A stretch of 45,948 nt of DNA, taken from assembly GCA_017454625.1 (NCBI GenBank), contig JAFTCP010000142.1, positions 1 to 45,948 on the forward strand, given 5' to 3'. Source of the DNA: Synergistaceae bacterium (GTDB lineage Bacteria > Synergistota > Synergistia > Synergistales > Aminobacteriaceae). The notes beneath the pieces are model-generated. The model made no database searches, was not told the origin of the DNA, and was given only the letters and a program-made list of their open reading frames with translations. Below are positions 1-45,948 of this stretch, piece after piece (the stretch's first letter is position 1; each line of letters begins with the position of its first letter). The position numbers and the translations under genes are program-made.

Positions 1-10
1 GATTGCAAGG

Positions 11-175
11 ATGGAAACGTTTAACATAATAAGCGGAATTGCCTCAATTTTAGGTTTAGTTGTTTCGGTATGGACGTTGTCAAAAGTTTACAATATAACG
101 GATAACAGCAAGACTGAAAACAAACTTGACAATGTAAACATCGGGCAGAACTACACGGGCAGAGACAGCAAATAG
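11..175 (+). CDS. small single-TM protein of unknown function
   Basis: A 54-residue ORF from ATG. One hydrophobic segment spans about residues 5-24 (isoleucine/leucine/valine-rich, ending in a Trp). A polar tail follows and ends in an Asn/Gly motif, NVNIGQNYTGRDSK. The next gene starts 10 bases after its stop and carries a similar motif near its own N-terminus, so the two are probably one transcription unit. The function is not recognised. Layout (membrane helix plus short G/N motif) resembles small partners of prokaryotic amyloid-motif signalling pairs, but that is inference from one short motif. Confidence 0.5.
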   Translation: METFNIISGIASILGLVVSVWTLSKVYNITDNSKTENKLDNVNIGQNYTGRDSK

Positions 176-185
176 TTTATGGTTC

Positions 186-1319
186 ATGGAAATAAATAAC
201 AACCTGAAAGATACGAAAATTAATGGTAACTTTATCGGCGGAAGTCAATATATTAACTACATAATAAATCAGAGAGGAATTACCAACCTTTTCAATGTAA
301 AAATTTTTCTCCATTATGCCGGGTATAAAATTTCAAAGCTGTTGTGCGGCGAGAATGTTAATAATGATTTCTTCACAAACAATACAAAATTAATATTATT
401 GCTCTTTGATGATATTGTCATTTCATTCTCTGACGTTATCCAATCTCGTTTTGTTTATGATAATCCGTTTTTTCACGAAATGTTACGATATCAGGACGAA
501 GGAAATTATAGTCTCTCTATAATCGGACCAGGCAATAATAACGAGCTCGAAGCAGTTTTGGCAGAACGTGAAGAATTTTACTCAAAGCCAGGATTTTACG
601 ATATTATACAGGTTTCAAAGTCGGGAGATTTCCTCGCAAAAGTAAAAAACTCGATAATATCAAAACTTTTCAGCACGGGAGCATTTCTCAAATACAAATG
701 GCAGCAAGATATTCTTCCGATATATAACAATACAATCAAAATCTGCGATATTACGAACATCAACATAAAAAATTTAGTCCTGCAGAATACCGAATATTTT
801 CATTCAGATAAAGTAAATGAGTTCTTGAATTTCCCCGAAAAGCTGAATAATTTTCCATTCATATGGGACAGCGTTATGCATTTGAAGCTGGTAAACTATA
901 AATTTAACGGTCGTTCAGTCATGAATATTGAGAATTATATCGCTTCAGAATGGATAAAATGTTACATAGAAAATCTCAGCGTCGTAATCCCTAATGCTCT
1001 GATAAATATTAATGATTGTTCCTTCAGTTTGTCCAACGTGGCGGATTTAAAATATATCATTCGTTTTCTGAGGCGGCATAAGTTATTAAATTATATTTTG
1101 CGGCTCAACTTTGAGGATTTAATAAAAGTCCGGGATTTATGCTCGCAATATATCAGAGACCTCATCAATAATCTTTACTCAAATGGTTATATTATTAATT
1201 ATCCCAAGCCTGATGTGTTAAGCAAAACTATTGAGACAATTTGCAGCTCTAACAAAAGTGATTCCGAGAAAATTCAAGATATAGTGTATTGTCTGTGTGA
1301 TTATGTCAGATTACCCTAG
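186..1319 (+). CDS. hypothetical protein, 377 aa
   Basis: Complete ORF, 377 residues, no recognised family. Residues 8-21 form a Gly/Asn-rich stretch (DTKINGNFIGGSQY) that aligns without gaps to the C-terminal tail of the preceding small protein. The remainder is rich in Asn, Ile, Leu and Lys, appears mostly helical, and has no membrane segment or nucleotide-binding motif that I can see. There is no strong Shine-Dalgarno site before the ATG, which fits translational coupling to the gene 10 bases upstream. The 3' end overlaps the methyltransferase-like gene by 17-23 bases. Confidence 0.6.
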   Translation: MEINNNLKDTKINGNFIGGSQYINYIINQRGITNLFNVKIFLHYAGYKISKLLCGENVNNDFFTNNTKLILLLFDDIVISFSDVIQSRFVYDNPFFHEMLRYQDEGNYSLSIIGPGNNNELEAVLAEREEFYSKPGFYDIIQVSKSGDFLAKVKNSIISKLFSTGAFLKYKWQQDILPIYNNTIKICDITNINIKNLVLQNTEYFHSDKVNEFLNFPEKLNNFPFIWDSVMHLKLVNYKFNGRSVMNIENYIASEWIKCYIENLSVVIPNALININDCSFSLSNVADLKYIIRFLRRHKLLNYILRLNFEDLIKVRDLCSQYIRDLINNLYSNGYIINYPKPDVLSKTIETICSSNKSDSEKIQDIVYCLCDYVRLP

Positions 1320-2109
1320 CGAAGAATTTAACACAGCAAAAAAACTCTTGAGAAAATTCTGCGAAACTCATCGGCAAAATAAGAGCATAGATATTTTTTC
1401 TTCATACACGGAATTATTCAAGTCCGGCACATTTAACAACGCAGAAACAGCCGAGTTGCTTTTCACAATAGAAGATGATACATATAATTATTTGTTTGAC
1501 AGGGATATAAATATATTTTGCGAGGACATGAAGTATGACACATTGTTAAACATTTTCAGCGGTTCAGGAAGACTTGTAAAACAGCTTGCGCATCTCGGAA
1601 TCTCCAGAAAGTTCAAGACGATATATAACATTGACAGTTCCAGAGAAATGATAGAGTTTGAGAAAAAATTTTTGCACGAAGATAATACCAAATTTGTCTG
1701 TCAGAATTTTTTTGATATAGAAACAAGTGTTTATCAATATAATGCTGCTGTTTGTCATTGCGGCTTAAGATATGTTGATAAATACGAGTATGATAAATTC
1801 CTGAAAAAATTATTAGTCATGAAGCGGGACAATTTTGCAAAAAGCATCATAACAGAAATTAACGATGAGATTATCGGGGAAATAATAAGAATTTTAGATA
1901 TTGAGAAAATAAAATTTACGCACATCCGCAGGCTTTATCACATGCAAAGAAACACGACCCTTTATTTATCGTTGAAATATTACGAGGACGATAAAACTTT
2001 CAGGGAACTTGTGAGTAATATATCTACCCAAAGCAAAAAGCACACGGGAGATATACTGAAAGAAATATCGGGCTTCAAAACATCGGATATGCATATAATT
2101 ATATTTTGA
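1303..2109 (+). CDS. SAM-dependent methyltransferase-like protein
   Basis: About 268 residues. The centre carries a Rossmann-type SAM site: motif I LNIFSGSGRLVKQLA (a variant of the GxGxG loop) near residue 75, an acidic end of strand 2 in YNIDSSREM, and FVCQNFFDIE as the next strand. No DPPY/NPPY motif follows, so a DNA amino-methyltransferase is unlikely and the substrate is unknown. It overlaps the end of the upstream 377-aa gene. ATG at 1303 is preferred over an in-frame GTG at 1297; neither has a clear ribosome binding site, so coupling is likely. Confidence 0.6.
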   Translation: MSDYPSEEFNTAKKLLRKFCETHRQNKSIDIFSSYTELFKSGTFNNAETAELLFTIEDDTYNYLFDRDINIFCEDMKYDTLLNIFSGSGRLVKQLAHLGISRKFKTIYNIDSSREMIEFEKKFLHEDNTKFVCQNFFDIETSVYQYNAAVCHCGLRYVDKYEYDKFLKKLLVMKRDNFAKSIITEINDEIIGEIIRILDIEKIKFTHIRRLYHMQRNTTLYLSLKYYEDDKTFRELVSNISTQSKKHTGDILKEISGFKTSDMHIIIF

Positions 2110-2151
2110 GGACAAAAATTCTACCCGGAAGTGAAATATTCAGAAGTTATT

Positions 2152-3264
2152 TTAGTCCGTAATGTCCACATCAGGAAGAATTTGTATCGTATATTCTGGA
2201 TATAATTTCTGCAATTCATGAATTAAAATGCTGAGTGCTTCTTTCTGTGCCACATTAAAGCTCAGAACAACATCAAACCTTATGTTCTTGCCCTCAAGAT
2301 AAAATCCGTGCATTTGAAGCGCCCATTCGTGAGCTAGGACTATTTTCTGAATTTCCTCGCGCATTTTAGCAGCAAGTTCGTCCCTAGTGTTATACGAATA
2401 AACGCTGATTCCGGCTAAAATAATTCCCGTTTCTTTATACACGCGCATTTGAAGTTTCCTTGTCAACACATCAACTTTATCCACCGTCATAACATCTGGA
2501 AGTTCAACATGAACAGCTCCGTAGCTCTTATTTGGCCCATAATCGAATAATACTAAATCATAAGCCCCCATTACGCCGGATTCTTCGCTCAAAATAGCTT
2601 TGATTTTTCTGCTGATTTCTGCGTCCGTTCTATGTCCTATGAGATCGTTCAAAGTTTCACGCATCATTTCGATACTTGCCTTAATAATGACAACGGCAAT
2701 AACAACACCGACGTATGCCTCTAAAGATATTCCGGAGATTAAGAATATTATTGCGGAGACGAGCACGGAAGCGGATAGAATTGCGTCAAATGATGCATCT
2801 GAGCCGGACGCGATTAATGCCCCGGAATTTACTTTTTCTCCTTGAGTTTTGACATACTTGCCTAATACCAATTTTACAGCAATAGCCACAGCGATAATAA
2901 AAAGGTCGACGGCATTATAATTTGCAGTTTCAGGATTAATTATTTTCTTCACGGATTCTACAAGGGACGTTATACCGGCGTAAAAGACGATCGCCGCAAC
3001 AAGCATTGAGCTGATATATTCAACTCTGCCGTGTCCTAGAGGATGAGCTTTATCTGCCCGGCGGGAACCTAATTTTGCTCCGATAATTGTGATTATTGAG
3101 GACATAGCATCAGATAAATTATTAACCGCATCAAGTACGACGGCTATAGAATTTGACAATAATCCGACGGCCGCTTTAAAACCTGCAAGAAGTACGTTCG
3201 TTATGATACCGATTATGCTTGTCCTTATTATAATTTTGCCCCTTGAATCTTGAAGTTGGCTCAT
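2152..3264 (-). CDS. cation diffusion facilitator (CDF) family efflux transporter
   Basis: A 370-residue CDF/ZnT-type secondary transporter, expected to export a divalent metal (Zn, Mn, Fe or Co) in exchange for protons at the inner membrane. Several hydrophobic helices cover residues 10-205. The metal-site helices show DAVNNLSDAMSS (D-x3-D) and the HPLGHGRVEY loop after helix 2. The C-terminal cytoplasmic metallochaperone-like domain begins around residue 210 and contains HVELPDVMTVDKVD. GGAGG lies 9 bases before the ATG. It is convergent with the methyltransferase gene and is not obviously linked to the CRISPR genes. The metal cannot be named from sequence. Confidence 0.92.
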   Translation of the reverse strand: MSQLQDSRGKIIIRTSIIGIITNVLLAGFKAAVGLLSNSIAVVLDAVNNLSDAMSSIITIIGAKLGSRRADKAHPLGHGRVEYISSMLVAAIVFYAGITSLVESVKKIINPETANYNAVDLFIIAVAIAVKLVLGKYVKTQGEKVNSGALIASGSDASFDAILSASVLVSAIIFLISGISLEAYVGVVIAVVIIKASIEMMRETLNDLIGHRTDAEISRKIKAILSEESGVMGAYDLVLFDYGPNKSYGAVHVELPDVMTVDKVDVLTRKLQMRVYKETGIILAGISVYSYNTRDELAAKMREEIQKIVLAHEWALQMHGFYLEGKNIRFDVVLSFNVAQKEALSILIHELQKLYPEYTIQILPDVDITD

Positions 3265-3463
3265 TTATTTTTTCCTCCAATACCTTATCATTAATTACGT
3301 CGTTGTCCTGCTAAAAAAATCATGCTCATCTTCAAAATCTTTTTATCAAGTTCATTCGATGCTACGAAATCTTCAGCAATATTTGAAGCTAATATAACCA
3401 TTCTTATCTTTAAATCTATAAATGTTAGTAATTGAATGGTTTTCGAATTATATTTTAATAGCG

Positions 3464-3610
3464 CTCAATCCCTATCAGGAAGGTTCGTAACCGTATGAGG
3501 GAACCACACTGAGGGATATCGAGTTTCAATCCCTATTAGGAAGGTTCATAATAATGCTTCAAGTTTGATGCGCATAATGCGTTTAATTTTCAATCCCTCA
3601 CAGGAAATCT
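3464..3610 (-). CRISPR. degenerate CRISPR array 1 (3 repeats)
   Basis: Three copies of the window's repeat family on the minus strand, at about 3588-3610 (partial), 3523-3551 and 3464-3490. Read on the minus strand they begin near TTAYGAACCTTCCT and end near GGGATTGAAAC. Spacers are about 32-36 bases. The outer copies carry substitutions. The array lies directly downstream of, and co-directional with, the Ppx/GppA gene. It occupies the otherwise gene-free interval 3265-3656; I see nothing else in 3290-3460. Confidence 0.8.
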
Positions 3611-3656
3611 TTTCATGATAAAAATTTAGCACATATTTTCAGCTCAAACAAATTAA

Positions 3657-4598
3657 TTATTCCGTCAATAAATCCTTCAATATCGCGTGTCTTAATCCTC
3701 TTAGGCTGAGAGTGCATGAACCCGCGTTTAGTGCTTCAAGAATACACGAAACCGTACATGCTGTGCTTGTAATTACGTCCGCGCGCTTCGGAGGAAGTCC
3801 CGGAATTTTTTTACGTTCCTCAAGAGTAAGCGGGGCAAAAAGTTTTATCTGATCCTGTAAGTCTTGACGCGTCAATATCATACCGTTTAGGCTTTCATGC
3901 TCTGCGTTATCATCTCCCCTTTTCACCGAAGCCATAGCCGTAACTCCTCCGCCGAGACCAATAATTAAAGGTTCAGACTGATAGATAGGTTTTATGTCGT
4001 TTTCAGCAAGTATCCGGCGGATGAAATTTACAGCGTTATTAATTGAGTGTTGCGAAATAGGGCCAATGCTCAAGAATTTTTCTGTTACCGTAATTGCTCC
4101 AATCGGAAGGCTCTGCGAACGTATATTTTTAAGGCCGCGTCCGAATACAAATTCCGTGCTTCCGCCTCCTGTGTCGAACATAACAATATCTTTGTCATTG
4201 AGCATTTCACCGCTGAAGCTCTCAACAGCTCCTCTCCACGAATAATTAGCCTCCTCAGTTCCCGAAAGTATACGTATGCGAAGGCCAGTATTCTCATAAA
4301 CGGAATTTTGAAATTCATCGGCATTTAACGCTTGACGCATGGCCATAGTTCCGACGAGACAAGGAAAATCCGCACCGTTATCGCGGGCAGTTTGCACCAT
4401 TTGAGATATTACATCAGAGGCTTGTTTAATTTTTTCTTCGGAGATATGGCCGTTAATGAAACCTTTTCTTATTTGGACGATTTCAGAGTTATCCAATAAA
4501 ATTTTGAGATTTCCGTTTTCATCGAGCTGTCCGACGGTTAATTTTATAGAGTTGCTTCCGATGTCAATAACAGCTTTAACATTTAGATTATTATTCAA
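3657..4598 (-). CDS. Ppx/GppA family phosphatase
   Basis: A 313-residue ASKHA-fold enzyme. Exopolyphosphatase/pppGpp phosphohydrolase motifs are intact: AVIDIGSNSIKL at the N-terminus (phosphate-1 loop), MFDTGGGSTEF in the middle and IIGLGGGVTAM in the second half. It has the single-domain length typical of short Ppx proteins. Start is TTG, with AAGGAAG just upstream and an in-frame TAA shortly before it, so no earlier start fits. It is the last gene of the CARF-HD/RNAP/AAA+ operon, 16 bases after the AAA+ stop. Known members hydrolyse polyphosphate or pppGpp; here the position suggests a role in nucleotide-signal turnover, which is inference. Confidence 0.88.
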   Translation of the reverse strand: MNNNLNVKAVIDIGSNSIKLTVGQLDENGNLKILLDNSEIVQIRKGFINGHISEEKIKQASDVISQMVQTARDNGADFPCLVGTMAMRQALNADEFQNSVYENTGLRIRILSGTEEANYSWRGAVESFSGEMLNDKDIVMFDTGGGSTEFVFGRGLKNIRSQSLPIGAITVTEKFLSIGPISQHSINNAVNFIRRILAENDIKPIYQSEPLIIGLGGGVTAMASVKRGDDNAEHESLNGMILTRQDLQDQIKLFAPLTLEERKKIPGLPPKRADVITSTACTVSCILEALNAGSCTLSLRGLRHAILKDLLTE

Positions 4599-4614
4599 AT
4601 AAACACTTCCTTAT

Positions 4615-5988
4615 TTATTCTTTTGTAACAATATGTCTTGTGCATATGCATGAACTTCCTTCAGTGAAGGCCATGTTTACAGCTTGACGCAAAATAAATT
4701 CCAGCTCCCTGAAGTTTCCGGGAAAATTGTAAGTGTTAAGGGATTGAACAGCATCAAGGCTTATTCTTTCGACACGGCGAGATTCTCCCCTTCGCGGATT
4801 TACGTCATCGTTCTGAAGTGTCAGACTGACCAATAAAGGCAAATCATCTTTTCTATCGCGTAACGGTGGAATTTTTATTATATGGTCGAAACGATGAACT
4901 ATGTCTTGACGAAATAATGAAGATTCTTTATCAATGTCCTTATTCGTGGCAGCTATCAAATAACACGGAGCGATTATGTCATCAAGCATCCCTCGCGGTC
5001 TTACTCGGCAGTCGTCCATGTAAGTTAGAAGCCGAGTTTGACACGCAGCATCCATATCACCAATTTCATCAAGAAAAACTACTTCTCCGGCATGAGCGAT
5101 TAAAATTCCAGGATCATCGCGATTTAACCCCGTATAGGATCCATTTAACGCGCCGAACAATGTCGTATCAATAAAATTTTGTGTGTAAGCCGATATATTG
5201 AGCCGAGTGCATTGCTTGCCGGGTGTTAAAACTTGAGCGGCCATTTTAGCGAGTAAAGATTTTCCGCATCCTGTCTCACCTAATATCAACATCGAGGGCA
5301 CATGTCCTTTTTTGCTGGGAGCTTTGGTGAAATAGCTGTTAAGTTCGCTTTGATATTCACTGAGCAGCGTATGTTTTGCGGCTTTTTTTTCGTAGAAATC
5401 CCCGAACCCGGCCTTTTGCAGATCTAAAAGTGCGTCCTTGTATTTGCGCGCAAGTCTCTGTGTGGCGGGTTCAGAAAGCAGGCTTATAAATCCTGATGAA
5501 ATATTTTGATTAGCAACCTTAGCTTTCCATTCAATAGGCTTGGAAAAATCTTCCTCGTGAAGTCCCTTGCTCCTTAAAAGCCGGCGCAGAAGTTTTTTCA
5601 CTAAAGCTGTAAGTGTTCCGAACTCCTCCGGGTCTCTGTTTTCGTGAAGCATTTTAGAAATTCTGAATATTCCCCATATGTCATATCTTGGACTTTGGAG
5701 AACTTGATTTACATCGTCGCCCCATTCGTTATGAGATAAAAACATTATCACGGATATTGGACGTTCGGGGGAAATATTAAGCTCATTAAGAATTGTCGGA
5801 AATCCTACAGCAAAATCGGCTTGGCACGGGTTGCTAATCTCCTCAAATTTTTCTATAACCGAAAATTCTTCTTTGTTAGATTGTCCCCTTAAGTAATCAA
5901 GTATTTCATTGAAAATTTCAATGCATTGTTTTTTCTGGGCATATTCTTTCTTTCCAGAGGCAAAATAAATTTTTATTCTGAAGCTCAT
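4615..5988 (-). CDS. sigma54-activator-like AAA+ ATPase lacking a DNA-binding domain
   Basis: 457 residues. Residues 1-150 look like an alpha/beta domain of unknown type (RIKIYFASGKKEY start, then PISVIMFLSHNEW). Residues about 210-430 are an AAA+ domain of the bacterial enhancer-binding class: Walker A GETGCGKS at 237-244, the L1 loop LFGALNGSYTGL at 277-288 where GAFTGA normally lies, Walker B VVFLDEIGD with D307/E308, sensor IAATN and an arginine-finger-like FRQDIVHRF. The protein stops right after the lid subdomain (NFRELEFILRQAV), so the usual Fis-type helix-turn-helix is absent. Start ATG overlaps the upstream stop (ATGA). RtcR of RNA-repair operons is the closest architecture I know, but its N-terminal CARF is not evident here. 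Confidence 0.85.
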   Translation of the reverse strand: MSFRIKIYFASGKKEYAQKKQCIEIFNEILDYLRGQSNKEEFSVIEKFEEISNPCQADFAVGFPTILNELNISPERPISVIMFLSHNEWGDDVNQVLQSPRYDIWGIFRISKMLHENRDPEEFGTLTALVKKLLRRLLRSKGLHEEDFSKPIEWKAKVANQNISSGFISLLSEPATQRLARKYKDALLDLQKAGFGDFYEKKAAKHTLLSEYQSELNSYFTKAPSKKGHVPSMLILGETGCGKSLLAKMAAQVLTPGKQCTRLNISAYTQNFIDTTLFGALNGSYTGLNRDDPGILIAHAGEVVFLDEIGDMDAACQTRLLTYMDDCRVRPRGMLDDIIAPCYLIAATNKDIDKESSLFRQDIVHRFDHIIKIPPLRDRKDDLPLLVSLTLQNDDVNPRRGESRRVERISLDAVQSLNTYNFPGNFRELEFILRQAVNMAFTEGSSCICTRHIVTKE

Positions 5989-6935
5989 TTTTTCTTCTCC
6001 TTTTTTCTTTTTTCTGCAGGCTGAATACCATTCTTAATATTCCACCAATCCTGCCACATGTTTAATTTTGTAGGATATTCTCCTCCATGTAGGCCGGTTT
6101 CTGTATAACTAAATTCAATATTCTTTAACCCAATACCATAAATGGGTGTTCCGTCAGTCTCATGCAAAATTTCAGGTTCTTTAAAGGACTTACAAACTTT
6201 ATTTATACCCTCACAAAACGTAAGAAGATTTTCGTGCATGCTATTTTTATCACCGCCCTTGTAAAAGTGTTTCCAGCTGAACGGGTCTTCGACATGATTT
6301 TCAGGTTTTGAAAGTTCACGTTCGAGCCACAAGTGTTCTATACCTTCAGGAAGACTTATGCTGCCTCTTGATTTTCCTTGACCCTTTGACGCACGAAGCG
6401 AAGTAATCAGCAGAATTTTATTTTTCCCGTAAACGATCCCAACATTGTCTAAATTATCAAGCCAGGCTCCAGGATCTTTTTCTTTTTTCCTGGTCTTCAC
6501 GTCGTCAGAAGTCTCATTAGCTTTATTAGCCTTTCCATCTTTAACGAAAAATCCGCGTAAAGCTAGAAGCAGCTCATATGATTTTTTACCTTGAAACTCT
6601 TTAGACAGAAAATTAATCAGCACTTGAACTCGTTGCCTGAAATACTCCCTTTGTTGAACCTGAAACCCGAAGTCCGATGATGCCCACAATAATTGACTGC
6701 CGTATAAAAGCCACAAAGGACGGGCCAATTCTCTGGTAAAAAGTTTTTTTTCGTCGTCGATGTTTCCCTGTGGAGCTTCATCATCTACGCCGACATCCGG
6801 AGCATTTTTGAGTTCTTCTGTCTCGGCCTGTGATATATCCGTGCTGCTCTCACTGTACGCCGCCGGTCTTATGACGATTTCGGGCTTTTGAGTTTGGTTT
6901 TGGTTTTGACCTGTAGATAGTATTTGATCCGCCAT
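5985..6935 (-). CDS. unknown protein encoded between RNAP and AAA+ ATPase
   Basis: 316 residues, not recognised. Residues 1-70 are low-complexity and probably disordered (Gln/Asn, then Glu/Asp). A possibly folded helical core starts near LARPLWLLYGSQLLWASSDFG and contains aromatic-rich segments. A Lys-rich insert lies around residue 150, and the C-terminus ends in a strongly basic tail (AEKRKKEKKK). There is no Cys-based zinc site, Walker motif or clear helix-turn-helix. Its start follows the polymerase stop by one base and its stop overlaps the AAA+ start (ATGA), so it is co-translated with both. A polymerase accessory subunit or specificity factor is conceivable from context only. Confidence 0.7.
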   Translation of the reverse strand: MADQILSTGQNQNQTQKPEIVIRPAAYSESSTDISQAETEELKNAPDVGVDDEAPQGNIDDEKKLFTRELARPLWLLYGSQLLWASSDFGFQVQQREYFRQRVQVLINFLSKEFQGKKSYELLLALRGFFVKDGKANKANETSDDVKTRKKEKDPGAWLDNLDNVGIVYGKNKILLITSLRASKGQGKSRGSISLPEGIEHLWLERELSKPENHVEDPFSWKHFYKGGDKNSMHENLLTFCEGINKVCKSFKEPEILHETDGTPIYGIGLKNIEFSYTETGLHGGEYPTKLNMWQDWWNIKNGIQPAEKRKKEKKK

Positions 6936-6936
6936 G

Positions 6937-9900
6937 CTATTTACCTCCTTCCCAAATTAGACGGCTCTTTATGGACTTTTGATCATCACTTTCTCCAATT
7001 CCTGCAAAATTACGTGTAAGGAGCTTTTTAATTATTTCGCTCGTCATAGCTGAAAGATAACAGCCCGAACTTTCTTGCGCAATATACCGAAGTCCTGGAT
7101 GATTATTTTTCCAGCCTTGAGCTAAAGCCGTCTCATAATGTATCAGAGCCTGCGGAAGTTCTTTATTGGCTGTCTGAGCGTATGCATTTCCCCGAAGAAT
7201 GTCTTCAAACAGCATTTCTAATAATTCCTTTTTGCTCCTGCTGTATTTATCCGGCCTGTTTTGTTTGAGATATTTATGGGGTATGTTTTTTTTGCCGTAA
7301 ATCAAAAGTTTCCGCATTTCATGAAGTACATCAGAGTTCCCGCTTTCACCGCTGACATCATGAAAGCGTTTCATAGCAAGCTGCGTTCCTCTTTCACCTA
7401 TGGCCTGAGCAGCTGTTATTCCTGCCGAAAATCCTTCTTCCACCGGGACAGGAGAATCATAGGGTTTATCCGCAATATCTGCACCATAACAAAGTGCGCA
7501 AACATGGCCGTTTTCTCTCTCTTTGCAATGAAGAGGTGAACGAATTATGATTTTACCGCCTTTTCTCAGCTCTTCGGCTTTTAAGATAATATCCTTCTCG
7601 TTTAAGCATTCTGTTTTGCCGACAGGTACACGCCCCCAAGCTATACGCATTAAGTCGTCTTCAATTTTTCCGAGCGTCGGGAATATAAATCCATCAACGA
7701 GAAGCCTGTCATGTTCTGCGGAATAAGTAATTTCAAGTCCCTCATCCGTCCCGCAGTCGTATTTATTAACTGTGAACTCGTAAAGTCCTTCAGCAAGCTG
7801 ACGCGTGAAATATCCGGCATCCGCAACAGAAAGTTTCTTTTGAGCCATAGAATAACGCGAAGGGTAGCTGTAATCAAACAATTCATCATCGCTGAGACCT
7901 TGCCAAAAATTTCCGTTTATAAAAACAGTTTCCGTTTCTCCTTCGTAATCCTCATCGGTATAATCTTTATCCGTCATCTTTTGAATGCTTCCGATTGCCC
8001 AGACCATCTGCATAACATCCTGAATGCTTCCTTTAGCTCCTGAGTTAAGCATCACAGAAAGGCCGTAATCGTTATATTTCTCCAAAAGTTTTTTGAGCTG
8101 TGATTTAGCGTCTTCCTGCAGCTCTGTTTTTTTGCCTTCTTGTTCGTGCAAGTCAAATATTTCTTCAAGCTCATCACAGAGGGTTTCAAATTCCAAAGGT
8201 GTTAAAGTTACAGAACCAGTTGAAGCCTCGCAGATTTCTAACTGTAATTTATGCAACTCTTCTCTTCGCGTATCAGTATCAAGATTTTTCAGGAGTTGAG
8301 GAAGATAAACAGAAAATTTTGTACGTTCTGTATTATTTTTTGAGGCCCACCAGCCTAAAGCTAAATCTAATCCGTCAGCAAATGCGGGTTTTCCTGTCCC
8401 AACAAGTCCGGGATTATTAAGAATTGAGAACGCGCTTAAATCTTTTGCGAACTCGTAAGGCGGAAGAAAAACAGCCATCGTGTCGCCGTCAAAATCCGCG
8501 TTGAAGCCCGGAGTTACGAGAGGAGGAATGCCGATTACAGGCTCGGCCCAGCATCGAATACGAAAAGCCTGAACATTATGACGATGAAGACTCGGCTGAC
8601 GGATAAGAAAGCACCATAATTCTCCTTCGGAACTCGCAAGATATTTCTCCATATCAGAGGCGATTTCTTCTGCTTCGTCTTTTCTAGTATGAAAATCGTT
8701 CAATATTGTGAGGTTTTTCTTGGATAAATCTATTCGGTAATCGTCATAGCCTTTGAGAAGTTCGAATAACATTGCCGCCGGAAGAAACACCGTATCCAAA
8801 TTAAGCGAAGGTTCGGGGACAATAACGGCTCGGCCTGAATGATTGTAGCGTCTCCCAAGAAGAAAACGTCTTATAATTCCGTTTTTCCCCTTCAGAAGGT
8901 TTATAAGCTCATCGCGATATTGAATTAACGACATAGCTCGCTGTATGGGAGTGCTGTCAGGCAATGCAAAAGGTTTTAAGATTTTACGCAGAGATTTATA
9001 ACGCATGAGTTTCGGATCAACGTGAAGGCTGTAAAATTTTTCGATTTGCCCCGTCTTTGTGTTTTCGCGCTCATCTTCGTTGAAGAAATGTTCATCATTA
9101 ATAATTTCTTCAAGAGAGTTAATAATTTTCTTAAGGCGAGTTTCCCCTGACTTTTTGTAAGATGCTTCAAGACGTTTTTTAATCCACTCAGCCTCTTTTT
9201 TACAGTCCCGGCCCCTTATATTTGCACGCACAGGCTGATCGAAATCCTCGAAATTTTGCAGAAGGTAATATAAATCAGATTTTCCAAGCGCATTTTCATA
9301 TTCGTCTGATTGAACGGGCAATCTCGATGCAAATGTTAAAGTACCTTCATTATTCTCAAAAACGATTATTCCGAGAGAACGCAAAACTTTCTTGAAAAAT
9401 TCGCGGCTTTTTTCAAATTCTCCTGTTTGTTTTTCCCGCATTTCGAGAAGGACTTTATCGGCTCCATGACTTAATAAAGCCCAATTTTCCATTTCTCCCA
9501 TTCGCTGTCCTGTGCGGGCTCCGCATCTCATTGGCTGGCCTGTAGTTTCTTCATACGGTGCATTTTCTCCGCGTGCCTGAAGTTTTTTCCAAGCATGATG
9601 ATGAAGTCGGCAAAAATATTGCCACCCCGCGAATGCTCTCGTCCCTTCTGGTATACCTTCGCCGGAGATATTAAAAGTTCCCCGATTATCAGCTCCAATT
9701 TCCATAAGAAGCTCCGTAAGTTCTTGAAGTATAGGTTCCATTTCGGGATCATCGAGCTGCATATTTTGTATATCAATGCTTCCGTTTTCCTCAAGAATTT
9801 TTCTGAGACTTTCGCCGCCCTTTTGAATTAGCAGGGAGTGTGTCATTTCCCAGATTTGTCCGAGATTTTTGCGGCCCATAATTGAGCTGGGAGAAATAAT

Positions 9901-11625
9901 CAATTCAGCACTTCTCACTTCATCCTTAAAATGAATTTGAGGCATTTCTTTATCAGGAAGAACTTTCGTAACAACGCCTTTATTGCCGTTTCTGCCCGTG
10001 AGTTTATCTCCAAGCCCCATTTGACGTTTGACCTCGAAATTCCAGCACAAAGTTATTTCGAGAATATAATATTTCGTTTTTTTTCTCTTGTCCCCTTTAG
10101 TATCTTTAATAATGCCCTTAATATCTACGCTTTTGAGAATACCCGGAGTATGATGATTATAATTTTCACGCAATGTTAATTCTCGGCCTGGATCATCCTC
10201 ATCAAAAATCGGGACATTTAGAACGGGAAGAGCATCACCATATACGTATCTTTCACCAATGCCGCTGATATTCGCATTTAATTTATACAAAGTATCCTCA
10301 TCAATCCCGCAAGCGTCGAGATCATGCTGATATATTACGGCGTTAAAAGTTTTAACGTAATGATAGGGACTTTTTTCAATGCATAGTTTATCCGCAAGCG
10401 ATTTCGAGATTACGAGGCCGTCTTCATAAGTGTAACCTTTGTACGGCATTATTACGGTGAGAGCATTAACCCCAAGCGGAGGCGTAAAACGTAAATTTTG
10501 TTGATCGTATGCACCGATAAGAGCTTTAGTAGTTCTTGCGTTAAGCCCCTCATAATATCCCGGAACTATCGGAGGTTCAGCGCCGGATATACCAGCTTCC
10601 GCCTGTTTCATATTTTTCCCGCCCATCATGAGACGCGGGCCGTCTGTGTGATAAGGATAAGGGATTAACCCCACTGCAGCAGAAAGGAGCTTTTCGCCCA
10701 GTTTTATTGTCCCGTCATCATTGAAAACAGCATCAGCGGCGAGATTAAGTTTTAGGCCGGTTAAATCTGATTCAGGAGTTTGGAATAAACACAGCCTCCC
10801 TTCGTGTGTAGCATGAGGAATTCTTAAGCGTCCGAGTGTGCGAGAACGAAGATCAATTAAAACTTGGCGTTTGGCTTCGAGATTGAGAAGTGGATTAGCG
10901 TCTTCGTCTATAATTTCATCGTCAAAACGTGCTCCATTGCGGGCGCTTGAACTGACAAAAACGGCGTTCAAACCTGCTTCAAGACGGATAAAGTTATTAA
11001 CACTGCATTTCATCTTCCCGTCATTATCAGTATATATATTCATTGCAAAACGTTTCCATTTGAGTTCAACATCATGAAGCCAGGCAGGACATACTTCACC
11101 TTTATCAAGATTAGGGCAGAGATGCAGAGGCGCTTTTTTCTGGGGCGTTAAGTTTTTAGCTTTTTCATCATCTTCACTTTGATTAATGTTTTCTCGGGTA
11201 TTGTTATCATCTTCGCTTAGGTTAATAACTTCTTGAATATCATCGTCCTCTTCGTTTGGATTAACGGCTTCTTGAATATTCTCGTCGTCCTCGCTTGGGT
11301 TAATGTTTTCTTGATTTGAAGCCCCCGCAGATGAGCTTTTGTTAAACTCTTCTCTTCTGAAAATCATTCCCGAAGAATATTTATTGCCGGTAAAAATATC
11401 TTGAACTATACAGCCTCCGTTTGTCCTGTCAGGAAGAAGCCAATGAAGCATAATATCAGTGCCGGAACCAAATCGTTGAGCAAGTTCACGCAATGCTTCC
11501 CCTTGAAGTTTAAGCGTCAAAAGGCTGTATTCTCCCGCTTTTTCATTTTCCAGCTCTGCAGTTATTCCCGTACCATTCAGCCAGTCATTTACAGCTTTTA
11601 TGATATTCTCTGTAGTAAGTTTCAT
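6937..11625 (-). CDS. compact single-chain RNA polymerase, fused beta/beta-prime-like
   Basis: 1562 residues containing both large-subunit cores of multisubunit RNA polymerase in the order beta then beta-prime. Beta signatures: VIMPYKGYTYEDGLVIS, GDKLTGRNGNKGVV (539-552) and GQRMGEMENWAL. Beta-prime signatures: LLGRRYNHSGRAVIVPEP, the catalytic Mg site NADFDGDTM (1042-1050; D1044, D1046, D1048), the F-loop NSGAKGS, the bridge helix ending in SVADAGYFTRQL (from 1266), a four-Cys zinc site (DCGTDEG plus C1367, C1376, C1379) and the trigger loop AAQAIGERGTQLAMKRFH (near 1406-1423). The N-terminal beta-prime zinc ribbon and the sigma-binding clamp helices appear to be missing or very short, as do the large lineage inserts. 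Beta plus beta-prime of E. coli total about 2750 residues, so this is strongly reduced. The ATG overlaps the CARF-HD stop. Confidence 0.93.
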   Translation of the reverse strand: MKLTTENIIKAVNDWLNGTGITAELENEKAGEYSLLTLKLQGEALRELAQRFGSGTDIMLHWLLPDRTNGGCIVQDIFTGNKYSSGMIFRREEFNKSSSAGASNQENINPSEDDENIQEAVNPNEEDDDIQEVINLSEDDNNTRENINQSEDDEKAKNLTPQKKAPLHLCPNLDKGEVCPAWLHDVELKWKRFAMNIYTDNDGKMKCSVNNFIRLEAGLNAVFVSSSARNGARFDDEIIDEDANPLLNLEAKRQVLIDLRSRTLGRLRIPHATHEGRLCLFQTPESDLTGLKLNLAADAVFNDDGTIKLGEKLLSAAVGLIPYPYHTDGPRLMMGGKNMKQAEAGISGAEPPIVPGYYEGLNARTTKALIGAYDQQNLRFTPPLGVNALTVIMPYKGYTYEDGLVISKSLADKLCIEKSPYHYVKTFNAVIYQHDLDACGIDEDTLYKLNANISGIGERYVYGDALPVLNVPIFDEDDPGRELTLRENYNHHTPGILKSVDIKGIIKDTKGDKRKKTKYYILEITLCWNFEVKRQMGLGDKLTGRNGNKGVVTKVLPDKEMPQIHFKDEVRSAELIISPSSIMGRKNLGQIWEMTHSLLIQKGGESLRKILEENGSIDIQNMQLDDPEMEPILQELTELLMEIGADNRGTFNISGEGIPEGTRAFAGWQYFCRLHHHAWKKLQARGENAPYEETTGQPMRCGARTGQRMGEMENWALLSHGADKVLLEMREKQTGEFEKSREFFKKVLRSLGIIVFENNEGTLTFASRLPVQSDEYENALGKSDLYYLLQNFEDFDQPVRANIRGRDCKKEAEWIKKRLEASYKKSGETRLKKIINSLEEIINDEHFFNEDERENTKTGQIEKFYSLHVDPKLMRYKSLRKILKPFALPDSTPIQRAMSLIQYRDELINLLKGKNGIIRRFLLGRRYNHSGRAVIVPEPSLNLDTVFLPAAMLFELLKGYDDYRIDLSKKNLTILNDFHTRKDEAEEIASDMEKYLASSEGELWCFLIRQPSLHRHNVQAFRIRCWAEPVIGIPPLVTPGFNADFDGDTMAVFLPPYEFAKDLSAFSILNNPGLVGTGKPAFADGLDLALGWWASKNNTERTKFSVYLPQLLKNLDTDTRREELHKLQLEICEASTGSVTLTPLEFETLCDELEEIFDLHEQEGKKTELQEDAKSQLKKLLEKYNDYGLSVMLNSGAKGSIQDVMQMVWAIGSIQKMTDKDYTDEDYEGETETVFINGNFWQGLSDDELFDYSYPSRYSMAQKKLSVADAGYFTRQLAEGLYEFTVNKYDCGTDEGLEITYSAEHDRLLVDGFIFPTLGKIEDDLMRIAWGRVPVGKTECLNEKDIILKAEELRKGGKIIIRSPLHCKERENGHVCALCYGADIADKPYDSPVPVEEGFSAGITAAQAIGERGTQLAMKRFHDVSGESGNSDVLHEMRKLLIYGKKNIPHKYLKQNRPDKYSRSKKELLEMLFEDILRGNAYAQTANKELPQALIHYETALAQGWKNNHPGLRYIAQESSGCYLSAMTSEIIKKLLTRNFAGIGESDDQKSIKSRLIWEGGK
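11152..11304 (-). repeat. in-frame ~39-bp tandem repeats encoding an acidic linker
   Basis: Residues about 108-158 of the fused RNA polymerase consist of four imperfect units of 12-13 residues, such as INPSEDDENIQEA, VNPNEEDDDIQEV and INLSEDDNNTREN. They link an N-terminal domain (1-100) of unknown type to the beta core. The segment is strongly acidic and probably disordered, and its copy number could vary by slippage without breaking the frame. Confidence 0.85.
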
Positions 11626-13766
11626 TGGTCAACTACCTCTGCTCTTAGAATAATTTTGTCTCCTAGAATGTTTCTTACTGATTTATATTCCTGCTCAATA
11701 TCCCTGCAAACTTCCCCAAGAATTACGCTGAAGTTTCCGTGAACATCGTAAAAATCAGAGTTCGGGAATACCTCAACGATTATTTCTCCATTTCTCCAAA
11801 CGGGAAGAACAAAACCTACATGCTGATGTTTGCTGAAGTGTAAATATTGTTCACTCTTAAAGGCGGCGCGGTTTGCAAGGGACAGAGCCGTAAATTGCGG
11901 TAGTGCCTGCGTTTGGATATTTTCCCATGAGCCGTATTTATTTCTTAAGTCTTGTAATTCACAAAAAATCAACGGATAAATAGAGTTGCAAAGTTCACCT
12001 AAATTTTTCTGGTGTGGAATTTCCGTAAGCTCGTTAATTTTATTCTGCAAATCTCCGCTCAAATATTCCATAAAGCCGCGAAGCTGCAAAAGCATTAACA
12101 TTGTTTCCTCTTCGCCGCGATGTTTCCTGTATTCAAGATAATCATTGCTGATAACGCGATCCGTTTGAACATCACAGCCGTCAATAATTCTCATCACAGC
12201 CGCGATATTAAGCAGCTTTTCAACCTCAACAGGACAATTTTCTTTTATCTCCGAATAGCGAACATCTAAGGGCCTGAGAGTTTTTGCAAAATTTTCTTTC
12301 CCGAAAAGTAATTCCCCCGCATGTTTAATTTTCTCGCTGGGATTTGCTGTAAATCCTTTTAGTGTCGTATATCCCCTGTGATGTTCGGCAATTAACGGGA
12401 CACAACGCCTTAAAATTTCAGTCTTGGGATTATCGCCGCCGCCCGTAAATGAGAAATAACGATTATCTCTGCGGAGAAGAACTCCAGTAAGCAGATGATG
12501 AACCTCACGAACTGCCGAAGGAAACATTCCCAAAGGTAAAACATCTTCCGCATTTACAGAAACAGGCGGGTATGATAACGCTGTATGTCCTATATCATGA
12601 AGATAAATCGAGGCAATCAGCAAAGCTAGCATTTCGGGATATTCTTTGTTGAAGCCAAGTGATTTTAACGGTTCCTCAGCACACCTGAAAAGATTCGCCG
12701 CAAATTCCATTAAACGCTTTGAGTGTCTCCGGCTGTGTTCAACTGTTTCGGGGATTTGATCTCCAGCCCATATTTGAGACCAATTATGTATAAGCAAATT
12801 TTGCAGGTAATCTGCCCATTTCCTTCCTTCTGCTCCGTAACTCCGTAATCTTTCGAATAAAGCCTCGCCCGTTCCGTAAGGTTTCTCTCGTGCCTTCCTG
12901 TAGCTTTCGAGAAAAGTTCCTGCAAGTTCCCTTGAATCCTGCACCCATTGAGGCAAAACTTTTATATCAAAATTTGCGCGGTTCTTTATGGCTTTAAGTA
13001 TATTTATTTCCTCATCTAAAGCTGTGTAGGCATATCCAAGCGGAATATTCATGACCTCGTAGGCTTTTGGTGAAGTCTCGAACGTGTAAAGACAAGGGAT
13101 AGAATTAATCTGAGCGTAAAGCATTGCAAACCCTGATACGGCTTTGAAACTTCCGGTTGAGCAGATAATTAATTCTTCGTTGGCGTTAACGGCTTCTTGA
13201 ACTTGCTTATCCAAGACGCTGAACAATCCCGAAATTGACGCTAAAAACTTTTCTCGCTCGTCAACGCTAATAGGAAGAGGGATAATTGTATCGGAATTTC
13301 TGCTGCAAATAATTTCAACGTTGAGAAACAGACGCTTTAATTTATCGAGACATACACACGCAGCATGAGCATTAAGCTCCGAGACTTCCGTTTTTGATGG
13401 GAGTAAAATTATGCGCAGGCTGGAAATATTTTTTTCGTTTTCTCCGAGCCAGCGTATTATCGTTTGTGTTTCTGCGGTTGGAAATCTACAGCCCTCAAAG
13501 TTTTTCGAGACCTCCTGAATTTCTTTATCCGACATAAACGGAACTTCACGCATCAATTTATATACTTTTTCTCTGTCAGGCGGAATCCCTTTCTCATCGA
13601 AGCGAAAAATATTTTGCACGAAATCAAATAACGGCTCGTCAGAAGTAGAATTATAAAGTTCACTTTCGGAATAATGAGCTTTGGACTTCGCGAGTATATC
13701 AGAAACTTTATGACCATATAATAAAGATGTTCCCACAGTACAAATAATCCTTACTCGTCTGCCCAT
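11622..13766 (-). CDS. CARF-HD fusion protein (type III CRISPR ancillary effector)
   Basis: 714 residues. The N-terminus RIICTVGTSLL and the later CSTGSFKAVSGFAMLYA (near residue 220) match the CARF/APE2256-NE0113 style of ligand-binding fold, which senses cyclic oligoadenylate in type III systems. Residues about 340-560 form an HD phosphohydrolase domain: EHSRRHSKRL, then LHDIGH (H390, D391), VREVHHLL and IAEHHRGY. HD domains cleave nucleic acids or nucleotides with metal ions. It is the first gene of the leftward operon, and its last bases overlap the RNA polymerase start as ATGA. Either a ligand-activated nuclease or a ring-nuclease-like regulator fits. GGGGG lies about 11 bases before the ATG. 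Confidence 0.85.
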   Translation of the reverse strand: MGRRVRIICTVGTSLLYGHKVSDILAKSKAHYSESELYNSTSDEPLFDFVQNIFRFDEKGIPPDREKVYKLMREVPFMSDKEIQEVSKNFEGCRFPTAETQTIIRWLGENEKNISSLRIILLPSKTEVSELNAHAACVCLDKLKRLFLNVEIICSRNSDTIIPLPISVDEREKFLASISGLFSVLDKQVQEAVNANEELIICSTGSFKAVSGFAMLYAQINSIPCLYTFETSPKAYEVMNIPLGYAYTALDEEINILKAIKNRANFDIKVLPQWVQDSRELAGTFLESYRKAREKPYGTGEALFERLRSYGAEGRKWADYLQNLLIHNWSQIWAGDQIPETVEHSRRHSKRLMEFAANLFRCAEEPLKSLGFNKEYPEMLALLIASIYLHDIGHTALSYPPVSVNAEDVLPLGMFPSAVREVHHLLTGVLLRRDNRYFSFTGGGDNPKTEILRRCVPLIAEHHRGYTTLKGFTANPSEKIKHAGELLFGKENFAKTLRPLDVRYSEIKENCPVEVEKLLNIAAVMRIIDGCDVQTDRVISNDYLEYRKHRGEEETMLMLLQLRGFMEYLSGDLQNKINELTEIPHQKNLGELCNSIYPLIFCELQDLRNKYGSWENIQTQALPQFTALSLANRAAFKSEQYLHFSKHQHVGFVLPVWRNGEIIVEVFPNSDFYDVHGNFSVILGEVCRDIEQEYKSVRNILGDKIILRAEVVDQ

Positions 13767-13795
13767 GCTGTAATATCCCCCTTAACGTTAAAGTA

Positions 13796-13806
13796 TTTTG
13801 GTGAAA
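13796..13806 (-). promoter_or_regulatory. TTTCACCAAAA box upstream of the RNAP operon
   Basis: Minus-strand copy of the recurrent TTTCAC box. A separate sigma70-like candidate overlaps just upstream (TTGCAG at 13838-13843, 17 bases, TACACT at 13815-13820), which would place the transcription start close to the box. Here the box may act as an operator or leader element rather than a -35 site. Confidence 0.4.
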
Positions 13807-13956
13807 TTTATGAGAGTGTAATATACTTTGTGGCATTCTGCAAGATTTTTGATGAAGTTACGCCGTTTAATATAATTATATCTTGAACGATGAAATATTG
13901 CGCACCTGCTGTATCAGTGCTAAAATCCTTCACGTAAAATTATTCGGTTTGTTGAG

Positions 13957-14304
13957 AGTTAAAATTTCCTGTAAGGTATTGAAACCATCAGACACGTAAA
14001 CCTCTCATACCTAGACTGATTATGAACTTTCCTATTAAGGGATTGTGAAATGTACCGGCAAAGTGCTTCGCGAGTCATTAATGCAGTTACGAACCTTCCT
14101 ACTAGGGATTGAAAACTAAGTATCATATATGCAATGTAGTATATCCGAAGTCATGAACCTTCCTATTAGGGATTAAAACTTGGTGAATGCGTCGAGCAAA
14201 GTCGTTTCAGGTATTACGAACCTTCCTTTTAGGGATTAAAACATCCATCTGCGGGGCGTAACGCCTTTTGTGCAGTTCTCATAATGAACCTTCCTTTTAG
14301 GGTT
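13957..14304 (+). CRISPR. CRISPR array 2 (6 repeats, several degenerate)
   Basis: Repeats of about 29 bases at 13957-13985 (very degenerate), 14020-14050, 14087-14115, 14151-14179, 14214-14242 and a truncated one at 14282-14304. The common form starts TTACGAACCTTCCT and ends AGGGATTGAAAC. Spacers are 34-39 bases. The array sits between the divergent RNAP and cmr operons (gene-free 13767-14475), runs in the cmr direction and ends at an intrinsic terminator. Confidence 0.92.
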
Positions 14305-14306
14305 AC

Positions 14307-14336
14307 AGCTCCTGAAATCACAACGGGAGCTTTTTT
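14307..14336 (+). terminator. intrinsic terminator closing array 2
   Basis: AGCTCC and GGGAGCT form a stem around an A/C-rich loop, followed by six T residues. It separates the array transcript from the cmr promoter region. Confidence 0.75.
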
Positions 14337-14407
14337 AACATTTCAACAAAATAGATTATTAACGTCATGAACAAAATAAACTTCGCATGTCCTAAGACGA
14401 TTTTAAA

Positions 14408-14436
14408 TTTCACGTTGTATAATCTAATCTTAGTAA
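14408..14436 (+). promoter_or_regulatory. candidate promoter of the cmr operon
   Basis: Contains the shared TTTCAC box (14408-14413) and a perfect TATAAT at 14418-14423. The TATAAT lies only four bases after the box, so with TTTCAC as the -35 site the -10 would have to be TAGTAA at 14431. AGGAGG follows about 40 bases downstream, just before the TTG start of cmr1. Confidence 0.45.
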
Positions 14437-14475
14437 TTCGTATTAAATTTTTATCTCAAAGGAGGGTTCTGAATT

Positions 14476-15630
14476 TTGCAGAGCATCACCGAAAAACTTG
14501 GCGCACCTCCTGTTCTGCCTTCCGTGAAAAAGCCGCCTTGTATTGATAATATTAGCCTGACAATCACCGTTGCCACTCCTATGGTCGGCGGAGGAGTTGA
14601 AGCCGGTGAAGTTGATGAAAAAAGGCCCGTCCGCATTCCGTCAATTCGTGGTCAGCTCCGTTACTGGTGGCGAATAATGAACATGAACAAGCCGGATTTA
14701 GCTGATAAAGAAGCCGAGATCTGGGGCAGTACGGACAAATGCAGCAAAGTTTCAGTTGATATTCCAGAACAGCCGAACATACTTTTGCGTTACTGTGAAA
14801 ACAATTTTGATTTTAAAGATAAGTTCGGTCCGGAAGCATACGCACTTTTTGCATCACGACAAAACAAACAGAATATCGCCCGCGAGGGTTTCTCATTTAC
14901 TCTTCATCTTAATTATCCACAAGAATTTAATAATGATGTCAGACTTGCATTATCAGCTTGGCTTTATTTCGGCGGATTAGGCGCGAGAACTCGGAGAGGC
15001 TGCGGAAGTCTTTATTGCACACAAAATCTCATGAGCATTGGCCAAGTTCTAAAGTCCGCACCGTATATAACATTATGGCTGAAGAAAGCTAATGATGGTA
15101 TATCTGCGTGGAGTTATGCTGTGAAAGTATACAGAAGCTACAGGCAGAACAGGAACAAAGGCGAAGGCCCAAGACCAGGACGCTCCAAATGGCCCGAAGC
15201 TGACTCATTAAGGAAAATTACGGGTAAATCACCCAGAAAGCACAGCATACCGATAACTTCACCTTTGCCGTCTTTTCCAAGAGCCGCTTTAGGAATGCCG
15301 ATAATATTTCAATTCTCCCCTCAAGACAGAGATTATGAACCTGATAAAATACAGATTACGCCTAAAAATTCAGGACGAATGTCAAGCCCCGTCATAACTA
15401 AGGCAATTTACAAAAATGGCTCGTGGTATTCAGCCGTAATAATACTCCCTCATGATGAGGCTTTTAGAACGGAATTGAAGCTCACGAACACCGACGCTGA
15501 AAAATACGAAATACCTCCCTTGAAGAGTGCGGCATATAAAATTATTGAGCCTATGAAGGGGACAAATGATGCAATATCTGGATTTGAGCAATTTATTTCA
15601 GGAGATTTCTGGAAGGAGGCCGCCGAATGA
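14476..15630 (+). CDS. cmr1: type III-B CRISPR RAMP protein Cmr1
   Basis: 384 residues. Cmr1 is the RAMP subunit near the 3' end of the crRNA in the Cmr effector complex. Seen: the glycine loop MVGGGVEAGEVDEKRPVRIP near the N-terminus, the hallmark GQLRYWWRIM at 59-68, and GGLGARTRRGCGSL around residue 165. Start is TTG at 14476 with AGGAGG 12 bases upstream; an in-frame TGA lies just before it and no ATG fits the family N-terminus. Its stop overlaps the cas10 start (ATGA). It is the first gene of a six-gene cmr operon. Confidence 0.93.
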   Translation: MQSITEKLGAPPVLPSVKKPPCIDNISLTITVATPMVGGGVEAGEVDEKRPVRIPSIRGQLRYWWRIMNMNKPDLADKEAEIWGSTDKCSKVSVDIPEQPNILLRYCENNFDFKDKFGPEAYALFASRQNKQNIAREGFSFTLHLNYPQEFNNDVRLALSAWLYFGGLGARTRRGCGSLYCTQNLMSIGQVLKSAPYITLWLKKANDGISAWSYAVKVYRSYRQNRNKGEGPRPGRSKWPEADSLRKITGKSPRKHSIPITSPLPSFPRAALGMPIIFQFSPQDRDYEPDKIQITPKNSGRMSSPVITKAIYKNGSWYSAVIILPHDEAFRTELKLTNTDAEKYEIPPLKSAAYKIIEPMKGTNDAISGFEQFISGDFWKEAAE

Positions 15631-17450
15631 ATTATCTTCTCCAGATTTCTATCGGGCCGGTTCAGGATTTTATATCGGCAGCAAGGAGAACTCGCGATTT
15701 ATGGTTCGGCTCTAATATGCTCTCAGAAATTGCCAAAGCCACAGCTAAAAGCGTAAAAGAGTGCGGAGGTGAATTAATATTTCCGGCTCCTTTGAATGAG
15801 GAAGAGTTACAGCCAAATTCAGATTTGAGTGTAGCAAATGTAATTCTTGCCGAGTTTAAGGATTATGATTGCGAAAAATTAAAAGCTGTATCGGACAAAG
15901 CACTTGAAGCCGCAAAATCGCGTTTGAAAGATTACGCCGATAAAGTTTTCTCGAAAATGAGCCGATGGATCGTAAAAGACCGCTGGGATTCTCAACTTGA
16001 GGACATAATCGAGTTTTATAGCGCGTGGGTTCCTGTTGATAATGATTATCATTCAGCGCGAAAAAATGTTGCGAGGCTGCTTGCGGCCCGTAAAAACATC
16101 AGGGACTTCAAAGCTAATCCATGCTCCGACAGAGTGCCTAAAAGTTCTCTGGATGGTCTGCGTGAAAGTGTGCTCATAAGAAATCTTACGGATGAAGAAT
16201 TATCGGGGCTTCCCAGTGGAGTACGATTAAAGCCGGGAGAGGCGCTCGATGCAATAGGATTGATTAAGCGTGTGCCGTCGGGAGGAGATTGGACTTTTCC
16301 GTCAATACCGCGTGTTGCTCTCGACACATGGATTAGAGGGAAAGGCAAAAATTTAACCGCTGACCATGATTTTATGCAGATATGCGATGAACTCGCGAAA
16401 ATCGACGCATTAAGCAGGGTAAAAATTCCCGGAGGCATATATGACGAATTTCCATATGACGGAGTTGTCTTTCTAAGTGAACGGCATCAATCAATGATTG
16501 ACGACAGCCGAGATAAATTTTTGGCGGGTAATCTCTGCAGCAAAGCGGCTCAATACATCGAATATACTTTCAGCAAAAGCGAACGGCCTAATGAGACATA
16601 CCTCGCGTTTTTATGCGCTGACGGTGATAGAATGGGTAAAGCTCTTTCTGCGATGAGGACTGCGGAGGAACACAGAAAATTTTCCAGTGAGCTGTCATCT
16701 TTTGCACTGAAAGCCCGCGATGTTATAGGCGCAAATCACGGAATATGCGTTTATTCCGGCGGAGATGACGTTATGGCTTTTCTCCCTGTTGATAAGGCTC
16801 TGACCTGTGCAAGAAACCTTCACGATTTATTCGGCAAAATCATGGGGAAATATGGAGCTTCTTTATCCGTCGGAATAGCAATAGCTCATGCAATGGAGGA
16901 TTTAGGGCGGTTATTCCAATACGGGCGTGAAGCTGAGAGCATCGCAAAGAAAGGAATTAATGACACGGCTGAAGCACAAGGAATTGATAGAAACGGGCTC
17001 GCTGTATCGGTACGTTCTCGCGGAAATATCCCCTTCAATGTCCGCGAACAATGGAAAAATATCGAAGATACACGGGAGCTTTCGGCGCAATCTCTCGATG
17101 TAAGAATAATAAATTTCGCAGGATACTTCTTGAATAAAGAAATTCCCGCAAGATTTCCGTATGAGTTAAGGGAAAACGCAAAATTTTATGATAACTGGGA
17201 AAATAATGATATTCTCAAAGAGGCCGTAATCATCGATGTTATTCGTATATTCAGCCGTAAAGAAATAAATTTGAAGGACGAAGAAAAAATTGCAATCACT
17301 GAATACATAAAGTCAAAAATATTTAACGCTGACACAATCAGGGAACTTGCCGACGAATTAATATTAGCTCAATGGATAGCCTCAAGCATGAAATACGGAT
17401 TAAATGAGAAGGACGGTGAAGAATTTGAAGTATCGAATCAGTCCAATTGA
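15627..17450 (+). CDS. cas10: type III-B Cas10 (Cmr2), cyclase-competent, no HD domain
   Basis: 607 residues. Large subunit of the Cmr complex, which makes cyclic oligoadenylates when target RNA is bound. The N-terminus LLQISIGPVQDFISAARRT is the usual start of the first palm-like domain. The second palm domain keeps the catalytic GGDD (YSGGDDVMAFLP, G378-D381), and D332 lies in FLCADGDRMGK. The N-terminal HD nuclease domain of longer Cmr2 proteins is absent: the ORF begins directly at the palm domain. ssDNA cleavage is therefore unlikely, and signalling should be the main output. It overlaps cmr1 by 4 bases and the cmr3 start region by about 26 bases. Confidence 0.94.
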   Translation: MNYLLQISIGPVQDFISAARRTRDLWFGSNMLSEIAKATAKSVKECGGELIFPAPLNEEELQPNSDLSVANVILAEFKDYDCEKLKAVSDKALEAAKSRLKDYADKVFSKMSRWIVKDRWDSQLEDIIEFYSAWVPVDNDYHSARKNVARLLAARKNIRDFKANPCSDRVPKSSLDGLRESVLIRNLTDEELSGLPSGVRLKPGEALDAIGLIKRVPSGGDWTFPSIPRVALDTWIRGKGKNLTADHDFMQICDELAKIDALSRVKIPGGIYDEFPYDGVVFLSERHQSMIDDSRDKFLAGNLCSKAAQYIEYTFSKSERPNETYLAFLCADGDRMGKALSAMRTAEEHRKFSSELSSFALKARDVIGANHGICVYSGGDDVMAFLPVDKALTCARNLHDLFGKIMGKYGASLSVGIAIAHAMEDLGRLFQYGREAESIAKKGINDTAEAQGIDRNGLAVSVRSRGNIPFNVREQWKNIEDTRELSAQSLDVRIINFAGYFLNKEIPARFPYELRENAKFYDNWENNDILKEAVIIDVIRIFSRKEINLKDEEKIAITEYIKSKIFNADTIRELADELILAQWIASSMKYGLNEKDGEEFEVSNQSN

Positions 17451-18522
17451 TCCAATAATCTCAAGGGATGCTAGGCAGTTCGGCGCGGGAAGTCCTATGC
17501 ATTCTATGAGCTGGCTTTCAAATATTCTTATTGCCGGTGCTGTGAGAGCTGTCTTATGGAAGGCCAATCCAGAACCTGACAGCAGAGAAACTTTATCAGC
17601 ACTGAAAAAAACGACTGTTCAGGGTATTTTCCCGCTGTTAAACGAAAAAATTTATTTCCCAAGACCATTGGATATAGTCAAGAGTGCGAATAATATATAC
17701 CAGATAAAGCCTTGTGAAATTCCTGACAACTGCGGAGTAAATATGCCATTAAGAGGACTTCTGCCTGCTGCTCCTGATACTGATGAAGATTTTAAACCTG
17801 TTCAACTAAATGCTTTTTGGGAAAGGGATTTAATTATTAAGTGGCTCAAATACGGGAAAAATAATTTTTCTCTCAATGATGCAGATACACTTTCAGCTCC
17901 GTTGCATGATGAGAGAGTTCATGCTTGTATTGATCCTAAAACAGGAACGTCAAAAGGTGGAAATTTATTCGCGACTACAGGACTTGATTTTGTACATATG
18001 GACGGCGTTAATGACAGCTTAAAACTTGAACAAATAAGTATCGATATTGAGGGCGGCAGTCTTCCCGAAAAATTTATTGCTCCTATAGGCGGTGAACGAA
18101 GGCTCGCAGAATTTTCGCTCAATGAAGACGACGCGGCTTTATGGGATTATCCCGCAGAACTTCCCGAATTTATTAACGGCAGGCTCAGACTTGTTCTTGC
18201 ATCTCCGGCGATATTTGCTAAAGGCTGGCTTCCTGACTGGATAGGCGAAGAGACGCTCACAGGAAAAATTCCACACACAAACGCGACAGTAAAATTAATA
18301 TCGGCTGTTACTGAAAGATGGCAGCCCGTCTCAGGATGGAGCTATGAAAGAGGTAATACAGGCCCTAAACCGATGCGCCGGGCTGTTCCTGCTGGAAGTG
18401 TGTATTTCTTCGAGATAATCACCGGCACTTTAGAGGCAAAAAATTTATGGCTGAAGTCAATATGCACGGATGAACAGAATATTAATGACGGGTTCGGGCT
18501 TGTTTTGGCCGGGCAATGGTAA
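17425..18522 (+). CDS. cmr3: type III-B CRISPR RAMP protein Cmr3
   Basis: About 365 residues. Cmr3 binds the 5' tag of the crRNA. Family hallmarks are the N-terminal KYRISPIDPIISRDARQFGAG (SPLDPLFFRDGRPF-like, shown here in variant form) and a C-terminal AVPAGSVYFFEI. I chose TTG at 17425 because it places the hallmark right at the N-terminus and has GGTGA five bases upstream. An in-frame ATG at 17404 would add seven residues. The gene overlaps the end of cas10. Confidence 0.9.
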   Translation: MKYRISPIDPIISRDARQFGAGSPMHSMSWLSNILIAGAVRAVLWKANPEPDSRETLSALKKTTVQGIFPLLNEKIYFPRPLDIVKSANNIYQIKPCEIPDNCGVNMPLRGLLPAAPDTDEDFKPVQLNAFWERDLIIKWLKYGKNNFSLNDADTLSAPLHDERVHACIDPKTGTSKGGNLFATTGLDFVHMDGVNDSLKLEQISIDIEGGSLPEKFIAPIGGERRLAEFSLNEDDAALWDYPAELPEFINGRLRLVLASPAIFAKGWLPDWIGEETLTGKIPHTNATVKLISAVTERWQPVSGWSYERGNTGPKPMRRAVPAGSVYFFEIITGTLEAKNLWLKSICTDEQNINDGFGLVLAGQW

Positions 18523-18542
18523 ACAACAAGGAGAAATTCATT

Positions 18543-19409
18543 ATGAATAAAATTAATTATTGGATTCACGCAATTACGCCGCTTCATGTCGGAGCAGGAC
18601 GCGGGCTCGGTTATATTGATATGCCCATAGTACGTGAGAAAGTAACGAATTGGCCGTATATTCCCGGCAGCAGCATTAAGGGAGTTATTGCAGATTATTA
18701 CGGAGCATCTGACGAAGATATACGCAGCAAGGAAGAGCATAGAGACCTAAAAGCCGCATTCGGGACAACTGGAACTGATGATAATTGTGCGGCTGGAGCT
18801 TTAGTTTTCACTGATGCTAATATTCTCTGTCTTCCTGTGAGAAGTTTTTACGGGACTTTTGCGTGGATAACTTCACCTTTCTGTTTGAGACGTGTTAAGC
18901 CGGATTTAAACCTTCCAGATTTCTCCGAAAATATTTGCGCGTTCGTTACGGATAATTCAAAGCTCATAGGCAGAAGCAAAAAACTTTACCTTGAGGACCT
19001 TGACTTGACTGCACAGAAAAATAATGAGGCAAGTGAAATCGCGAATGATATTGCAAGTTCCTTGTTCAGCGAAAATAAAGAATGGCAGAAAATTTTCACG
19101 GAGAGATTTGCTATCATCAGTGATGACTTTTTTACATTCCTATGCGAGGCCGGCACCGAAGTCAACGCTCATATACGAATAAACGAGAAAACAGGTATTG
19201 TCGCCGAAGGAGCTTTATGGTACGAAGAAGCATTGCCAGTTGAGAGCATCTTGACGGGACAAATTTGGTGCGATAAAGTTTTCGTTAAAGGGATTACTTC
19301 TCAAGACCTTTTCGAGCGTTTTTGCAGCGGCACTATAACTCTTCAGATAGGCGGGAAGGCTTCAACAGGAAAAGGATTTGTGCGCTGTATATTCGGGGCA
19401 GGTGATTAA
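18543..19409 (+). CDS. cmr4: type III-B CRISPR RAMP protein Cmr4
   Basis: About 288 residues. Cmr4 forms the backbone of the complex and is the target-RNA nuclease subunit. Hallmarks: YWIHAITPLHVGAGRGLGYID at the N-terminus, WPYIPGSSIKGVIADYY near residue 35 and the glycine loop LQIGGKASTGKGFVRCIF at the end. ATG at 18543, with AAGGAG nine bases upstream, is preferred to an in-frame ATG at 18516 that overlaps cmr3. The backbone nuclease Asp normally lies near the N-terminus; a DMPI motif follows the LGYI segment and is a candidate. Confidence 0.93.
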   Translation: MNKINYWIHAITPLHVGAGRGLGYIDMPIVREKVTNWPYIPGSSIKGVIADYYGASDEDIRSKEEHRDLKAAFGTTGTDDNCAAGALVFTDANILCLPVRSFYGTFAWITSPFCLRRVKPDLNLPDFSENICAFVTDNSKLIGRSKKLYLEDLDLTAQKNNEASEIANDIASSLFSENKEWQKIFTERFAIISDDFFTFLCEAGTEVNAHIRINEKTGIVAEGALWYEEALPVESILTGQIWCDKVFVKGITSQDLFERFCSGTITLQIGGKASTGKGFVRCIFGAGD

Positions 19410-19412
19410 TCG

Positions 19413-19754
19413 ATGTCTGACTTCACCACAAAAGAGCAGTTAATGGCACAACAGGCATATATCAGAGTTTCAGAACGCTGTAAAGAAGCTGACTTTAACG
19501 AGTATAAAAGTTTCGCGTTGTCTTTCCCGTCATTAATTCATTCCTGCGGTCTCGTTCAAGCGGTCGCTTTCGCGAAGGCAAAAAGTAAAGATAACTTCAT
19601 CGAAGATTTACAGGCCGTATTTAATGCTATAGATGATGCCGGAGATTTACAGCGGAGAAGCAGAGAGGCAAATGTTATTGAATACATGAGAATATCTCGA
19701 CATGCTATTTCTGCCGCAAGCTGGATAAAACGTTATTGTCAGGCCAGCGATTAA
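19413..19754 (+). CDS. cmr5: type III-B CRISPR small subunit Cmr5
   Basis: 113 residues, helical. MAQQAYIRVSERC near the N-terminus and an internal SFPSLIHSCGLVQAVAFAKAK match the Cmr5 small-subunit family, which stacks along the target strand in the complex. Length is typical. It begins three bases after cmr4 ends and is followed by cmr6. Confidence 0.9.
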   Translation: MSDFTTKEQLMAQQAYIRVSERCKEADFNEYKSFALSFPSLIHSCGLVQAVAFAKAKSKDNFIEDLQAVFNAIDDAGDLQRRSREANVIEYMRISRHAISAASWIKRYCQASD

Positions 19755-19778
19755 TGACAAAGAAGGGAGGAAAGCGAA

Positions 19779-20825
19779 TTGCAAAGCTGCCGTGAAATTA
19801 TTGACACACTGAACCTTGAGACGGGCGAAAATGCTTCATTATTAATGGCACGTTACATAAAAGATCTCGACGATAATAACGCGTCAAGACATGATTTATT
19901 CAGAGCAATGGCTCATGCTGTTTCAAACGCGCAGGATTTATATTCGCAGGCATTCAATATCAGGCAAAGTGTTTTGTCAAAGACAGCTGTACCGGGATAT
20001 TTCAGGACGATACAACCTTTAGCCGCTGGACTTGGAAACAGCAGCGTATTAGAGACGGGCCTAACTCTTAACCATATTTACGGAATGCCCGTGCTTCCTG
20101 CTTCTTCCATAAAGGGCGTAACGGCTCATTACTGCTCAGAAATTTTCGGCTCAGAAAACCCGGACTATAAAGGCCCCGACATTGATGCCCCTCTTCAGCC
20201 TGCCGGAAAAATCTACGAAGCTCTGTTCGGTAAAATTTATCCGGAAGACGCACAAGAAGCCGGATTACTTCGCTTTTATGACGCGTGGATATTGCCGGAA
20301 TGCGCCGAAAATTCTTTTGTGAAGGATATTATGACCCCTCATTACGGGAGTGATTTTATTGACCCTATACCTGTGAGCTTCCTGACTGTAACCGGCGATT
20401 TTCAACTATGGATAGGCTGTAAAAATTTTGAGGCCGACAAAAAATGGATTGATTTCGCGTTTAGCCTCACAGAAGCGGCGTTAAAAGATTACGGACTTGG
20501 CGGAAAAATCAGAGCTGGTTACGGCAAAATGAAACGCATACTTTCTCCCGAAGAAGTTCAGGAACGCGCAAAAGAAAAACAGCGTGCCGATAACCTTAAA
20601 GCCGGATTTACTTACAGCGAAGGTGATATTGTGAAAGTTATCTGCAAGAAAGTCAAAATGCTCAAGGGCAAGGAGAAGCGCGAGTTTGCTTTTATCGAAG
20701 AAACAGGCGATAAAAACGCTGTACGTTTTGAGGTTGTCCCCAAAATAAATGAGGGCGAAATTGTCATTGCAGAAGTCAAAAGGCTCGAACACGGAAATCA
20801 TGCCTATATGCTTCAGGCTCTATAG
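19779..20825 (+). CDS. cmr6: type III-B CRISPR RAMP protein Cmr6
   Basis: 348 residues. Cmr6 is the RAMP subunit at the distal end of the complex. Seen: GLTLNHIYGMPVLPASSIKGVTAHY around residue 90-115 (RAMP glycine region) and GLGGKIRAGYGKM near residue 250. The last 90 residues form an extension that looks like a beta-rich, OB-like domain (EGDIVKVICKKVKMLKGKEK). Start is TTG at 19779 with GGGAGG upstream; no ATG is near. It ends the cmr operon and is followed by an intrinsic terminator. Confidence 0.92.
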   Translation: MQSCREIIDTLNLETGENASLLMARYIKDLDDNNASRHDLFRAMAHAVSNAQDLYSQAFNIRQSVLSKTAVPGYFRTIQPLAAGLGNSSVLETGLTLNHIYGMPVLPASSIKGVTAHYCSEIFGSENPDYKGPDIDAPLQPAGKIYEALFGKIYPEDAQEAGLLRFYDAWILPECAENSFVKDIMTPHYGSDFIDPIPVSFLTVTGDFQLWIGCKNFEADKKWIDFAFSLTEAALKDYGLGGKIRAGYGKMKRILSPEEVQERAKEKQRADNLKAGFTYSEGDIVKVICKKVKMLKGKEKREFAFIEETGDKNAVRFEVVPKINEGEIVIAEVKRLEHGNHAYMLQAL

Positions 20826-20839
20826 CTCATGGACACAAA

Positions 20840-20868
20840 GGCGGATTTTGATTTTATGATCCGCTTTT
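20840..20868 (+). terminator. intrinsic terminator after cmr6
   Basis: GCGGAT and ATCCGC form a stem with an AT-rich loop, followed by TTTT. Located 15 bases after the cmr6 stop. Confidence 0.75.
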
Positions 20869-20931
20869 CATTGCCCGATTATCGTAAACATGCTAAAATT
20901 CCCAATATAATAATATAATATTCGTTGAAGA

Positions 20932-21137
20932 ATGCGAATTTTTCTATTAGGGATTGAAACTTTTTACAACATTACTTGCCAAACAGTAGGTTAATTACGA
21001 ACCTTCCTATTAGGGATTGAAACAACTCATTGCCAGTTAATAAGGCTAAAATATTAAGAACCTTCCTGTTAGGGATTGAAACTGTGTCGAAATGAGGACA
21101 ATTCTTTTTTTGTCGGATTACGAACCTTCCTGTTAGG
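20932..21137 (+). CRISPR. CRISPR array 3 (4 repeats)
   Basis: Repeats at 20932-20960 (degenerate 5' half), 20995-21023, 21054-21082 and a truncated copy at 21118-21137. Spacers are 30-35 bases. The last copy stops at CCTTCCTGTTAGG and runs into TTTTC, giving a small hairpin with a T-run. It lies between cmr6 and the cas6-like gene and accounts for most of the gene-free stretch 20826-21209. Confidence 0.9.
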
Positions 21138-21209
21138 TTTTCTTGTGTATTGCTATAATATTTTTCGCGAAATGAAATTTAATTTTTCATCTGGAGGAAT
21201 TTTTCAGCA

Positions 21210-21992
21210 ATGCACGTTACGTTATATTTCTCTTCACCGAAGACATCATCAATCCGCCTGCCGTCCGCAAACCTGCATATGTTTCAGGCAATGTTATATT
21301 CTCTTCTTCCTCCTCAAGAGGCCGACGTTCTGCACAATCAAGGCTTTAATTCCGACGGGAAAAAAATGAAACTTTTTGCTATGAGCTGGCCGATTGCTTC
21401 GTCTCTTCCTCAGTTCGGCGATGAGACTGTCGTATTTCCTCTGCCTATAAAACTCGTAGTAACAACGCCGATAGAAAGTTTGATTTCAGGATTTTCCGGC
21501 GGAGCTTTGAGTTCGGGAACTCTGAAGATTGGCAATAATTTCGTCGAATGCGGCCGAGTTGAGACAGAACAGCAGATTGCAAATTCGGAGAGCATGACCA
21601 TAAAAACTCTTTCTCCCGTAACGTGTTATATCTCGAACGAAAGAGACGGGCGGCCATACACGAGATATCTAAGTCCTTATGATGATATTAATGAATTTCA
21701 ACGCAGCATTTATTTTAATTTAGTGCGAAAATTCCGGCTTATTTACCCTGACCGTGATATTCCCGGCAATGAGTTTAAAATAATTCCTGTCGGCAACTTG
21801 AAACAACGTATATCGATGTATGATAAAAAGAAAAACGGCATATTCCCGATTAAAGGGTGGTGGGGAAAATTCCGGCTTGAAGGCCCGCTTGAACTTCTGC
21901 AAATTGCGCTTGACTGTGGATTAGGCGCTAAGAACAGCTCAGGATGGGGATGCGTAACAAAATGTGATTTACAAACTCATATGAAATGTTAA
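21210..21992 (+). CDS. cas6: Cas6-like CRISPR RNA endoribonuclease
   Basis: 260 residues, ATG with GGAGG 10 bases upstream. The C-terminal half carries the Cas6 layout: WWGKFRLEGPLELLQIAL, then the glycine-rich loop GLGAKNSSGWG (237-247) that packs against the crRNA. The N-terminus MHVTLYFSSPK is the first strand of the ferredoxin-like fold. A catalytic His cannot be assigned safely. Cas6 cuts the precursor transcript within each repeat. The gene stands alone between arrays 3 and 4, which probably provide its substrate. Confidence 0.88.
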   Translation: MHVTLYFSSPKTSSIRLPSANLHMFQAMLYSLLPPQEADVLHNQGFNSDGKKMKLFAMSWPIASSLPQFGDETVVFPLPIKLVVTTPIESLISGFSGGALSSGTLKIGNNFVECGRVETEQQIANSESMTIKTLSPVTCYISNERDGRPYTRYLSPYDDINEFQRSIYFNLVRKFRLIYPDRDIPGNEFKIIPVGNLKQRISMYDKKKNGIFPIKGWWGKFRLEGPLELLQIALDCGLGAKNSSGWGCVTKCDLQTHMKC

Positions 21993-21997
21993 AATAC

Positions 21998-22262
21998 GTT
22001 TATAATTTTCCTGGCAGGGATTGAGATTACAGCGCGCCCGACATAGCAACGCACCATGTCATATTATGAACCTTCCTATAAGGGATTGGAAAGATTAGGC
22101 ATACTGCTGTAGTTGCAAACTGGTAGTTACGAACCTTCCTATTAGGGATTGAAACGTGCCATATGCCCCTAAAATATACCGGTTTACGAACCTTCCTGTT
22201 AGGGATTAAAACAACTCGGTGCCAGTTTTTTACGCTAAAATATTAAGAATCTTCCTGTTAGG
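21998..22262 (+). CRISPR. CRISPR array 4 (5 repeats)
   Basis: Repeats at about 21998-22026 (degenerate), 22064-22092, 22127-22155, 22184-22212 and a truncated one at 22243-22262 that ends in TTAGG followed by six T. Spacers are about 28-37 bases. It starts almost directly after the cas6 stop. The last spacer is a diverged relative of one in array 3. The remainder of the gene-free stretch (22263-22404) holds promoter-like sites for the next gene. Confidence 0.9.
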
Positions 22263-22325
22263 TTTTTTCGTCCTTCTTTTTCACCTAAATCTTAAATATA
22301 TTTATCGAAACACGGAATAATAATC

Positions 22326-22353
22326 TTTCACTGAAATAATTAATTATTATAAT
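22326..22353 (+). promoter_or_regulatory. TTTCAC/TATAAT promoter, small secreted protein 1
   Basis: TTTCAC at 22326-22331, 16 bases, then a perfect TATAAT at 22348-22353. The box continues as TTTCACTGAAA. A weaker related TTTCACC occurs at 22279. Confidence 0.6.
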
Positions 22354-22404
22354 AAGAAATTCATACGCTTATTCATCCTAAAATTTTCCAGGAGGTATTT
22401 TTCC

Positions 22405-22665
22405 ATGATTAAATTACTCAAGAAGACAGCCGCAGCATTAACAGTTATAACGATTGTTAGTGCAAGTTCAGCGTTCGCAATGCCCTACAGAAGCTCAAGA
22501 ATAATAAACACAAACAAACTAAGCCGGGAACAGCGAGCATTACAGCCAATAAATAAGCGGATAATATCTCATATCTACGGAGAACAGCAAATGAGAAACA
22601 GCGTAAAGACACCACAAAGACAGTCCGGCCAATTCAGGAATAATATTTACGTTAAGCAATTATAA
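22405..22665 (+). CDS. small secreted basic protein 1
   Basis: 86 residues. A Sec signal peptide is clear: KLLKK, a hydrophobic core, and a cleavage site after SASSAFA (about residue 25). The mature part, about 60 residues, is rich in Arg, Gln and Asn (SSRIINTNKLSREQRALQP) with no Cys. AGGAGG lies just upstream of the ATG. The signal peptide and mature MPY- start match those of the gene at 25271, so they belong to one local family. Function unknown; a periplasmic or extracellular role is expected. Confidence 0.7.
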   Translation: MIKLLKKTAAALTVITIVSASSAFAMPYRSSRIINTNKLSREQRALQPINKRIISHIYGEQQMRNSVKTPQRQSGQFRNNIYVKQL

Positions 22666-22671
22666 TAACTT

Positions 22672-22699
22672 TTTCACCAAAATAATAAATTAATGTAAT
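22672..22699 (+). promoter_or_regulatory. TTTCAC/TGTAAT promoter-like site
   Basis: TTTCACCAAAA at 22672, 16 bases, then TGTAAT at 22694-22699. It precedes small secreted protein 2, with a leader of about 140 bases. Confidence 0.5.
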
Positions 22700-22842
22700 G
22701 AACGATAGATACATAGACAGCACTACATGCGGAGATGATAATACATCATGAGCATAACCGTGTAAATTTCACTCTAATGTATCATTATAATAATGAGCAA
22801 AAACTCATTCGCAATAATAATATTCTTAGGAGGTTTTCTATC

Positions 22843-23067
22843 ATGTCAATCAAGAAAATAGCTGCATCAGTAGTACTCATGTCGACAATCTTATCCGCCG
22901 GTTCAGCATTCGCCTTCGGACACGGACCCAGTTTCAGAGATATGCACAGGGGCAGGCCAAGCATACGAATGGAATATCAGAAACACAAAATGATGTCGCG
23001 AATCCGGCACAGAGAAGATTTACACAGACACATAATGCGGAAAAATATGAATCGGGGCCGATGGTAA
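22843..23067 (+). CDS. small secreted His/Arg/Met-rich protein 2
   Basis: 74 residues from ATG 22843, which has AGGAGG nine bases upstream; an in-frame ATG at 22735 has no such site and would hide the signal peptide. The signal peptide ends at SAGSAFA (about residue 23). The mature part starts FGHGPSFRDMHRGRPSIRM and continues with MSRIRHREDLHRHIM, ending in Trp. It is a clear paralogue of the protein at 25696 (shared FGHG, DMHR, IRME, MSRIRHR, RHIMR). High His, Met and Arg content suggests metal binding or membrane/nucleic acid interaction; no function is assigned. Confidence 0.75.
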   Translation: MSIKKIAASVVLMSTILSAGSAFAFGHGPSFRDMHRGRPSIRMEYQKHKMMSRIRHREDLHRHIMRKNMNRGRW

Positions 23068-23080
23068 TCCGATTAAACAT

Positions 23081-23116
23081 CCTCCCTTTGCTTTAATTGG
23101 CGGAGGGAGGTTTTTT
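23081..23116 (+). terminator. intrinsic terminator
   Basis: CCTCCC pairs with GGGAGG across a loop and is followed by TTTTTT. It closes small secreted protein 2. Confidence 0.85.
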
Positions 23117-23145
23117 GATACGTTTCATAAGCAAGGCGCAAATAT

Positions 23146-23173
23146 TTTCACCGAAAAGCAACATTATTATAAT
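23146..23173 (+). promoter_or_regulatory. TTTCAC/TATAAT promoter, small secreted protein 3
   Basis: TTTCACCGAAA at 23146, 16 bases from the TTTCAC hexamer to a perfect TATAAT at 23168-23173. The ATG follows within about 30 bases, with AAGGAG before it. Confidence 0.6.
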
Positions 23174-23199
23174 AAAAAATAACAAAGGAGTTATCTAAC

Positions 23200-23640
23200 A
23201 TGAAGAAATTAGCAGGTGTTTTAATACTCATCGTAACATTAGCCGCTTCATCATCAGCAATGGCATTTCCACCTCACGGGCCGCATCACGGACCAAATCA
23301 CCGCATGGAACGCAGAATGCCCCCGCATCGGATGCCCCCGCACGTAACACCCCACTTCGATCCCGACAGACCGATGGGCCACCGCTTACCCCCGCGCCCA
23401 CGTCCACGCCCGCGCCCACAGCCCTATCAAGAGCCGCGCTACGAACAGTACGAGAATAATTACGACAACAACAGCGGAAATCAGGACTACAGCAGCGATG
23501 ATTCATCATCATACTCGGAAACCAAAACGAGGGCCGGAGATACCTTCAAGCTGGCTTTCGCTAACACAGCCGGAGATGTTTTAGGAAACTTGGCCGGAAA
23601 CTTAGCAAATGAATTATTCGGAGCTATATTCAGCAAATAA
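23200..23640 (+). CDS. small secreted His/Pro-rich protein 3
   Basis: 146 residues. Signal peptide through SSSAMA (about residue 22). The mature protein begins with a His/Pro/Met-rich region (PPHGPHHGPNHRMERRMPP), then a Pro-Arg repeat (RPRPRPRPQP), then an acidic Tyr/Asn/Ser-rich linker. It ends in a hydrophobic Gly-spaced helix (DVLGNLAGNLANELFGAIF) that could insert into a membrane. No Cys. The His-rich part may bind metals. It shares only the signal peptide style and promoter box with its neighbours. Confidence 0.72.
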   Translation: MKKLAGVLILIVTLAASSSAMAFPPHGPHHGPNHRMERRMPPHRMPPHVTPHFDPDRPMGHRLPPRPRPRPRPQPYQEPRYEQYENNYDNNSGNQDYSSDDSSSYSETKTRAGDTFKLAFANTAGDVLGNLAGNLANELFGAIFSK

Positions 23641-23652
23641 CGTTTATAATTA

Positions 23653-23693
23653 TAGTCGGGCTTTTGGATTTATCCCAGGGCCTGACTATTTTA
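23653..23693 (+). terminator. probable intrinsic terminator
   Basis: TAGTCGGGC and GCCTGACTA pair with one mismatch, followed by TTTT. Confidence 0.6.
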
Positions 23694-23730
23694 GCTCATT
23701 ATATTATTCATGGAATTTTAACACGCAGAA

Positions 23731-23763
23731 TTATAGAACCTTCCTTACATAAGGGATTGAAAC
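23731..23763 (+). repeat. solo degenerate CRISPR repeat
   Basis: One copy of the window's repeat with four extra bases in the middle (CCTTCCTTACATAAGGG), ending in the intact GGGATTGAAAC. No second repeat or spacer is found. It ends 52 bases before the CARF gene at 23816. Confidence 0.75.
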
Positions 23764-23815
23764 AACAAAAAATAATAGGCTTCAGAAAACTTTTACAATT
23801 TAACGGAGAGAAAAG

Positions 23816-25126
23816 ATGATAATCACAGTTACAACTTGCGGAACGAGTATTTTAACGAGAAGACTTAGGCCACAGGATTATGAATTTCTTGCTGAAAATC
23901 TGGAAGAAAAAGAGTTCACCGCATTAATTCGCAAAATATCGCCGCGAGATTACAATAAACTCATGCAGGATAGACAGCCGGCCCAATTGTTAAAAGAACT
24001 TTGTGAGCGGGCATATTCCAAGCTGAATGAAAACGCCAATTTAAGCGAGCAAGAATATCCTGAAGACGAGAAGAAGAATTTATTTGCTCTTGCCGAGATT
24101 AAACGTAAACTTATAACTTTAGGCGATGAGAATTTCAGCCGGTGGATATCCGCAGAACTCAACGGATTTATAGGCTATTACAAGCGTGAAGGAGTTTTGA
24201 ACAATGCCAAACAGGATAATCATTATCTAATTCATACTGACACTTATCAGGGAAAAATAACCGCAGACCTTCTTGTTGCTTGGTTCGAGGCTCACGGAAT
24301 AAAGAATGTTCACGCCGTCAAGATTGATAATCTCAACACTCGAAGCGCGTCCGATTTCCGCAAAGGCATCGACAATCTTATTGTATGGTGCAATGAAACT
24401 CTCTCGGAATACAGGCAAATTAACGGCTGGAAAGTTATTTTTAACCTCGTCGGAGGCTTCAAGGCTTTACAAGGCTACATGCAAACGCTCGGAATGTTTT
24501 ACGCCAGCGAGACCATTTACATATTTGAGAGCAGCAACGAACTTTTGACTATTCCGCAGCTTCCTGTAGATTTTGCGGCTCAGACAAAAGAAACTTTGCT
24601 TCATGGCGATAACTTCACAGTTTTTCGCAAATTATGCCGGCTTTACAGTCTCAGCGATGAATCAACTCTTTCCGTTGAAGAATGCAAGGGACTTCCTTTA
24701 ACTCTCTTAAGCGTTGAGGACAGCAAATGTTCGTTATCAAGCTGGGGATTATTAATATGGGAGAATATATGGCGCGAACAATATAGCAAATGTCTTCTGC
24801 CTCCCTTGACGAAACGCATAAAATACAGTGATGAAGTCATAAAACAGGCCGAAGAATATATTACGTCCGATAACAAACGGCTTGTGTGGCTTAATGAACG
24901 TCTCGATGACTTATATATCGAAGTCGAAAAAGGCATCAGAATAGACAGCTGTAATCTCAGAGCATTAAAAACGGATCCTTCGGTTTACGAGTTTAATCTC
25001 TGGCGAGACCAAGCAGGCTGGAGAGGCTACTGTCATAAAGAAAATAATAACGACAGCGACGGCAAAGCAACATGGATCATAGACCGTATCGGCGAAGGAA
25101 TAGGCAAAGCTCATCACGGTCGATAG
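23816..25126 (+). CDS. CARF protein (APE2256-type) with possible RelE-like C-terminus
   Basis: 436 residues. The N-terminus IITVTTCGTSILTRR and the later VIFNLVGGFKALQGYM (near residue 210) are the two ligand-contacting elements of APE2256-type CARF domains, which bind cyclic oligoadenylates. Residues about 330-436 contain LNERLDDLYIEVEKG, LRALKTDPSVYEFNLWRD and IIDRIGEGIGKAHHG. This order and the closing basic/His segment resemble RelE/HigB mRNA interferases, as in CARF-RelE effectors such as Cami1; this part is tentative. GGAGAG lies before the ATG. It is a likely second effector of Cas10 signalling. Confidence 0.82.
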   Translation: MIITVTTCGTSILTRRLRPQDYEFLAENLEEKEFTALIRKISPRDYNKLMQDRQPAQLLKELCERAYSKLNENANLSEQEYPEDEKKNLFALAEIKRKLITLGDENFSRWISAELNGFIGYYKREGVLNNAKQDNHYLIHTDTYQGKITADLLVAWFEAHGIKNVHAVKIDNLNTRSASDFRKGIDNLIVWCNETLSEYRQINGWKVIFNLVGGFKALQGYMQTLGMFYASETIYIFESSNELLTIPQLPVDFAAQTKETLLHGDNFTVFRKLCRLYSLSDESTLSVEECKGLPLTLLSVEDSKCSLSSWGLLIWENIWREQYSKCLLPPLTKRIKYSDEVIKQAEEYITSDNKRLVWLNERLDDLYIEVEKGIRIDSCNLRALKTDPSVYEFNLWRDQAGWRGYCHKENNNDSDGKATWIIDRIGEGIGKAHHGR

Positions 25127-25131
25127 ATAAA

Positions 25132-25159
25132 ATTCACCTAAATATTTAATTAATATTAT
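25132..25159 (+). promoter_or_regulatory. ATTCAC/TATTAT promoter-like site
   Basis: ATTCAC at 25132, 16 bases, TATTAT at 25154-25159. First of two tandem sites before small secreted protein 4. Confidence 0.45.
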
Positions 25160-25192
25160 GAAATCACGAAGCAATAAAAGTTAATGTAAAAT

Positions 25193-25220
25193 TTTCACCG
25201 AAAAGCATAATTAATTTAGT
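25193..25220 (+). promoter_or_regulatory. TTTCAC promoter-like site, small secreted protein 4
   Basis: TTTCACCGAAA at 25193 with TTTAGT (four of six to TATAAT) 16 bases after the hexamer. Confidence 0.45.
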
Positions 25221-25270
25221 GAGAAGTATATTTAATTCTGTTATCAAATTTTCAGGAGGTATTGTTTATC

Positions 25271-25552
25271 ATGATGAATTCATTCAAGAAGGCAGTAGCA
25301 GCAGCGGCAGTAGTAATGACGATCACAAGCGCAGGTTCAGCATTCGCCATGCCCTACGGAAGAGGTCCAAGAATGAGCCCCGAAGGAATGGGGAGAACAC
25401 GTTGGGAGCAAGGTGGATACAGAACACCGGAAAGAATAAGAAGACCCGATAACTTCAGAGATCCCAGAATAGGAGGAGGCCGCAGAATGCAAAGAGATTC
25501 ATTCCCGAGAGGTCCGAGAGGCGGACGCTGGGAAAGAACGCGAAGATGGTAA
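25271..25552 (+). CDS. small secreted Arg/Gly-rich protein 4
   Basis: 93 residues from ATG 25271; AGGAGGT lies 10 bases upstream, so the in-frame TTG at 25262 is too close. Signal peptide ends at SAGSAFA. The mature part opens MPYGRGPRMSPEGMGR and closes with RGGRWERTRRW, with many Arg-Gly and Arg-Arg pairs: strongly cationic and without Cys. Its MPY start resembles small protein 1 and its C-terminal RW resembles protein 2. Candidate cationic peptide or nucleic-acid/polyanion binder; function unknown. Confidence 0.72.
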   Translation: MMNSFKKAVAAAAVVMTITSAGSAFAMPYGRGPRMSPEGMGRTRWEQGGYRTPERIRRPDNFRDPRIGGGRRMQRDSFPRGPRGGRWERTRRW

Positions 25553-25561
25553 TATAATTTC

Positions 25562-25593
25562 GCTCCCTCTGAATTAATCGGGGGGAGTATTTT
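25562..25593 (+). terminator. intrinsic terminator
   Basis: GCTCCC pairs with GGGAGT (G-T wobble) and is followed by ATTTTATT, directly after small protein 4. Confidence 0.6.
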
Positions 25594-25618
25594 ATTGACG
25601 TTGTTTAATGTGCTAAAT

Positions 25619-25646
25619 TTTCACCGAAACATATAATTAACTTTAC
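25619..25646 (+). promoter_or_regulatory. TTTCACCGAAA box, small secreted protein 5
   Basis: TTTCACCGAAA at 25619. The -10 at the usual 16-base spacing is poor, but TATAAT occurs at 25632-25637 inside the spacer. Confidence 0.45.
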
Positions 25647-25695
25647 GAACAGAACTTTTTCATACTTTATATTATACTCAGGAGGTATTTTTATT

Positions 25696-25932
25696 ATGAT
25701 ATCAACATTCAAGAAGATAACAGCAGTCGCAACATTAGCAATGACCCTCGCAACAGCAAGCTCCGCATTAGCTTTCGGACACGGATATGGACATAACTTC
25801 GACGACATGCACAGGGACAGGGCAGCTATACGAATGGAGCATCACCGCCACAAGGTAATGTCGAGGATCAGGCACAGGAAGCAAGTTCAAAGGCACATAA
25901 TGCGGGAACATATGAGGCGCAACATGTGGTAG
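25696..25932 (+). CDS. small secreted His/Arg/Met-rich protein 5
   Basis: 78 residues, ATG with AGGAGG upstream. Signal peptide through SSALA (about residue 26). The mature part FGHGYGHNFDDMHRDRAAIRM, then MSRIRHRKQVQRHIMREHM and a final Trp, is a clear paralogue of small protein 2. It probably forms one amphipathic cationic helix rich in His and Met. Function unknown; a metal-binding or envelope-active peptide is possible. Confidence 0.75.
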   Translation: MISTFKKITAVATLAMTLATASSALAFGHGYGHNFDDMHRDRAAIRMEHHRHKVMSRIRHRKQVQRHIMREHMRRNMW

Positions 25933-25952
25933 CCTTAAGTGATGTAATTATT

Positions 25953-25987
25953 ATCCCCTGTTGAAACTCGGCAGGGGTATTTTTTTC
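25953..25987 (+). terminator. intrinsic terminator
   Basis: ATCCCCTG and CAGGGGT form a strong stem, followed by seven T residues. Confidence 0.85.
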
Positions 25988-26040
25988 TTGTCCATATTCT
26001 ATAAGGTGATATAATCTTTAAAAGTTTAATGATGATGTAT

Positions 26041-26363
26041 TAATTTGAATTTTACTCTAAGGGATTGAAACCTTCAAGTATATGAAGCATGTTGTAGTCG
26101 ACGGTTACGAACCTTCCTGCTAGGGATTGAAGCTCTTTGCACGTGTTGTTTTTTGCGTTGAATGTGTTACGAACCTTCCTAATTAGGGATTGAAACCTTT
26201 CGTCCCATCATGCGTTTGCGTTGCTGAATGACTTACGAACCTTCCTATTAGGGATTGAAATGTGCCAGCTGTGCTTATTTGTTCAGAGAAATTACGAACC
26301 TTCCTTTTAGGGATTGAGACAAACCTTTTCTCGTAAAATGAACTTTCCTAATAAGGGACGATG
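26041..26363 (+). CRISPR. CRISPR array 5 (6 repeats)
   Basis: Repeats at 26041-26071 (degenerate 5' half), 26105-26133, 26167-26196, 26233-26261, 26292-26320 and a degenerate last copy near 26335-26363. Spacers of internal units are 30-36 bases. It carries the most intact run of repeats in the window, fills most of the gene-free stretch 25933-26456, and ends in a terminator hairpin. Confidence 0.92.
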
Positions 26364-26397
26364 AATTCCGAAATTTTGGAGTTCATCTTTTTTTCTG
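26359..26397 (+). terminator. intrinsic terminator closing array 5
   Basis: GATGAATTCC pairs with GGAGTTCATC and is followed by seven T residues. Confidence 0.8.
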
Positions 26398-26404
26398 TCT
26401 AAAA

Positions 26405-26432
26405 TTTCACTGATATTATTAATTATTGTAAA
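26405..26432 (+). promoter_or_regulatory. TTTCAC/TGTAAA promoter-like site for clpP-like gene
   Basis: TTTCACTGATA at 26405 and TGTAAA 16 bases after the hexamer (26427-26432); AAGGAG follows at 26440. Confidence 0.5.
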
Positions 26433-26456
26433 AAACATAAAGGAGTTGTGTTGGTT

Positions 26457-27047
26457 ATGAATGTACAGATTAAAGGAAGTAACGGAATAACCTTAGTTCC
26501 TATTGAGACGCGTCTGATGTCATACCGAAAAATTTTCATTGAAGGCGAGATAAACTCACAGGCAGCAATTTCATTCTTCAAGGAAATTCTTTTTCTCAAC
26601 GAAGAGGACTTCAAAGCTCCGATTAAGATATTCATAAACTCACCAGGCGGCGAGATAAACTCAGGAATGCTGATTTACGATCTTATACAGTCAAGCAGAG
26701 CGCCGATAAAAATTTTCTGCATAGGTCAAGCCTACAGCATGGCAGCTTTAATATTTGCGTGCGCTCCTCGAGGAAACAGATATATTCTTCCGCACAGTGA
26801 ATTAATGCTGCATGAACCTGCTCTGGGAAATAAAGTTGCGGGCAACAGCTCATCGATACGTTCCATAGCTGATAGCCTGATGCAAACGAGAAAACAATTA
26901 AATCAGCTCTTCGCAAAACATACCGGCAGAAAAGAGAAGGAAATTGAAGCTGCGACGGGCTTCGATCATTACTTCAATCCCGAAGAGGCTATCAAGTTCG
27001 GCCTTTGCGATGAAATCACGAGTTTAGACAAAATTTTGGAGGATTGA
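26457..27047 (+). CDS. ClpP-like serine protease
   Basis: 196 residues from ATG 26457 (AAGGAG 11 bases upstream; the in-frame GTG at 26448 lies too close to it). ClpP fold with INSPGGEINSG (oxyanion region), catalytic Ser in CIGQAYSMAA, His in ELMLHEPAL, and a candidate Asp in GFDHYFNPEEA, which corresponds to the DRDxFM region. Length matches housekeeping ClpP without a long propeptide. No ClpX/ClpA gene is adjacent. It is followed after four bases by a VirD4-like ATPase, so the pair is one operon. An accessory or mobile-element ClpP is more likely than the cell's main copy. Confidence 0.88.
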   Translation: MNVQIKGSNGITLVPIETRLMSYRKIFIEGEINSQAAISFFKEILFLNEEDFKAPIKIFINSPGGEINSGMLIYDLIQSSRAPIKIFCIGQAYSMAALIFACAPRGNRYILPHSELMLHEPALGNKVAGNSSSIRSIADSLMQTRKQLNQLFAKHTGRKEKEIEAATGFDHYFNPEEAIKFGLCDEITSLDKILED

Positions 27048-27051
27048 TAAA

Positions 27052-28344
27052 ATGAACGCGGATAAAATTATATTAGGAGAAGGCGCAATTTTCAGTTCAG
27101 ATTCGAATATTACAGGTCTGAATAATAATGTTATCGTTTGCGGTACAAGCGGCTGCGGCAAAACAGTATCAATAGCGGAACCCCGAATATTGGAAACGTT
27201 CAATTCGAGCCTCATCGTAACAGTTACAAAACGCAGGCTGGCTCAAAAATATAAATCATTGTTCGAGGAACGAGGATATATCGTGAAGGATATGAATTTC
27301 GCTGATCCTTCCGAAAGCAACGTAACATATGACCCGTTGAAATATATTAAAACTTTTTCGGATATTACATTTTTGGCGGAGTCGGTCGTCAGGTCAAATC
27401 CGCGAAAGGAAAAAAATACTACCGCCGATCCATACTGGGACGAAGCAGCAATATCCTTGCTCTCAGCTGAGATAGCCTATGTTTTAGGGACGAAGACAAA
27501 GCCCACGTTCTCAGATGTATTAGAATTGCATGACTCAATAGAATATGAAGAATGCAGCGGAAGCATAAAGACCAACTTAGACGGCAAATTCAAGATGTTC
27601 GGGATAAAAGGGCATAAACTCTCAAACTTCGCAATGTCGTGCTGGAAGTCCTTCCAGAGGTTACCGCTGAAGACCGCTTCATGTATATTCGGGACGTTAA
27701 ATACCACAATAGATACTCTCTTCAGCCCGGAATTGAGGGAAATGATTAAGAAAAATGAATCCGTTGATTTTGAGGCGCTCGCTAGCAAGAAGACCGTTTT
27801 ATTCATAGCAACATCAGCAGTAAATCCCACGTTGAATTGCTTCATAAACATGTTCTACGCGCAGGCTTTCAAGAAATTGTTCGAGTTCGCAGAGGCTCAA
27901 CCAGACGGGAAACTACCGATCCCGGTACATTTATTAGCTGATGATTTCGCTACAGGCAGCCCGATTTTATTATTCCCGGATTATATCAGTATCTTCCGCG
28001 AAAAGATGTTATCCGTTACATTGCTCATTCAATCCGAGTCGCAGCTCGAAAGGATGTACGGCCCGGATGCAACGACCATTATAAATAACGCGGATACATA
28101 TGTTTACATGGGCGGAATGGATTTATTGACGTGCCGGCATATAAGCGAAAGGGCAAATGTTCCGCTTGAAGATGTCTTAACAATGCCGGTCGGAAAAATG
28201 TACATATTCAGGCGAGGCCAAAAGGCAATCTTCACAGAAAGATATAACGTAACGGAAAGTCCACTTTACCAGTGCGTTACGCAGGAATACGAAGACGGCA
28301 TTTTGCGTAAAAATAAGGAACGGCATTTAATGACGGATAGATAA
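27052..28344 (+). CDS. VirD4/TraG-like coupling ATPase
   Basis: 430 residues. Walker A CGTSGCGKTVS at about 30-39 and a Walker-B-like PVHLLADDFATG near residue 300 (LADDFA where LLDEFA is usual). The C-terminal third, LLIQSESQLERMYGPD and ADTYVYMGGMDLLTCRHIS, is typical of TraG/TraD type IV coupling proteins that pump DNA or protein substrates. It is shorter than conjugative VirD4 (about 600) and lacks an obvious N-terminal membrane anchor. No relaxase or other mating-pair gene is nearby. GGAGG precedes the ATG. Co-transcribed with the ClpP-like gene. Confidence 0.82.
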   Translation: MNADKIILGEGAIFSSDSNITGLNNNVIVCGTSGCGKTVSIAEPRILETFNSSLIVTVTKRRLAQKYKSLFEERGYIVKDMNFADPSESNVTYDPLKYIKTFSDITFLAESVVRSNPRKEKNTTADPYWDEAAISLLSAEIAYVLGTKTKPTFSDVLELHDSIEYEECSGSIKTNLDGKFKMFGIKGHKLSNFAMSCWKSFQRLPLKTASCIFGTLNTTIDTLFSPELREMIKKNESVDFEALASKKTVLFIATSAVNPTLNCFINMFYAQAFKKLFEFAEAQPDGKLPIPVHLLADDFATGSPILLFPDYISIFREKMLSVTLLIQSESQLERMYGPDATTIINNADTYVYMGGMDLLTCRHISERANVPLEDVLTMPVGKMYIFRRGQKAIFTERYNVTESPLYQCVTQEYEDGILRKNKERHLMTDR

Positions 28345-28360
28345 TAATAAACTGGTTATT

Positions 28361-28397
28361 AACGAGGCAGATGATATTTAAGTCTGCTTCGTTTAAT
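28361..28397 (+). terminator. intrinsic terminator after virD4-like gene
   Basis: ACGAGGCAGA pairs with TCTGCTTCGT and is followed by TTTAATTT. It lies between convergent operons. Confidence 0.8.
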
Positions 28398-28432
28398 TTA
28401 TTAATACGCAAACAATCAGCTTAAACAATAAA

Positions 28433-29389
28433 TTATTTCTGATCCCGTTCGTGTTTCTGAATTTCTATCAGTCTCATGTGAGGTGTATATATTCCGCTGA
28501 AATCTGTTCCGTAAAAAAACCATGGATGAGGAGCATACACAATTTTATTCTCATTCCTGCTCAAATATTGTGCCCACCAACTAAATGTGCTGTTGCTGAT
28601 GATAAAGTGTTTGCAGCTATACATCAGGCGTAATTTTTCCCAAACAGGATCATTGCCAAGCTCATAAACACATTCATACGGGAATTTGAAATTACGTTTT
28701 ATATCATCTACGTCGTCAGAAAATATATAAAATTTGCAATCTGGCTTTTCTTGACGTATCTCAGTCATAGCTTTTATGAAATAGGACTCATCACAGACAT
28801 TAAATTTTGCTATACATTGAGGAGATAAATAATCTCCGCGCCGTATTGTTACGCATACTGATTCGCTGGCTTCAATGTCATGCAATAATTCCCTGTTATG
28901 CGGCAAAACGTCAAATTTAGGCGTAAACTCATCGAGCAATATATCACGGATTTCATCAAAGTATTCATGCGATTGAAAATAGCCTCTGCATGTTATGTTA
29001 TTAAAAAAAGACGAATAAGGCTTATTATACTGGAAAAATCCAATTTGCTTATATAAACCTGCCATATTAAATAATCTTAACGTAAATTTTTCCAAGCGTG
29101 AATTTAAGAACATTCGTTGTAATTTATTAAAGCAGCGAATGAAGAATACAACAAGATTTTGCATCGGCATAAATGACATATATGGTATATCAACATAACT
29201 TACATTATTCAGGCGAAAAAATTTTAGCGTATTTCCGAACCCGTTATCTATTTCGTCCTGAGTCTTATTGCGAAACTCGTAATAACTCAAATTTAGCTTG
29301 TAATCCGGATAAAATTTATGCTGTAATGCCCGCCCAAACGCATATTGAAACATTTGATTTCCTAATCTTCCGTCTCCAGGCATCGTCAT
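28433..29389 (-). CDS. GT11 alpha-1,2-fucosyltransferase-like protein
   Basis: About 318 residues. GT11 signatures: GDGRLGNQMFQYAFGRAL at the N-terminus, VCVTIRRGDYLS in the middle (HxRRGDY-type, GDP-fucose binding) and ISNSTFSWWAQYLS near the end. ATG at 29389 is preferred: GGAG lies 8 bases upstream and it starts just after the previous gene's stop, whereas an in-frame start at 29446 overlaps that gene by 44 bases. Last gene of the leftward polysaccharide operon. It predicts fucose or a related sugar in the polymer. Confidence 0.88.
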   Translation of the reverse strand: MTMPGDGRLGNQMFQYAFGRALQHKFYPDYKLNLSYYEFRNKTQDEIDNGFGNTLKFFRLNNVSYVDIPYMSFMPMQNLVVFFIRCFNKLQRMFLNSRLEKFTLRLFNMAGLYKQIGFFQYNKPYSSFFNNITCRGYFQSHEYFDEIRDILLDEFTPKFDVLPHNRELLHDIEASESVCVTIRRGDYLSPQCIAKFNVCDESYFIKAMTEIRQEKPDCKFYIFSDDVDDIKRNFKFPYECVYELGNDPVWEKLRLMYSCKHFIISNSTFSWWAQYLSRNENKIVYAPHPWFFYGTDFSGIYTPHMRLIEIQKHERDQK

Positions 29390-29402
29390 ATTGATAACTC
29401 CG

Positions 29403-30569
29403 TTACATGCTCTCACAAAGTCTCTCAAATTCTTTGGCATTAGCATAATCTCGCCCCCTCATATTCTCAATTAATTTTCGCTGCAACTCTTTATCACGAA
29501 TAACTTCGGCAATTCCCCTTGCACAGCCCTCATTATCCATAGGAACTATAATGCCGTCAACTCCGTCATCAAGCTGGCTATTTGCCGTCTCATAGTTCGT
29601 AATCACAACAGGCTTGCATAACGCTTGAGCTTCTCTGACCGCGACGGATTTTCCCTCGTATCGTGAAGGCTGAACATACATATCACATCCGGCTATATAC
29701 GGATAAGGATTTTCTTTTTCGCCGAGAATAATTACTCTGTCATTCATATTCTCCTCGTTAATCCTCTGACGTATCAATGCTTCAGCTCCTCCGTAACCGA
29801 TAAGATACCATTTGACATTAAGCCCGCTTTCAATCAACATTCTGCAAATTGCCGGGACATTATCAAAATTTTTGGCTCTCCCGAAGCGTCCGATTGATAA
29901 TAAATTCACAGCCGAAGTGTCAAATATATTTATAGGCTCCTGAGCTTGTTTACGAATAAGATTTATCGGAAGAATATTCTCGACAACAATAACTTTATCG
30001 CTCAATTCGGGGAATAATTCACAAAATGTTCTCGCACAATCATCGCTGACAGCCGCAATATAATCTAACCTGCTGTAGTCTTCAAATAACGTCTTAATAT
30101 CTGTCTTATGATTGCTGTAATCCGTATGAACCCAGCCGATTTTTACTTTTGCATTAACTTTGTTCGTGATGAAGTCAAACGGACGGAAAAAACTTAATGC
30201 TAAATCATAATGTTCATCAAGTTTGGGCGCGAACTTGTCAACAAGGAGTGCATTCATTTTATCGTTATCAACTTTCATGAATAACGACAGAAATTTTGTC
30301 TCAAGCCTTCGTATAGCCGAATGATAAGCTCCGTGCTTGATTTTGGTGAGCATAGATTCCCAAGTGTAAGCAAGTTCATTAACTTCGGGTAAAATATTCA
30401 CGCAGGGATTTATATACTTGAATAACGCTCCGTGATGTCCATATAAGAATAAATCAACGTCGCAAGTCTCATAATTTACAGCATCAAGCATCCCTATAAG
30501 GCTTCGTTCTATGCCTCCAATATCAAGCGGCCCCGTGAAAATCACTAATATTTTCTTTTTGGTCATCAT
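29403..30569 (-). CDS. GT4-family glycosyltransferase
   Basis: 388 residues, GT-B fold. N-terminal FTGPLDIGGIERSL is the acceptor-side glycine loop. The nucleotide-sugar half has LLSIGRFGRAKNFD, then DMYVQPSRYEGKSVAVREAQA with the E-x7-E motif. Start overlaps the upstream GT2 stop by 4 bases. It retains rather than inverts the sugar's configuration; donor and acceptor unknown. Confidence 0.87.
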   Translation of the reverse strand: MMTKKKILVIFTGPLDIGGIERSLIGMLDAVNYETCDVDLFLYGHHGALFKYINPCVNILPEVNELAYTWESMLTKIKHGAYHSAIRRLETKFLSLFMKVDNDKMNALLVDKFAPKLDEHYDLALSFFRPFDFITNKVNAKVKIGWVHTDYSNHKTDIKTLFEDYSRLDYIAAVSDDCARTFCELFPELSDKVIVVENILPINLIRKQAQEPINIFDTSAVNLLSIGRFGRAKNFDNVPAICRMLIESGLNVKWYLIGYGGAEALIRQRINEENMNDRVIILGEKENPYPYIAGCDMYVQPSRYEGKSVAVREAQALCKPVVITNYETANSQLDDGVDGIIVPMDNEGCARGIAEVIRDKELQRKLIENMRGRDYANAKEFERLCESM

Positions 30570-31549
30570 ATAATCCTCGATAAATTTTTATATTCTTCTG
30601 ACTTAGTAAAACGCAAGCCATCGATAACACCTCGTGTAAACAACGGCGAATATTTCCCGACTGAAGGCTTTAATATTTTGCGAGCCAATGCATAAACATG
30701 ACCGAACACTACGAAATATCCGAACGAGATGCACGAAGCCATTTTGCCCCAGAAAGTTTTTTCGCGTAAATAAATAAAACGATGCCAGAATACCGCCCTG
30801 TTGAAACCTGACCAGTAATTTTTGTTCTTGATTGCCTGCTCGAATTTTACTGCTGATTTTGCGTCCAAATGTTCCAAGTGGGCATCTGTAACAACACAAA
30901 CTTTCAAGCCCATACAATGAGCCTTATAAAACATAATTTGATCGTCGGCAGGTGCAAGCGTATCATGCTGTGCCCATAATTCATCTTGAAGTCTTAATGC
31001 TTGAAATGCTTCTCTGTTCACATAAAAACAAGCTCCAGCGGCTGATTGTGTCGGCAAAACTTTATCCTTCTTCGGAGTAAATCTGTTATATGACCAACCG
31101 GAAGAACGCAATATTGTTACGTAATAATCCTTGTGAAAAATCGTAGGTGAAGCGGCAGCATGTAATATTGGCAAAAGATGCTTAATTCCCCTAGAAACAG
31201 GCAGAAGCGATAAAATTTCTCCAGTCGCAAAACTATATCCCAATTCAGTAACAGCTCTATGAAGTTTTTTCACAAAATCTTCGCCGAATGTTATATCATC
31301 ATCGCAAAATAATATATATTCAGCCTGACAGTATTTTAATGCGGCTATTCTTTGCGTCATCATTCCTTTTGGAGCATAAACGAACTTTTCATAGCCTAAT
31401 TTTTCGCTCGGAGGTTGTGCTTCCTCAGGTAAGATTACATATACTGCTTTCGGGGGAGGAGATAATTTCTTAATAGCATTCAGAAGCATTTGATATTTCT
31501 CGCCTCCATTCCCGACAGTCCTTATCGCTACATCATAATCAATTTCCAT
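30566..31549 (-). CDS. GT2-family glycosyltransferase
   Basis: 327 residues, GT-A fold. Metal-binding acidic cluster in YILFCDDDITFGEDFV near residue 100, and an ADDQIMFYKAH segment near residue 200 for the catalytic base region. A hydrophobic stretch near the end (ASCISFGYFVVFGHVYAL) suggests membrane association. Overlaps both neighbours by a few bases. Confidence 0.82.
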   Translation of the reverse strand: MEIDYDVAIRTVGNGGEKYQMLLNAIKKLSPPPKAVYVILPEEAQPPSEKLGYEKFVYAPKGMMTQRIAALKYCQAEYILFCDDDITFGEDFVKKLHRAVTELGYSFATGEILSLLPVSRGIKHLLPILHAAASPTIFHKDYYVTILRSSGWSYNRFTPKKDKVLPTQSAAGACFYVNREAFQALRLQDELWAQHDTLAPADDQIMFYKAHCMGLKVCVVTDAHLEHLDAKSAVKFEQAIKNKNYWSGFNRAVFWHRFIYLREKTFWGKMASCISFGYFVVFGHVYALARKILKPSVGKYSPLFTRGVIDGLRFTKSEEYKNLSRII

Positions 31550-32270
31550 GTTTGAATATTCCTCCTAAAAATTTTTCCCGTATATCAGTGCCGAAAAGTC
31601 TGTGTAAAATTCTTGAGCAGCGATTTCGGATTATTCTTGTTAACGGCATCCACGATTTAGCGTACCAGTGAATTGAATACGTGTTAGGTGTTATCGTTAA
31701 TATTCCCGTAGCATCATCGTACGGACAAAAATATTCTGTCGGATAAAGCCGAAAGCCTCCGCAAATCTGCATTTTACCGTTGGGGACAAAGCCGTATTCT
31801 GATAATATCTTCGTGAAAATTCCGCAAACGTTAATTTTTATACGCTGGCCGTGTTCATCCAAGAATGAAGCCTTATCGTAATATTCTCTCGTCTTTGTGA
31901 TGACCTCATGCACTGAATTTCTAGCATACAACACTTGACCGGGATTTATATATTGTTTCGTCTCAAATCCCGCAAATCCTTCGTCTTCAAGAATATCCCC
32001 AAACGGTTTAATAACTTCGACATCCGTATCGAGATATAAGCCGCCGAATTTCTCCAACGCCCAAAATCGAACATAATCCGACACAAAAGCATATTTCTCC
32101 GCTTCGTATGCCTGTCGAGTGTAGAGATTGTGATTTACGTCAAAATTGCTCTCGTTCCATTCAATAAACTCATTCTCAGTTTCAGGGAAATATTTTCGCC
32201 AGCTTTCAATACATCGCTTTATTAATCGGGACTTCTTTTTGCCGCCAAACCAGCAATAATGAATTTTCAT
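31539..32270 (-). CDS. GT32-family capsular glycosyltransferase
   Basis: 243 residues. N-terminus IHYCWFGGKKKSRLIKRCIESW and SDYVRFWALEKFGGLYLDTDVEV, with the DxD motif DTD, are typical of GT32/TcdA-type sugar transferases found in capsule loci. Ends in a basic segment. The start overlaps the stop of the EpsG-like gene by 4 bases. Confidence 0.9.
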   Translation of the reverse strand: MKIHYCWFGGKKKSRLIKRCIESWRKYFPETENEFIEWNESNFDVNHNLYTRQAYEAEKYAFVSDYVRFWALEKFGGLYLDTDVEVIKPFGDILEDEGFAGFETKQYINPGQVLYARNSVHEVITKTREYYDKASFLDEHGQRIKINVCGIFTKILSEYGFVPNGKMQICGGFRLYPTEYFCPYDDATGILTITPNTYSIHWYAKSWMPLTRIIRNRCSRILHRLFGTDIREKFLGGIFKHGN

Positions 32271-33424
32271 TGTTCAATAATCAGCTCCCATATAGAAATA
32301 TGTCCGTAAAAATCAGTGAACCAGCTTCCGTCGAGAGGCAAATATTTACTGTAATATGTGTAATAATAAACGCAAAACAACGGCACAGATATATACGTTA
32401 CAGTCGAACGCAAAGCCTTATTCTTGATGCCATAGTTCAAGACGAACGGCAGCGATAAACACGTAAAAGCATCAAAATATGATATTACCCTGCCGACTAA
32501 AATCGCCCCGCCTACACGCGCGATAATCGCAATAGCTCCGGATACAATGCACATGTTAATAGCAGCAAGCATGAATTTATTGCCGACCTCACGGAGATTT
32601 TCACGGTATACGAACGACAACGCTGGCACGACCAAGTAAACGAGCATTCGAAAAATATTAATTCCCTCGCCAAAATCACTGTATTCATCGCCGATAATCG
32701 CTGTAAACCGTGTTACTATTGCTATGACCTCACGGAATGCAACAGCAAAAATCATAACGACAAGCATTAATAACAACGTCAGCTTACTCCATATGGTCCT
32801 GATAAAGAAAAATTCACTGACGAAAACTATTACATAAGGATGAAACAGCGTTGCAGCCAGAATTACGAGAAGCGCACGTAACTTTTTCCCGTCAACAGCC
32901 AACGGGAACGACCATAAAGCTATAGCCGTAGCAATAGATTGTTTCATTGCCGCCAGAGTGAAGCCGTAAGTTGTCAAGCCAAGATACACAAATATTGTCA
33001 GCCTGAAATCGATTGAATATTTCCGGAAAAATAATATATATGACAACGTCGTGAATGCCGTAGTGATAAAGACAAACATATGCTCATTTTCCGACACAAA
33101 CACTTTCAAAGCCACCTGATAAAGCGTGAATAATGGATTTGCTCCGATAAGCCAGTTCATATTTTCGAGTTCATCAAACGTCGCGGGAATACGATACAGA
33201 AAATTTTGCGAGTATAACCAAGTATCATTCATGACCGTACGCAAGCCTCCGAAGCATACGAGAATAATCGCGAGCAGGTAAAATATTAATTGGCCGGAAG
33301 TTTCGATGGAACGAAAGCTGACGAGTTCAATATCCTGTGAATTATATACGGCATGAGGAGCTATGTCATTGTATTTCCATGCAAGCCCCGAACAAACTAA
33401 AAGCAAAATCATAGCGCTGAGCAT
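32267..33424 (-). CDS. EpsG/Wzy-like polysaccharide polymerase
   Basis: 385 residues with about ten hydrophobic helices across the whole length. FGGLRTVMNDTWLYSQNF around residue 60-75 resembles the EpsG family (RxGxGxDxxxY region). It would polymerise repeat units at the inner membrane using undecaprenyl-linked substrates. Assignment rests on topology and this motif, since Wzy-type proteins diverge rapidly. GAGG precedes the ATG. Confidence 0.78.
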   Translation of the reverse strand: MLSAMILLLVCSGLAWKYNDIAPHAVYNSQDIELVSFRSIETSGQLIFYLLAIILVCFGGLRTVMNDTWLYSQNFLYRIPATFDELENMNWLIGANPLFTLYQVALKVFVSENEHMFVFITTAFTTLSYILFFRKYSIDFRLTIFVYLGLTTYGFTLAAMKQSIATAIALWSFPLAVDGKKLRALLVILAATLFHPYVIVFVSEFFFIRTIWSKLTLLLMLVVMIFAVAFREVIAIVTRFTAIIGDEYSDFGEGINIFRMLVYLVVPALSFVYRENLREVGNKFMLAAINMCIVSGAIAIIARVGGAILVGRVISYFDAFTCLSLPFVLNYGIKNKALRSTVTYISVPLFCVYYYTYYSKYLPLDGSWFTDFYGHISIWELIIEQ

Positions 33425-33434
33425 TTTTTTCTCC

Positions 33435-34316
33435 TCAATATTTCCGCTTCGTGTTAATCAGATAATAATAATAAAGCAATCCGACCGGCCAGCATAAAAT
33501 CGCATACAGAGGCTTTGAACTCCTGATGATGTAATGAGAGTTACCGGCCAATTTTGACTCGGCTATATAATGTATCATCTGTTTGATTATGAATTTTTGT
33601 GAGTGTGAAATCTTTATCGTCTCGTTTCGGAAGTGAGCAAAACCTTTCGCACAGGATTTATATTGACTGAATTTATCATAACTCATGCTGTCAGGATTAT
33701 AATCAACGACACAAACAGGAGCATTCATAATCAAGAGCGTATAATTCTGGTCCAGCATTCGATATTTATAGCTTGGGGGATAAAATTTTTCTCCCTCAAA
33801 TTCCGGAAATGGATACAGCTTGCTTAAGTCTGAACGCATAATAATTTTCTTGTCGCCTCTCACCTTATATCTTCCGAATAATTCTCCCAAAGTACAGGCT
33901 TTAATATTTTCAGGTAACGCCGAACCGATTAACTCGCCGTGCTTGGATATATTGAGGGCGATTATTCCGTAATAGCTTGAGGATTTATGAGCCTCCCAAA
34001 ACGTTATAATTTTTTCGACAGTGTCATCACATAACCAGTCATCAGAATCAACGATAACATTTAACTCCGTCTTGACCCGTTCATAAGCAGAGTTGCGGGC
34101 TTTGTGCATTCCTCCGTTGTCCTGATAATAATATTCGATTTCGATTAAATTTTCTGTCTTCCATTTTACGACTAAATCCCTCGTATTATCACTAGAGCCG
34201 TCATCGATAATCAGCCACAAGAAATTTTTTGAACTTTGACGACACAAGGAAGCATAAATCTGGTGAAGACAATAGCCGCGATTATAAGTTGTTGTTATTA
34301 CTGTGAGAGTTTTCAT
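33435..34316 (-). CDS. GT2-family glycosyltransferase
   Basis: 293 residues. LTVITTTYNRGYCLHQIYASL and LWLIIDDGSSDNTRDLV form the nucleotide-binding start of the GT-A fold; NVIVDSDDWLCDD gives the DxD-type metal site. A short hydrophobic segment near the C-terminus (LYAILCWPVGLLYYYY) may anchor it. Overlaps the upstream GT4 gene by 4 bases. Confidence 0.87.
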   Translation of the reverse strand: MKTLTVITTTYNRGYCLHQIYASLCRQSSKNFLWLIIDDGSSDNTRDLVVKWKTENLIEIEYYYQDNGGMHKARNSAYERVKTELNVIVDSDDWLCDDTVEKIITFWEAHKSSSYYGIIALNISKHGELIGSALPENIKACTLGELFGRYKVRGDKKIIMRSDLSKLYPFPEFEGEKFYPPSYKYRMLDQNYTLLIMNAPVCVVDYNPDSMSYDKFSQYKSCAKGFAHFRNETIKISHSQKFIIKQMIHYIAESKLAGNSHYIIRSSKPLYAILCWPVGLLYYYYLINTKRKY

Positions 34317-35413
34317 GATTTACCTGAATATATAGCTTCCAGACTCGAAACTTCGTAATCAAGCGTGAGTTTTCTTGTCTCGAATGCGTTATTAATCTCA
34401 TCATAGCTAGGACGCGTTATAACTTTCCCGACGGCTTCATCCCATGCTTCAAACGGTGAGGATAATGATACTCTTGTTACGAGGCCGAGACCTATATCAA
34501 CACTTTCGGGCACGTTTTCAGAGATTACGGCAGGAATTCCGGCGGCCTGAGCTTCAAGCACAACTCCTCCTAATCCCTCGTACAATGACGGCAGAAATAC
34601 AACGTTGAATGCATGAATAATTTTCGGCACATCACCGCGTACTCCCGTGAATAAAACTCTGTCAGCAATCCCAAGTTTTACGGATGAACGTTCAATCTCA
34701 GCTCTCAATTCACCATCACCGACAAGAACAAGGAAGGCTTCAGGACGTTTGCCGAGATAATGAGTGAACCAGTTCAACGTAAATTCATGATTTTTCATCG
34801 ACTCGAAGCGTGCAATCTGTCCGATAACAAACGCATTCTCAGGGATATTAAGTTCTCTGCGTATCACGGCCAATTCAGGAGATGTTAATTGATATTTGCT
34901 CGTTTCATTTGCATTCGGAAGGACTTCAAAGCTGCTTTGGCCGAATAAAAATTTTCCTGCGTCCTGAGAAATTGCAAGACGTTTTGTTGCGAAGAGTTTT
35001 ATTAATATCCGTCCTATCATTACAAAAATTTTCGTGGCGAGATTTTTACGCTTGGTTGACGTGCTTCGTGAATGAGTAATCCTGACAGGAATATTTTCCA
35101 TCCAAGCCGCAAGCATTACAAGTCCGCAGTGATGTAGAGTGTGAGCGTGAACAGCGTCATATTTCCCGTTCCTCATGCATAATCTTAACTGTCTTACATG
35201 TTCAACAAATCCGCATAATCTTGGGGAGTCAACGCGTAAGATATTCCCGCCGAGCTTCTTAATCTCTGCTTCGTAAAATTCCTCTTCCGGCTGTAACTTC
35301 ACAAAATCAAAGCTGTATTTGCTCCTGTCAATATGGCGGTAAACGTCCATCATCCGGCTTTCTGCTCCTCCTGTATGAAGGGAACCGAAAACTTGTAAAA
35401 TTTTTATGCTCAT
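34313..35413 (-). CDS. GT4-family glycosyltransferase
   Basis: 366 residues. VFGSLHTGGAESRMMDVYRH is the N-terminal glycine loop. The donor half includes GQIARFESMKNHEF, LVGDGELRAEIE and FLPSLYEGLGGVVLEAQAAG with E-x7-E. Close in style to EpsF/CapM-type transferases. Substrate unknown. Confidence 0.88.
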   Translation of the reverse strand: MSIKILQVFGSLHTGGAESRMMDVYRHIDRSKYSFDFVKLQPEEEFYEAEIKKLGGNILRVDSPRLCGFVEHVRQLRLCMRNGKYDAVHAHTLHHCGLVMLAAWMENIPVRITHSRSTSTKRKNLATKIFVMIGRILIKLFATKRLAISQDAGKFLFGQSSFEVLPNANETSKYQLTSPELAVIRRELNIPENAFVIGQIARFESMKNHEFTLNWFTHYLGKRPEAFLVLVGDGELRAEIERSSVKLGIADRVLFTGVRGDVPKIIHAFNVVFLPSLYEGLGGVVLEAQAAGIPAVISENVPESVDIGLGLVTRVSLSSPFEAWDEAVGKVITRPSYDEINNAFETRKLTLDYEVSSLEAIYSGKS

Positions 35414-35466
35414 GTTGATTATAACCTCTATTGCCGTATCTGAATGAACGTGAAAAATTTCTTGTG

Positions 35467-36216
35467 TTAATGCTTTCCCGCGATTGATATAATTCTGCGC
35501 CTCAAAAAGTACGAGAACGACAACGCCTTATCATATAAAGTCTTTTTACGCATGGACATATTCAAAGCCTCAAAACGTGTGAACTTGTCATGATGTTTCG
35601 CTAAAAATTTTTCCAGTCTAGAAAATGCCGCCTCACTCATCGTGTTAGGGTGATAACAAAAAGTTGTAAGCGCAAAATTCATCTCTCTCACTTGGCCTGA
35701 CTGCTGAGGAATATAGTAAAATCCGTCGTCGTAATAAATATCGTTCGCAATCGTGTCGCTTATGATACGTATATTACTTTCCAGTTTCAAGGCTTCCAGT
35801 GTATTTTTATCGAAAGTATGCGCCGGAGCTATGAAGATTTTTGTGTCAATGCCCCACGAGGAAAAAATTTTTACTCCCTTCGCAATCTTTTCACGCTGAA
35901 CCTCTAAACTTTTACCCGCAAACTCCGAACGTAAATTTACAGGATTTATTCCGCCGTCTTGACTATCCATAACATGATTATATCCGTGCAATCCGGGCGT
36001 GAAACCTTCCGTTATCCATGAGCTTATTGTGTCAATGAATGAGTTATCACGAGAATATTTCGCGGTCAAATCAGCGTCTTCATTATGAGGAATTATCGCG
36101 ACAATGGAAAAAATATTATATTCCCTCAACAGGTCATGAACTCTTTGCCATTTCTCAAAATCCCAATACGGTGAAGCATCATCTAATCTCATCAAATACT
36201 TTACATTCTTCCCCAT
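35467..36216 (-). CDS. polysaccharide deacetylase-like protein (DUF2334 type)
   Basis: 249 residues. YLMRLDDASPYWD at the N-terminus provides the acidic metal-site motif, and GLHGYNHVM near residue 95 is the H-x3-H type motif of carbohydrate esterase family 4 relatives. FIAPAHTFD follows as the third conserved block. No signal peptide is present, so it may act on cytoplasmic sugar intermediates or be exported otherwise. GAGGT lies before the ATG. Confidence 0.75.
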   Translation of the reverse strand: MGKNVKYLMRLDDASPYWDFEKWQRVHDLLREYNIFSIVAIIPHNEDADLTAKYSRDNSFIDTISSWITEGFTPGLHGYNHVMDSQDGGINPVNLRSEFAGKSLEVQREKIAKGVKIFSSWGIDTKIFIAPAHTFDKNTLEALKLESNIRIISDTIANDIYYDDGFYYIPQQSGQVREMNFALTTFCYHPNTMSEAAFSRLEKFLAKHHDKFTRFEALNMSMRKKTLYDKALSFSYFLRRRIISIAGKH

Positions 36217-36220
36217 TTGA

Positions 36221-36997
36221 TTAATGACCTCTCATGAAAATTTTCAACGCTAATTTACCGATTATGTTCTTGGGAACTAAATAATTGCTGTATGTAACGG
36301 GATTTTCTCGTGCAAATTCCATTTTGAACCAGGCTATAGAATTAGGATTGTCAAAACTGTTCACTCCGCCCATGTCCAAATATCTAACGCCGTGAGCTTT
36401 ATGCCACAACATTTTTTCCCAGTTCAGCAGTCTGTGAGCACGTGAGATAATTTGTTGTTCTTCTCCTGTCCTGCCCCTGAAGTCAAATGCACTGACCCAT
36501 ACGCGCGCATTTTCTCCCTGATAAATATCAGCACAGAAGCCCGCATTCTCGCCGTCAATTTTTGCCAGCATTACGAGTAAAGCATCGAGCTTGCAATATT
36601 GTAATGCCAGTTTCGTATTAAATTTTACGTTCATTCCCTTATCAGAAAACATTCCCTCGTAAAAAGTCCTGCACACGTCCAAGAGTTCCGGCTTCATTAA
36701 CACATCCTTTGATTCGTAAAATTCAATCGTGCTGTTCTCACGTTTTGCCCGTCTAATCCTCTTCCGTAAAACTTTGCTGAATGTCATAAACAATTCTTCT
36801 TCGGACAAAGATAAATCTTTAATTAACGTATGCTGTACGGTGTAAAGATACCCGCCGGGAGGAGCGCATGAAGCACCATGAAGAAATATTAAGTCGCCCG
36901 CGTCATTCTTGAAGCTGCCGTCGAGTATCTCCCGTTCAGAAGCGAACCAGACGTGAGAAAGTCTAATCCCGTATTTCCTGTAGGTAACCGTCAACAT
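36221..36997 (-). CDS. FemAB/GNAT-like acyl- or aminoacyltransferase
   Basis: 258 residues. The central part, FSKVLRKRIRRAKRENSTIEFYE then LVMLAKIDGENAGFCADI and LNWEKMLWHKAHGVRYLDMGGVN, matches the FemAB-like double-GNAT family that adds amino acids to peptidoglycan, or acyl groups in polysaccharide loci. In this context, sugar N-acylation is a reasonable alternative. Overlaps the epimerase end by 7 bases. Confidence 0.72.
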   Translation of the reverse strand: MLTVTYRKYGIRLSHVWFASEREILDGSFKNDAGDLIFLHGASCAPPGGYLYTVQHTLIKDLSLSEEELFMTFSKVLRKRIRRAKRENSTIEFYESKDVLMKPELLDVCRTFYEGMFSDKGMNVKFNTKLALQYCKLDALLVMLAKIDGENAGFCADIYQGENARVWVSAFDFRGRTGEEQQIISRAHRLLNWEKMLWHKAHGVRYLDMGGVNSFDNPNSIAWFKMEFARENPVTYSNYLVPKNIIGKLALKIFMRGH

Positions 36998-37971
36998 GAT
37001 AAATTATTCTTGTACCAATCAATAGCGGCCAAAATTCCACGCTCAAAGCTCCATTCAGGATTATAATCTAACAATCTTCGCGCTTTCGTAATATCCGCAC
37101 TGCTGTGCTTAATATCTCCTGGACGTTCGGGGGCAAATTTCGGCTTAATATCAACATTGAGGGCTTTTGCTAAAATTTCGTAAAGTTCTAGCAATGATAC
37201 CTGGCCTCCATAAGCAATATTGAACGCTTCCCCTGATGCTTCACTTGACGCTAAACATGCTTTGAGGTTCGCTTCGATGACGTTTTCAATGTACGTAAAA
37301 TCTCTCGTCTGTAAGCCGTCGCCGTAAATTACAGGAGCTTCCTTCTTCAATAACTTTGCTATGAACTTCGGGATAACTGCCGCATAATCCCCGTCAGGGT
37401 CTTGACGTTTCCCGAACACGTTAAAATATCTCAAGCCGCATGTGTATAGCCCGTAATGCATTGTGTATTGCATGGCCCATTGTTCATTAGCCTGCTTAGT
37501 CAACGCATAAGGCGATAATAATTTTCCTTCGCACCCTTCGACTTTCGGCTGTAATTCACCGTCGCCGTAAACACTGCTTGAGCTGGCATAAACGAATTTT
37601 TTTACTCCGGACTGTCGCGAGGCTTCTAACATGTTGAGCGTACCCGTGATGTTATTAGCGCAATATATCAACGGAAGCTCTACGCTTCTCGGAACGCTCC
37701 CCCATGCCGCCTGATGTAAAACGTAGTCAACTCCTTCACAAGCCTTCATGCACACGTCGAAGTCTTTTATGTCGCCTTGAATAAATTCATAGCGTGAGTT
37801 ATTCGCAAAAATTTCAACATTGGAGATTTTCCCATTCGATAAATCATCAAGACAGCGCACCCTGTAACCAAGTTTCAAGACAGCTTCACATAAATTCGAG
37901 CCGATGAAACCTGCGCCGCCTGTTATCAGGAATAAACTTTCATCAGGAAATTTGAGATTGTTATAGCTCAT
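36991..37971 (-). CDS. UDP-HexNAc(A) C4-epimerase, WbpP/TviC type
   Basis: 326 residues, extended SDR fold. NAD site ITGGAGFIGSNLCE; VDYVLHQAAWGSVPRSVELP and SSSSVYGDG are characteristic of WbpP/TviC rather than of GalE; the catalytic Y-x3-K is in SPYALTKQANEQ. RYFNVFGKRQDPDGDYAAVIPKF is the conserved substrate region. With the dehydrogenase 3 bases upstream it should give UDP-GalNAc or UDP-GalNAcA for the polymer. Confidence 0.88.
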   Translation of the reverse strand: MSYNNLKFPDESLFLITGGAGFIGSNLCEAVLKLGYRVRCLDDLSNGKISNVEIFANNSRYEFIQGDIKDFDVCMKACEGVDYVLHQAAWGSVPRSVELPLIYCANNITGTLNMLEASRQSGVKKFVYASSSSVYGDGELQPKVEGCEGKLLSPYALTKQANEQWAMQYTMHYGLYTCGLRYFNVFGKRQDPDGDYAAVIPKFIAKLLKKEAPVIYGDGLQTRDFTYIENVIEANLKACLASSEASGEAFNIAYGGQVSLLELYEILAKALNVDIKPKFAPERPGDIKHSSADITKARRLLDYNPEWSFERGILAAIDWYKNNLSC

Positions 37972-37974
37972 TTG

Positions 37975-39297
37975 TTAAAGCCTCCAATAAATATAATCAT
38001 TTTGTTCATAATCCTCACGATTAAATATACCCTTTACGTCAATAAGAATTTTCCTGCCAGCTCCGAAAAATTTATCCATGTCGCCAACACTTAAGCCGCA
38101 AAATTCCGAATGAGCTACGGCCAATATCACAGCATCAACATCATGAATATTATTCAAACTCTCGAACTTGACATCATAAAGTTCACGTGCTTCATCTGGG
38201 TCTGCCTGAGGGTCAACGATTACGGGAACAACGCCGTATTCTCGAAGTTCTTTCACGATGTCAAAAACTTTCGTATTTCTCGTGTCAGGACAATTCTCCT
38301 TGAACGTAAAGCCTAATATCGCGACGCGAGCATTCCTGACGTTTTTATCAGCCGCAATTAACTTCTTCACGCAATTCTCAGCTACATATTGGCCCATTCC
38401 GTCATTAATGCGTCGGCCAGCAAGAATAATTTGACTGTGATAACCCAGAGTTTCGGCCTTGTAAGTCAGATAATACGGATCAACTCCGATGCAATGACCT
38501 CCGACAAGTCCCGGCTTGAAGTCCAGAAAGTTCCATTTGGTATTGGCCGCTTCCAGAACTAATTTTGTGTCAATTCCCATCTTGTTAAAAATTATTGCTA
38601 ACTCGTTCATGAAAGCTATATTAATATCGCGCTGGCTGTTCTCAATGACTTTGGCGGCTTCGGCAACTTTGATTGAGCTTGCTTTGTAAACTCCGGCTTT
38701 AATGATGAGGCTGTAAACTTTCGCGACACAATCAAGAGTCTCTAAATCCATACCCGCAACAACTTTCTTGACCGTCTCCAAGCGATGAATTTTATCACCG
38801 GGATTAATTCGCTCGGGACTGTAAGCCGTTTTGAAGTCAATTCCACATCTTAACCCTGAAAATTTCTCCAGAATAGGCACGCAAACTTCTTCAGTAACTC
38901 CGGGATAAACAGTTGACTCAAAGACTACGACAGAATTTTTTGCGAGATTACGACCGAGAACTGAACATGCATTGACAAGGAGGCTTAAATCCGGTGAATT
39001 ATTCTCGTTCACTGGAGTCGGGACAGCTACAACATGAAACTTGGCCTGCTGTAAAAATTTCTCGTCGGACGTAAATTTTATGCCTGATGCTCTCAGAATT
39101 TCACCGCCTGTTTCGTGAGTTGGATCAATTCCCTTGTTATACAGCGCGATTTTCTGAGCGTTGATGTCGAAGCCTATTACGTCAAGTTTTCTTGCGAAGG
39201 CTACAGCTACAGGCAAGCCGACATAACCCAAGCCAATTACAGAAAGTTTTTCAGTGCGGGATAATAATTTCTCGTAAAGTTCCGTGAACATTTTCAT
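37975..39297 (-). CDS. UDP-HexNAc 6-dehydrogenase, WbpA/TviB type
   Basis: 440 residues. NAD site SVIGLGYVGLPVAVAFA; VAVPTPVNENNSPDLS; the substrate-domain FVVVFESTVYPGVTEE-like block; catalytic Cys in GLVGGHCIGVDPYYLTYKA near residue 270. The VDPYYLTYKA form marks the WbpA/TviB group, which oxidises UDP-HexNAc at C6 to the uronic acid, over UDP-glucose dehydrogenases. Its 5' end is partly duplicated just upstream. Confidence 0.9.
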   Translation of the reverse strand: MKMFTELYEKLLSRTEKLSVIGLGYVGLPVAVAFARKLDVIGFDINAQKIALYNKGIDPTHETGGEILRASGIKFTSDEKFLQQAKFHVVAVPTPVNENNSPDLSLLVNACSVLGRNLAKNSVVVFESTVYPGVTEEVCVPILEKFSGLRCGIDFKTAYSPERINPGDKIHRLETVKKVVAGMDLETLDCVAKVYSLIIKAGVYKASSIKVAEAAKVIENSQRDINIAFMNELAIIFNKMGIDTKLVLEAANTKWNFLDFKPGLVGGHCIGVDPYYLTYKAETLGYHSQIILAGRRINDGMGQYVAENCVKKLIAADKNVRNARVAILGFTFKENCPDTRNTKVFDIVKELREYGVVPVIVDPQADPDEARELYDVKFESLNNIHDVDAVILAVAHSEFCGLSVGDMDKFFGAGRKILIDVKGIFNREDYEQNDYIYWRL

Positions 39298-39461
39298 ACT
39301 CTCGCGATTTTCTGCACTAAGTCAATGACAGAAAAATTTTCATTCATGTATAGTAATTTCTCGTAAAGTTTCATGAACATTCTTATAGTCTCGATATTTC
39401 CTGTAACGTTTTGATGATTAATTTCACGTTCCATGAAGATTTTTACACTCTCGCGATTTCA
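39262..39461 (-). repeat. decayed tandem duplication of the dehydrogenase 5' end
   Basis: The stretch covering the start of the dehydrogenase gene (39262-39312 on the minus strand) recurs with about 80% identity at 39351-39401, including the CTCGTAAAGTTYCRTGAACATT block. A shorter related piece (CTCGCGATTTC next to TTCCATGAAGATTTTTACA) is at 39413-39461. The copies have no long ORF of their own. Confidence 0.65.
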
Positions 39462-39497
39462 TCAAGATATTTCGCTATGACTTTTCGGCGGTCAAAT

Positions 39498-40544
39498 TCA
39501 CGTTCCATTTTTTTTGCGGCCATTAATCCCCATCTCGGCTTTTTGTGAGTAAGGAAGCATGATAAATTTTCTTATCACTCGCGCTAAATCCTGTGAGTTC
39601 TTCGCCTCAAAGCCCAGCCCGGATTTTCCTTCGTCAAACGTTTCAATACAGCCGTGAACTTTTGAAGCCAAAACGGGCCGTCCTGTTGAAGCAGCTTCCA
39701 GTAAAATGTTGGACATGCCCTCATGATAAGACGGTTGAATAATCGCGTGGCTCTGAGCTATAAACGGGTGAACATTGTATTGTTCGGGGATGTATTCAAT
39801 TATGCCTTCGTACACGGCAGAGTTGATTTTGTCCTCGTAATTGTCCTCAATTAAGCCGATTAAACGAAACTTTACACGTGGAAATTCGCGCTTGATAATT
39901 CTTGCCGCTTCGATTACTTCATTCGTGCCCTTATCCTTCATTACTCGGCCAATCACGGAAAATATAAGCTCTCCGGTCTCGTTCGGATACGGTTCAAGAT
40001 AATTCTCATCCAAATTTACGCCGCTTCCGGGTATGACTTCAAAACTTTTGGGGACGACGTTATGAGCGAGCATAAAATCCCGGTTCCCCTCATTCTGAAA
40101 GAAAACTTTTTGCGGAGATTTCAGGCTGAAACGATAAAGGAAGACAAGAAGTTTTTGCATCAAGCCGCCGTTCGCTAATCCTGTTCCCAGTCCGTTAATC
40201 GTCGCGACAAATGGAATGTGATTAAATCTCGCCGCGATCGCTCCGTAAGTGTTCGGCTTAATCGTGAAACCGAAGACTATATCCGGCTTAAGTCGTCGTA
40301 AAATTTTCATGTACTCCATAAACAGCTGGAAGTCCTTGATAATATTAGTCTTTCGCCGCTGGAACATTGGCACATCGATAAATTCACAGCCCATTTTCTT
40401 CAAGTCCTCGATGCGTTCACCATAAGGCAGAACAATAACAACCCGATGACCTTGACTTAAAAAAGCGGCTATGAGTTCTTTACGATGAGCATAAGTCATT
40501 CTGTGATTGTTAATAAATATAACGATAAGTTTTTTACGAGACAT
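39498..40544 (-). CDS. GT4-family glycosyltransferase, C-terminus frameshifted at A8
   Basis: 348 residues as read. PNTYGAIAARFNHIPFVATINGLGTGLA and IIQPSYHEGMSNILLEAASTGRP are typical of the CapM/PglA-like GT4 group in lipid-linked sugar assembly. The frame ends NGRKKNGT, but with one fewer A in the run of eight (plus-strand T8 at about 39508-39515) it would read NGRKK-MEREFDRRKVIAKYLDEIARV and stop at 39443, the usual ending for this family. The shipped sequence therefore looks like a frameshift near the 3' end. Activity may survive because the catalytic part is intact. Confidence 0.85.
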   Translation of the reverse strand: MSRKKLIVIFINNHRMTYAHRKELIAAFLSQGHRVVIVLPYGERIEDLKKMGCEFIDVPMFQRRKTNIIKDFQLFMEYMKILRRLKPDIVFGFTIKPNTYGAIAARFNHIPFVATINGLGTGLANGGLMQKLLVFLYRFSLKSPQKVFFQNEGNRDFMLAHNVVPKSFEVIPGSGVNLDENYLEPYPNETGELIFSVIGRVMKDKGTNEVIEAARIIKREFPRVKFRLIGLIEDNYEDKINSAVYEGIIEYIPEQYNVHPFIAQSHAIIQPSYHEGMSNILLEAASTGRPVLASKVHGCIETFDEGKSGLGFEAKNSQDLARVIRKFIMLPYSQKAEMGINGRKKNGT

Positions 40545-40548
40545 AACG

Positions 40549-41670
40549 CTAGACTTCAGGACCTCGAATCAATTTAAGAATATAATCAACGGCAAATGCC
40601 CATGTTATCCCTAAGAATGCTCCGATAGCCGTCCATTTCATTACGAAATTACGCTTTGACGGCCCATAAGCTAAATCTGGAGGAGTTGCCGGATCAATCA
40701 GCTGTAACGGTGAAAAATCTCCGAGTTCGCTTAATCTTGCATTCTCAAAACGTTTCAATAATGCCTCATACGTAGCTGAAGCTATCTGAACATTTCGCCT
40801 TAAGTGTTGATATTCCCGCTCAAATTCAAACGTTTGATCTATCTTGAAAGTTTCATCCTTCGTGTTTATTCCCGATTTCTGGCTCGTTTCTTCAAGCGCG
40901 GCTAATTCCTTAGTCATCGCTTCAAGCTGTGAACGTGCATTACGTAATTTAGGGTTATTGCGCTGTGTGTAGGTCTCAAGTGTCGCAATCTCGATATTTT
41001 TTGCGCTTATCTGTGAACGCAACTTTAATATCGACGACATCATATCTCTAATTTCCGTCTCAGGCATGATTAACCCTTTACGCTGTTGATATTCCTGTAA
41101 GGCTTTCTCCGCTTCCTCAAGCCTAATTCGGCTCTCGTTCAAATATTCCTCAAAGAATGTTCGTTGATTGGCCGTTTCGATGAGCGATAATTCCCGCACA
41201 CGTCTCTGTAACTCCTCAACAAAAGCATTTGCCATTTCAGCCGCCATATCTGGGTTAGTGTCAACTACGCTTATCGTAAGAATTCCGCTTCGTGCCTCTT
41301 CGAATGTCTGCAACTTGCCGAGTACGTAACTTCGCGCCGCCGTCCATGAACTTCCCTGCAGGTTAAAACGTTTGATAATAGCGTCAATGATTATGTCTCC
41401 CCTGAGAATGCTGAGCATTAATTGACCGTTTGAGGCTCCTCTCGGCAAAAAATCACTAAGCGCGCCTAAATTGTAAAGATTATTATTCGAACTGTTATTA
41501 GCGGGCAAAACACGACAGGAGGACCTATACATCTTCGGAAGTGAAAGCGCATAAAAATATGAACCGACGGCAAATGAAATCGTCAGCAGAATAATTAACC
41601 ATTTCCAATGCCACAGCATTAAAATAAAATCACGAAGAGATAAATTTTCGTTTTCCTGATTGTTATACAT
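40549..41670 (-). CDS. Wzz/GumC-like chain-length determinant
   Basis: 373 residues. Two membrane helices frame the protein: about 22-42 (WLIILLTISFAVGSYFYAL) and about 345-365. Between them is a periplasmic part with long coiled coil (residues 160-300, EEAEKALQEYQQRK) typical of polysaccharide co-polymerases. A proline-rich segment, DPATPPDLAYGPSKRN, precedes the second helix as in the family. No Walker A kinase domain is fused. Starts one base after the Wza-like stop. Confidence 0.9.
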   Translation of the reverse strand: MYNNQENENLSLRDFILMLWHWKWLIILLTISFAVGSYFYALSLPKMYRSSCRVLPANNSSNNNLYNLGALSDFLPRGASNGQLMLSILRGDIIIDAIIKRFNLQGSSWTAARSYVLGKLQTFEEARSGILTISVVDTNPDMAAEMANAFVEELQRRVRELSLIETANQRTFFEEYLNESRIRLEEAEKALQEYQQRKGLIMPETEIRDMMSSILKLRSQISAKNIEIATLETYTQRNNPKLRNARSQLEAMTKELAALEETSQKSGINTKDETFKIDQTFEFEREYQHLRRNVQIASATYEALLKRFENARLSELGDFSPLQLIDPATPPDLAYGPSKRNFVMKWTAIGAFLGITWAFAVDYILKLIRGPEV

Positions 41671-41671
41671 T

Positions 41672-43714
41672 TTAGATATGAGGCAGTAAAACTCCGACGC
41701 TTAAGGCTACTTTGTATATTATGTCAATCGTATCCTTGAGCAGGTCCAACGAATATTGATTTACATATTTCACCGGCACAACGATTACGTCGCCAGGCTC
41801 AATTTTGTACGACTGATTTTTAACAGCTTTCCATTGCTTATCGGAGAACATTCCCGTGCTGCGAGTTAATCTGATGGCTGTTCCGTCCATCTTCAACAAA
41901 TACAGCATGCGTTTGTGAGCGCTCCTCACAGCTCCGCCGGCATCGTTAATGTAATCGTTAATCGCCATCTTGTCGTTGTAAACGTGAGATGAAGGAATGT
42001 AAACAGCTCCCATTACGTTAACTGAGTCGGGAACTTCGGGAATTATTAACTTGTCGCCGTCCTGCAACTTGAGATCATATTTTGAGTCAGCAAATTTCAT
42101 GTTATTGTCAATCTTAACTATCATTCGGCCCATGATTTCGATATTGCGTAAGCGGTTTATTAATTCGCGCCGTCTTTGAACTTCTTGATTTTGTCCTGCT
42201 GTAGCATTATTAGTGTTTGTATTGTTGCCTGTTATTGTATTCTGGAAAGTTTCGAGCATATCACGTTCCATTTGGTCAGCCATTTGCTGTAACGATTTCT
42301 TCTGCTCCTCAGCCGTCGATATTCGAGTAAATACAGCACCTCTAGCAAAAGCATTTTTCGTGAAACCTCCGGCCAATTTTATGAGGTCAGAAATTCTCTC
42401 ACCCTTCAGAATTGCATAACGTCCGGGATTGGCAACTTCACCTTCAATCGTAACCATTTGCTGGCCGCCCCATTCGGGAATAACTAAGATGTCTATGTTG
42501 TCGTTAGGTTCAAGCATCATGTCATTATCGGGATCACCTTGAAGAGCTAAGCTCAAACTTATCTTGAAACGTTCTCTTACGGGGCCTTCAGGTGTCGGCG
42601 TTATTCTCGTAACATAGGCTTTATCCGAAGCTCCCTCTTTCAAGCCTCCTGAAAGCGATATTAACTCAGATATTTTTGTCCGGCCTGGCTTAATCGCGTA
42701 TCTTCCCGAATGAGCAATCTCGCCGTTTATCGTTACTGACGTAGTTATGTTGAATATTGGGAACAATCTTAATACGTCGCCGTCTGCTAAAAAAGTCTCC
42801 TCAATTTCCGCTAAACTTCCCTCGAAAGCATTTCTGTAGGTATGATTGTTTATCCTGTAAAATTGAATGCGGCCTGTGAAAGTCTGAGGAGTTAAGGCTT
42901 CAACCGCCTGCAATAAATCTCTCACGCGTACAGCTCCGTTCAGCTCATAAACTGCCGGAACGTTGACTTCTCCGACAATGCTCACGAGCGGACCAACCGG
43001 AGGAACAAATATCATGTCGCCGGCTTCAAGCCTTATGTCGTAAGTTTTATCGCCTCGTAACAGCATCACATACATATCAAAAACTATGGGAGCACGTTTT
43101 TTGCGTCTTATCTCAATTCTCCGCAATGAACCTTTTTCGGTCGGACCTCCTGCGGCCATGAGAGCATCAAGTAAATTTGACAGTGAAGAAATCAAGTAAG
43201 AGCCGGGCCTCTTTACGTTCCCTGTAACATAAACCGTCATTGAACGCAAACTTCCCATTGAGACTTCAAGCTGAAAATTATTGTAATATTGGCCGTAATG
43301 AGCGTATAAAATTTTTCTGGCTTCATCGAGAGTATGACCGGCTAAGGGGATTGCGCCTATATGGGGGATTATGGCTTTACCGTCGCGATTTACACGAACG
43401 CTGAAAATTCCTTCCTCAGGAATTCCCCATAACGTAATAGCTATTTCATCGCCCGGCCCAATAAGATAACCAGAAGTTATTGGTGCATAATCCGCCGAGC
43501 CGACAGAACCTCTTGTGTTTTGCTCGAAGAAGTCCATGCCAAATCTCGGTAGCATTTTCACAGCTTCTTCAATCGGAGTAATGCTAGTTTGCGAAGGCTT
43601 TAATGCTTCCTCGAAATAATTGCTAAGTTTTTGACGGTCTTCTTGTTCTGTATTAGTACTAGCTGCCTGTGCAGGATTTATTAAGTTGATAAAGGGGACT
43701 GCAATAAATAACAA
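41672..43714 (-). CDS. Wza-like polysaccharide export protein with SLBB domains
   Basis: 680 residues from TTG 43714 as an uninterrupted frame. It contains a poly_export domain (YLIGPGDEIAITLWGIPEEG) and at least four SLBB/Gly-rich beta-grasp repeats, recognisable as VTGNVKRPGSY, IVGEVNVPAVYEL, INGEIAHSGRYAI and IEGEVANPGRYAI. It forms the periplasm-to-outer-membrane channel for the polymer. The TTG start gives a signal peptide without its basic part; the open frame continues upstream through RLHFKFYHILLFLLFIAVPF to a poly-G tract, so the natural start is probably an upstream ATG (43788 or 43814) connected by slippage. Confidence 0.9.
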   Translation of the reverse strand: MLFIAVPFINLINPAQAASTNTEQEDRQKLSNYFEEALKPSQTSITPIEEAVKMLPRFGMDFFEQNTRGSVGSADYAPITSGYLIGPGDEIAITLWGIPEEGIFSVRVNRDGKAIIPHIGAIPLAGHTLDEARKILYAHYGQYYNNFQLEVSMGSLRSMTVYVTGNVKRPGSYLISSLSNLLDALMAAGGPTEKGSLRRIEIRRKKRAPIVFDMYVMLLRGDKTYDIRLEAGDMIFVPPVGPLVSIVGEVNVPAVYELNGAVRVRDLLQAVEALTPQTFTGRIQFYRINNHTYRNAFEGSLAEIEETFLADGDVLRLFPIFNITTSVTINGEIAHSGRYAIKPGRTKISELISLSGGLKEGASDKAYVTRITPTPEGPVRERFKISLSLALQGDPDNDMMLEPNDNIDILVIPEWGGQQMVTIEGEVANPGRYAILKGERISDLIKLAGGFTKNAFARGAVFTRISTAEEQKKSLQQMADQMERDMLETFQNTITGNNTNTNNATAGQNQEVQRRRELINRLRNIEIMGRMIVKIDNNMKFADSKYDLKLQDGDKLIIPEVPDSVNVMGAVYIPSSHVYNDKMAINDYINDAGGAVRSAHKRMLYLLKMDGTAIRLTRSTGMFSDKQWKAVKNQSYKIEPGDVIVVPVKYVNQYSLDLLKDTIDIIYKVALSVGVLLPHI

Positions 43715-44039
43715 AAATAGGAGTATATGATAAAATTTGAAGTGTAAGCGATTTTCGTTTATCGGAGGATTTGTGCCCCCCCCCCCATAAGTGTTTTAAC
43801 GTATTTGCCAGCATTTAACACGATACACCCCTCATTGTTTCAGTGAATTTTTATTCAGTTTACAACTCTATAATATTTTTTGTCAAACAGGATAAATAGC
43901 TTTCAATATATATTTTCGTCGGATTTTCCTGTAACTTTATGCTTGGGCAAGAATTTTTCTCGCGAGGCTTCATAACTTGCTTCAAGAATGGTGGTAATGT
44001 CAATCGGATTTTTTATCCTTACGGGTCTGATAATAACTT
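43715..44039 (-). other. leader of wza-like gene with poly-G tract
   Basis: Gene-free stretch. On the minus strand it holds a G11 tract (43776-43786) directly after an ATG at 43786-43788, another ATG at 43812-43814, an ATTCACTGAAA box at 43838-43848, and a candidate promoter. Eleven G residues leave both ATGs out of frame with the exporter: 9 or 12 G would join the first, 10 or 13 the second. The part nearest 44039 shows nothing else recognisable. Confidence 0.7.
43857..43886 (-). promoter_or_regulatory. candidate sigma70-like promoter of wza-like gene
   Basis: TTGACA (minus strand, 43881-43886), 18 bases, TAAACT (43857-43862). It would start transcription about 60 bases upstream of the G tract. 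Confidence 0.45.
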
Positions 44040-44948
44040 TTACAACATTTCCTCAGGGTTCCCCGCGATGCGTTTAAGTGATACGGCATTGCTAACAGCT
44101 TTCACAATGTCCATGTCAATATTTTCGTCGAACTTTCTTGCGAATATATAACCTTTCACGCTCAATAATTCTTCCTTCTCGTTGATTGTGAATGTGTAGG
44201 GCTGTCCTCTATCCCAATCGATATAACGCAAGCAGGCGGCACCTTCGGTGTAAGGTTGAGGCTGATAAATTCTGTCGCGAAAGTCAGAATTATATAATAT
44301 CGTATGCGGCAAAAATTCTGTGGGAGTTGATGCCCGATAAAAATATTTCCTGAATGTCGGCTCTTCCTGGATAATAAATTTTACGGCTTCATGAGTTACG
44401 GAATACCAATCAGCCCCTTTTTTAACGACATCATACTTGACATCAACAGCAAGCCCAAAAACTTTCTGGATTATTATTAACAACTTGTGTATTCTTGCAA
44501 ACATTAGCCCAACTGATGGAGATTTTGAACGTGCTTTAGCCCTGAAGTAATGCCTGTATCTGTATAAATCCTCGTTAAAATTTTTGCTGAAGCCGACGAA
44601 CTCAAAGCCTCGATTATTCTCGAAGAACTTTATGAACTCGTCAGGGGTAACAAGCATTAAGTCCGCTCCTGATATTACGTGATAATAATCATGATATGAT
44701 TTTGACGCGGCAGTCATGAGAGCGATGATTGATTTTACGTTGGAATATTCTCCCCAAGCTACATTCATTCTCTCAATGAAATTTATTGACGCATTTTTTA
44801 CGGAAGCTAACAGCATCTCTTTGGGTAAAGTTTTAGTCTTTGCATCAACGTGAATATAAATATCAAAGTCCTTGTGAGACAACTGGGACAATAAAACTTT
44901 GAGAACGTTAAAATTATTGTGAGCATTGATTAAAAAAGCGTGTTTCAT
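44040..44948 (-). CDS. GT14-family (core-2/I-branching-like) glycosyltransferase
   Basis: 302 residues. HAFLINAHNNFNVLKVLLSQL, IYIHVDAKT and YHVISGADLMLVTPDEF follow the order of bacterial GT14 enzymes (beta-1,6-GlcNAc or xylosyl transfer). These use no metal DxD. GAGGT lies 12 bases before the ATG. The adjacent GT2 gene ends 10 bases upstream. Confidence 0.88.
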   Translation of the reverse strand: MKHAFLINAHNNFNVLKVLLSQLSHKDFDIYIHVDAKTKTLPKEMLLASVKNASINFIERMNVAWGEYSNVKSIIALMTAASKSYHDYYHVISGADLMLVTPDEFIKFFENNRGFEFVGFSKNFNEDLYRYRHYFRAKARSKSPSVGLMFARIHKLLIIIQKVFGLAVDVKYDVVKKGADWYSVTHEAVKFIIQEEPTFRKYFYRASTPTEFLPHTILYNSDFRDRIYQPQPYTEGAACLRYIDWDRGQPYTFTINEKEELLSVKGYIFARKFDENIDMDIVKAVSNAVSLKRIAGNPEEML

Positions 44949-44957
44949 AATAATAAA

Positions 44958-45932
44958 TTACCTCAAATGAAATTTACGAAGGACATTGCCTATTCTTTTG
45001 CGTATGTAATATAACCATAAGCATACAACGTGAGATTTTCGCCAGAGCTTCATGAAGTTAGTATTATGATGTTCAGGAGCGGCGCAGGCTTGGTCGAGCA
45101 ATTCAACATATCCGTGTTCGTTCAGGTACGACAAGACAGAAGAAGGAGTATCTCCGGCGGTCAGCACGGTCATTATTGCGAAATCTAAGATATACGGACA
45201 TTTGTAAAATCTCAGAGCCTGACTTATAGCCTGAAAGTAAGAAGCCTCACAATGTTCACGTGCAAAATTTTCGACGGATAACATAGCTTCAATAGCGTCA
45301 AAGTGTTTGTAAGTAGCTTTAAGCATGATTGAATTAGGATTAATGCGATAATAATATTTTGCTCCTGATACGTAACGCGGCTCCTTTGAACTAACAATCA
45401 TGTATTCATACGTAAATTCCTGATCTGCTCCGGTAATACGTCCCTGAGTGAAGGATATATTATTCTCATCAAGAATAGCTTTAGAGAATAATGAGCGACA
45501 ACATGACATAGGATATTGTTTGCGCAGTAAATCTGGCAGTGAATTTGTCGGCATAGGAGGATATGCAAGCTCGCGTCCGTCTGGTAAATAACGAACGAAG
45601 GAGCAGACTGGGATAACATCGTCATTAAGACAGGAACACATTTCGAGGAGAAAATTTTTGTCCCACCAGTCGTCAGCATCCAGGAAGGCGATGTATTCAC
45701 CCTGCGCAATTTTCAGTCCGGCATTCCGAGCAGCGGCTTCACCTTGATTTTCCTGATGAATGATTTTGACGCGGGCATCATTGTAACTTTTGCAGACGGC
45801 CAGAGAATTATCTTTTGAGCCGTCATCGATGAGGATTAACTCGAAATCTTGATAAGTCTGTGATAATACGCTGTCAATACATTGAGATAAATATTTTTCG
45901 GCGTTGTACACAGGAATTATTACACTAATCAT
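44958..45932 (-). CDS. GT2-family glycosyltransferase
   Basis: 324 residues from ATG 45932, which has GGAGGAAG five bases upstream; an ATG at 45947 overlaps that site and is less likely. SVIIPVYNAEKYLSQCIDSVL, LILIDDGSKDNS and YIAFLDADDWWDK form the classic GT-A donor site with the DxD-like DADD. First polysaccharide gene in the window; the operon may continue beyond the right edge. Confidence 0.9.
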   Translation of the reverse strand: MISVIIPVYNAEKYLSQCIDSVLSQTYQDFELILIDDGSKDNSLAVCKSYNDARVKIIHQENQGEAAARNAGLKIAQGEYIAFLDADDWWDKNFLLEMCSCLNDDVIPVCSFVRYLPDGRELAYPPMPTNSLPDLLRKQYPMSCCRSLFSKAILDENNISFTQGRITGADQEFTYEYMIVSSKEPRYVSGAKYYYRINPNSIMLKATYKHFDAIEAMLSVENFAREHCEASYFQAISQALRFYKCPYILDFAIMTVLTAGDTPSSVLSYLNEHGYVELLDQACAAPEHHNTNFMKLWRKSHVVCLWLYYIRKRIGNVLRKFHLR

Positions 45933-45948
45933 TGATACTTCCTCCATA

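Follow-up and report, generated by a model that had tools for sequence, protein, structure and literature searches.

A type III-B CRISPR-linked RNA polymerase of Synergistales and its HTH-less AAA+ partner, which probably acts on that polymerase rather than through sigma-54

The window, that is, the whole stretch of 45,948 nucleotides from a Synergistaceae bacterium that we analysed, carries on its reverse strand a module of four genes in the order CARF-HD, fused beta-beta' RNA polymerase (RNAP), X, and—as the last one—a AAA+ protein. The junctions are tight: the CARF-HD and RNAP genes overlap at ATGA, the RNAP and X genes are one base apart, and the X and AAA+ genes overlap by four bases, again ATGA. 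Divergent from this module lies a type III-B CRISPR effector operon, and one small CRISPR array separates the two.

4615-5988, reverse strand: HTH-less bEBP-type AAA+ ATPase (457 aa), from the ORF call
5985-6935, reverse strand: X (316 aa), of no known family, always between the RNAP and AAA+ genes
6937-11625, reverse strand: fused beta-beta' RNAP (1562 aa), Pfam RNA_pol Rpb2_3/6/7 and Rpb1_2/4/5
11622-13766, reverse strand: CARF-HD protein (714 aa), PADLOC CARF7--CARF_HD over its full length (E 5.4e-213)
13940-14310, 22004-22262, and 26043-26326, forward strand: small CRISPR arrays whose repeats are degenerate (about TTACGAACCTTCCTATTAGGGATTGAAAC)
14476-20825, forward strand: type III-B effector operon cmr1-cas10-cmr3-cmr4-cmr5-cmr6 (PADLOC)
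21210-21992, forward strand: cas6 (PADLOC Cas6b, E 8e-56)
23816-25126, forward strand: CARF-RelE ancillary effector (PADLOC CARF7--CARF_RelE, E 5e-97)

The Cas10 of the effector operon retains the cyclase GGDD at residues 378-381 and is without an N-terminal HD. The CARF-HD protein, in which Pfam recognises Cas_APE2256 and HD-CE, and whose HD-type H/D residues are invariant among 11 relatives, is predicted to be a cyclic-oligoadenylate sensor joined to an HD phosphohydrolase. Adjoining the CRISPR locus, at 26457-28341 on the forward strand, a ClpP-like protease gene precedes one for a VirD4/TraG-like coupling protein. The original prediction, made for the AAA+ gene, had placed that gene beside a polymerase, which position is borne out by the contiguity of RNAP, X, and AAA+ and by the overlap of the last two; the prediction mentioned neither the CARF-HD as first gene nor the adjoining cyclase-type III-B CRISPR locus, and those two elements change the meaning of the operon.

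The AAA+ open reading frame is intact, its boundaries are exact, and its product is laid out as follows:

Residues 1-145: receiver-like N-terminus, followed by a linker with an invariant W154-K155
Residues 229-369: AAA+ domain, Pfam Sigma54_activat PF00158 (E 1.5e-27)
Residues 283-288 (5125-5142, reverse strand): L1 loop GSYTGL, in which G283 and T286 are invariant in an alignment of 11 members
Residues 377-440: lid, Pfam AAA_lid_14 (PF25601)

The protein keeps the equipment of a bEBP-type ATPase: the Walker A GETGCGKS and the Walker B FLDEIG, the Asn of sensor 1, the arginine finger R366, and, within PGNFRE, the Arg of sensor 2, all of which signatures are invariant, or nearly so, among the 11 aligned family members. 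Beyond AAA_lid_14 no further Pfam domain was found, and the protein terminates 35 residues after the sensor-2 motif. At the 17 of 19 AAA+ loci, the window counted, where a script could read the C-terminus, every member ends 32-35 residues past PGNFRE, including the two from Thermotogota; the ordinary bEBPs of Synergistales extend for 93-112 residues past the same motif (13 of 13). The claim that no HTH follows the lid was consequently upheld, and a frameshift that had removed an HTH—which event would have undone that claim—could be rejected, since the ends are short throughout the readable relatives and the next gene starts within some 15-20 bases of the AAA+ stop codon. Because all the readable members, those of Thermotogota included, end equally short, the absence of the HTH, judging from these ends, is a stable and ancient property of the family.

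The altered L1 loop, on which the original prediction also relied, calls for a more nuanced statement. The window protein indeed reads GSYTGL in place of GAFTGA; the canonical bEBPs of Synergistales, for their part, read GAYTGA, GSFTGA, or GAFTGA, so that positions 2 (A/S) and 3 (F/Y) vary in them also, and the S and Y of the window protein are ordinary bEBP variants. What sets the family apart is a drift confined to positions 5-6 (GL, SS, GS, GC, GM, DA, GV), with G1 and T/S4 retained throughout and with the GA ending still present in some members (GSYTGA, GAYTGA, GAFTGA). The loop argument is accordingly weaker than first claimed, since most of GSYTGL falls within normal bEBP variation.

When the AAA+ domain was compared with named models, RtcR scored best (PADLOC RtcR_PspF2, E 7e-41; NCBIfam RtcR, 126 bits); the 126 bits nevertheless lie far below the NCBIfam cut-off of 650, and the window protein differs from RtcR, whose architecture is CARF-AAA+-HTH, in having neither a detectable CARF nor an HTH. 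No model of a sigma-54-acting bEBP subfamily was matched above its own cut-off, and thus assignment to an ordinary subfamily of that kind, which would have overturned the prediction, did not occur.

Regarding the N-terminus, for which a ligand-sensing role had been suggested along with a comparison to CARF, SAVED, and response-regulator folds, an AlphaFold2 model (mean pLDDT 82) gave for residues 1-145 a predicted beta-alpha-beta-beta-alpha-beta-alpha-beta-alpha succession, which is a five-strand alpha/beta domain. The top PDB fold matches of the AAA+ protein were bEBPs that combine a receiver with an AAA domain, aligned over some 480 columns, and receiver-containing chains outranked AAA-only chains (1ny5 at 1e-19 versus 1ny6 at 1e-15; for LuxO, 5ep0 at 1e-16 versus 5ep1 at 5e-15), to which gain the linker may in both instances contribute a part. 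A sequence-profile comparison of this N-terminus with receivers was not significant, and the phospho-acceptor position varies between F, D, S, T, and A among members, the Asp not being conserved. Residues 1-228 gave no Pfam or PADLOC match to CARF, and the hhalign comparison of the N-terminus with the CARF alignment of the CARF-HD protein was likewise not significant. The fold thus turned out receiver-like, a CARF or SAVED identity is unsupported, and with moderate confidence the domain may be considered a degenerate receiver.

The fused RNAP possesses the core of a catalytic enzyme. In alignment with the RpoB and RpoC of the same genome, whose separate housekeeping rpoB and rpoC lie elsewhere, it keeps NADFDGD, GDK/GRNGNKG, the bridge helix, the trigger loop, and the second zinc site, and the motifs (N/G)ADFDGD, GDK..GR.GNKG, and the GERGTQL trigger loop were found in 13 of 13 RNAPs of this kind; in the two Thermotogota enzymes the first reads GADFDGD, and a Q replaces the H of the trigger-loop motif. 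The beta N-terminal lobes are missing according to the alignment with RpoB, and both alignment and spacing indicate the loss of the beta' N-terminus with its zinc domain and clamp coiled coil, the stretch from GEME to LGxR measuring 106-301 aa in the fused RNAPs versus 560; Pfam, moreover, gave no match to Rpb1_1. Since the clamp coiled coil is the dock of sigma region 2, the earlier suggestion of a polymerase without normal sigma contacts holds in that part, but not for the region-4 contact at the flap tip: although the flap-tip sequence is not conserved, the segment measures 124-169 aa versus 151, with no consistent shortening, and we dropped the idea of a flap-tip loss.

Being a two-barrel RNAP that the genome has over and above its housekeeping enzyme, it resembles the multisubunit RNAPs of phages and plasmids, from which it differs in that none of the phage and plasmid records reaches 80% coverage of the protein, the best matches being rpoB/rpoC-like at about 27-31% identity; a phage or plasmid origin was discarded because there was no close record. 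The closest plasmid matches are rpoB/rpoC-like genes on large Clostridioides difficile plasmids, for example NZ_CP149721.1 (27% identity).

The third component, X, had no relatives in Pfam, NCBIfam, PHROGs, or the PDB, its model had no fold match, and no similarity to any initiation factor was recognisable. With known families, folds, and factors thus discarded, X constitutes, as far as these comparisons reach, a new family. The AlphaFold2 model, of moderate quality (pLDDT 64), predicts an acidic, disordered N-terminus over residues 1-68, and then a small, mostly helical domain opening with a beta hairpin; the acidic character is general, the N-terminus containing 13-26 D/E residues per 50 aa in 18 of 18 members.

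To which initiation machinery such a AAA+ protein might be coupled depends in the first place on the presence of sigma-54. Upon searching for rpoN, as the original prediction had advised, we found no match to either PF04552 or PF04963 in the window's genome, which is 98% complete, the controls being positive. Within this bacterial family the same absence held for 10 of 10 genomes tested that possess the module, complete or partial, a set that includes the window's genome and the single-contig Fretibacterium fastidiosum along with some genomes that carry the module on incomplete contigs only. Since rpoN is missing from the window's genome and from the nine other carriers of its family, sigma-54 as the client was rejected there, and the obligatory partner of the AAA+ protein cannot be a recognisable sigma-54 in that genome. 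In families f5, f6, and f8, as in the control genomes, both models detected rpoN, and a role for sigma-54 in those families may still be entertained.

These observations bear directly on the conventional explanation, namely that an ordinary HTH-less bEBP, recruited from solution, activates the host's sigma-54 holoenzyme. HTH-less bEBPs that still use sigma-54 do exist, as exemplified by FlgR of Helicobacter; the AAA+ domain does match the sigma-54-activator model, some members keep GAFTGA or GAYTGA, and rpoN is at hand in f5, f6, and f8. With NtrC1, PspF, FleQ, and NtrX the window protein shares the AAA+ core, the L1 loop, the sensor-2, the lid, and the receiver-like N-terminus; it differs from those proteins in the missing HTH, the relaxed end of L1, the absence of rpoN, and the linkage to a fused RNAP and X. 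The single full-strength match to the sigma-54-activator model in the window's genome is, furthermore, the very protein encoded at 4615-5988, and its linkage to RNAP and X is constant. We thus hold the conventional explanation to be very improbable overall and, barring a highly diverged sigma-54, refuted for the window's genome by the lack of rpoN in the ten same-family carriers under the two models.

The linkage was followed over a wider set of genomes, and some gut and anaerobic bacteria are among the carriers of the module. In at least five families of Synergistales (f1, f4, f5, f6, and f8) the order RNAP-X-AAA+ is fixed, and in Thermotogota the same three genes form a separate operon beside CARF-HD. 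The carriers are:

Synergistales, named: Fretibacterium fastidiosum (L058), strain L-13 (L064), MS502-76 (L063), and PG1894_167 (L062)
Synergistales, metagenome-assembled: L054, L055, L060, and L061
Thermotogota: Kosmotogaceae UBA1373 (L069) and ADurb.Bin062 (L071)

An order-wide search of 183 genomes with the AAA+ family recovered members in 17, at E-values from 1.6e-198 to 1.2e-91, with a clear gap to the ordinary bEBPs, which scored 8e-53 or weaker; wherever the contig was readable in that search, none of the members stood apart from RNAP-X. Cmr/Cas10 or CARF-RelE adjoins the block in nearly all the loci with enough flank. An exception to the linkage with cas10/cmr is F. fastidiosum, where CARF-RelE alone adjoins and Cmr genes are absent for about 20 kb around. 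Because CARF-HD also occurs beside Cmr genes without the block, for example in Pyramidobacter, RNAP-X-AAA+ is an optional addition to type III-B systems, and for its part CARF-HD need not act through that block. Across 11 loci the four proteins have pairwise distances that correlate with one another at r values of 0.90-0.95, which correlation fits joint inheritance and, since shared ancestry produces it as well, is no proof of interaction. A scan of genome contigs with X alone gave no match, and the aligned X sequences vary too much to be usable against viral contigs; the CARF-HD then served as the query, and viral contigs gave no match with it either.

A few loci are incomplete: in genome G052 the gene after the RNAP-X pair (contig C98, L012) is dapF, and a AAA+ gene was not detected in that genome, so that the AAA+ part may be dispensable; in G076 the AAA+ gene is split, and G013 is fragmentary. 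One could take these three instances as signs of a decaying, non-functional locus, in which the drift of the loop and the missing HTH would be mere erosion. Such an explanation is scarcely credible, however, in view of the fact that between Synergistota and Thermotogota the module proteins have diverged to about 25-30% identity with their open reading frames intact and with the ATPase and polymerase motifs conserved.

A further element of the locus is a repeated, promoter-like sequence:

22277-26436, forward strand: candidate cognate promoter motif, 9 copies, consensus TTTCACYNAAAT..AATTA..T.ATRA with fixed spacing; also TTTCACYNAAATNNTNAATTANTNTNATRA
Copies starting near 22279, 22326, 22672, 22767, 23146, 25132, 25193, 25619, and 26405, forward strand
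14341: a weaker copy, upstream of cmr1
L016:16708, L087:6661, and L085:5212, forward strand: relatives of the motif in the CRISPR loci of sister species

As a 30-bp pattern of fixed spacing with at most 3 mismatches, the motif occurs six times in the 2.47-Mb genome, always in this locus and on one strand, the reversed control giving zero copies; a weight matrix raises the number to nine, with none elsewhere in the genome. The copies lie upstream of small secreted-protein genes (22405, 22843, 23200, 25271, and 25696) and of the ClpP-like gene (26457), and gene duplication partly explains some of them. Within 22405-23640 and 25271-25929, on the forward strand, five small proteins with signal peptides are encoded, cationic or rich in His, Arg, and Pro; for the protein at 25696, a search of 83 genomes of the family returned essentially only paralogs from its own genome. 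With a matrix trained on the window alone, the top sites of a second species (G059) fell inside its CRISPR locus, with scores of 19.0 and 16.4, the former of which was reached by 0 of 300 permuted matrices, and one of those sites precedes a ribosome-binding site and an open reading frame for a 32-residue amphipathic peptide. In G056 and G042 the result was borderline (6 and 10 of 300 permuted matrices, respectively), and in the other relatives examined the motif was not seen. In L016 and L085 the related motif stands just before tiny hydrophobic or amphipathic open reading frames (MKMLESGGLMTGGDDGGLGDIIAELVKIIIKW; MTMKKPVLDTEDIIIDILVLIGDILKG and MAIASIIVAVAKKAAAAVITEAVKEIVKD). Since the genes of the locus that were examined revealed no further DNA-binding regulator, RNAP-X would be the obvious candidate for the reader of this motif, which possibility we put forward as a lead and not as a result.

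The motif is also what speaks against a different use of the polymerase, in which RNAP would transcribe the DNA of the invader or target, or its antisense, from no dedicated promoters, thus feeding RNA to Cas10, with the AAA+ protein licensing the enzyme. Type III immunity does require target transcripts (PMC9704534), and the missing sigma clamp dock together with the strict Cmr/Cas10 linkage would suit such a role; the repeated, locus-specific, promoter-like motif would nonetheless be left unexplained, and we regard that role as quite unlikely.

Somewhat less unlikely, though still well short of an even chance, is that the AAA+ protein and X are not promoter openers at all, but act in assembly or unfolding, whereby the fused RNAP—or the CARF-HD—would be built, recycled, or switched off. 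Chaperone roles are common among AAA+ proteins, the HTH is absent, L1 positions 5-6 are relaxed, and a fused RNAP devoid of the beta N-terminal lobes may need help in its assembly. Set against that possibility, the L1 insertion and sensor-2 layout are of the bEBP type, features through which bEBPs act on initiation complexes, and the T/S of L1 is retained.

On balance, then, we consider it probable that the locus encodes a private, CRISPR-linked transcription machine whose AAA+ ATPase arm acts on RNAP-X, and not on sigma-54. The original prediction had proposed that the AAA+ protein might remodel the neighbouring polymerase or X directly, and that proposal, which we likewise infer as the best-supported guess, fits all the findings since rpoN is absent, the RNAP-X-AAA+ block is conserved, and the RNAP lacks the clamp coiled coil. 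In bEBPs the N-terminus of sigma-54 is threaded into the pore, which action unlocks the promoter complex (PMC12054792). From a bEBP-like ring, an RNAP without the main sigma dock, and an X with a disordered N-terminus, the most economical reading is that X would be a locked initiation factor: X would keep RNAP, when bound to its own promoters, closed or inactive until an infection signal arrived, either as cyclic oligoadenylate made by Cas10 and relayed by the CARF-HD, or by way of the receiver-like N-terminal domain of the AAA+ protein, whereupon the latter, having no HTH and being recruited through protein contact, would unlock X. The client, the order of these events, a threading of the client comparable to that of sigma-54, the nature of the signal, and the target promoters are all, in this scheme, what we infer. 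More tentatively, and with rather less than an even chance of being right in full, the whole might be a CRISPR-triggered system in which an RNAP with no need of a classical sigma factor, the initiation factor X, and a sigma-54-style AAA+ motor, activated when Cas10 signals infection, would express, from promoters of their own, a set of small proteins, secreted or active on membranes, by which the infected cell is stopped.

Signalling from type III CRISPR to transcription has a precedent in CalpL, CalpT, and CalpS, which act through a sigma factor (PMC11229360); the present module shares that tie and differs in containing a whole RNAP and a AAA+ protein, and in having neither a SAVED/Lon protease nor a sigma factor. 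As for the CARF7 CARF-HD ancillary proteins, of which the first gene of the module encodes a full-length member, they are known as a model, and in the literature searched the RNAP-X-AAA+ partner block is undescribed. In that literature we met no immune system that possesses a multisubunit-type RNAP of its own, and a type III-B-linked private RNAP with its own AAA+ activator appears to be undescribed there, a prior mention elsewhere being possible.

If the proposed interpretation is true, the outputs known for type III CRISPR signalling would come to include a transcription machine, and AAA+ remodelling, thought to be specific for sigma-54, would have been moved to a different polymerase; the minimal requirements of a bEBP would in that event become directly testable with three purified proteins.
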